A DNA stretch of 35,822 bases from [Mycobacterium] nativiensis (lineage in GTDB: Bacteria > Actinomycetota > Actinomycetes > Mycobacteriales > Mycobacteriaceae). Of the stretch, positions 1 through 35,822 are shown in pieces. Position 1 is the first letter of the stretch; each line of letters starts with the position of its first letter. The notes under the pieces are model-generated. The model saw only the letters and a program-made list of their open reading frames with translations. It ran no database searches and was not told where the DNA came from. Both the position numbers and the translations under genes were made by a program. Location of the stretch: the NCBI RefSeq assembly GCF_020172685.1, contig NZ_CP083986.1:2812270-2848091 (forward strand), written 5' to 3'.

Positions 1-81
1 CTGCACCACCGAAGTGCCTGCACACACCAGATCAAGGAACTCTCTCCGCAGCGCCCACGGAGCCCGATAACCAGTCGGCAA
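1..81 (-). CDS. Transposase-like N-terminal fragment cut by the contig edge
   Basis: Reading leftward from a TTG at 81, an open frame of exactly 27 codons runs off the window. It begins M-P-T-G-Y-R-A-P-W and continues with a basic helical stretch (LRREFLDLVCAG). An AGGAGG ribosome site lies five bases before the TTG. The pattern of a short aromatic lead followed by RREFL-LV-G-S resembles the N-terminal helix-turn-helix of IS30-type and related actinobacterial transposases, but the fragment is too short to assign a family. A contig ending inside a multicopy insertion sequence is a common assembly outcome, which supports this reading. It could also be another DNA-binding protein. Confidence 0.4.
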   Translation of the reverse strand, partial: MPTGYRAPWALRREFLDLVCAGTSVVQ

Positions 82-111
82 TGCAACCTCCTAATCAGGG
101 ACGTTGCATTG
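79..111. repeat. 9-bp inverted repeat upstream of the transposase-like fragment
   Basis: CAATGCAAC at 79-87 is perfectly inverted as GTTGCATTG at 103-111. A third partial copy (CAATGCAA) sits at 144-151. The left arm overlaps the presumed TTG start of the edge fragment. These may be insertion-sequence end or operator sequences. The stretch 112-170 shows no gene. Confidence 0.45.
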
Positions 112-170
112 ACCGTATGAATCTGCCAAGGAAAAGCCCGCATCAATGCAATCTCGGGGACAGCCGCGTC

Positions 171-187
171 AGCCGGCTCGCCCGGCT
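171..187 (-). terminator. Hairpin at the end of secG, possible terminator
   Basis: AGCCGG and CCGGCT form a 6-bp GC-rich stem with a 5-base loop that touches the secG stop codon. There is no T-tract, so it would be an atypical mycobacterial terminator. It lies where the gap-pgk-tpiA-secG transcript should end. Confidence 0.3.
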
Positions 188-420
188 TACTGGTATTTGA
201 TCAGCAGGCCGACCGCGATGATCGACACCAGCCAGATGGCGATGACGAAGTAGGTCAGCCGGTCCAGGTTCTTCTCGACCACAGTCGAGCCGGAGAGGCT
301 GGACTGCACACCGCCGCCGAACAGGGTCGACAGGCCGCCACCCTTGGCGCGGTGCAGCAGCACCAGCAGGATCACCAGCAGGCTGGTGATCACCAAGAGA
401 ATCTGCAGCGTCAAGATCAT
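187..420 (-). CDS. secG: Protein-export membrane protein SecG
   Basis: SecG is the small accessory subunit of the SecYEG translocon in the cytoplasmic membrane. The 77-residue product has the family layout: a first hydrophobic helix (about residues 2-22), a cytoplasmic loop with glycine-rich GGGLSTLFGGG, and a second helix (about 54-74). Length is typical for mycobacteria. It is the last gene of the minus-strand glycolytic run, 29 bases after tpiA, a linkage that is conserved in actinobacteria. The start is the ATG at 420, the only one giving a complete first membrane helix. Confidence 0.95.
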   Translation of the reverse strand: MILTLQILLVITSLLVILLVLLHRAKGGGLSTLFGGGVQSSLSGSTVVEKNLDRLTYFVIAIWLVSIIAVGLLIKYQ

Positions 421-449
421 GCCGCTACCCTACCGGTCGCCAGGCCGCG

Positions 450-1235
450 TCACGGCAACGGCCCGCCAGCGGCCAGCGCGGCCAGAATGGCGAACTGCTC
501 ACCGTCGAGCGACGCCCCGCCGACCAGGCCACCGTCCACATCGGGCTGGCCGATCAGCTCGCCGACGTTCTTGGCGTTGACCGAGCCGCCGTAGAGCACC
601 CGTACGGTCTCGGCGATCTTCGGCGAGGCGAGCTTGGCCAGTTCGGCGCGCACCGCGGCGCACACCTCTTGGGCGTCGGCGGCGCCGGCGACCCGCCCGG
701 TGCCGATCGCCCACACCGGTTCGTAGGCGATGACGCTCGCACCGATCTGGTCGGCGCTCAGGCCGGCCAGCGAGCCGCGCAACTGCTCCAGGCAGTGCTC
801 GACGTGGCTTCCGGCCTCGCGGATCTCCAGGTGCTCGCCGATGCAGATGATCGGGGTCAGGCCGTGCTTGAGCGCGGCGGCCGCCTTGGCGGCCACCAGC
901 GCGTCGTCCTCGCCGTGGTAGCTGCGCCGCTCGGAGTGCCCGACGACGACGTAGCTGCAACCCAGCTTGGCCAGGAACGCACCGCTGACCTCGCCGGTGT
1001 AGGCGCCGGAGTCGTGCTGCGAGATGTCCTGGGCGCCGAAGGTGAGCCGCAGCTTGTCCCCGTCGACCAGCGTCTGCACGCTGCGCAGGTCGGTGAACGG
1101 CGGCAGCACCGTGACATCGACTTTGTCGAAGTACTTGTCCGGCAGCGAGAACGCCACCTTCTGCACCAGAGCGATGGCCTCGAAGTGGTTGAGGTTCATC
1201 TTCCAGTTGCCCGCGATCAGCGGCTTGCGACTCAT
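450..1235 (-). CDS. tpiA: Triosephosphate isomerase
   Basis: Interconverts dihydroxyacetone phosphate and glyceraldehyde 3-phosphate in cytosolic glycolysis and gluconeogenesis. The 261-residue TIM barrel has the substrate-binding AGNWKMN (Asn10, Lys12), the electrophilic His100 in VVVGHSERR, and the catalytic base Glu172 in [11 protein letters not shown], followed by the flexible phosphate loop. Its ATG overlaps the pgk stop as ATGA, so it is translationally coupled to pgk and lies in the gap-pgk-tpiA-secG operon. Length and motifs are complete. Confidence 0.97.
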
Positions 1236-2491
1236 TGCGCCCCTCCGTTTTCCAGCACCTGCAGGCCTGGCAGCGGTTTGCCCTCAAGGTATTCCAGGGA
1301 CGCCCCGCCCCCGGTGGAGATGTGCGAGAAACCATCCTCGTTCAGGCCGAGTGCCCGCACCGCCGCGGCGGAGTCGCCGCCGCCGACCACGCTGAACGCA
1401 CCCTTCTCGGTGGCTTCGGCGATCGCCTCGGCCACACCCTTGGTGCCGGACGCGAACGCCGGGAACTCGAAGACCCCCATCGGGCCGTTCCAGAAGATGG
1501 TCTTGGCGTTGGACAGCAGTGCGGCGAACCGCTGCACCGAGCCCGGGCCGATGTCCAGACCCATCTTGCCGTCCGGAATCGCGTCGACCGCGACCACCTC
1601 GCCGGTGGCAGCGGCGTCGAACTTGTCGGCAACCACGATGTCCACCGGCAGCCGCAGCACGTCGGCGTAGTCGTCCAGCAGTTGCCGGCAGGTGTCGACC
1701 ATGTCGGCCTCCAGCAGCGAGGTCCCAACCGCAAGCCCTTGCGCGGCCAGGAAGGTGAAGCACATGCCGCCGCCGATCACGATGGAATCGGCCTTGGTCG
1801 CCAGCGACTTGATCACCCCGAGCTTGTCGGAGACCTTGGAGCCGCCCAGCACCACGGCGTAGGGCCGCTCGGTGGATTCGGTCAGCTGCTGCAGCACGTT
1901 GATCTCGGCGGCGACCAGGGTCCCGGCGTAGGCCGGCAGCAGGGTGGCGATGTCGTAGACCGACGCCTGCTTGCGGTGCACCACACCGAACCCGTCGGAG
2001 ACGAAGGCCCCCGGTGAACCGTCCGGCGCGGCGACCAGCTCTGCCAGCGCTCGGGCCAAAGCCAGGCGCTCGCCGTCGTCCTTGCTGGTCTCTCGCGGGT
2101 CGAAGCGGATGTTCTCCAGCAGTAGCACGTCGCCGTCGGTCAGACCTTCCGCGCGGGCCAGGGCGTCGGTGCCGACCACGTCACCGGCCAGCTGGACGTG
2201 CCGGCCCAACTGCTCGCCGAGCGCGGCCGCGACCGGCGCCAGCGACAGTTTGGGGTCCGGACCGTCCTTGGGGCGGCCCAGGTGCGCGGTCACCACGACC
2301 TTGGCACCGGCGTCGACCAACGCGCGCAGCGTGGGCACCGATGCGGTGATCCGGCCCAGGTCGGTGATCTTGCCGACCCCGCCCTCCGAGAAGTCCAGCG
2401 GGACGTTCAGGTCGGAGCGCACCAACACGCCCCGACCCGAAACACCCTCGGCGATCAGTTCAGAGACAGCCTTGACCGAAGACACAGTCAC
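1232..2491 (-). CDS. pgk: Phosphoglycerate kinase
   Basis: Transfers phosphate from 1,3-bisphosphoglycerate to ADP. The 419-residue protein carries the N-domain signature RSDLNVPLD (residues 25-33), the nucleotide-domain GGGDSAAAV (370-378) and the C-terminal [14 protein letters not shown] (from 392). It starts at a GTG (2491), seven bases after the gap stop, without a strong ribosome site, so coupling to gap translation is likely; a second in-frame GTG lies two codons downstream. It overlaps tpiA by four bases. Nothing unusual in the family residues. Confidence 0.97.
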
Positions 2492-2498
2492 GATCGCG

Positions 2499-3524
<1,026 letters not shown>

Positions 3525-3568
3525 CTACTCCTCGTGTCTTGCTGAAATGTGCCGATGTATTCCCAGCC

Positions 3569-3574
3569 AGCCTA
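3569..3574 (-). promoter_or_regulatory. Candidate -10 element for the gap operon
   Basis: The minus strand reads TAGGCT, matching the mycobacterial SigA-type TANNNT consensus, about 48 bases before the gap GTG. There is no clear -35, which is common in mycobacteria. The rest of 3522-3732 shows no gene. Confidence 0.35.
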
Positions 3575-3732
3575 ATGCGTGACGTAGCGCACGGCGCAGG
3601 GTCTCGGCGTTAAGCCCGATACGCCGATCGGACCGGCCCGGGTATTTGCTGCCGGGGCCCCGCTCACGCGCGCCCGGCGGCGCCGGAACCTGCGCTGGAA
3701 TCAGTCCGCGGTCACCGCGGTTGAGTACTGCC

Positions 3733-4368
3733 ATGCGCATACAGATCTGGTCGGACGTGGTGTGCCCGTACTGCTACATCGGCAAACGCAGGCTGGAGGC
3801 CGCGCTGGCCGAAACCGGGATTGCCGCCGACATCCAATGGCGCAGCTTCGAGCTGGATCCGCAGGCACCGCCCCTGCTCGACCGGCCGCTGGCCGAGGCG
3901 ATGGCCGCAAAATACGGCTACAGCCTGGACCGGGCCCGGGCCTTCCTCGACGGCCAGCGTCAGTCGGCCGCCGCTGTGGGCCTGTCGTTTGACTATGCCG
4001 ACATCAAGCGCGGCAACACCTTCAACGCCCACCGGCTGATCCACCTGGGCGCATCACAGGGGCTGGCCGACAGCGTCAAGGAGCGGTTCCTGCGGGCGTA
4101 TTTCACCGAGGGCGCCTCAATCGGGGACCGCGGCGTGCTGGCCGGTTTGGCCGTCGAGGCCGGCCTGGACGCCGCAGCGGTGGCGACGGTGCTGGCCGGC
4201 GACGCCTACGCCGCGCAGGTGCGGGCCGACGAACGCCGGGCCGGTGAGCTCGGTGTCCACGCGGTACCGCATTTCCTGATCAACGAGCGCACGGCGGTCT
4301 CCGGGGCGGCGGAGGTGGCGACGTTTGCCGCGGCACTGCGCGCTGAGGCGGCTACCGGTCCGGCTTGA
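3733..4368 (+). CDS. DsbA-family (FrnE-like) thioredoxin-fold oxidoreductase
   Basis: The 211-residue protein starts with the thioredoxin strand MRIQIWSDVVCPYC, giving a CPYC redox pair (Cys11, Cys14), then a long helical insertion, then a cis-proline loop VHAVPHF (Pro179). This is the cytosolic DsbA/FrnE/2-hydroxychromene-isomerase-like family; there is no signal peptide. The substrate is unknown. I chose the ATG at 3733 rather than an upstream in-frame start because the fold begins directly there and the upstream codons are low-complexity. It is transcribed divergently from gap and converges on the DUF3556 gene. Confidence 0.85.
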   Translation: MRIQIWSDVVCPYCYIGKRRLEAALAETGIAADIQWRSFELDPQAPPLLDRPLAEAMAAKYGYSLDRARAFLDGQRQSAAAVGLSFDYADIKRGNTFNAHRLIHLGASQGLADSVKERFLRAYFTEGASIGDRGVLAGLAVEAGLDAAAVATVLAGDAYAAQVRADERRAGELGVHAVPHFLINERTAVSGAAEVATFAAALRAEAATGPA

Positions 4369-4422
4369 CCCGACCGCGACGAGGTGTGGCGGCTCGGCGG
4401 TTCGGCCCATCCGATGCGGCTT

Positions 4423-6171
4423 TCAGCTGCGGCGGTTCTCACCGCGCGCGGTGACCCGAACCGGCAGCTCGTCGCCGGGCTGCGGCCACGGCTGGCGGCT
4501 GAGCATGTCTGCCACGGCCACGTAACCGGCTTCGATCAGCCCGGATTTGGCGTCGACAATCCGGTAGGCCTGCTCTTTCCGGTGGATGGGTTGGCCCTCG
4601 AGGACGATCACCCGCAGGTCTCCCTCGGCGAAGTGGCAGCGGCGCTGCACCGCGGCCAACAGCTGCTCGTTGTGCAGATGGCCTTCCCCGAAGTTCCACC
4701 CGATCAGCGGGCCGGCGATGATCTCGCCGTCGCGGATGTTGTAGTCGGCCACGTTGTCCAAAGCCCGGGGCAGCAAGCCATTGAGTGCCCGGCCTTGCAG
4801 GTGCATGGCACGGAATGCCCCCGGGACTTTGTCGGCGACGAGGTCGGCGGTCGACTGGTCGTAGAACTTCGCCAACTGGTTGATGACCAGTGCCGAGCTC
4901 TTGACCACATTGGCCTCCACGGTGTCCTCGGTGCCGGCGCGGAAGCACCAGAAACTGGCCGCCCAGTTTCCGGCGTAGTACCGCATCGCCGGAAGGAACG
5001 AAATCTGCTGCGGAAACATATTTCCGGCAACCGGAATTGCGACCAGGCCGACGAAAAGGATGGCCGCCAAAAGCGGTGACCGCAGGTCGTAGACGCCGAT
5101 TTCGGGGTGCTGCCCGAACAGGAAGAACAGCGAGAATCCGAAGAACACGTTCCATTCCAACGGGACTCCCATCGGGAGGTTGGAAAGGATGTTGAGGTGG
5201 AAGATCACCATGAACGCGATCAGGAACCACCGCCACGGGTGATCGCCGGCGACGAGCACCAGCAGCGCCGGCACGACGAATTCGGCTGTGGTGCCACCGA
5301 CGTGTGCCATCAGCTGCGGTATCCGGGTGGGACGCAGGTCGTTGACGTGGTCCCGGTACATCAGGTGCTTGAGGCCGGTGAAGATCTTCGAGCGCAGCAG
5401 GGCGTTGTTGCTCGTCATCACCGCGACCACATAGGGAAAGTGGTGGTTGAGCTTGGATGTGGCCGCACCCCACCACAACCCGAGAATGATGAGCTTGAAC
5501 GCGGCCATCTGGTCGATATAGGGGAAAAAGAAGACGAGCAGGGTCAGGCCGTAGTGCTCGGCCCGCGCGGCCAGGAAGATCGTCTTATCCCGCAGACCCA
5601 GCAGAACCAGGGTGACGATGATCGGCACCACCAGCAGCGGGTCGACAAGGCCCACCGGGCCGGGTTCACCCTGCCCGGGTGACAGCAACGCCCAGATACC
5701 GGAGCCCAGCACCGCGGCATACAGCGCGACATCGATCACGGTGCGGGTGTCGCCGCGGGTGAACGGAACCCTGGCCGGCCAGGGCGGCAACCGGATCGTG
5801 CTGGGACGCAACCAGTACAGGACACCGCCGATGGGCGGCCAGAACCGGGCGGTCAGCGGACCCGATCCGCAGCCCAGGCCCAGGATCTCGAACAGCAGGC
5901 TGAAAACGACGACCTTCTGGTAGACGATGGGCTGCGTCCACCACTCGGCGATGCGGCCGAGCCCGCCCAGACCCGGGGTCAGCGCGATCACCGCCGCCGC
6001 GCCGACGACGTAGGCCGCGATCTTGATCAGGTAGAGCAGGTAGATCGCCGATGGGGTTCCGAAGCCCTGTTCTGCCCAGTGCCTGCTGCAGACCTGGATC
6101 CGCGTCGCCCACGGGGTGGTGCGCCACGTTTGCGGGTCGACGTCGGGAACCGACGGTTTGATGAACCCCAT
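4423..6171 (-). CDS. DUF3556 multi-pass membrane protein
   Basis: The 582-residue product begins MGFIKPSVPDVDPQTW and includes WAEQGFGTP, LFEILGLGCGSGPL and YWLRPSTIRLPPWP, the conserved N-terminal pattern of the DUF3556 family found in Mycobacterium and relatives. Several membrane helices follow, then a soluble C-terminal domain of roughly 200 residues. No biochemical role is established that I can name. It is transcribed alone, with a TATAAC -10-like box at 6211-6206 and GAGGG before the ATG. Confidence is high for the family and none is claimed for function. Confidence 0.85.
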   Translation of the reverse strand: MGFIKPSVPDVDPQTWRTTPWATRIQVCSRHWAEQGFGTPSAIYLLYLIKIAAYVVGAAAVIALTPGLGGLGRIAEWWTQPIVYQKVVVFSLLFEILGLGCGSGPLTARFWPPIGGVLYWLRPSTIRLPPWPARVPFTRGDTRTVIDVALYAAVLGSGIWALLSPGQGEPGPVGLVDPLLVVPIIVTLVLLGLRDKTIFLAARAEHYGLTLLVFFFPYIDQMAAFKLIILGLWWGAATSKLNHHFPYVVAVMTSNNALLRSKIFTGLKHLMYRDHVNDLRPTRIPQLMAHVGGTTAEFVVPALLVLVAGDHPWRWFLIAFMVIFHLNILSNLPMGVPLEWNVFFGFSLFFLFGQHPEIGVYDLRSPLLAAILFVGLVAIPVAGNMFPQQISFLPAMRYYAGNWAASFWCFRAGTEDTVEANVVKSSALVINQLAKFYDQSTADLVADKVPGAFRAMHLQGRALNGLLPRALDNVADYNIRDGEIIAGPLIGWNFGEGHLHNEQLLAAVQRRCHFAEGDLRVIVLEGQPIHRKEQAYRIVDAKSGLIEAGYVAVADMLSRQPWPQPGDELPVRVTARGENRRS

Positions 6172-6370
6172 GCTGCCCTCACTCCCTGCCGTGTGCCGCG
6201 TTTCAGTTATAGCGGTACGCGCAGGCGCGCGAAGCGATTTCGTCTGGTACCCACGTCGGCACTGGAGGCCTCACCCACTCCTGCAAGCCACGCCGTTCAC
6301 AACCTCCGGGCTATGAAACCTAGGATCTGGCTTCAGCACATTTATCATCTGTGGGACGGCGGTCGAGTCA
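6172..6370. promoter_or_regulatory. Divergent promoter region
   Basis: This gap separates the minus-strand DUF3556 gene from the plus-strand glycosyltransferase. The minus strand has TATAAC at 6211-6206, about 35 bases before the DUF3556 ATG. The plus strand has TATCAT at 6343-6348, fitting TANNNT, about 22 bases before the TTG at 6371. Neither has a convincing -35 box. No coding potential seen. Confidence 0.35.
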
Positions 6371-7879
6371 TTGAGCGATTCAACGGTTGCATTTCGCCCC
6401 GCGATTGCCTGGCGGCCAGTGACGATTCTGGCGGCTGCCGTCGCCGTGGTGCACTTGGCGGTAGCGACGCGATATGGCTGGTTTCCCGATGAATTCTATT
6501 TCGTAATCTGCGGTCGCCATCCGGCGTGGGGATATGTCGATCAGCCCCCGCTGGTGCCGCTGCTGGCGCATCTCGCCGAAGTCTTCCCCGGTGGTGGTCT
6601 ACTGACGCTGCGGTTGTTGGCCATTGCCGCGCACGTCGGTTGCATTGTGGCGACGGCGCTGCTGGCGGCGGAATTCGGCGGCCGGCGTCTGGCACAGGTC
6701 ATCGCTGCCGCCGCCGTTGCAGCCTGTCCGGCATTCGTCGGCCTCTCCATGTATTTCGGCCCGACGGTCACCGATCAACTGATCTGGCTGACTGTTCTCG
6801 CGCTGGTTGCGCGAGCACTACGCCTCGACACCACCCCATCCTGGCTCCTTGCCGGCGCGGCTGCCGGAATCGGGCTGGAGAATAAGCACACTGCCGCAGT
6901 ACTGATCGCTGGAATCGCTGCGGGCGTGGTGATGTTCCGGCGCGAGACGCTGCGTACACCACGCCCCTGGCTTGCCACCGGCCTGGCGGTTCTCCTGGCC
7001 GCCCCGAACCTTTGGTGGATGGCGACGCATGGGTGGCCGAATCTGCAGTTTGCGCGGATGATCTCGCAGCATTCGCGCGACACGCTGGGTTCGCTGACGC
7101 AACTGCCGCTGCTGACAATAGCGCTTGCCGGCCCGCTACTGGTGGTGCTGTGGGCCTTTGGGATTCGGTGGTTGGCGTCACCGGCCCAGCGTGAGCATCG
7201 TTGGATATTGGTCGTGGTTGCGGTGGCATTGGTCGTCTTCACCGGCGCCAGCGGCAGGCCCTACTACGCGGCCCCGGTATTCGCGGTGCTGTTCGCGGCC
7301 GGAGCGGTGCGTGTCGAGTCCGCTCGAACGGCCCGCTTGTATCCCAACGGAACGGGCGAAAATGCCTGGCCGCCGCTGCGCTGGACGGCCACACTTGCGG
7401 TGTCGTTCGTGGGCGCCGTTCTCCTCTGTCTGCCTGTGCTGCCGGTCTCGGCGGCCCAGGCATTGCGCTCGATCAACCCGTGGCTGGCCTCGACATACGG
7501 CTGGCCCCAGTTCACCAAACAGGTGGTCGCCGCAGCTTCCCCGCTGCCCGCCAACGTTCCGATCTTCACCGGTTACTACACGGAAGCCGGCGCATTGACC
7601 ATCCTCGGACCGGCCGCCGACCTTCGGCATCCGGTGTACAGCGCGCATAACAACTACGCCCTGTGGGGCCCGCCGAAGGGCCGCCCGGACACCGTGCTTT
7701 GCGTTGGCGACTTCCCGCGCAGTTACCTACTTGACTACTGGTCACAGGTCACACCCTTGGCGACTGTCATCGCCGACGATGGCAAACACACTTGGGAAAC
7801 CGATCGTACGATTTATCTGTGTCAGCAACCTCGCGGCACCTGGGCCGAAATGTGGCCATCTCTTAGCCATTTCCACTGA
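6371..7879 (+). CDS. GT39/ArnT-like membrane glycosyltransferase
   Basis: A 502-residue multi-pass protein of the PMT_2 (dolichyl-phosphate-mannose mannosyltransferase-like) family. The first extracytoplasmic loop carries the acidic pair Asp40-Glu41 in WFPDEFYF and the GYVDQPPLVPLLA motif (Asp57), both typical of the catalytic loop in this family. Such enzymes use polyprenyl-phosphate sugars to glycosylate lipids or proteins outside the membrane; acceptor and sugar are not predictable here. The listed start is a TTG, chosen because it sits before the first helix and no better ATG precedes the DEFYF motif. It converges on whiA across a 38-base gap. Confidence 0.75.
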   Translation: MSDSTVAFRPAIAWRPVTILAAAVAVVHLAVATRYGWFPDEFYFVICGRHPAWGYVDQPPLVPLLAHLAEVFPGGGLLTLRLLAIAAHVGCIVATALLAAEFGGRRLAQVIAAAAVAACPAFVGLSMYFGPTVTDQLIWLTVLALVARALRLDTTPSWLLAGAAAGIGLENKHTAAVLIAGIAAGVVMFRRETLRTPRPWLATGLAVLLAAPNLWWMATHGWPNLQFARMISQHSRDTLGSLTQLPLLTIALAGPLLVVLWAFGIRWLASPAQREHRWILVVVAVALVVFTGASGRPYYAAPVFAVLFAAGAVRVESARTARLYPNGTGENAWPPLRWTATLAVSFVGAVLLCLPVLPVSAAQALRSINPWLASTYGWPQFTKQVVAAASPLPANVPIFTGYYTEAGALTILGPAADLRHPVYSAHNNYALWGPPKGRPDTVLCVGDFPRSYLLDYWSQVTPLATVIADDGKHTWETDRTIYLCQQPRGTWAEMWPSLSHFH

Positions 7880-7917
7880 CGGCTACCGCCGAACCGCCAC
7901 CCCGAGGGCGATGTCCG

Positions 7918-8901
7918 CTAGGCGTCTTCGAGCAGCTCCGGGGTGACTGCGGACTCGGTGTCGGGAATACCGTCCTGCTTGGCCTTGCGGTCGGCCATCG
8001 ACAGCAGCCGCCGAATCCGCCCGGCCACCGCGTCTTTGGTCATCGGCGGGTCGGCCAGCCTGCCCAGCTCCTCCAGTGACGCCTGCCGGTGCTCGACCCG
8101 CAGCTGGCCGGCCGAGGCCAGGTGATCGGGCACGGTGTCACCCAGGATCGCCAGCGCGCGTTCCACCCGCGCCGCCGCAGCCACCGCGGCCCTCGCCGAG
8201 CGACGCAGGTTGGCGTCGTCGAAGTTGGCCAACCGGTTGGCGGTCGCGCGCACCTCACGGCGGATCCGGCGCTCCTCCCACACCAGCCGGGTGTCCTGGG
8301 CGCCCATCCGGGTCAGCAGCGCGCCGATCGCCTCGCCGTCACGCACCACCACCCGGTCGGCGCCGCGCACCTCGCGGGCCTTCGCACTGATCCCCAGCCG
8401 CCGCGCCGCGCCCACCAGCGCCAGGGCGGCCTCCGGTCCCGGGCAGCCCACCTCCAGAGCCGAGGATCGGCCCGGCTCGGTGAGTGAGCCGTGCGCCAAA
8501 AACGCGCCCCGCCAAGCTGCTTCGGCGTCGGCGACGCTGCCACCGACCACCTGGGCGGGCAGCCCGCGCACCGGGCGGCCGCGCAGGTCCAGCAGTCCGG
8601 TCTGGCGGGCCAGCGCCTCACCGTCCTTGGCCACCCGCAGTACGTAGCGGGTGTTCTTGCGCATGCCGCTCGCCGACAACACGTGCACGATCGCGTTGTA
8701 GCCGTACAGGTCGAAGATGTCCTTGCGCAGCCGGCGCGCGATCACACCCTGATCCACCTCGGCCTCGACCACCACCCGGCCTGCCACGATGTGCAGCCCG
8801 CCGGCGAAGCGCAGCAACGCCGCCACCTCGGCGCGGCGCGCGTTGACCGAGCTGATCACGAGACGGCTCAGTTCGTCCTTGACTTCGGCCGTCATCGCCA
8901 C
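7918..8901 (-). CDS. whiA: Sporulation/cell-division regulator WhiA
   Basis: WhiA combines an N-terminal LAGLIDADG-homing-endonuclease-like fold (no nuclease activity expected) with a C-terminal helix-turn-helix, and in actinobacteria acts as a developmental or cell-division transcription regulator. The 327 residues match the mycobacterial orthologue throughout, including [35 protein letters not shown] and the C-terminal [19 protein letters not shown]. The start may be the GTG at 8901 or the ATG at 8895, which gives an ATGA overlap with the cuvA stop. It is the last gene of the conserved uvrC-rapZ-cuvA-whiA run. Confidence 0.95.
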
Positions 8902-9971
8902 GGCTTGTCACCTCCCGGTCCGAGCCCGCTCGGACCACTCACGCCGGATTGCCGGCCCCCGCCCTCAACCGGCGGCACGATCGGTGTCGGGACAGTCAGC
9001 GACGACGCGCCGACATCCCGGACCCCGTCCAGCACTGCCGCCAGCTTTCCTGGGTCATGTAAAGGTGTACCAGGTCTGGCCACGTCCACGAACCGAACCT
9101 CGGCCGCGAACACGGTCGCAGCCCGACGCAACTGGTCACGCTCCCGCTCACTGGGCACCCGTTCGGCATCGATGACGATGTGATCGACGGTGAAATCGGG
9201 TGCGTGCTGGGCCAGTACGTGCAGGTGACGCTCCACCGAGAACCCTGCGGTCTCCCCCGGCTCGGCCACCAGATTGAGCACTAGTGCACGCCGCGCCTTG
9301 GTGGCCTGCAACGCCGACGCCAGCCCCGGCACCAGCAGGTGCGGGATCACGCTGGTGAACCACGACCCCGGGCCGAGCACCACCAGATCCGCGGACATGA
9401 TGGCGTCGACGGCCTGGCGGGTCGCCGGCGGGTTACCCGGCAACAGCCGCACCCGGCGCACCTTTCCCGGCGTCGTCGCGATCGCCACCTGGCCCCGGAT
9501 CAGCCGGAACAGCCGCGGATCGGCGTCCAGCCCGGACACGTCGGCCTCGATCTGCAATGCGATCGGGCACATCGGCAGCACCCGCCCCTTGACGCCCAGC
9601 ATCCGGCCGAGCTCGTCGAGGGCGGCCACCGGGTCGGCCAGCACCTCATTGAGGCCGGCCAACAGCAGGTTGCCGATCGGGTGCCCGGCCAGCGCGCCGG
9701 TGCCGCCGAACCGGTGCTGCAGGATGGTCGCCCACAACCGCCCGCTCGGGCTGTCAGAGGCCAGCGCCGCCAGCGCCATGCGCAGGTCCCCCGGCGGCAC
9801 CACATCCAGTTCACCGCGCAACCGGCCCGACGAGCCGCCGTCGTCGGCGACGGTGACCACCGCGGTGACATGCGGGGTCAGCCGGCGGGCCGCCGAGAGG
9901 GTCGCGTAGAGGCCGTGTCCGCCGCCGAGCGCGACGATGCTCGGATTGCCGTTCGCGGGCTCAACACTCAT
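8892..9971 (-). CDS. cuvA: YvcK/CuvA family gluconeogenesis and cell-wall factor
   Basis: The 359-residue protein has the CofD-like nucleotide-sugar-binding fold: GGGHGL (16-21), [11 protein letters not shown] (42-52) and PPGDLR (59-64). In Bacillus, YvcK binds UDP-sugars and is needed under gluconeogenic growth; the mycobacterial orthologue CuvA is linked to cell-wall synthesis and morphology. The C-terminus is low-complexity (glycine/proline/serine). Both ends overlap neighbours by ATGA (rapZ before, whiA after), which supports the start at 9971. Confidence 0.93.
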
Positions 9972-10903
9972 TCACGGCCCAGATCCCGGTGCAGCACCCG
10001 CACCGACAGCTCATCCAAGGCATCCTCGGAGTCCAACAGCCGAGCCAGTGCCTCCGCGATGGCGACACTGCGATGTTTGCCGCCGGTGCACCCGATGGCC
10101 ACGGTCATGTATCGCTTTCCCTCTCGTCGATAGCCGCCGACCACCAGGGACAGTAGCCGGTGGTAGGCAGCGAGGAACTCGTCGGCGCCCGGTTGGCTCA
10201 GCACGTAGTCGCGCACCGCCGGGTGCTGTCCGGAATGCGGTCGCAGTTCGTCGACCCAGTGCGGGTTGGGCAAAAACCGCACGTCCATCACCATGTCGGA
10301 GTCCATCGGCAGGCCGTACTTGAAGCCGAAGGACTCCACCGTGATCGAGGTGGGAGCGGTGACGGCGTCGCCGCCGAACATCTCCTCGATGCTCTCCCGC
10401 AGTTCGCGCACGCTCAGCACCGAGGTGTCGATGACCAGGTCGGCCACCGCGCGGACCGGCGCCAGCATGCTCCGTTCGGCGGCGATGCCCTCGGTCAGCG
10501 TCTGCTGTCCCTGCAACGGGTGGCTGCGGCGGTTGTGCTCGTAGCGGCGGATCAGCACGTCGTCGCTTGCCTCCATGAACAGCACCCGCGGATTGATCCC
10601 GCGGGTCGCCAGCTCGGAGCGCACCGAGTCGAGGTCGCCGGTGAACCCGGCCGAGCGCACATCCATCACCACCGCCAGCTGGGTGATCCGCGATCCCGCC
10701 GCCAAGCCCAGGTCGACCATCCGCGCGATCAGCTCCGGTGGCAGGTTGTCGGCGACGTACCAGCCCAAGTCCTCAAGCACCTTGGCGGCGGTGCCACGAC
10801 CCGCACCGGACAAGCCTGTCACCAGCACGACGTCGATACCTGCACCGTCTCCGGGGCCGCCGACGTCGCGCTCTCGCACACCCTTGGCTGATTCGCTGTT
10901 CAT
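9968..10903 (-). CDS. rapZ: RapZ/YvcJ family P-loop nucleotide-binding protein
   Basis: A 311-residue P-loop protein with Walker [11 protein letters not shown] (30-39) and the C-terminal block [12 protein letters not shown] typical of the family. In E. coli RapZ senses glucosamine 6-phosphate and directs RNase E to small RNAs; the actinobacterial protein binds nucleotide and its RNA role is not established. The frame stays open upstream into uvrC, but the start is the ATG at 10903, which overlaps the uvrC stop as ATGA and gives the family length. Confidence 0.93.
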
Positions 10904-12858
10904 CCCGACATCCGTTGCTGCTGCGCCGCGCCCGTCGCGCCGTCGACTCCCAGTGCCTCCAGTACGGCGGTGGCGGTGGCCGCGCCGATCCCGGGGATCG
11001 AGGTGAGCTCCTCGACGGTAGCGTTCTTCAGCCGCGCCACCGAACCGAAATGCGCGATCAGCACCTTGCGCCGGTGCTCGCCGAGCCCGGGTACCGCGTC
11101 CAGCGCCGACGCCGTCATCCGCCGGGACCGTTTGCTGCGGTGATAGGTGATGGCGAACCGGTGTGCTTCGTCGCGGATGCGCTGCAACAGATACAGGCCT
11201 TCGCTTTGGCGCGGCAGGATGATCGGGTCCGGCTCGGAGGGCACCCACACCTCCTCCAGTCGTTTGGCCAGGCCGATGGTGGCCACATCGGTGATGCCGA
11301 GTTCGGCGAGCACCTCGGCTGCGGCGTTGACCTGCGGAGCACCGCCGTCCACCACGTAGAGGTTCGGAGGGTAGGCGAACTTTCGTGACTTGCCTTCGGG
11401 GGAAAGCACTTCGGGGTCCAGGTGCCGACGGAACCGGCGGCGGGTCACCTCGGCGATGGAGGCCACGTCGTCGGAGCGACCCTCCCCGGCGGCTTCGCGA
11501 ATCGCGAAGTGGCGGTAGTCGGATTTGCGGGGCAGCCCGTCCTCGAAAACCACCAGCGAGCCGACCACATCGGTACCCTGCACGTGGCTGATGTCGACGC
11601 ATTCGATACGCAGCGGTGCGTCGGCCAGCCCCAATGCCTCCTGGATGTTCTGCAGTGCAGCCGATCTGGCGGTGAAATCCCCGGCACGTTTTAATTTATG
11701 TTGCTGCAGAGCATCTTTGGCGTTTCGCTCCACGGTCTCGGCCAGTGTGCGCTTGTCGCCCCGCATCGGTACCCGCAGCGACACCCGCGAGCCCCGCAGG
11801 CCGGAGAGCCAACTGGTCAACTCCTCGGCATTGGCGGGCAGGCAGGGCACCAGCACCTCGCGCGGTACGGGGTTGGCCGGTTCGTCCGCGGCCCCCTCCA
11901 ATTCGGCCTGATCGCCGTAGAACTGGGTGACAAACTGTTCGACGAGACGTTCCAGGGAGTTCTCCGAGTCGCCGGGATCCCCCGGCTTCTCGACGATCCA
12001 CCCGCGCTGCCCACGAACCCGGCCGCCTCGCACGTGAAACACCTGAACCGCCGCCTCCAACTCGTCGTCGGCGAACGCCACCACGTCGGCATCGGTGCCG
12101 TCACCGAGCACCACGGCCTGCTTCTCCAGGGCCCGCTTCAGCGCCGCGACGTCGTCTCGCAGTCGGGCGGCGCGTTCGAAATCGAGCTCATCGGAGGCGG
12201 CCAGCATCTGCTGTTCCAGGGTACGGACCAGCCGGTCGGTCTTTCCGGCCAGAAAGTCGCAGAAGTCGTCGACGATGCGGCGGTGTTCCTCGGCGCTGAC
12301 CCGCCCGATGCACGGTGCCGCGCATTTTCCGATGTAACCCAGCAGGCAGGGCCGGCCGATCTGCTGGTGGCGCTTGAACACCCCGGCCGAGCAGGTCCGG
12401 GCCGGGAACACCCGCAGCAACAGGTCCAGGGTTTCCCGGATCGCCCAGGCGTGCGAGTAGGGCCCGAAATAGCGGACGCCTTTGCGCCGCGGCCCGCGGT
12501 AGACCATCAGCCGCGGGTATTCCTCGTTCAGGGTGACCGCCAATACCGGGTAGGTCTTGTCGTCGCGGTAGCGGACGTTGAACCGGGGATCGAACTCCTT
12601 GATCCAGTTGTATTCCAGCTGCAGCGCCTCGACCTCGGTGCCCACCACCGTCCACTCCACCTTGGCGGCGGTGGTCACCATCTGGCGGGTGCGTGGGTGC
12701 AGGCCGGCGACGTCGGCGAAGTACGACGTCAACCGCGACCGCAGGCTTTTCGCCTTGCCCACGTAGATGACCCGGCCGTGCGGGTCGACGAATCGGTAGA
12801 CGCCGGGCTCGACGGGGATGGACCCGGGCGCCGGGCGATAGGTCGCGGGGTCTGGCAC
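10900..12858 (-). CDS. uvrC: Excinuclease ABC subunit C
   Basis: Makes both incisions in UvrABC nucleotide excision repair. Domains in order: GIY-YIG nuclease ([20 protein letters not shown]), a Cys-containing region, the UvrB-binding UVR motif ([20 protein letters not shown]), an RNase H-like nuclease domain, and a C-terminal double helix-hairpin-helix ([18 protein letters not shown]). I chose the GTG at 12858 (652 residues), which reproduces the mycobacterial N-terminus [12 protein letters not shown] and leaves a 10-base gap; an in-frame GTG at 12888 would add ten residues and overlap the previous gene. The ATGA overlap with rapZ shows coupling. Confidence 0.95.
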
Positions 12859-12868
12859 GACTACAAGG

Positions 12869-13821
<953 letters not shown>

Positions 13822-15099
13822 CTACAGCGCCCCACCGAACTCGTCCGGCCGATGACTCGCGTCGTCGAAGTCCTCCAGGCCGATCAGGTCGTGCCCCATC
13901 CGGTCGCGCTTGGTCATCAGGTAGCGGATGTTCTCGGAGTTGGCCCGCACCGGCAGCGGAACCCGCTCGATGATGTGCAGCCCGTAGCCGTCCAGCCCGA
14001 CCCGCTTGGCCGGGTTGTTGGTGAGCAGGCGCATCGAACGGACGCCCAGGTCGGTGAGGATCTGCGCGCCGATGCCGTAGTCACGTGCGTCCGCGGGCAG
14101 CCCCAGCTTGAGATTGGCGTCGACGGTGTCGTCGCCGGCGTCCTGCAGCTGGTAGGCCTGCAATTTGTGCAGCAGTCCGATGCCCCGGCCCTCGTGACCG
14201 CGCATGTAGAGCACCACGCCGCGGCCCTCGTGCGCCACCATGGCCAGCGCGGCGTCGAGCTGCGGCCCGCAGTCGCAGCGCCGGGAGCCGAACACGTCGC
14301 CGGTCAGACACTCCGAGTGCACCCGGACCAGCACGTCGTCGCCGTTGTTGTGCGGCCCGGCGATCTCACCGCGAACCAGCGCGACATGCTCGACGTCTTC
14401 GTAGACGCTGGTGTAACCGACCGCCCGGAACTCGCCGTGCCGGGTCGGGATGCGCGCCTCGGCGACGCGCTCGACGTGCTTCTCGTGCTTGCGGCGCCAC
14501 TCGATCATGTCGGCGATCGAGATCAGCGCCAGACCGTGCTCGTCGGCGAAGACCCGCAGCTCGTCGGTCTGGGCCATCGCGCCCTCGTCCTTTTGGCTGA
14601 CGATCTCGCAGATCGCGCCGGCCGGCTGCAGGCCGGCCATCCGAGCCAGATCGACCGCGGCCTCGGTGTGGCCCGGCCGGCGCAGCACCCCGCCGTCCTT
14701 GGCGCGCAACGGCACCACGTGACCCGGCCGGGTGAATTCGTCGGCGACACTGCCCGGATCGGCCAGCAGACGCATCGTCGTGGCCCGGTCGGAAGCCGAA
14801 ATGCCGGTGCCGACATTGTTTTTCGCATCGACGGTGACGGTGTAGGCGGTGCCGTGCTTGTCCTGGTTCACCGCGTACATCGGCAGCAGTCCGAGCCGGT
14901 CGCAGATGGCGCCGTCCAGCGGCACGCACAGATACCCGGAGGTGTACCGCACCATGAACGCCACCAACTCGGGGGTGGCCTTCTCGGCCGCGAAGATCAG
15001 ATCGCCTTCGTTCTCGCGGTCCTCGTCGTCGATGACGACGACGGCTTTGCCCGCCGCGATGTCGGCAACCGCCCGCTCGACGGTGTCCAACTTCGTCAT
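13822..15099 (-). CDS. ribBA: Bifunctional DHBP synthase / GTP cyclohydrolase II
   Basis: Two domains provide both entry reactions of riboflavin synthesis. The N-terminal 3,4-dihydroxy-2-butanone 4-phosphate synthase has the acidic loop [10 protein letters not shown] (24-33). The C-terminal GTP cyclohydrolase II has the zinc cysteines in [17 protein letters not shown] (Cys264, Cys275, Cys277) and [10 protein letters not shown]. The start is the ATG at 15099 (425 residues), with AAGGTGG five bases before it; a GTG three codons earlier is possible. It heads the ribBA-ribH-PH run, which passes into uvrC. Confidence 0.96.
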
Positions 15100-15223
15100 C
15101 TGTCCCACCTTGGGTCGTTCGCCGTCGGGAGCGCAGCGGTTACATGACGCCCGAGCAGCGGCTTGTAGTCAATTATGAACTACGCAGCTGGCCTGGTCGT
15201 AATTCCGCCCATCGCACCCGGGC

Positions 15224-15317
15224 CTCGACGTAGGAGAGGCGAAGCTGGGACCGCCGCATGAACCGAGCGGTTCAGCGGGCTCGACGTAGGCGAGGCGAAG
15301 CTGGGACCGCCGCATGA
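15224..15317. repeat. Two 38-bp direct repeats upstream of ribBA
   Basis: Positions 15224-15261 and 15280-15317 are the same 38-bp sequence with one mismatch (A15235/C15291), a period of 56 bp. Each unit contains GCGAAGCTGGGACCGCCGCA. Between them is a perfect dyad GAACCG-AG-CGGTTC at 15260-15273. They lie in the 288-bp gap between divergently transcribed ribBA and the DUF732 gene, which has no other coding potential. This resembles a short interspersed mycobacterial repeat; no known class is assigned. I see no FMN riboswitch core here. Confidence 0.7.
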
Positions 15318-15327
15318 GGCCTGACGA

Positions 15328-15333
15328 TAGGCT
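15328..15333 (+). promoter_or_regulatory. Candidate -10 element for the DUF732 gene
   Basis: TAGGCT fits the mycobacterial TANNNT consensus and lies 54 bases before the ATG at 15388, just after the second 38-bp repeat. No clear -35 box. Confidence 0.3.
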
Positions 15334-15387
15334 GGGCGAGCTGCGGATGCTCAACGTTGAGAGCCGCTGAAAGGGACCACCCACAAC

Positions 15388-15777
15388 ATGCCATCGAGAA
15401 CCGACCGTGCAGCCGTACGTCAGCGATGGATCGTGACACCGGTGGTCTCGTTGGCCACAGCTTTGACGGCGGTGATGTTCGCCGGGCCCGCACTCGCCGC
15501 CGGCGGCGACGACGACGAAGCGGGTTATCTGGACTACGTCCGCAGTCACGGCGTGCCGTACTCGAACCTAAACCCGGATGGCGTGCTCGGTTCGGGGTAC
15601 CACTACTGCTCCCTGATACACGAGGGGATGAGCCCACAACGCATCATCGACTCCGGCCGCGGCATCAGCCTGATCTGGATCCCGACAATGGTCTATGCGG
15701 CTCAGCACTTCCTGTGCCGGGACACCCTGACCGAGGCGGACCTGGCGGCTGAGGCAGAGCCCCAGCCCAGTCCCTAG
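15388..15777 (+). CDS. Secreted DUF732-type protein (host)
   Basis: The 129-residue protein has a Sec signal peptide with a hydrophobic core at about 15-34 and an ALA-A cleavage site near 38. The mature part has an early YLDYVRSHGVPYS segment and two cysteines (Cys74 in YHYCSLIHEG, Cys110 in AQHFLC), the spacing and context of the DUF732 family of small exported mycobacterial proteins. Its stop codon TAG shares the palindrome CTAG with the displaced ribE stop on the other strand. Before the element inserted, it and ribE were therefore convergent neighbours with interlocking stops. Function unknown. Confidence 0.75.
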   Translation: MPSRTDRAAVRQRWIVTPVVSLATALTAVMFAGPALAAGGDDDEAGYLDYVRSHGVPYSNLNPDGVLGSGYHYCSLIHEGMSPQRIIDSGRGISLIWIPTMVYAAQHFLCRDTLTEADLAAEAEPQPSP

Positions 15778-15811
15778 TCCCGAGCCAGCAACCGCTCCAC
15801 GTACTTGGCGA
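15774..15811 (-). repeat. Element att site, with the displaced original ribE 3' end
   Basis: Read on minus, this segment encodes AKYVERLLARD and a TAG stop. The present ribE ends AKYVERLLTRP and TAG. The two align without gaps at a constant offset of 11,800 bp. Identical blocks are AGCAACCGCTC (15787-15797) and TTGGCGA (15805-15811), with isolated third-position-type differences between. The codons here (AAG TAC GTG) are the GC-rich choices expected of the host, so I take this as the original chromosomal ribE end. The crossover probably lies in one of the two identical blocks. Confidence 0.88.
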
Positions 15812-15879
15812 ATAGCCGAGAGCTATGCGGTGTGCTGACCAGCACAAACGCAGGCCGGCACGCAGCGCTGTAGTCAGAA

Positions 15880-15885
15880 TATGTT
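15880..15885 (+). promoter_or_regulatory. Candidate promoter of the cargo operon
   Basis: TATGTT fits TANNNT, 45 bases before the ATG at 15931. Just upstream, TGTGCT-GACC-AGCACA (about 15831-15846) is a perfect dyad that could be an operator or the end of a readthrough barrier near the att site. A GGAG ribosome site precedes the ATG. Confidence 0.35.
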
Positions 15886-15930
15886 GAGCGCAGCTAATGC
15901 CCGACTCCGAACCGAACGAACGGAGTCACC

Positions 15931-16248
15931 ATGACCAGCACAATCACATCCACGACCAATGTTCCGCTGCCTGCCGGCACCACCTGGGACGGCGAGTGGT
16001 ACCAGGGATCGCGTGACTGCTACAGCCGTCGCCGCACCATCGAGGCCTCCGGCTGGATGCGCGACGACGTGAACGTCTTCATCCATGTGATCCAGCGGGC
16101 CAACGGCGAGATCGCGGAACGGGTGATCGTCCCGCCGGATCTGCACCCCGATTACCCGCTCACCTCGGAGCAGGCCCGCCAGATCGGCGAGGCGCTGATT
16201 TCCGTGGCCGACGAGTTCGACGCGCTGAACGAGGCGGTGGCGAAATGA
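15931..16248 (+). CDS. Cargo operon gene 1, unknown 105-residue protein
   Basis: I do not recognise a named family. The protein is soluble, has no signal peptide, and contains WDGEWYQGSRDCYSRRRT, a beta-rich DDVNVFIHVIQRANGE and a C-terminal helix LTSEQARQIGEALISVADE. A similar EQAR helix occurs in the plus-strand protein at 23.1 kb. It starts after ACGGAG and ends in an ATGA overlap with the next gene, so it is the first cistron of a three-gene plus-strand unit at the end of the element farthest from the integrase, a usual place for accessory cargo. Confidence 0.7.
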   Translation: MTSTITSTTNVPLPAGTTWDGEWYQGSRDCYSRRRTIEASGWMRDDVNVFIHVIQRANGEIAERVIVPPDLHPDYPLTSEQARQIGEALISVADEFDALNEAVAK

Positions 16249-16520
16249 CCGCCACTCACCACGACGTCGACGGCACCACCGACAAGCCCCTTATCCGGCG
16301 GCTCCGCTTCGCCGAGGACGCGCTTATGGCACTGCATTCCAACTTGCTGCGCGAGGCTGCGGAAACGCCGCTGGCCGACCAAGAACAGCACGGCGGGCTC
16401 TACGACGCGGCTACCCGCGTTCTACGTGCTGCTGACGAACTACGGTTTGTGCGGGTCGACGTGGCCGAGCTGGGCGAGCCCACTCAGTTGTCGGCCGGCG
16501 GGCACATGGTGCGGCCATGA
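16245..16520 (+). CDS. Cargo operon gene 2, unknown 91-residue protein
   Basis: Not recognised. A small, mostly helical, acidic-to-neutral protein: a helix around RRLRFAEDALMALHSNLLREAAE and a second around YDAATRVLRAADELRFVRVD. No membrane segment or signal peptide. It is joined to both neighbours by ATGA overlaps, which is the best evidence that it is a real gene. It could be a partner of gene 1 or gene 3, but nothing in the sequence decides this. Confidence 0.65.
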   Translation: MTATHHDVDGTTDKPLIRRLRFAEDALMALHSNLLREAAETPLADQEQHGGLYDAATRVLRAADELRFVRVDVAELGEPTQLSAGGHMVRP

Positions 16521-16759
16521 AGCGACTCGTCCTCACTGTCTTCATGGCGGTCGCGTTCATAGTTGCCCCGACGGCACACGCCGACCCGGCAGGCAACGCC
16601 ATCTGTCGGCTACTCGCGGCCGGGAATACACCCGAGGGACTGGAATCCTCGGTGACCGTGCGGCAAGTGCTCGGACCCGAAGCGACCAACGCTGATGCAC
16701 GGGTCTACATCCGCAGTGTGGTCGCGGGACAGTGTCCACAGTTCCTCTGGAGGTTCTGA
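16517..16759 (+). CDS. Cargo operon gene 3, small exported protein (DUF732-like)
   Basis: The 80-residue protein has a clear Sec signal peptide: Lys2-Arg3, a hydrophobic core at 4-18 and an AHA cleavage site at about 20-22. The mature part of about 58 residues has two cysteines (Cys30, Cys73) and a C-terminal CPQFLWRF. The spacing GNAICRLLAAG ... VVAGQCP resembles the second half of DUF732 proteins, like the host gene on the other side of the att site. It ends just before a strong terminator. An exported product at the cargo end of a phage element suggests lysogenic conversion or superinfection exclusion, but this is inference. Confidence 0.7.
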   Translation: MKRLVLTVFMAVAFIVAPTAHADPAGNAICRLLAAGNTPEGLESSVTVRQVLGPEATNADARVYIRSVVAGQCPQFLWRF

Positions 16760-16771
16760 CGGCCTGACGCG

Positions 16772-16811
16772 ACGAAGCCGGCCCCCAGCGCGATGCTGGG
16801 GGCCGTTTCGT
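16772..16811. terminator. Strong bidirectional terminator
   Basis: GGCCCCCAGC (16780-16789) and GCTGGGGGCC (16795-16804) form a perfect 10-bp stem with a 5-base loop. ACGAA (16772-16776) and TTCGT (16807-16811) can extend it after a small internal bulge. It sits between the convergent ends of the cargo operon and terL, so it can stop both. Confidence 0.85.
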
Positions 16812-16855
16812 TGGGGTCTCCCACTAGCCTTACACGTGTTAGTTAGCGGCCGGGG

Positions 16856-18265
16856 TCACAGGAAAAAGGCGTCGGGTCCGCCGTCGTCGTCCTTGACCGA
16901 CGACGCGCCGAGGAGGGCCAGCGTCCCGGCCACGACGGGGTGAATCTGCGCGGACGAGTCCCGCCGGTCCCAGCCCCAGCCCCCGGCGTCACCGATGGGC
17001 CGTTTCTGCGCACCCATCACCGCGTCGGTCAGTGAGCCCTGCCCGCGGTGGGTCAACGTGCCAGCCTTCAGCCGTGCCTCGAACAGTCCGCAGCCCTTGG
17101 CCATATCCCGTGCCGTGGACCGGTCGGCCTTGATGCTGCGCGACTTGAGCAGGGGGACCATCTGCGCGGCCGGCGATAGGTCATCGACAGTGATCGGCAT
17201 GTGCCGCTCGGCTACCCCGGCGATGCACTCGACCGCCAGTGACACATCGGCGCCTGCGAACAATTCCTCGAGGAACACCGTGCCGTCGTCACGGTTCCAG
17301 CATCCGACCACGGAGATGTCGAGCCCGTGTGACATGTCCACGCCGATGGCTGCTGGGGCCTCGTCGGCGGTCGGGCCAGCGGCGAGCAGGTCACGCCACG
17401 CGGCCTCGGTAATGATCGCGGGCTGACGTGCTGCGACCGGAGCCCACATCGACAGCCGCTCGGCGCGGAACTGGTCTTCGGGGAGAATCGCCCGGTCGTC
17501 GGTGATGGCCTGTAGCGGGACGCGACCGGCGGCTACGGCGGGGTTGACCCGCACCCACATGTCCTGGTCGTCAAGATCGTGGCCCCACTCGGCGCACCAC
17601 TCCCACCACGCCAGACGAGGGTTCAGGCCGTCGTGGGCGCTGGCGCGCATCGTCGCAAAGGCCAGCGCGTCGTGAGTTACCCCCGGTGCGGTACCGAAGT
17701 ACAGGGACTGCGCCCGGGGCCGGGAGAACACCGTGGGGGCCAACGCGCCGACCTCCGCAGCCGGTAGGTCTTCGGCCTCGTCCACGACGAGGCGGTCCAC
17801 CGATAGGCCGCGACCGGCTGAGGCCGAGCGGGTGTTGAACGCGATACGGGCGCCGGTGTCGAGCTCGACGTACTCCGCGCCGATCATCTGGGAGTGCCGA
17901 CGTACCCGGCCCGCGAGGTCACCGTGATCTTGGATGACCGACCACAGGCGCCGGAACGCATCCGATGAGGTCTTCACCGCGTGCGCGGTGTGAAGGATGT
18001 TCTCCCCCAGCTCGAACAGCCCGAACAGCTCGACGGCGAGCAGGATCTGACCCTTGCCGTTCTGCCGGGACACCACCAGGCCAGCCTGGGAAGCCGACCA
18101 TGCGCCGCTGGACTCGCGCAGCAGGCCGCGCACGATGTCGCGCTGCCACTCGTCCAGGGGCACACCGTAGGCCGCAGCGAGGTCCACACAGTCCTGCCCG
18201 GTGGTCTCGTCGCCGGCCGGGACGCGGGTGAACGTCGGCTCAGTCGTCACGGTCGCGGCCCGCAT
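16856..18265 (-). CDS. Phage terminase large subunit
   Basis: The ATPase-nuclease motor that cuts and pumps DNA into a prohead. In 469 residues it shows a variant Walker A SRQNGKGQ (66-73), Walker B LVVDEAED (159-166) and, in the nuclease half, the first acidic residue in AIGVDMSHG (Asp310). The AYGVPLDEWQRDIVRGLL lead-in is typical of actinobacteriophage TerL. It is on the short side but appears intact. Its ATG overlaps the small terminase stop as TAATG. It is the last minus-strand gene and nothing resembling a portal or capsid follows, where a full prophage would continue. Confidence 0.88.
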   Translation of the reverse strand: MRAATVTTEPTFTRVPAGDETTGQDCVDLAAAYGVPLDEWQRDIVRGLLRESSGAWSASQAGLVVSRQNGKGQILLAVELFGLFELGENILHTAHAVKTSSDAFRRLWSVIQDHGDLAGRVRRHSQMIGAEYVELDTGARIAFNTRSASAGRGLSVDRLVVDEAEDLPAAEVGALAPTVFSRPRAQSLYFGTAPGVTHDALAFATMRASAHDGLNPRLAWWEWCAEWGHDLDDQDMWVRVNPAVAAGRVPLQAITDDRAILPEDQFRAERLSMWAPVAARQPAIITEAAWRDLLAAGPTADEAPAAIGVDMSHGLDISVVGCWNRDDGTVFLEELFAGADVSLAVECIAGVAERHMPITVDDLSPAAQMVPLLKSRSIKADRSTARDMAKGCGLFEARLKAGTLTHRGQGSLTDAVMGAQKRPIGDAGGWGWDRRDSSAQIHPVVAGTLALLGASSVKDDDGGPDAFFL

Positions 18266-18483
18266 TACGCACCCCGTGAGCGACGACGAGCAGCGATCTC
18301 GTCCAGCTTCGATGTCCCCGCCGCTGGGGCGGTCGCGGCCAGCGTCGCGATGGTCTGGCGGTACTCCCGGGACACCGCAGCGAGGTCACGGGGCGTCGTC
18401 TCGGAGTCGGTCAGCACGGCCTCCAGGTGGTCGCGCAGGGCCTCCAGGCGGGCACGGTCGGTGCCCAGATCATGCATATTCAT
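18265..18483 (-). CDS. Probable terminase small subunit
   Basis: The 72-residue protein is an alpha-helical segment DRARLEALRDHLEAVLTD ... DLAAVSREYRQTIATLAAT followed by a basic tail DEIAARRRSRGA. This repeat of helix, Leu/Ala-rich helix and Arg-rich tail is what I know from short small terminases directly upstream of TerL in mycobacteriophages. It overlaps terL by one base and lies between HNH and terL, the usual HNH-TerS-TerL order. The start at 18483 is fixed by a full AAGGAGGT six bases upstream; a second ATG lies two codons downstream. Confidence 0.7.
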   Translation of the reverse strand: MNMHDLGTDRARLEALRDHLEAVLTDSETTPRDLAAVSREYRQTIATLAATAPAAGTSKLDEIAARRRSRGA

Positions 18484-18682
18484 GCATCCACCTCCTTGGG
18501 ATATTCGGGGCTCCAGAGATTTCCTTAAGCCACGAGCCGGAACGCGGGTGACCGACCTGGGTCACCCCCCACCATGCAGGGCCCTGACCTGTGGATATGC
18601 GACCGAATATGGGTCTGCATGCCTCCGACCTGCGGTTATGGCATGGAGTCTGGCATGCGATGGTGTGCATAGTCATGCGTGG
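18484..18682. other. Candidate cos or packaging-recognition region
   Basis: A 199-bp non-coding gap between HNH and terS, in an otherwise packed element. It contains a perfect 8-bp dyad GGGTGACC-GACCTG-GGTCACCC (18546-18567), an inverted pair ATATTCGG (18501-18508) and CCGAATAT (18603-18610), and repeated ATGC-containing words on both sides of the terS start. In cos phages of this type the cos site lies beside HNH and TerS. The assignment is by position and symmetry only. Confidence 0.4.
18490..18497 (-). promoter_or_regulatory. Full-length Shine-Dalgarno before terS
   Basis: AAGGAGGT on minus, six bases before the ATG at 18483. It is the strongest ribosome site seen in the element, so the terS-terL pair has its own efficient initiation rather than coupling to HNH. 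Confidence 0.8.
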
Positions 18683-19099
18683 TCACCACCAGCACCGCGC
18701 GGTCTCGAAGCTGATGCCTGGGCGCGGGTCGTGTACGCCGTTGCATCGGGCGCAGTGCTGGCCGGCGGGCGCGCAGGACGGTGGCACTGGGCGCTTGCGG
18801 ATAGGTGGCTTAGGAGTGAGGGTGACGCCGTATCGGGCGGCGGCAGCGATGGCGATGGTGTCGATGGTGACGCCGCGCTGCCTGTTACATCCGCGGTGCG
18901 CGCTCGCGACGTTGTCGGGGTCGTACTCGGGGCCGCCGTTGGCCACCTGCCATAAGTGATCCATCTGGAATGACGCCGGGTCGAGGTGGTGGGCGCCGTA
19001 CGCAATCGGCTTGCCGCACAGGTGACAAGGCCGCCCTTGGGCTCGCAGCGCAGCGCGTAGGCGCTTGGCCTTGATGTCGTTGACGCGGGGCATCCTCAC
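18683..19099 (-). CDS. HNH endonuclease
   Basis: A 138-residue protein with a zinc-bound HNH fold: CHLC (Cys25, Cys28), the core FQMDHL (Asp47, His48), Asn63 in PDNVASAH, His68 and Cys71 in HRGCN. A second cysteine pair near the C-terminus (CAPAGQHCARC, 109-119) may bind another metal. HNH proteins next to terminases assist cos cleavage in HK97-like phages. The start is the GTG at 19099, with AGGAGG six bases before it; the later ATG at 19093 is worse spaced. It is followed by the candidate cos region and terS. Confidence 0.85.
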   Translation of the reverse strand: MRMPRVNDIKAKRLRAALRAQGRPCHLCGKPIAYGAHHLDPASFQMDHLWQVANGGPEYDPDNVASAHRGCNRQRGVTIDTIAIAAAARYGVTLTPKPPIRKRPVPPSCAPAGQHCARCNGVHDPRPGISFETARCWW

Positions 19100-19260
19100 G
19101 CTTTGCCTCCTGCTCTCTGTGGTGCGGGCCGGGGCGACGACCATGCCAGGAGTAGGCCGTCGCCCCGACTCGCCAACGCGGCCGGGTCAACGAGGCCGGT
19201 CGCGCTGCCTACCCGCGCCTGTGGCTGCAGGGCAAGTCGGTGGGTAGTTGTGGTCATCGG
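19100..19260. terminator. Gene-free gap with a large inverted repeat
   Basis: GGGGCGACG (19131-19139) and CGTCGCCCC (19158-19166) form a perfect 9-bp stem with an 18-base loop, between the tail-protein stop and the HNH ribosome site. It could attenuate transcription between the tail and packaging genes. No open frame of note. Confidence 0.35.
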
Positions 19261-21036
19261 TCAATACAAATCATTCGACCCGAACAGCGTGCCGACTGCG
19301 TTCCACATGGTTTGGATAGTGCGCACCGCTTGGCCTAGTGGGTCTTCCATATCCCCGCCGGTGCCGATGGTGATGTCGAACGTCTTCGGGGTGTCCTCGT
19401 CGTAGTGCATGCGGATCGCTGAGCACTGGTCGGTGTAGAGCAGCCCGTCAATCTCGAATAGGCAGCGTGTGCCGAGGTCGAAGTCGTAAAAGATGTTGTA
19501 CGGGCGGCGATTCCAGATGGAGACGCGGAAGGATTGGTAAGGCCTCGTTTTCCAATGTCCTTGGCGCGTACACAATGCGGCGCTGATCGTGTACGCCGTC
19601 CCGCCGCCCTCTTGGGTGAAGTACTCGAGGTAACCCATGTCACCCGCGGCGATCTCGCGCAACGGGTCCGTGTAGCGCATGAACGCCAGGAGCATGTTGT
19701 CGAACTGGCCCTGGTAAATCTCCTCCAGGCCGGAGCCGACCGGGGCAGGTCCGGTGTTTTCGCCCAGGCCGTAGGCGTGGACTACCTGAAACTGGCTCAG
19801 CCCGTACTTGATTCCGAACGTCTGCAACTGGTTAACCCAGCCGGGGCTCTTCCCGCCCACCAGAATCGACTTCGCTTTGCTCTTGAAGATCGCCCGCTCG
19901 GATGTCTTGATAGGCGACTGTTCCAGCGAGTCCCGGAACACGATGCTGGGCAGCTTCGGTGCGATGCCCAGCATGTCCCGGACATACGGTGGGGCGTTCT
20001 GGTTCGTGCGCGGGTCGATGGCGTCGGCGTCATTGAACGAATACAGCAACTCAGAGATCAGGTCATCGGCGGTGGTGGCCACAAGGTTGACCGCGCCATC
20101 AATGGCGGTACCCGTCAGGCCGACGACACCCGAAGCGTCCTCGACGGCAAGGATGATGCAGTTGCGGCCGGGACGCGCGGCTTCTTCACCGATCAGCGCG
20201 GCCAGCTCGGGGTGCGGGGAATCCTCATCCTCGGTCAGCCACGTGTAGGCGCGCACATTGCAGCCGGCGTCCTTGAGCATGCCCTGGCAAGTGTCGTGGG
20301 CGGGCGACCAGCGGGTGGCGATCACCGAGAACCTGCTGGTGTCGGTAAACGGGTTGACGAACTGCATCTGGATGGGCCAGTTCAGCGGCGACCACAACGA
20401 CGCATCCGACAAGGGTTTGAGCCACGCGCCGGGGTTCACGAAGTTGTCGATGACCCCCAGTGGTGGCCAGAAGATGCGAGCCAGGTTCAGGAAGCCGGTG
20501 GCCGACACGATGGTGCGCGTGTTGCCTGGCAGCACCCACGCCTTGATGGGCTGAAACTCCGGCGGCATGAACGGTGTCGCCGCGAAATAGAGATGCTTCC
20601 AGTGCTCCCGGTTCTCGGCGACATCGAAGTGCAGCTCATGCAGACCGGCCTCTGTGCGCACATTGCGGACGGCGGTGACCTTGCCGCCCCACCGCCACCG
20701 CCAATTCCGATTGTTCGGGTACGGGTCGATGGTGATGTTCAGGTCGTCATTGCTGCGGACATCGGTGCGTAGGAAACGGTTGATCCAGTCGGAGCCGCGC
20801 AAGACGATTGAGCCAGTGCCGGTCTCGTGCAATTGCGTTTGAACATCCACCGACTTTTCACCGGCGATTTGGCCGATGAAGTCCATGTTTCGATCCCACA
20901 GTCGGATCAGCGGCCGGGCCTTCGATTCAGCGTCCTTGACCAGGCGCTTGGCGTTCGCGTACCGGTAGGCGGAGATTGGGGCCGTAAGCGGGTTCGGGAC
21001 GCCGTTCTCGCCGACGCGAGGGACCTTGATTGCCAC
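19261..21036 (-). CDS. Minor tail protein, Siphovirus Gp37-like
   Basis: A 591-residue protein beginning MAIKVPRVGENGVPNP, with an N-terminal region (RPLIRLWDRNMDFIGQIAGE, GSIVLRGSDWINRFL) and repeated tryptophan-rich blocks (NRNWRWRWGGKV) that I recognise from the tail-tip protein downstream of the tape measure in mycobacteriophages, the ReqiPepy6 Gp37-like family. In phages it sits at the distal tail, near the baseplate. Length is that of the full phage protein, with no frameshift. It starts at a GTG three bases after the preceding stop. It is the only recognisable tail structural gene in the element, which is odd for both a prophage and a typical satellite. Confidence 0.8.
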   Translation of the reverse strand: MAIKVPRVGENGVPNPLTAPISAYRYANAKRLVKDAESKARPLIRLWDRNMDFIGQIAGEKSVDVQTQLHETGTGSIVLRGSDWINRFLRTDVRSNDDLNITIDPYPNNRNWRWRWGGKVTAVRNVRTEAGLHELHFDVAENREHWKHLYFAATPFMPPEFQPIKAWVLPGNTRTIVSATGFLNLARIFWPPLGVIDNFVNPGAWLKPLSDASLWSPLNWPIQMQFVNPFTDTSRFSVIATRWSPAHDTCQGMLKDAGCNVRAYTWLTEDEDSPHPELAALIGEEAARPGRNCIILAVEDASGVVGLTGTAIDGAVNLVATTADDLISELLYSFNDADAIDPRTNQNAPPYVRDMLGIAPKLPSIVFRDSLEQSPIKTSERAIFKSKAKSILVGGKSPGWVNQLQTFGIKYGLSQFQVVHAYGLGENTGPAPVGSGLEEIYQGQFDNMLLAFMRYTDPLREIAAGDMGYLEYFTQEGGGTAYTISAALCTRQGHWKTRPYQSFRVSIWNRRPYNIFYDFDLGTRCLFEIDGLLYTDQCSAIRMHYDEDTPKTFDITIGTGGDMEDPLGQAVRTIQTMWNAVGTLFGSNDLY

Positions 21037-21039
21037 GAC

Positions 21040-21828
21040 TTACCCCGTCTTCACCACGCCGTGGGTGCGGGCATAGTCGGCTGCCTCCCGTTCGAGGTGG
21101 GCTTGCCGGATCTCGTCGAGCAGCGCTGCCGCCGCGCTTGGGAGCTGAAGCGCCAATGAACCGGGCGCATGGTGCCAGCGTCCACCGCGAGGTCCGCCGC
21201 TGCCATTGGCGAGGGTTAGCACCCTGAGCGCCGCGGGGTAGTTGTCGGCGGTAGCGCAGTACATCAGACTGTGCCGCAGGTTCATCCGATGCATCCACGG
21301 CTCGCGCTGACCAAGCACTTCAAAGTCACCAACCAGCAGATCCACTACGACATCGACGGCATCGAGCACCCGACGGGCTTCGGCGAGCGCCTGCCATGCC
21401 GCTGGACCCTCGGGATGCTGTAGAGCCTGTTCGGCGCTGGTGCCAGCGTCGACAACCTCGGCAGCCTTGGCCATCTTCTCGGCGGCGGCATGATGGGCCG
21501 GTTGCAGCGTCCGGACCAACTTGTCGGCATCGGCCGTGACCAAGGAAAAGGCGCGGCGCGCCAACTGATGCAGCGATGTCGACGTGATGTCGGCGGGCGT
21601 TCGATTGGGCTGAATCAGCGCGTCGGCCATCACCTGGTGCGCATTCTCGGCGGTCATTTCGCCCCGGCTGATAATCCCGGCCAGATCGGTCGGGTCTGGC
21701 GCGTCCCACGCTTTCACGGCATCGCGAACTTTGACGACATCGGCAACCGATGCCGGGATCTTGCCGCCCGCTTGCGTGGTGGCGGCGATGAGACGGTCCA
21801 CCGTTTGCCAATTCGGCATCACGCTCAT
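21040..21828 (-). CDS. Unknown 262-residue helical protein beside the tail gene
   Basis: Not recognised. The sequence is almost entirely helical by composition, with runs such as HQLARRAFSLVTADADKLV and AAEKMAKAAEVVDAG, and a C-terminal segment LPSAAAALLDEIRQAHLERE. No signal peptide, membrane helix or enzyme motif. The start at 21828 is set by GGAGGGG seven bases upstream and a 2-base gap after the previous stop. Its place directly before the tail protein suggests a structural, assembly or helper-interference role, such as scaffold or tail chaperone; the sequence does not decide. Confidence 0.65.
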   Translation of the reverse strand: MSVMPNWQTVDRLIAATTQAGGKIPASVADVVKVRDAVKAWDAPDPTDLAGIISRGEMTAENAHQVMADALIQPNRTPADITSTSLHQLARRAFSLVTADADKLVRTLQPAHHAAAEKMAKAAEVVDAGTSAEQALQHPEGPAAWQALAEARRVLDAVDVVVDLLVGDFEVLGQREPWMHRMNLRHSLMYCATADNYPAALRVLTLANGSGGPRGGRWHHAPGSLALQLPSAAAALLDEIRQAHLEREAADYARTHGVVKTG

Positions 21829-21830
21829 TA

Positions 21831-22151
21831 CTACCCCTCCTGCCGCTGGTAGCCCCACGAAGCCGGGTACGGGGCGCTGCTGTATCGCTCGTGGTCGCGC
21901 TTCTGCTGTTCGGTCGGCTCGCTCGGTATCCGCACCGGGGGCCGGTCGGCCTGGGGCTGTACAGGCTCCGGAACTGCCGGCTGCTCGCCGGGAGGCCGCA
22001 CCCGCTGCACAAGCTCGGCGAACTGATCCGCCCCGAGGCTGGAAAGCGTTTGCTCCACGGCCGCCGCGATCAGGCCAGCGACCCCCTCGGTGGTGGGTGT
22101 CGCGGGTTCGATGGTCGGCTCGACCGTCTCCTGTGGCGGTATCTCACTCAT
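21831..22151 (-). CDS. Unknown 106-residue proline/glutamate-rich protein
   Basis: Not recognised. A disordered, acidic, proline-rich N-terminus (ETVEPTIEPATPTTE), one short hydrophobic helix (VAGLIAAAVEQTLSSLGADQFAELVQ), a second proline-rich linker, and a C-terminal tail with aromatic residues (RYSSAPYPASWGYQ). Small, disordered proteins with a single helix are common among phage scaffolds and size-redirecting factors, but this is only an analogy. The ATG at 22151 overlaps the previous stop as ATGAGTGA, the same eight-base junction seen between the 22.9-kb and 22.75-kb genes. Confidence 0.6.
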   Translation of the reverse strand: MSEIPPQETVEPTIEPATPTTEGVAGLIAAAVEQTLSSLGADQFAELVQRVRPPGEQPAVPEPVQPQADRPPVRIPSEPTEQQKRDHERYSSAPYPASWGYQRQEG

Positions 22152-22479
22152 CACTGGGCTCCTTTCGTGCTTGCGCGTATTCGATGACGGCCGCCATGTT
22201 GAACGTCCAGCGTCCTGCCACCTGGTGACCGTCTAGGTCGGTGGCGATTCGGCTGATATGGCGCCGAGTGCAGCCGATCAGCTTTGCCGCCTGAGCGCTT
22301 CCGATCCGCTCCGGTTCTGAGTCTGACTGAGCAACATCCGGTTCCGGTCCCCGTGAGGACAACGCGCAGGCCAGGGCAGTTAGCTGTGGTGGCAGTGGCT
22401 GGCCGGTGAGTCGTCGCCGTCGGATGACTTCGGCTACGGCGTACCTCGCGACGGCCGTTTGTTCATCTGTCAGATTCAC
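22144..22479 (-). CDS. Helix-turn-helix DNA-binding protein
   Basis: A 111-residue protein. The C-terminal half (about 59-105) is a winged-helix/excisionase-type domain: IGSAQAAKLIGCTRRHISRIATDL, then a short hairpin with GRWTFNMAAVIEYAQ. The N-terminal half is a separate helical segment with an RRRR patch. It could be a regulator, an excisionase or a DNA-recognition subunit. It lies far from int, so excisionase is not the obvious choice. The start is the GTG at 22479, with a GTGA overlap with the previous gene. Confidence 0.65.
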   Translation of the reverse strand: MNLTDEQTAVARYAVAEVIRRRRLTGQPLPPQLTALACALSSRGPEPDVAQSDSEPERIGSAQAAKLIGCTRRHISRIATDLDGHQVAGRWTFNMAAVIEYAQARKEPSDE

Positions 22480-22754
22480 GGCTGTTCGATCACGACCAGT
22501 TCGGCGTCGGGGTATTCCTGGGCACACCAGTAACCCAAAACCGCCACCAGGCCCTCACACCCATGCGCTCCAGCCTCTTTCGTGCGCCTCGCACCGGCCT
22601 GCTGCCAGGATTTGGGGTATTCCATGCCCAGCTGGATCTCCGAATCAGGAACCCCGAATAGCAGGGATAGGCCGGCGGGGCACAAGTGCAGGTCGCCGGT
22701 CTCGGTGATGACGGCGCGGACGATGATCCGCTGCGGCGCTTGATCCTCACTCAT
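22476..22754 (-). CDS. LLFGVP-family small protein, copy A
   Basis: A 92-residue protein of unknown function that is clearly related to the one at 23417-23722. Shared features in order: LLFGVP (31-36), P-x-x-W-x-x-x-G-x-R-R-T (Pro47, Trp50, Gly54, Arg56-Arg57-Thr58), GxxxLxAxLxYW (Tyr75-Trp76), and a closing AE-V-V ... EQ. The conserved WxxxGxRRT and YW blocks suggest a small DNA- or protein-binding fold. It starts at 22754 inside the end of the upstream gene (ATGAGTGA overlap) and ends in a GTGA overlap with the HTH gene. Confidence 0.65.
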   Translation of the reverse strand: MSEDQAPQRIIVRAVITETGDLHLCPAGLSLLFGVPDSEIQLGMEYPKSWQQAGARRTKEAGAHGCEGLVAVLGYWCAQEYPDAELVVIEQP

Positions 22755-22929
22755 CAACCTCACCCCCGATCGCAGCGTCGTAGGCCGCGACGGCTGCGCG
22801 CAGGTGCTCAATCCTGACGCGCTGGCCGTCGACCTCGATCCCGTATCCGTTCCGTTTGTCGAACGCCAGCACGAAGGGGCCGGCGACATCCACGACGATG
22901 CGGCGGGGTTCCGCGGTGTCGGCGCTCAT
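22747..22929 (-). CDS. Unknown 60-residue protein
   Basis: A small protein with a beta-rich centre (RRIVVDVAGPFVLAFDKRNGYGIEVDGQRVRIEHL) and a terminal helix. No family recognised. It begins this minus-strand block, about 150 bases from a divergent plus-strand gene. The ATG at 22929 is my choice; an upstream GTG at 22989 would add 20 residues of arginine/cysteine-rich sequence with no better ribosome site. Its end overlaps copy A of the LLFGVP family by eight bases. Confidence 0.55.
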   Translation of the reverse strand: MSADTAEPRRIVVDVAGPFVLAFDKRNGYGIEVDGQRVRIEHLRAAVAAYDAAIGGEVDE

Positions 22930-23075
22930 CGGATGCCGCCGTTCGTGGCACCCGACGGCCGCGGCGATCCCGCGGCACGTCGGGCCCACGCCCTACGCTG
23001 CAACTGCCAGAGCGCCGCAAGGAAGAGCGCTCCGGCCGCATAACGGGTGGCAGCCCGTGCAACCGTAAGGAGACT
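22930..23075. promoter_or_regulatory. Divergent intergenic region inside the element
   Basis: This 146-bp gap is the only divergent junction in the element: minus-strand genes go left to the packaging module and one plus-strand gene goes right. No good TANNNT pair is evident, though CATAAC lies at about 23039-23044. The plus gene has a strong AAGGAG (23067-23072). A switch between early and late expression could sit here, but this is inferred from layout. Confidence 0.3.
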
Positions 23076-23336
23076 GTGACGACTATGGAGTTCGTGTCCG
23101 GCGACCAGCCCGCAACTCACGTTTTGCACTACGCCGGTCAATCGATCGGGCTCTTCCCTGAACAGGCCAGGGGGGTTGCCAAGGCGATCCACGCCGCAAC
23201 TAACGGGACGACCAACATGATTCAGGCTGGAATCACCGACTACGCCAGCGGCGCGACAGTGCAACACGTCCTTCTCATAGGCCCCGGCATTCCCGCGCTG
23301 CTGGTCGGTCCTCCGGTCGACCTTGACCGCCAGTAG
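23076..23336 (+). CDS. Lone plus-strand unknown protein in the middle of the element
   Basis: An 86-residue protein starting at GTG 23076, with AAGGAG three bases upstream. It reads as a compact mixed fold: THVLHYAGQSIGLFPEQARGVAKAIHAATNG then a beta-rich QHVLLIGPGIPALLVGPP. No HTH, signal or membrane segment. Every other gene from 16.9 to 27.5 kb is on minus, so this one may be under separate, perhaps lysogenic, control. Its EQAR helix resembles that of the first cargo gene. Function unknown; the strong ribosome site is the main reason to accept it over the opposing frame. Confidence 0.6.
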   Translation: MTTMEFVSGDQPATHVLHYAGQSIGLFPEQARGVAKAIHAATNGTTNMIQAGITDYASGATVQHVLLIGPGIPALLVGPPVDLDRQ

Positions 23337-23416
23337 CTCCTGCACCGCGCTGGCAGTGAATAATTCCACGGTAGCGCTGACAGGCGGGATAGCCGAATGC
23401 ACCGGGTTCCGGCGGT

Positions 23417-23722
23417 TCACTGCTCGGACTCGCTGTCGCTGAAGACAACTTCGGCACCCAGATCACGTCTGGCCCAGTAGGCCAGGATGGCGAATAGCTC
23501 GCGGGAGCCGGTGGCGGCGGCTGCCTCTGACGTCCGCCGTCGCCCCGCGCGCAGCCACTCGGGCGGCATGGCAACCGCGGTCAGGCCGGTGGTATCGGCC
23601 AAGGCGGCGCCCAGGTGGGAGGCGACGGTTTCCGCGGGGACACCGAACAGCAGTGCCATCGCGTCGGTAGACATCATCGGTTCACCGTTGACGTTGCGGG
23701 TCAGTTCGATTGGGGCTGTCAT
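23417..23722 (-). CDS. LLFGVP-family small protein, copy B
   Basis: A 101-residue paralogue of the protein at 22476-22754. It has LLFGVP (24-29), P-x-x-W-x-x-x-G-x-R-R-x-T (Pro54, Trp56, Gly60, Arg62-Arg63-Thr64), YW (82-83) and AEVVFSDSESEQ at the end, with an extra loop of about ten residues after LLFGVP. The start at 23722 is preceded by the purine-rich AAAGAAAG. It begins within the last 41 bases of the WhiB-like gene in another frame. The duplication within a small element suggests two versions of one regulatory or binding function. Confidence 0.65.
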   Translation of the reverse strand: MTAPIELTRNVNGEPMMSTDAMALLFGVPAETVASHLGAALADTTGLTAVAMPPEWLRAGRRRTSEAAAATGSRELFAILAYWARRDLGAEVVFSDSESEQ

Positions 23723-24008
23723 GGGCGTGTCTTTCTTTTTTTCTTTTTCCGGACGGGGGTGGTTGGTAGTGCGCGGCCCAGACGCCAGGAGGTGGTCGGC
23801 GCGGGTGAGTGCGAGCTATCCAGGCGGCGCACTGGTTTACAACCGGGCATCGTCCGCAGATCGCCACGGCCTGATCAGCGGCGAGCTTGTCGCCATCGGC
23901 AGCACGGTCGAACAACTCGGCGCGCTGCCGGCAGGCGGCATCCGGCAGGTATGGCACGTCGGCCAGGGCGGCAATCAGCAGCCGCACCGCGCCCTCGTGG
24001 TCAATCAC
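23682..24008 (-). CDS. WhiB-like iron-sulfur transcription factor
   Basis: A 108-residue protein with the four WhiB cysteines in order: Cys26 (DAACRQ), then Cys51-x2-Cys54-x5-Cys60 (AICGRCPVVNQC), which would bind a 4Fe-4S cluster. It is followed by the turn GVWAAH (75-80), a variant of the usual G[VI]WGG. A basic tail SGKRKKERH may contact DNA. The GTG at 24008 gives a GTGA overlap with the DUF3631 stop. Phage WhiB proteins, for example in mycobacteriophage TM4, down-regulate host whiB genes and affect superinfection; the same could hold here. The gene is small but has all key residues. Confidence 0.85.
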   Translation of the reverse strand: MIDHEGAVRLLIAALADVPYLPDAACRQRAELFDRAADGDKLAADQAVAICGRCPVVNQCAAWIARTHPRRPPPGVWAAHYQPPPSGKRKKERHAHDSPNRTDPQRQR

Positions 24009-25390
24009 CGAGCGGCCCCGCCGGAGTAGTAGCACTCCATGCACTGACCAGACTTAATAGAGTCCTCGAGGACCAGCTTCGTGCCGCAGCCGCAGATGGT
24101 GGGACGCGATTTATCCGCTACATCTGCGCCAATTTCACCCGGTTCTGTAGCGGGTGTAGCGGATGTAGCGGATGCGTCAGGTAGGTACCGCGACCACGCA
24201 TCAACAAACTGGGCCTTGGTGTAACCGCGCAGCCCGCGTTCCCCCGCATGCAGTTTGGACCCGATGCCGTACTTGCTGAGCCGCTGGGATAGTCCCCGAC
24301 TGTCGAGCGGCTCTCCGCGCCGAATAGTCGGCCACGGCGATTCGTCCATTTGATTCAGATCGGACAGCAGTTGCTCAGTGGTGAACTGATCAGCTGCGGC
24401 CCTGGTGAATATCTGCCGAATGTCGCGCAGCAGCAGGACGCCCACACTGGGGGCTCGGTCCTTGGATGCCGCTACAAGCGCTACAGCCGCACCACGTGCC
24501 AGCTCTGGCCAGTGCCCGCCGGCCAGGTCGGCCACCGCCAGCAGTGCCTCCCACACGTCAGCGTCACGGTCAGTGACCTGTTCGGGAATGTCGGGCCAGA
24601 AATCACCGGCCAGACGTGCGACGACAGATTTGGACCCGGACCACGTTGCCAGCCTGTCCCGTAGCGCGTGAGCCTCGGGATGGTTGACGCGAGGCCGCCA
24701 CGGCTCGACATGCTCATCAGGTGCTCGCCGACGCATCCGCACCACCACCGAGCGGGTCATGATCGTGTCCGGTAGATCGTCCAAGCCAGCCAAGGACACG
24801 GCGCAGTAGGCCGGAAGCTCTTCGGTCTCAACGATCTTGCCGCGCATGACGCAACGACCAGCCATCGCGCCTTTACGGTGGCCGGCGTTGAGCATGCCGC
24901 GGATGTCCTCGTTGTCTTTGGCTTTCGGTCCGAACACCGTGTCGACCTCGTCGAACAAGATGGTTGGGCGCCCGTCCTCGTCGGACACCTTGCGGAAGAG
25001 GTAAGCCGGGGTGGTGTTGACGGCGTGGACCGGCCTGGGTACCAAGGGCTCGGTGACCTCCAACGCTCTCGACTTACCGGAGCCTGGCTCGGGCGAGAGA
25101 AACGCCAGTCGCGGCGTCGACTCCCAATGGTCCATCAGCCAGGCATGAGCAATCCACAACACGTGAGCTACAAGGGCATGACGGGTCGGATAGGCGACGA
25201 ACCGGGCCAGGAACCCTTGCACGTCGTCCAACAACGCCGCCCCCACGGCGGGCGACGCATCCGCTACATCCGCTACACCCGCTACAGAACTGCCTTGGCC
25301 TGATTCCAGATCAGGCCATCCAGACCCGTTGTGCGGCAGGTACGTCCCGGCCTCGGCCAGCTCGCGGCCGCGAGCGATATCGTCGGTCAT
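24005..25390 (-). CDS. DUF3631 P-loop replication protein (primase/helicase-like)
   Basis: A 461-residue protein. The ATPase core has Walker A SPEPGSGKS (99-107) and Walker B ILFDEVD (144-150), followed by DUF3631 blocks (KGAMAGRCV, LDDLPDTIMTRSVVVRMRRR). A C-terminal winged region (SQRLSKYGIGSKLHAGERGLRGYTKAQF) precedes a zinc-ribbon-like end (Cys433, Cys435, Cys450, Cys453). Homologues occur in phiRv1/phiRv2 and actinobacterial phages as presumed replication initiators. The low-complexity stretches SVAGVADVADAS (35-46) and DASATSATPATEP (405-417) are the two readings of one 37-bp DNA repeat in opposite orientation, so the DNA rather than the peptide appears to be selected. ATGA overlap with the preceding gene. 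Confidence 0.82.
   Translation of the reverse strand: MTDDIARGRELAEAGTYLPHNGSGWPDLESGQGSSVAGVADVADASPAVGAALLDDVQGFLARFVAYPTRHALVAHVLWIAHAWLMDHWESTPRLAFLSPEPGSGKSRALEVTEPLVPRPVHAVNTTPAYLFRKVSDEDGRPTILFDEVDTVFGPKAKDNEDIRGMLNAGHRKGAMAGRCVMRGKIVETEELPAYCAVSLAGLDDLPDTIMTRSVVVRMRRRAPDEHVEPWRPRVNHPEAHALRDRLATWSGSKSVVARLAGDFWPDIPEQVTDRDADVWEALLAVADLAGGHWPELARGAAVALVAASKDRAPSVGVLLLRDIRQIFTRAAADQFTTEQLLSDLNQMDESPWPTIRRGEPLDSRGLSQRLSKYGIGSKLHAGERGLRGYTKAQFVDAWSRYLPDASATSATPATEPGEIGADVADKSRPTICGCGTKLVLEDSIKSGQCMECYYSGGAAR
24113..24178. repeat. Iteron-like cluster, right-facing array plus opposed unit
   Basis: 24142-24178 holds three tandem 9-mers of type TGTAGCGGR followed by TGCGTC. At 24113-24124 an opposed unit reads ATCCGCTACATC. 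The 20-odd bases between them are AT-richer than the surroundings. This gives a dyad arrangement like replication-initiator binding sites flanking a melting region. It lies in the 3' end of the DUF3631 gene. Confidence 0.7.
25254..25290. repeat. Iteron-like array, perfect inverted copy
   Basis: These 37 bp are the exact reverse complement of 24142-24178, again three 9-mers. They lie in the 5' end of the same gene, about 1.1 kb away. A perfect 37-bp match over coding DNA read in opposite directions is hard to explain by protein constraint. Confidence 0.85.
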
Positions 25391-25557
25391 GCGTTCACCC
25401 CCGCCCGCTGGCGGCAGACCGGGCCACGTCCTGCGATCAGGCTGAGTGGGTGACTGATCGGTCGGTGGCAGTCTTCACAGCGGCAATTAGCCGTTTCAAA
25501 CTGCTCGGCGGGGGCGCCGTCCTGGTCGCCCTTCGCGATCTGGGATCGCAATGTCAT
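25387..25557 (-). CDS. Small zinc-finger-like protein, DUF6011 type
   Basis: A 56-residue protein ending in CRCEDCHRPISHPLSLIAGR and GPVCRQR. The pattern C-x-C-x-x-C-x-R-P-(I/L) ... S ... G-x-GPVCR is that of the DUF6011 family, common in actinophages and thought to bind zinc. It starts at the ATG at 25557, overlapping the previous stop as ATGA, and ends in an ATGA overlap with DUF3631. Probably a partner or accessory of the replication gene, judging from coupling only. Confidence 0.65.
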   Translation of the reverse strand: MTLRSQIAKGDQDGAPAEQFETANCRCEDCHRPISHPLSLIAGRGPVCRQRAGVNA

Positions 25558-25847
25558 CGCAACCCCTCCAATACCTCGGCGGGGATGATGGGCCGGAACC
25601 CGGCTGCGGTCAGATGTGCCACGGTGCGCTGCCAGGCATCGGCCTGGTGCTCCGTGATCGGCAACTCGTCGTAATGCCATGGATCTGCTCGACCAGAATC
25701 GAGGATCGCCAGCCGCCGGGATGCGGCGCGACGACGCTTTTTCGCGCTAAGCTCGGAGCACGACGTGGTGTTCGTGGCGGGTGCCGGTTCCTGGGCGGGG
25801 GCCGGCATTTCGCATTCCGGCGGGCCTCCGGGCGGTGTTGTGGGCAT
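25554..25847 (-). CDS. Unknown 97-residue phage-type protein
   Basis: A proline-rich N-terminus (about 25 residues), a basic segment KKRRRAASRRLAILDSGRADPW and a C-terminal helical part EHQADAWQRTVAHLTAAGF. No known domain. It overlaps the upstream gene as TGATG and the downstream gene as ATGA, so it belongs to the early operon leading to DUF3631. The basic region would suit nucleic-acid binding. Confidence 0.65.
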   Translation of the reverse strand: MPTTPPGGPPECEMPAPAQEPAPATNTTSCSELSAKKRRRAASRRLAILDSGRADPWHYDELPITEHQADAWQRTVAHLTAAGFRPIIPAEVLEGLR

Positions 25848-26137
25848 CAGGCACCACCCGATCTACGCGCACGACGTGCGGTAGCTGACTTGAATGCCAG
25901 GCGAGCGAAGTACGCCTTGCGGGCGCTATCGGCACGCTTGGTGCGTTCCTCGGGCGACAGAACCCGGTCAGGGTCGACCTCGTCATCGAAACGCTCGTTG
26001 AACTTGGCGCGTGCATTGCGGGTGCGCGCGGTGCGATCCTCGGTGTTTGCCCAGGACGTATGCGCGCCGATTTGAGCACGGAGTATGCGTTCGGATTCGG
26101 TAATCAACAGACGGCCTTCTATTCGAAGGCCCGTCAA
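25847..26137 (-). CDS. Unknown 96-residue basic protein, early operon
   Basis: A highly charged helical protein: ESERILRAQIGAHTSWANTEDRTART, then ARAKFNERFDDEVDPDRVLSPEERTKRADSARKAYFARLA. I recall this AHxSWANTxDRTART and VDPD-VL-PEER pattern from small conserved genes in mycobacterial prophages, with no assigned function. It starts at a TTG (26137), with AAGGGG about six bases upstream. It is the first gene of the operon that runs into DUF3631. Confidence 0.65.
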   Translation of the reverse strand: MTGLRIEGRLLITESERILRAQIGAHTSWANTEDRTARTRNARAKFNERFDDEVDPDRVLSPEERTKRADSARKAYFARLAFKSATARRARRSGGA

Positions 26138-26224
26138 GACCTACCCCTTAGGGGCGTACATCCCGGTGATGGAGTCGTAGCCGGGATGGGCGACTTGGCA
26201 CAGTGTACGGAATGCGGTGTGCTC
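26138..26224 (-). promoter_or_regulatory. Candidate early-operon promoter and operator
   Basis: The minus strand has TACACT (26207-26202), a TANNNT match, about 65 bases before the TTG. Downstream of it, in the would-be leader, CATCCCGG (26159-26166) and CCGGGATG (26181-26188) form a perfect 8-bp dyad. It may be a regulator site or an attenuator. No classic -35. Confidence 0.35.
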
Positions 26225-26599
26225 TCAGTCCGTTAACCGATACTCGGCGTGTCCGTTGAGCGCTGCGGCAGCAAGTTCGGAGGACAGCACGAAGAAATTG
26301 AAGCTGCCGGAATAACTGCACCGCTTGTTCATGCAGCGGAGTCTCACGTTGTAGCTCTTTGACGGTTCATGCAGCGCCATTTCAAATCCATGATGCCCCT
26401 CACTGAGGTTGCCTACGTACTCTTTTCGAGGGCCTCGAGGATGCATTCGGATTGGGTCTTTTTCCGGCTCTCCGTCGTTGTATTCGTAGACGTATAGCCC
26501 GATGTGAGCGATGAAGTGCCCCCGCGGGCAGAGCACTCGAATGTCCTTGGGATTTCCTCGCATTCGGTCTCGAAGAGCGTGCGCAGTTGCTTCGTTCAC
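26225..26599 (-). CDS. Unknown 124-residue protein coupled to the integrase
   Basis: Two cysteine-containing blocks, VLCPRGHFIAHIG near the N-terminus and LRCMNKRCSYSG toward the C-terminus, could form a zinc ribbon; the rest is polar. No family named. It begins at a GTG that overlaps the integrase stop as GTGA, so it is made with the integrase. It could act as a recombination directionality factor or as cargo. Its codons are less GC-rich than those of the neighbours (for example near 26440-26500), a sign of foreign origin. Confidence 0.65.
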   Translation of the reverse strand: MNEATAHALRDRMRGNPKDIRVLCPRGHFIAHIGLYVYEYNDGEPEKDPIRMHPRGPRKEYVGNLSEGHHGFEMALHEPSKSYNVRLRCMNKRCSYSGSFNFFVLSSELAAAALNGHAEYRLTD

Positions 26600-27498
26600 A
26601 GCTCTCCCAAGTTCAACCCACGAGCCTCAGTGGCGGCACGCTCCGCGGCCGACGCCGTGGTGTAGCGATCCAACATGGACCGGCTTGACCAGCCGGCCAC
26701 CGCCATCAGCCCCTGCTCAGAACCCCCCGCACGCAGCCACCGCGTTGCGGCAGTAGACCGCAGCAGGTGAATGTGAAACCCGGTAATACCAGCACGTTCC
26801 GCGCGGACTTTGAGCGCCCGATCGAGCCCGTGATAGCCGAGGCCCTGGCCGTTGCCACCGAGCCACATCACCGGGCCGTCGGCGAGCCGGTGACCGCGCC
26901 GCAGCCGTAGGTAGCGATCCACCGCGGCAGCCGCCTGCGGCCCAAAAGGCACGACACGCCCCTTGCCGCCTTTTCCGCGCCGTACCACTGCGATCCCCCG
27001 CGACAAGTCGATGTCGTCAGGCAGGGCCATGCCGAGCAGCTCCCCCGCCCTCACGCCCGTTTCCCCCATGAACCGGACGACCGCTTCGTCGCGCCGGTCG
27101 ATGAAGTCCTTGCCGACGCAGGCCTTGATCAGTGCCTTGAGCTGGTCGTCGGTGAGCGCCTGCGTGACCTTATCGTCCAGCTTGGGCGGGTCCAGGCCGG
27201 CCAATGGGTCCGACTCAAGCTCGCCTTCATCAACCAGCCACTTCGTGAAACGGCGCATGGACTGATAGCGGCTTCGCGCTGTAGCGGCCGCGGCACCGCC
27301 GGCCAACAGGTCGGCGGTGAACGCCTGCATGTTCGTCCGGGTGATCTCTTGCGCAGTGCCGCTGGCCTCACACCAGCGCAGGAACGCCAGCACGCCCTCC
27401 CTGTACGCGGCGACGGTGGCTTCAGACCTGCGCGCAGCGCGCAGTGACAGCCGCCAGGAGTCGAGCAGCTCGCGCAAATCCAGCAAAGACTCATCCAT
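26596..27498 (-). CDS. int: Tyrosine-recombinase integrase
   Basis: The 300-residue protein has an N-terminal SAM-like core-binding domain (about 8-95) and a C-terminal catalytic domain with Arg150 (TGVRAGELLG), Lys179 in the GKGGKGR turn, His244-x-x-Arg247 (HLLR), Trp270 in the usual His/Trp position (AGWSS) and the nucleophile Tyr279 (LDRYT). It is XerC/D-like in size, with no obvious arm-binding domain. It lies 75 bp from the ribE stop, next to the att site, as expected. The ATG at 27498 is used. The gap 27499-27573 is AT-richer and may hold integrase sites. Confidence 0.93.
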   Translation of the reverse strand: MDESLLDLRELLDSWRLSLRAARRSEATVAAYREGVLAFLRWCEASGTAQEITRTNMQAFTADLLAGGAAAATARSRYQSMRRFTKWLVDEGELESDPLAGLDPPKLDDKVTQALTDDQLKALIKACVGKDFIDRRDEAVVRFMGETGVRAGELLGMALPDDIDLSRGIAVVRRGKGGKGRVVPFGPQAAAAVDRYLRLRRGHRLADGPVMWLGGNGQGLGYHGLDRALKVRAERAGITGFHIHLLRSTAATRWLRAGGSEQGLMAVAGWSSRSMLDRYTTASAAERAATEARGLNLGEL

Positions 27499-27573
27499 GC
27501 CGAATATCTTGACATGTAACGGTGTACTTATGTGCTAACCTCGCCGTGACGGGCAAAACCGCACGTCAAACCA

Positions 27574-27611
27574 CTAGGGTCGGGTAAGCAACCGCTCAAC
27601 ATATTTGGCGA
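27574..27611 (-). repeat. Element att site inside the present ribE 3' end
   Basis: The partner of 15774-15811 at an 11,800-bp offset. It shares AGCAACCGCTC and TTGGCGA and supplies codons AAA TAT GTT, unusually AT-rich for this chromosome, before the TAG. I infer that this part came with the element and repairs the gene it enters. Confidence 0.85.
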
Positions 27612-28176
27612 TCACGTCGACCTCGAGATTGACCACGGTGCCGACCGGCGCCCGGCCCAGCGTGGTCAGCTCCAGGGTGGTCGGAATCAAGGAGACCTCA
27701 AAGAAATCCTCGGGTTCGCTGCCCAGCCCGGACACGGTCAGCGAGGTGCCGTCGACGGTGATCGAGCCCTTTTCCACCACGTAACGCGCCAGCGATGCAG
27801 GCAGACCGATCCGCACCACCTCCCAGTGCTGCCCGGGAGTGCGGGCCAGCACCCGCCCGGTGCCATCGACATGGCCCTGCACGATGTGTCCGCCCAGCCG
27901 GCTGCCCAGCGCGGCCGCCCGCTCCAGGTTGACGCGGCTGCCGGCCTGCAGTTTGTCCAGGCTGGAGCGGTCCAGAGTCTCGCGCATCACGTCGGCCGAG
28001 AACCGGCCGCCGGGCAGTACCTCGACCACAGTCAGACACACCCCGTTGACGGCGATGGAATCGCCGTGGCGGGCGTCGGAGGTGACGGTGGGTCCCTCGA
28101 TGACCAGGCGTGCGGCGTCGACCAGCTCATCGCGGCTGATCAGCTCGCCCAGTTCTTCGACGATTCCGGTGAACAT
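27574..28176 (-). CDS. ribE: Riboflavin synthase, 3' end replaced by the element
   Basis: Dismutates two 6,7-dimethyl-8-ribityllumazine molecules to riboflavin. The 200-residue protein has two lumazine-binding barrel repeats, the first starting MFTGIVEELGEL and the second around GGHIVQGHVDGTGRV, and a C-terminal trimerisation helix (EVDVIAKYVERLL). The start is the ATG at 28176, with TAGCCT placed so that transcription would begin on its A, hence probably leaderless; a GTG one codon earlier is the alternative. The last 9-12 codons are element-derived but keep the protein in frame (TRP instead of the original ARD). In M. tuberculosis this gene is called ribC. Confidence 0.95.
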   Translation of the reverse strand: MFTGIVEELGELISRDELVDAARLVIEGPTVTSDARHGDSIAVNGVCLTVVEVLPGGRFSADVMRETLDRSSLDKLQAGSRVNLERAAALGSRLGGHIVQGHVDGTGRVLARTPGQHWEVVRIGLPASLARYVVEKGSITVDGTSLTVSGLGSEPEDFFEVSLIPTTLELTTLGRAPVGTVVNLEVDVIAKYVERLLTRP

Positions 28177-28182
28177 CACATC

Positions 28183-28188
28183 AGGCTA
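28183..28188 (-). promoter_or_regulatory. -10 element for leaderless ribE
   Basis: TAGCCT on minus. Counting its last base (28183) as -7 places +1 exactly at 28176, the A of the ribE ATG. No ribosome site precedes that ATG, as expected of a leaderless transcript. Confidence 0.5.
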
Positions 28189-28277
28189 GCGACGATCACA
28201 AGCGCGACGGAGTCGGGCGCGGTGGGTCGTCGCCATGGATATGTCCACGCTGCCCTGCCTCGACCTGGCGGCCTCTA

Positions 28278-28283
28278 TACGAT
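28278..28283 (+). promoter_or_regulatory. Candidate -10 element for lprG
   Basis: TACGAT (overlapping TATACG) fits TANNNT. The predicted +1 is within a base or two of the ATG at 28291, which suggests a very short or absent leader for the lprG-P55 operon. Confidence 0.35.
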
Positions 28284-28290
28284 GACTCCC

Positions 28291-28983
28291 ATGCGCAGAC
28301 TTCTCATCGCTTTGGCCACCGCGACCACCGCCGCCGCCCTGATCGCCGGCTGCTCGTCCAGCAAGGATTCCGGCAATCCGCTGCCGGAGGCCTCGACCCT
28401 GGTCAAGGAGTCCGCCACCACCACTGCCGACCTCAAGAGCGCGCACCTGGCGCTGTCGGTCACCGGCCAGATCAAGAACCTCCCGGTCAAGACCCTCGAA
28501 GGTGACCTGACCAACCAGCCGACCACCGCAGCCAAGGGCAGCGCGACGATCACCATGCTGGGCTCCGACGTGGACGCCAAGTTCATCGTGATCGACGGCG
28601 ACCTGTACGCCGCGATCACCGGCGACGACTACGACAATTACGGCGCGGCCACCAACATCTACGACGTGGCGGCGATCCTGAGCCCCGACAAGGGCCTGGC
28701 GAACATGCTGGCCAATCTGACCGACGCGAAGGCGGTCGGCCGCGACACCATCAACGGGCAGAAGACGGTGCGGGTCACCGGCAATGCAACCGCCGACGCG
28801 GTGAACGCGCTGGCCCCGCAGCTCAAGGCCACCGCATCGACGCCGGCCACGGTCTGGATCCAGGAGGAGGGCGACCACCAGCTGGTTCAGGCCAAGCTCG
28901 ACCCCAGTGCCGGCAACTCGATCCAGATGACGCTGTCGAACTGGAACGCTCCGGTCACCGTTGAGAAGCCGGCAGGAGCGTGA
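28291..28983 (+). CDS. lprG: Lipoprotein LprG
   Basis: A triacylated-lipid carrier that works with the P55 transporter in moving lipids such as triacylglycerol and lipoarabinomannan-type glycolipids to the outer layers. The 230-residue product has a signal peptide with lipobox LIAGC (Cys21) and a mature part matching mycobacterial LprG ([41 protein letters not shown]). An ATG at 28282 would add three residues. The stop overlaps the P55 start as TGATG, so the two are coupled. Confidence 0.93.
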
Positions 28984-30596
28984 TGCGGGTCAACCGCAGA
29001 CTCGCGATCAGCGCGGGCAGCCTCGCTGTCCTGCTCGGTGCCCTCGACACCTATGTCGTGGTCACGATCATGCGCGACATCATGGCGCCGCAGCCGGCCG
29101 GTGTCGGGATCCCGATCAACAAGATCCAGCAGCTCACCCCGATCATCACCTGCTATCTGCTCGGTTACATCGCGGCGATGCCGCTGTTGGGCCGGGCCTC
29201 CGACCGGTTCGGCCGCAAGCTGCTGCTCCAGTTCAGCCTGGCCACGTTCGCGGTCGGCTCGGTGGTGACCGCACTGTCGATGGATCTGTCGATGCTGGTG
29301 GTCGGCCGCACCATTCAGGGCATCGCCAGCGGCGCCCTGCTGCCGGTCACGCTGGCCCTGGGCGCCGACCTGTGGTCGCAGCGCAACCGGGCCGGTGTGC
29401 TCGGCGGGATCGGCGCTGCCCAGGAACTGGGCAGCGTGCTGGGACCGCTGTACGGCATCTTCATCGTCTGGGCGCTGCGGGACTGGCGTGATGTGTTCTG
29501 GATCAACCTGCCGCTGACCGCGGTCGCCATGGTGATGATCCACTTCAGCCTGCCGTCCAAAGACAAGGACGGAACCCCGGCCGAACGCGTCGATGTTGTC
29601 GGCGGGTTGCTGCTGGCGGTCGCGCTGGGCCTGGCCGTCGTCGGCCTGTACAACCCGGAGCCCAACGCCAAGCAGGCCCTGCCCAGCTGGGGACTACCGA
29701 TGCTGGGGGCCGCCCTGGTGGCCACCCTGCTGTTCGCGGTGTGGGAACGGTTCGCCCGCACCAAGCTCATCGACCCGACCGGCGCCCGGTTCGGGCCGTT
29801 CCTGGCGGCGTTGGGGGCCTCGGTGTGCGCCGGTGCGGCACTGATGGTGACGCTGGTCGACGTCGAACTGTTCGGGCAGGGCGTGCTGGGCATGACCCAG
29901 AACGAGGCCGCCGGACTGCTGCTGCGCTTCTTAGCCGCGCTGCCGGTCGGTGCCCTGATCGGCGGCTGGATCGCGACCCGGATCGGCGACCGGACGGTGA
30001 CCTTCGCCGGCCTGATCATCGCTGCCGGCGGCTACTGGCTGATCTCGAAGTGGCCGGTCGATCTGCTGAACTACCACCACGACATCTTGGGTCTGGTGCA
30101 GCTGCCCGCCTTGGACACTGACCAGATCCTGGCCGGTTTCGGTCTCGGGCTGGTGATCGGCCCGCTGACCTCGGCGGTGATGCGCGTGGTGCCGCCGCGC
30201 GAGCACGGTATTGCCGCGGCTGGTGTGGTGGTGGCCCGCATGACGGGGATGTTGGTCGGAATGGCCGCCCTGTCGGCGTGGGGCCTATACCGGTTCAACC
30301 AGATTCTGGCCGGCCTGCCCAAGGTGCCCGGCGGCAGTCTGGCCGAGAAGATGGCCTCGACCGCGGCCAATTCCAAGCTGGCGTTCGCCATGATGTACGG
30401 GGAGATCTTCGGGATCACCGCCATCGTCTGCGTGGTCGGTGCGGTACTCGGGCTGTTCATCGGCAGCAATGAGGTCCACGCCGAAGACCCGGAGTTGCCC
30501 GAAGCGCAAGCCACCCTGGCCGCTGAGCAGTCCTCAGCTCAGTTCGGGACCAGCGAGAGCAGCAGATCCGGGCCGATCGGCTGCACCGAGTCGTAG
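28983..30596 (+). CDS. MFS transporter P55 (Rv1410c-like)
   Basis: A 537-residue, 14-helix-type major-facilitator protein that partners with LprG in lipid export and contributes to drug tolerance in mycobacteria. It has the first-helix acidic residue Asp22 (GALDTYVV), the loop motif [13 protein letters not shown] (69-81) and [19 protein letters not shown]. The hydrophilic tail ([16 protein letters not shown] ...) extends through the last 58 bases of the convergent ribD gene, so the two genes share coding DNA on opposite strands. A GTG one codon earlier could also start it. Confidence 0.93.
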
Positions 30597-31558
30597 CGCC
30601 AGCGCAACGCCCGGCCGATGCTGGGCACGCCGACGTCGTCGACGGCGGTAACCGGCCCGCCCAGCAGGATCGGCGCCACATAGGCCAGGATGCGGTCGAT
30701 CGCCCCGGCGCGCAGGAACGCTCCCGCCAGCGTGGGGCCGCCCTCGATCAGCACGTCGGTGCGGTCCGACAGCGCCCGCAGCACCTCGGCCGGGTCGTGG
30801 GTGCGGATCACCATGGTGCGCGAGTCGTCGTTGAGAACCTTTGCGTCCGCGGAGATCTCACGCTCCCCCACCACTACCCGCAGCGGCTGCCGGTCGGCCA
30901 GGGCGCCGTCGGGTAGCCGGGCGGTCAGTGTCGGGTCGTCGACAAGCACCGTGCCGGTGCCGACCACGATCGCCTCGGCGGACGCCCGCCGGCGGTGCAG
31001 ATCAGCCCGGGCGGCCTCGCTGGTGATCCACTGACTGGAGCCGTCGGCGGCCGCGCTACGGCCATCGATGCTGGTGGCGTACTTCCAGGTGACGTGCGGC
31101 CGGCCGGTGCGCTGTCTGTGCAACCACTCGCGCAGCGGCCCGGTGGTCACCGCGTCGGCCTGCACCCCGGCGACCACCTCGACTCCCGCTGCGGCCAGCC
31201 GGGCCGCCCCGTCGGCCGCGACCGGGTTGGGGTCGGCCACCGCGTAGACCACCCGCGCCACGCCTGCGGCCAGCAGTGCTTCGGTGCATGGCGGGGTCTT
31301 GCCGTGGTGGTCGCACGGCTCCAGGGTGACCACCGCGGTGCCCCCGGCGGCCAGGCCGGCGGCCCGGCGCAGCGCCACCACCTCGGCATGCGCATACCCG
31401 GCCGGTTCGGTGCCGCCGACCCCGACAACCCGGTGCTCGGCATCCAGGATGACCGCGCCCACCGGGGGGTTGGGATAGGTGGCGCCTTTGACCTTCTCGG
31501 CCTGTTCGACGGCCAGCAGCATGGCTGCCTCGTCGTCCAGCACCGGGTTGGAGCTCAT
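30539..31558 (-). CDS. ribD: Bifunctional pyrimidine deaminase/reductase
   Basis: Catalyses deamination then side-chain reduction, the second and third steps of riboflavin synthesis. The 339-residue protein has the zinc deaminase site His57-Ala-Glu59 and [11 protein letters not shown] (Cys82, Cys91), then a reductase domain ([32 protein letters not shown]). It overlaps rpe by ATGA at its 5' side and the P55 3' end on the other strand. Called ribG in M. tuberculosis. Confidence 0.96.
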
Positions 31559-32232
31559 AGCGACAGGTGCGGTGAAGCCGCGCCCGCCTGGCGGCGCAGT
31601 GCCTCGACGGCGGCCCCCGGGTCCGCGGCGCTGTAGACGGCCGACCCGGCGACAAAGCAGTCGACGCCGGCTTCGGCGGCCTGTTCGACGGTGTCGGCGT
31701 TGATACCACCGTCGATCTCCACCAGGATGTTCAATTCCCCGGAGTCGACCAGTTTGCGCACCGTGCGCACCTTGCTGAGCACCTCGGGAATGAAGGACTG
31801 TCCACCGAAGCCCGGCTCCACCGACATCACCAGCAGGGTGTCGAAGTCCCGCAGGATCCCCAGGTAGGGCTCCAGCGAGGTACCGGGTTTGATGCTGAGC
31901 CCGGCCTTGGCCCCGGCGGCCCGGATGTCACGAGCGACGGCGACCGGGTTGTCGGTGGCCTCGGCGTGGAACGTGACGTTGTAGGCGCCCGCCTCGGCGT
32001 ACGGCGGGGCCCAACGGCCCGGGTCCTCGATCATCAGATGGCAGTCCATCGGGATGTCGGTGGCTTTGAGAAGGCTCTCCACCACCGGCAGGCCGAGGGT
32101 CAGGTTGGGGACGAAGTGGGCGTCCATGACGTCGACGTGCAGCCAGTCCGCCCCCTTGACAGCGGCGGCCTCGTCGGCGAGGCGGGCGAAATCTGCGGAC
32201 AGGATCGACGGCGCGATCATGGGTCGTGACAC
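31555..32232 (-). CDS. rpe: Ribulose-phosphate 3-epimerase
   Basis: Interconverts ribulose 5-phosphate and xylulose 5-phosphate, feeding the pentose pathway and so the ribulose 5-phosphate used for riboflavin. The 225-residue TIM barrel has metal ligands His32 and Asp34 (LHVDVMD), His65 (MDCHLM), the VEPGFGGQ loop and VEIDGG near 177. The usual DGHFVPN reads DAHFVPN here. I use the GTG at 32232 ([11 protein letters not shown]), five bases after the rsmB stop; an upstream in-frame start would run into rsmB. ATGA overlap with ribD. Confidence 0.94.
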
Positions 32233-32237
32233 GACGC

Positions 32238-33644
32238 TCAGCCTACTTGCAGGGCGGCCGCGAACATGGCGTCGGTGCCGTGCCGGTGCGGCCACAACTG
32301 CACGTGCGGGCCGTCCCCGAGCGCGTCGGCCGGGGCGAACAGCGGCCGGGTGTCCAGCGCGGTCACCGGGTGCCGTCGCAGCGCGTCGGCCACCACACCG
32401 ACGGTTTCGGACAGGTGCGGCGAACAGGTGGCATAGAGCACCACGCCGCCGGGCCGGGTCAGTCCGATCGCCGCGGCCAGCAGCTCACGCTGCAGTTTCG
32501 CCAGCACCGGGATATCGGCGGGTTGGCGGCGCCAACGCGCTTCGGGCCTGCGCCGCAAGGCACCGAGCCCGGTGCAGGGCACGTCGACCAGCACCCGGTC
32601 GAATCCGGGCTGCAGGCCGGACTCGCGTCCGTCGGCGGTCAGCACCTCCACGTCCAGACCGCGGGTGTTCTCGGTGACCAGGGCGGCCCGCTGCGGGGCC
32701 TGTTCCACCGCGGTCACCCGCGCCCCGGTCTGCGCGGCGAGGGCCGCGAGCATTGCGGTCTTGCCGCCCGGTCCGGCGCACAGGTCCAGCCACCGCCCGG
32801 TGTCGTCGGCCACCGGGGCCAAGGTCAGGGCACGGGCCACCAGTTGGCTGCCCTCGTCCTGGACCAGAGCCCGACCGGCACGCACCGGCTCGAGCTGCCC
32901 GGGGTCACCGCCGGGCAGGTACACCGCGTACGGCGAATACCGGCCCACGGTGCCGTCCACGGCGGCGGCCAGTTCCTCGGCGGTCAACACACCGGGCCGC
33001 GCGGCAAGGTGCACCCGCGGCCGTTCGTCGTCGCCGGCCAGCACTGCGTCGAGTTCACCGGCGGCGGCACCCAGCGCATCGGCGAACGCCTGCGCGATCC
33101 AGCGCGGGTGAGCGCGGGTGAACGCCAGGTGGCCGATCGGGTCGGTGGCCGGGTCCGGGGCGAGTTCCGCGGTCCACGACGCCTCGTCGCGAGTGCTGAT
33201 GGTTCGCAGCACGCCGTTGACGAATCCTGCTCGTGCCGAGTCGAATTCGATGCCCGCCTGTTCGACGGTGGTCGATACCGCGGCATGCGGTTCGACCCGG
33301 GTGCGCAGCAGTTGATAGCTGCCGAGCCTCAGCAGATCCAGCAGTACCGGGTTGATCGTGTCCGGGGAGCGCTGCGCGGCCGCCCCGATGATCGCGTCGA
33401 GCAGTCCGCGGACCCGGCAGGTGCCGTAGGTCAGTTCGGTGGCGAAAGCGGCGTCGCGGCCGGTGATCCCGCGCTCGGTCAGCATCGCCGGCAAGGCCAG
33501 GTTGGCGTAGGCATCACGTTCCGACACCGCGCGCAGCACGTCGAAAGCGGCGCGCCGCGCCGGATCCAGCGGTTTGCGCTCGCGTCTGCGCGGCCCGCCC
33601 GCGGCCCGCTGCGGCCGGCGCTGGTCCCGATACGGACCGCTCAT
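32238..33644 (-). CDS. rsmB: 16S rRNA m5C967 methyltransferase
   Basis: A 468-residue protein with an N-terminal NusB-like RNA-binding domain (about 25-160: [20 protein letters not shown]) and a C-terminal RsmB/NOP methyltransferase domain. Motif I is [10 protein letters not shown]; the catalytic cysteines are in [16 protein letters not shown] and LYATCSPH. The N-terminus is arginine-rich. Its ATG overlaps the fmt stop as ATGA. Often annotated as Fmu or Sun. Confidence 0.93.
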
Positions 33645-34582
33645 GACGCCCGCACCCCCTGGTCGAGCCGGGCGCCGCGCGCCCAGTCTGCGGCATTCAT
33701 CGGCTTCTTTCCTGGCGGCTGAAGCTGGCCCAAGCGGACCGGAACCGATCCGGTGCCGACCCAGACGTGCCGCCTGTCGACGTGAATATCCCCGGGCGAC
33801 AGTCCTTCCGGCCCATCGCCGGCAAGGGCTACGAGGTCAATGGGACCGAGTTTGACCCGCAGATCACCGATCTGCGTCCAGGCACCCGGGTTCGGGGTGA
33901 CGGCGCGGATCCGCCGATCGATCACCGCGGCCGGCAGGTCCCAGCGCACCCGGGCGTCGTCGACACTGATCTTCGGGGCGTAGCTGACCCCGTCGCGTGC
34001 CTGCGGCACCGCCGTCAGTGCGCCGTCGGCGATCCCGTCGATGGTGGCCGCCAGCAGTTCGGCGCCCGAAACCGCCAGCCGCCCGAGCAGTTCGCCCGCG
34101 GTGTCGTCGGGCCGGATGGTCTCGGTGGCCACCCCGTAGACCGGCCCGGAGTCGAGTTCCGGCTCGATCTGGAAGGTGGTCGCCCCGGTCACCTCGTCGC
34201 CGGCGGCGATGGCTGCCTGCACCGGGCCCGCACCCCGCCAGGCCGGCAGCAGGGAGAAGTGCAGATTGATCCAGCCGTGCTTGGGCACCGCCAGCAGCTC
34301 GTCGCGCAGCAGCGCCCCGTAGGCGACCACCGGGCAGCACTCCGGTGCCAGTTCGGCCAGCGCGGCGACGGATTCGGGCGCATTGGGCTGAGCCGGCCGC
34401 AGCACCGGGATGCCGTGGTCGAGGGCCAGGCAGGCCACTGGGGACGGCTGCGGGCTCCCCCGCCGGCCGGACGCAGCGTCGGGTCGGGTCAGTACCGCCA
34501 CCACTTCGTGGCGTGGCGAGTCGATCAGCCGTTGCAGCGACGGCAACGCGGTGTCCGGCGTGCCGGCGAAAACAATGCGCAC
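33641..34582 (-). CDS. fmt: Methionyl-tRNA formyltransferase
   Basis: Formylates initiator Met-tRNA using 10-formyltetrahydrofolate. The 313-residue protein starts [16 protein letters not shown] and has the formyl-transfer site [17 protein letters not shown] with ELDSGPVYG, then a C-terminal tRNA-binding barrel. I chose GTG 34582 over the GTG two codons upstream because MRIVFAGTP is the family start and TAGACT places +1 exactly there. It heads fmt-rsmB-rpe-ribD. Confidence 0.95.
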
Positions 34583-34588
34583 CGGCAC

Positions 34589-34594
34589 AGTCTA
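34589..34594 (-). promoter_or_regulatory. -10 element for leaderless fmt
   Basis: TAGACT on minus. With its last base as -7, +1 is 34582, the G of the fmt GTG. The same geometry is seen at ribE. Confidence 0.5.
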
Positions 34595-35175
34595 AGGACA
34601 TGGTTTCCCGTGTTTCGCCTGCGTATCGATGGCAGACCCAACGACAGTTACCCCCGCACCGGCTGCACACGGCGGTTGAGGGACTGCGCTTCGGTGGCCG
34701 AAGGTCGAATCCGCCACCGCCGCGTACTGCCGACCACTACCCGTTGATAAGCCGCCAGGCAGCCGACGCGAATTTCATCCTCGGCGTGCGTGATCGTTCC
34801 GGTGCCGGCCATCATTTGACACCGATTGATGGACTGCGGCGTGGTGCGGGCCGGGACGCGAAGACAGTGCCACCTGGACGGGTTCAGCTGTGTCGCCCTC
34901 GACGAAGAGCCCAAAAGATGCGGACCTCCAAACCCTTTCGGGAATGCCGAACCCGTGATGCAATATTCATATCCATTCGAATACGTGGCTGCCGAGTCGG
35001 CAGTCACCGGGAAACTGTGTACATAAACCACAAAACAGTCCCGGCGGAGACAGCATTCCACCGCCCAGCCCGTTTTTGTCTACGTGGGTCAATTCTCAAT
35101 GCAGGCAACGGTAGCGGCCTCCCCACCCTGAAGACCGGTGACGGGCACGGTCCGTAGCGATCGGAGGCCGGTGCC
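34595..35175. other. Gene-free stretch upstream of fmt
   Basis: About 580 bases without a convincing gene. Two overlapping open frames on opposite strands (34648-35061 minus, 34826-35026 plus) lack ribosome sites and recognisable domains. The part near 34960-35040 is AT-richer, with a TATTC ... GAATA dyad, and may hold promoters for the gene at the right edge. Confidence 0.4.
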
Positions 35176-35803
35176 GTGTCCACCCGAAGCACGACCCAAC
35201 CCGGCGTCATAACCACCGCCGTTATGGCGCTCGCCGCTGCCCTGCTGCAGTGCGGCACAGCAGCAGCAGATCCGAACCAGGACGACCAATTTCTGGCGGT
35301 GCTGCAAAGTAAACAAATCCCTGCCAGGGAGAACGTGCCGACCGTCATCGCCGCCGGCCATACCGTCTGCCGCAAGCTCGACGACGGGGTGGCGGCGGAC
35401 GCCATATTGGACACGTTGACCGAAGACGCGGACCAGATGAATCCGCTCTTACGTAACGAGCAGGCCCGGCTCGCTGCCACCATGAGCCGATTCATCGCGG
35501 CCGCGGTCGAGGTCTACTGTCCGGGCGATCAGGGCAAGATCGCGTCGCTGATGGCCAGCGGTGCTCACCGTTCAAGTACACCTTCGCACCGGCTCACCCT
35601 GGCGACGTACCACCCGATGACGGTGTCGGGGAGCGACGCCACCGATCGTTTCCGCGCCGACATGCACGGCGCCGTGCTCGGCTCACCGGTCGGCGCATTA
35701 GCCAGCGGAGAGATATCCCCGCCGAACCCGCCGCAGATTCCGCCGCCCAAGGCACCGGAGGCGAAGATCCCGAAGTCGCCCCGGGTCGTCACGAAACCAC
35801 CAC
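35176..35803 (+). CDS. Secreted DUF732 protein, partial at the contig edge
   Basis: An open frame from GTG 35176, with GGAGG eight bases upstream, runs through the edge; about 209 codons are genomic. It has a signal peptide (hydrophobic 11-25, cleavage near AAA-D at 31-32) and a clear DUF732 domain: DDQFLAVLQSKQI, TVIAAGHTVCRKLDDG (Cys65), AVEVYCPG (Cys115). A long proline/serine/lysine-rich tail follows (PPNPPQIPPPKAPEAK). The real C-terminus is not in the window, since the last codons read adapter sequence. Function of the family is unknown. Confidence 0.85.
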
Positions 35804-35822
35804 CTGTCTCTTATACACATCT
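35804..35822 (+). other. Tn5 mosaic-end (Nextera) adapter, not genomic
   Basis: The last 19 bases are CTGTCTCTTATACACATCT, exactly the transposase mosaic end added in tagmentation libraries. The contig was not trimmed. Genomic sequence should be taken to end at 35803. Confidence 0.96.

Follow-up and report, generated by a model that had tools for sequence, protein, structure and literature searches.

What kind of mobile element carries a complete terminase and one tail gene, with no recognised gene for a head? The element described here spans positions 15787–27611 of the window (the whole 35,822-nucleotide stretch that was analysed), in a mycobacterial chromosome. Judging from its genes and those of its relatives, it is probably a phage satellite, integrated in the chromosome and belonging to an actinobacterial lineage of its own, which would package its DNA privately, obtain heads and the greater part of the tail by borrowing, and place its own hub or tape measure protein in chimeric tails.

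Boundaries and gene content

The element is bounded by two near-identical copies of the 3' end of ribC. The copies, AGCAACCGCTCCACGTACTTGGCGA on the left and AGCAACCGCTCAACATATTTGGCGA on the right, agree at 22 of 25 bases with a longest exact run of 11, so that the duplicated att flanks of the original prediction are present, although as imperfect copies. Both encode AKYVERLL, the C-terminus of ribC (a gene named by eye). The site is empty in all ten relatives compared, where ribBA lies approximately 0.1–1.3 kb from ribC and the insert is absent. With its length of 11.8 kb, its integrase and att copies at ribC, and these empty sites, the insert has the character of a discrete integrated element of satellite size. 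Scans for tRNAs and Rfam families across the whole window gave no match.

Table 1. Features of the element, in window coordinates, with the best supporting matches.
Feature	Position	Strand	Evidence or remark
Left att copy	15787..15811		putative native ribC 3' end, displaced on integration
105-aa protein	15931..16248	+	relatives in L062, L065, L068, L069, L146; same cluster in L184
91-aa protein	16245..16520	+	no family
DUF732-like small protein	16517..16759	+	PF05305 6.5e-4, below cut-off
TerL (terminase large subunit)	16856..18265	-	phrog_9 4.8e-57; no Pfam match
TerS (terminase small subunit)	18265..18483	-	phrog_1459 1.5e-5
Motif GGCnTAnGGAnnnnTCTGGAG, candidate cos/terminase site	18511..18531	-	21 bases, in HNH-TerS gap just upstream of TerS
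HNH endonuclease	18683..19093/19144	-	PF01844 3.7e-5; phrog_338 1.4e-20
Gp37-like protein, baseplate hub	19261..21036	-	PF14594 3.8e-37; phrog_110 9.5e-183
262-aa protein	21040..21828	-	no Pfam, PHROG or PADLOC match; PDB sequences none better than E 0.43
107-aa protein	21831..22154	-	no family
HTH protein, possible excisionase/regulator	22144..22527	-	phrog_66 0.0016; L069 relative 46%
92-aa protein	22476..22754	-	tblastn relatives L063 78%, L064 52%, L068 46%
Small protein, 60 to 80 aa by start choice	22747..22929	-	no family
101-aa protein	23417..23722	-	no family; weak relatives in L063, L184
WhiB-like regulator	23682..24044	-	PF02467 4.1e-7
DUF3631 protein, putative replication helicase/initiator	24005..25390	-	PF12307 6.9e-59
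Three 9-bp repeats, iteron-like	24145..24171		near DUF3631 gene 3' end; similar arrays in L068, L065
Three 9-bp repeats, inverted orientation	25257..25283		near DUF3631 gene 5' end
DUF6011 protein	25387..25680	-	PF19474 2.4e-6; overlaps 97-aa ORF
97-aa ORF	25554..25847	-	tblastn relatives in L062, L065, L066, L068, L071
96-aa ORF	25847..26137	-	phrog_2842 3.2e-14, family without function
124-aa ORF	26225..26599	-	no family match
Integrase, 300 aa (tyrosine type by eye)	26596..27498	-	phrog_1 8.5e-46
Right att copy	27587..27611		putative ribC 3' end supplied by the element

Pfam and PHROGs recovered every gene that had been named from the sequence (Int, DUF3631, WhiB, HTH, Gp37-like, HNH, TerS and TerL; Table 1). 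Portal, capsid, protease, tape measure and lysis families had zero matches among the element ORFs scanned with the same collections, as had been predicted, and at the level of sequence families the virion gene set is incomplete in the way expected of a satellite. The genes from Int to TerL all lie on the minus strand, but the description of a tightly overlapping minus-strand series needs amending in two places: a small plus-strand operon occupies the left end (15931–16759), and approximately 200 bp of non-coding DNA, holding a conserved motif, separates HNH from TerS. PADLOC found no defence genes among 10 element proteins.

The 262-aa protein was considered as a capsid or scaffold, a reading without support from Pfam, PHROGs, PADLOC or PDB sequences, and its comparison with phage scaffold and MuF-like profiles was blank. 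Its relatives P0002–P0005 are 43–59% identical, and hhalign identifies a homologue in element L069 (E 1.5e-7). Proteins of approximately 190–290 aa occupy the same position in other elements; among the sets compared, that of L069 alone is clearly homologous to the 262-aa protein. The 262-aa protein may nevertheless be a head protein that has diverged in sequence.

The DUF3631 protein is 75% identical in L068 and 81% identical in L065. The repeats within its gene form a perfect 37-nt inverted repeat with arms 1,075 nt apart, and L068 has an inverted pair of 30 nt (90%) with 1,088 nt between the arms; at the same search setting L062, L063, L065 and L066 have no comparable pair. The inverted sets of 9-bp repeats may constitute a bipartite origin.

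The packaging module and its relatives

An element with att flanks and phage-like genes could also be a deleted, decaying prophage, one that has lost the genes for its head, most of its tail and lysis, the integrase, replication genes, terminase and a single tail gene having survived by chance. In phage Fionnbharth the terminase and the homologue of the hub are both genes of the late region, which would fit this reading. To place the element we compared its TerL with 50,697 phage records, obtaining 1,692 matches that were all below 60% identity, the best of the 30 matches listed being approximately 40%. At a threshold of E 1e-60, matches occurred in 20 of 396 and 15 of 397 genomes, five of them common to both sets, giving 30 distinct genomes. 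Thirteen of these contain capsid-less elements, 13 contain phages or prophages, as judged by gene order and size after TerL, and four (G117, G752, G455 and G532) were left unplaced.

A midpoint-rooted tree groups the TerL of the element with 10 others in a fully supported clade (100/100) on a stem of 0.79, and the 16 TerLs from phages and prophages all fall outside it. The clade comprises elements from mycobacteria and Nakamurella (L199, in Nakamurella flava) and one closed metagenomic circle of approximately 15.2 kb. A complete set of capsid and tail genes in close relatives would have pointed to a deleted prophage, but no portal, capsid or other head gene was found in any of the 11; their genes were called with a simple codon-score caller that misses or misplaces small ORFs and leaves gaps (e.g. 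L146), so that “none found” is weaker here than “absent”. One tail gene is present in six of the 11, a hub in three and a tape measure (in one case split) in three, and none was found in the other five. When 107 proteins from 13 elements that had no other assignment were compared with PHROGs, the 25 matches listed, out of 56, included no family of head or tail proteins, and 10 further proteins from L184 likewise gave none. The elements with mapped ends are 9–14 kb in size and their integration sites differ, with flanking att repeats of 47 bp in L145 and 43 bp in L148; searches at L068 and L147 gave no such repeat.

The motif GGCnTAnGGAnnnnTCTGGAG lies between HNH and TerS, with up to two mismatches, in 10 of the 11 clade members, against a chance rate in shuffles of 0.027 per locus; the consensus was derived from the same sequences on which it was tested. 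It is absent at the corresponding position in 17 phage loci, and is also missing from three further satellites (L148, L072 and L073). The word GCATGA, tried as a cos-like word, showed no excess (19 found, 22.5 expected).

Set against these results, decay appears very improbable. The reduced gene set is found again in two genera and in one metagenomic circle, its TerLs forming a separate clade, and in the comparisons made the frames of hub, TerL, DUF3631 and HNH are uninterrupted, at dN/dS values far below 1. One sister is a closed circle, the elements with mapped ends measure 9–14 kb and occupy different sites, and the gene order is unlike that of phages, the hub adjoining the HNH-Ter genes. 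The broken tape measure of the sister L198 would accord with decay. A defective prophage should resemble an intact phage in sequence and order, with pieces missing; the best phage matches listed are approximately 40% identical for TerL and 60% for the hub, and the relatives share the reduced layout. The proposal of a mycobacterial satellite is strengthened, in that the nearest terminase relatives are compact elements with no head gene found; mobility and dependence on a helper are presumed, the circular form of the sister lending indirect support. The existence of related elements in other actinobacteria suggests that the type recurs and that the present one is not a broken phage.

The baseplate hub and the probable helper

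The protein predicted to be a tail-tip protein can be named more precisely as a baseplate hub: residues 31–582 of its 591 match the solved structure PDB 9d93 (“Baseplate hub, gp25”; E 2.6e-37), a relationship over nearly the full length. Its reading frame is open and of full length in all seven elements compared, and identity is 80–92% among these and with the hub of the L061 prophage. The dN/dS of 0.07–0.15 could be a legacy of the time when the gene was still in phages, because the hub tree mixes satellites with prophages. In L062, L065 and L066, which are capsid-type satellites, the same hub is combined with a capsid. Fragments of the hub also occur elsewhere in the genus, for example in G022, G130 and G180.

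In the satellite reading, a helper phage would induce the element, which would then excise and replicate, possibly through action of the DUF3631 protein on the 9-bp repeats in inverted orientation. The element's own terminase would cut its own cos-like site and dock on the helper portal, placing satellite DNA in helper heads. Tube, chaperones and the bulk of the baseplate would come from the helper, and the satellite hub would replace that of the helper to give a chimeric tail. Sister elements could reach the same end through the tape measure protein, whose C-terminus, as described for phage Douge, lies in the hub chamber (PMC13033339).

Satellites often harm their helper, and the hub is the sole tail gene carried. 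It could be an interference protein or a passenger, an excess of which poisons or titrates helper tail assembly while forming no part of satellite particles. The hub fragments in the genus would fit this, as would the tail-targeting defence Rta described for the Vibrio satellite PLE11 (PMC12987554). We consider it unlikely, since the hub is of full length, 80–92% identical and constrained in 7/7 elements, and since the account of PLE11 reports the satellite hub in particles (PMC12987554).

Prophages of the L061/L172 kind, with hubs 85–87% identical over the aligned part, are likely helpers of the proposed satellite. The host genome itself contains two capsid-type elements, L159 (capsid, TerS, Ad1 and Hc1) and L160 (capsid, at tRNA-Gly), with PF05065 matches in two places, both outside the element. 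Searched for a helper, this genome yielded neither another match to the hub or TerL nor a portal of family PF05133 or PF04860; the helper would then lie outside the host genome or bear another type of portal. The capsid of one capsid-type satellite had no match among phage records. The co-residence of L159 and L160 without either portal, and the shared hub of L062, L065 and L066, would accord with a three-part arrangement in which capsid-type satellites in the same cell, besides a helper phage, give heads to terminase-type satellites. This is highly unlikely: those capsid-type elements that were examined showed no portal, the co-residence may be chance, and matched specificity is not evident.

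Comparison with known satellites

Satellites have so far been known mostly for redirecting the heads and packaging of their helper. SaPIs rely on the TerL of the helper, unlike the element, which has its own TerL, HNH and tail hub. SaPI-type PICIs resemble it in their integrase, regulator and replication gene, and some have their own TerS specificity (in part from PMC10690885 and PMC6092414). The Streptomyces satellites MulchRoom and MiniFlayer are likewise actinobacterial with their own terminase, but are described with portal, capsid, scaffold and direct terminal repeats, and with no recognised primase (PMC10690885). Mycobacterial candidate PICIs, including phiRv1 and phiRv2, are satellites of similar hosts, some with a terminase (PMC10654092). 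They are defined there by an integrase and a major capsid protein, and because that definition demands a capsid gene, it leaves out the headless class to which the element belongs.

A proposed parallel is PLE11 of Vibrio cholerae, in which a satellite baseplate hub and/or tape measure is described as replacing that of the helper on stolen heads (PMC12987554). The gene combination, which the original prediction did not know, has a precedent in its hub, reported in 2026. The Vibrio PLEs are presented as the first known example of a satellite family with chimeric tails (PMC12987554), and the present group of elements suggests another instance, from a phylum far removed and combined with a headless packaging motor. 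The PLE differs in its unrelated host and helper (the contractile ICP1) and in carrying TMP, TAC and hub together, whereas each element here has one tail gene; the element has its own HNH-TerS-TerL, the PLE gene set being compared by description only. It is about an even chance that the lineage in mycobacteria and Nakamurella owns a motor (HNH, TerS and TerL) and private DNA site, has no head, and adds either the hub or the tape measure, two proteins located side by side at the gate of the tail, filling stolen heads while controlling the trigger or ruler of the tail, a division of the virion that we have not seen described. Why satellites carry parts of the tail initiator, and how a foreign terminase works on a helper portal, become testable questions.

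The cf-PICIs share with the element their own HNH, TerS and TerL and require the tail of the helper (PMC10690885). They are described as also encoding capsid, protease, portal and connectors (PMC10690885), none of which was found among the element proteins scanned. Some cf-PICIs carry tmp genes, according to the legend of Extended Data Fig. 10 in PMC12987554.

Insertion site and gene content

The chromosome that carries the element is a single mycobacterial contig of 5.28 Mb. The insert separates ribBA from ribC (gene names assigned by eye), which are ~0.1-1.3 kb apart in all 10 relatives compared. A copy of the ribC 3' end stands at each border, and the two agree at 22 of 25 bases. The DUF732 gene falls beyond the left copy and is apparently native to the host lineage. 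Inward from ribC the minus strand encodes, in order, an integrase, small ORFs, a DUF3631 protein, WhiB, further small ORFs, an HTH protein, unknown proteins of 107 and 262 residues, a Gp37-like protein, HNH, TerS and TerL, and a short plus-strand operon lies beyond TerL. Relatives of the 262-residue protein occur in M. sinensis and Gordonia rubripertincta.

In the window element and in the related satellite L068, 9-bp repeats (TGTAGCGGA-like) come in threes near each end of the DUF3631 gene, the two sets in inverted orientation and ~1.08 kb apart; L065, a satellite with a capsid gene, has them at one end only. The inverted triplets could form a two-part replication origin within the replication gene. 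The 41-nt repeat upstream of ribBA has like copies at many other sites in the same genome, and also in genomes G022 and G016.

Coordinates of features in the window and in the loci compared
Locus	Position	Feature
Window	15221-15317	41-nt repeat, two copies, start-to-start spacing 56 bp
Window	15388-15777	DUF732 gene
Window	15787-15811	ribC 3'-end copy, left border
Window	24145-24171	9-bp repeat triplet
Window	25257-25283	9-bp repeat triplet
Window	27587-27611	ribC 3'-end copy, right border
L065	7699-7725	9-bp repeat triplet
L068	12991-13020	9-bp repeat triplet
L068	14109-14138	9-bp repeat triplet
L082 (G022)	9503-11778	Four consecutive hub C-terminal fragments
L147	16017-18905	Serine-recombinase-like stretch
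L172	9995-12766	Enlarged prophage hub gene

The TerL clade and the search for head genes

A TerL alignment search at E 1e-60 matched 20 of the 396 genus-level genomes and 15 of the 397 order-level ones (30 distinct); 29 of these were retrieved and 26 had genes called. In a maximum-likelihood tree of TerLs from 14 satellites and 16 phages or prophages, 11 satellite proteins form one clade on a long stem (support 100/100), and those of L148, L072 and L073 fall elsewhere. The clade comprises the window element, L063 from M. senuensis, L068, L069, L070, L071, L146, L147, the IMG/VR contig L179/L184, L198 and L199. L199 resides in Nakamurella flava (flanking host protein 100% identical) and L198 carries the same genus code.

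In line with the original reading of a satellite without a capsid, neither portal nor capsid was found in any of the 11 elements. When 107 proteins with no other assignment, from 13 elements (10 of the 11, with L072, L073 and L148), were scanned against PHROGs, 56 families were matched; the best 25 of these include no head or tail family, and the other 31, judging from table order, have one member each at ~1e-9 or weaker. Ten further L184 proteins matched no head or tail family either. The element is very probably a satellite that encodes a terminase of its own but no recognisable head. That it is a phage remnant was set aside given an 11-member TerL clade with no portal or capsid found.

Mycobacterial candidate PICIs are defined in PMC10654092 by integrase and capsid, a definition that does not cover the class of the window element. 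Among the titles and abstract openings listed by searches of open-access literature (bioRxiv excluded), none described satellites that lack a capsid and encode their own TerL.

The L184 contig (15,316 bases) begins and ends with the same 127 bases and so forms a circle of 15,189 bases. It encodes TerS and TerL, a DUF3631 relative, a tape measure and an integrase that by eye is of the serine type. Since 127 bases is a common assembler word length, the overlap shows a circular or tandem template rather than physical end repeats. Flanking repeats at tRNA genes measure 47 bp in L145 (the L063 element), 43 bp in L148, 26 bp in L065, 22 bp in L066 and 39 bp in L160. No such repeat was detected around L068 or L147, flanking matches in L069-L071 reach only 12-16 bp, and no integrase was located within the retrieved stretch of L068. 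The serine-recombinase-like stretch of L147 lies in one 962-residue frame whose start resembles ComM by eye, which may reflect integration into a ComM-like gene or a gene-calling error.

Candidate packaging site

The elements share a motif, GGCnTAnGGAnnnnTCTGGAG, between HNH and TerS, which we read as a candidate cos or terminase-binding site. Allowing up to two mismatches, 10 of the 11 clade members have a single copy each, upstream of TerS, and L198 has a version with three mismatches (by eye). The motif is mismatch-free in 6 of 14 satellites and absent from L148, L072 and L073. Among 23 other loci (17 phages or prophages with TerL and 6 without) it occurs in one, away from the position upstream of TerS. 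First-order shuffles gave 0.027 matches per locus. Because the consensus was built from the tested sequences themselves, stronger evidence comes from the position and uniqueness of the motif.

Baseplate hub, tail genes and likely helper

Both PF14594 and phrog_110 match the Gp37-like protein, and residues 31-582 of its 591 match a chain of known structure labelled 'Baseplate hub, gp25' (PDB 9d93, E 2.6e-37). This match identifies it as a baseplate hub, which sharpens the earlier assignment of a tail-tip protein. According to two cryo-EM studies, the mycobacteriophage hub is a trimer that seals the channel of the tail and controls release of the tape measure (PMC13252515, PMC13033339), and in phage Douge the tape-measure C-terminus lies inside the inner chamber of the hub (PMC13033339).

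Within the TerL clade the hub is present in 3 of 11 elements (window, L063, L068) and a tape measure in another three: L184 (951 residues, phrog_2337, 2.5e-75), L199 (1,229 residues) and L198, where an insertion, transposon-like by eye, interrupts the gene. Neither was found in L069, L070, L071, L146 and L147, and none of the 11 was found to hold both. The hub also occurs in L064, a locus that stops at a contig edge, and in the separate satellites L062, L065 and L066 it adjoins a capsid gene, matched by phrog_10 in each and also by PF05065 in L065. In these three, tblastn gave no match with the window TerS or TerL, and no terminase was found among 10 of their unassigned proteins.

PMC12987554 shows that Vibrio PLE11 makes chimeric tails from a TMP and a hub that it encodes itself, calls PLEs the first satellites known to build such tails and, in a figure legend, mentions tmp genes in some cf-PICIs. 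The satellite hub would join chimeric tails; this is its most likely function, one that we consider moderately probable.

In the seven elements and the one prophage compared, the hub reading frame is uninterrupted, with dN/dS of 0.07-0.15 across 28 pairs, values that alone are no proof of selection inside satellites because satellites and prophages interleave in the hub tree. In that tree, built by a quick method without bootstrap, the satellites share one clade with two prophages, L061 from M. kumamotonensis and L172, probably from M. heraklionensis given its likeness to protein P0016, far from sequenced M. smegmatis phages. The interleaving suggests that the hub has been exchanged between satellites and a helper group.

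The window's own genome holds one hub match and one TerL match, and no PF05133 or PF04860 portal was found there. One likely type of helper is represented by the 58-kb prophage record G421 (L172, L185-L187), which has portal-, capsid- and tail-like genes; its hub is 86-87% identical over the aligned part and its TerL just 38% identical to the satellite TerL. The same chromosome carries two other, capsid-bearing satellite-like elements, L159 and L160, the latter at a tRNA-Gly (ccc) gene, the kind of site that L063, a satellite with hub and TerL, occupies in M. senuensis.

Several hub genes show unusual architectures. The fragments in L082, 86-92% identical to the window hub, alternate with DUF732 genes and adjoin two prophage tail genes, in an arrangement that resembles a decayed duplication or an array of cassettes. 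Four hub proteins of ~850-880 residues (P0030, P0033, P0037, P0047) carry an extra PF08237 domain, which we take to be PE-PPE. The prophage hub of L172, like P0016, is enlarged in frame to ~920 residues, and the enlarged P0016 contains a LAGLIDADG homing-endonuclease domain (PF14528).
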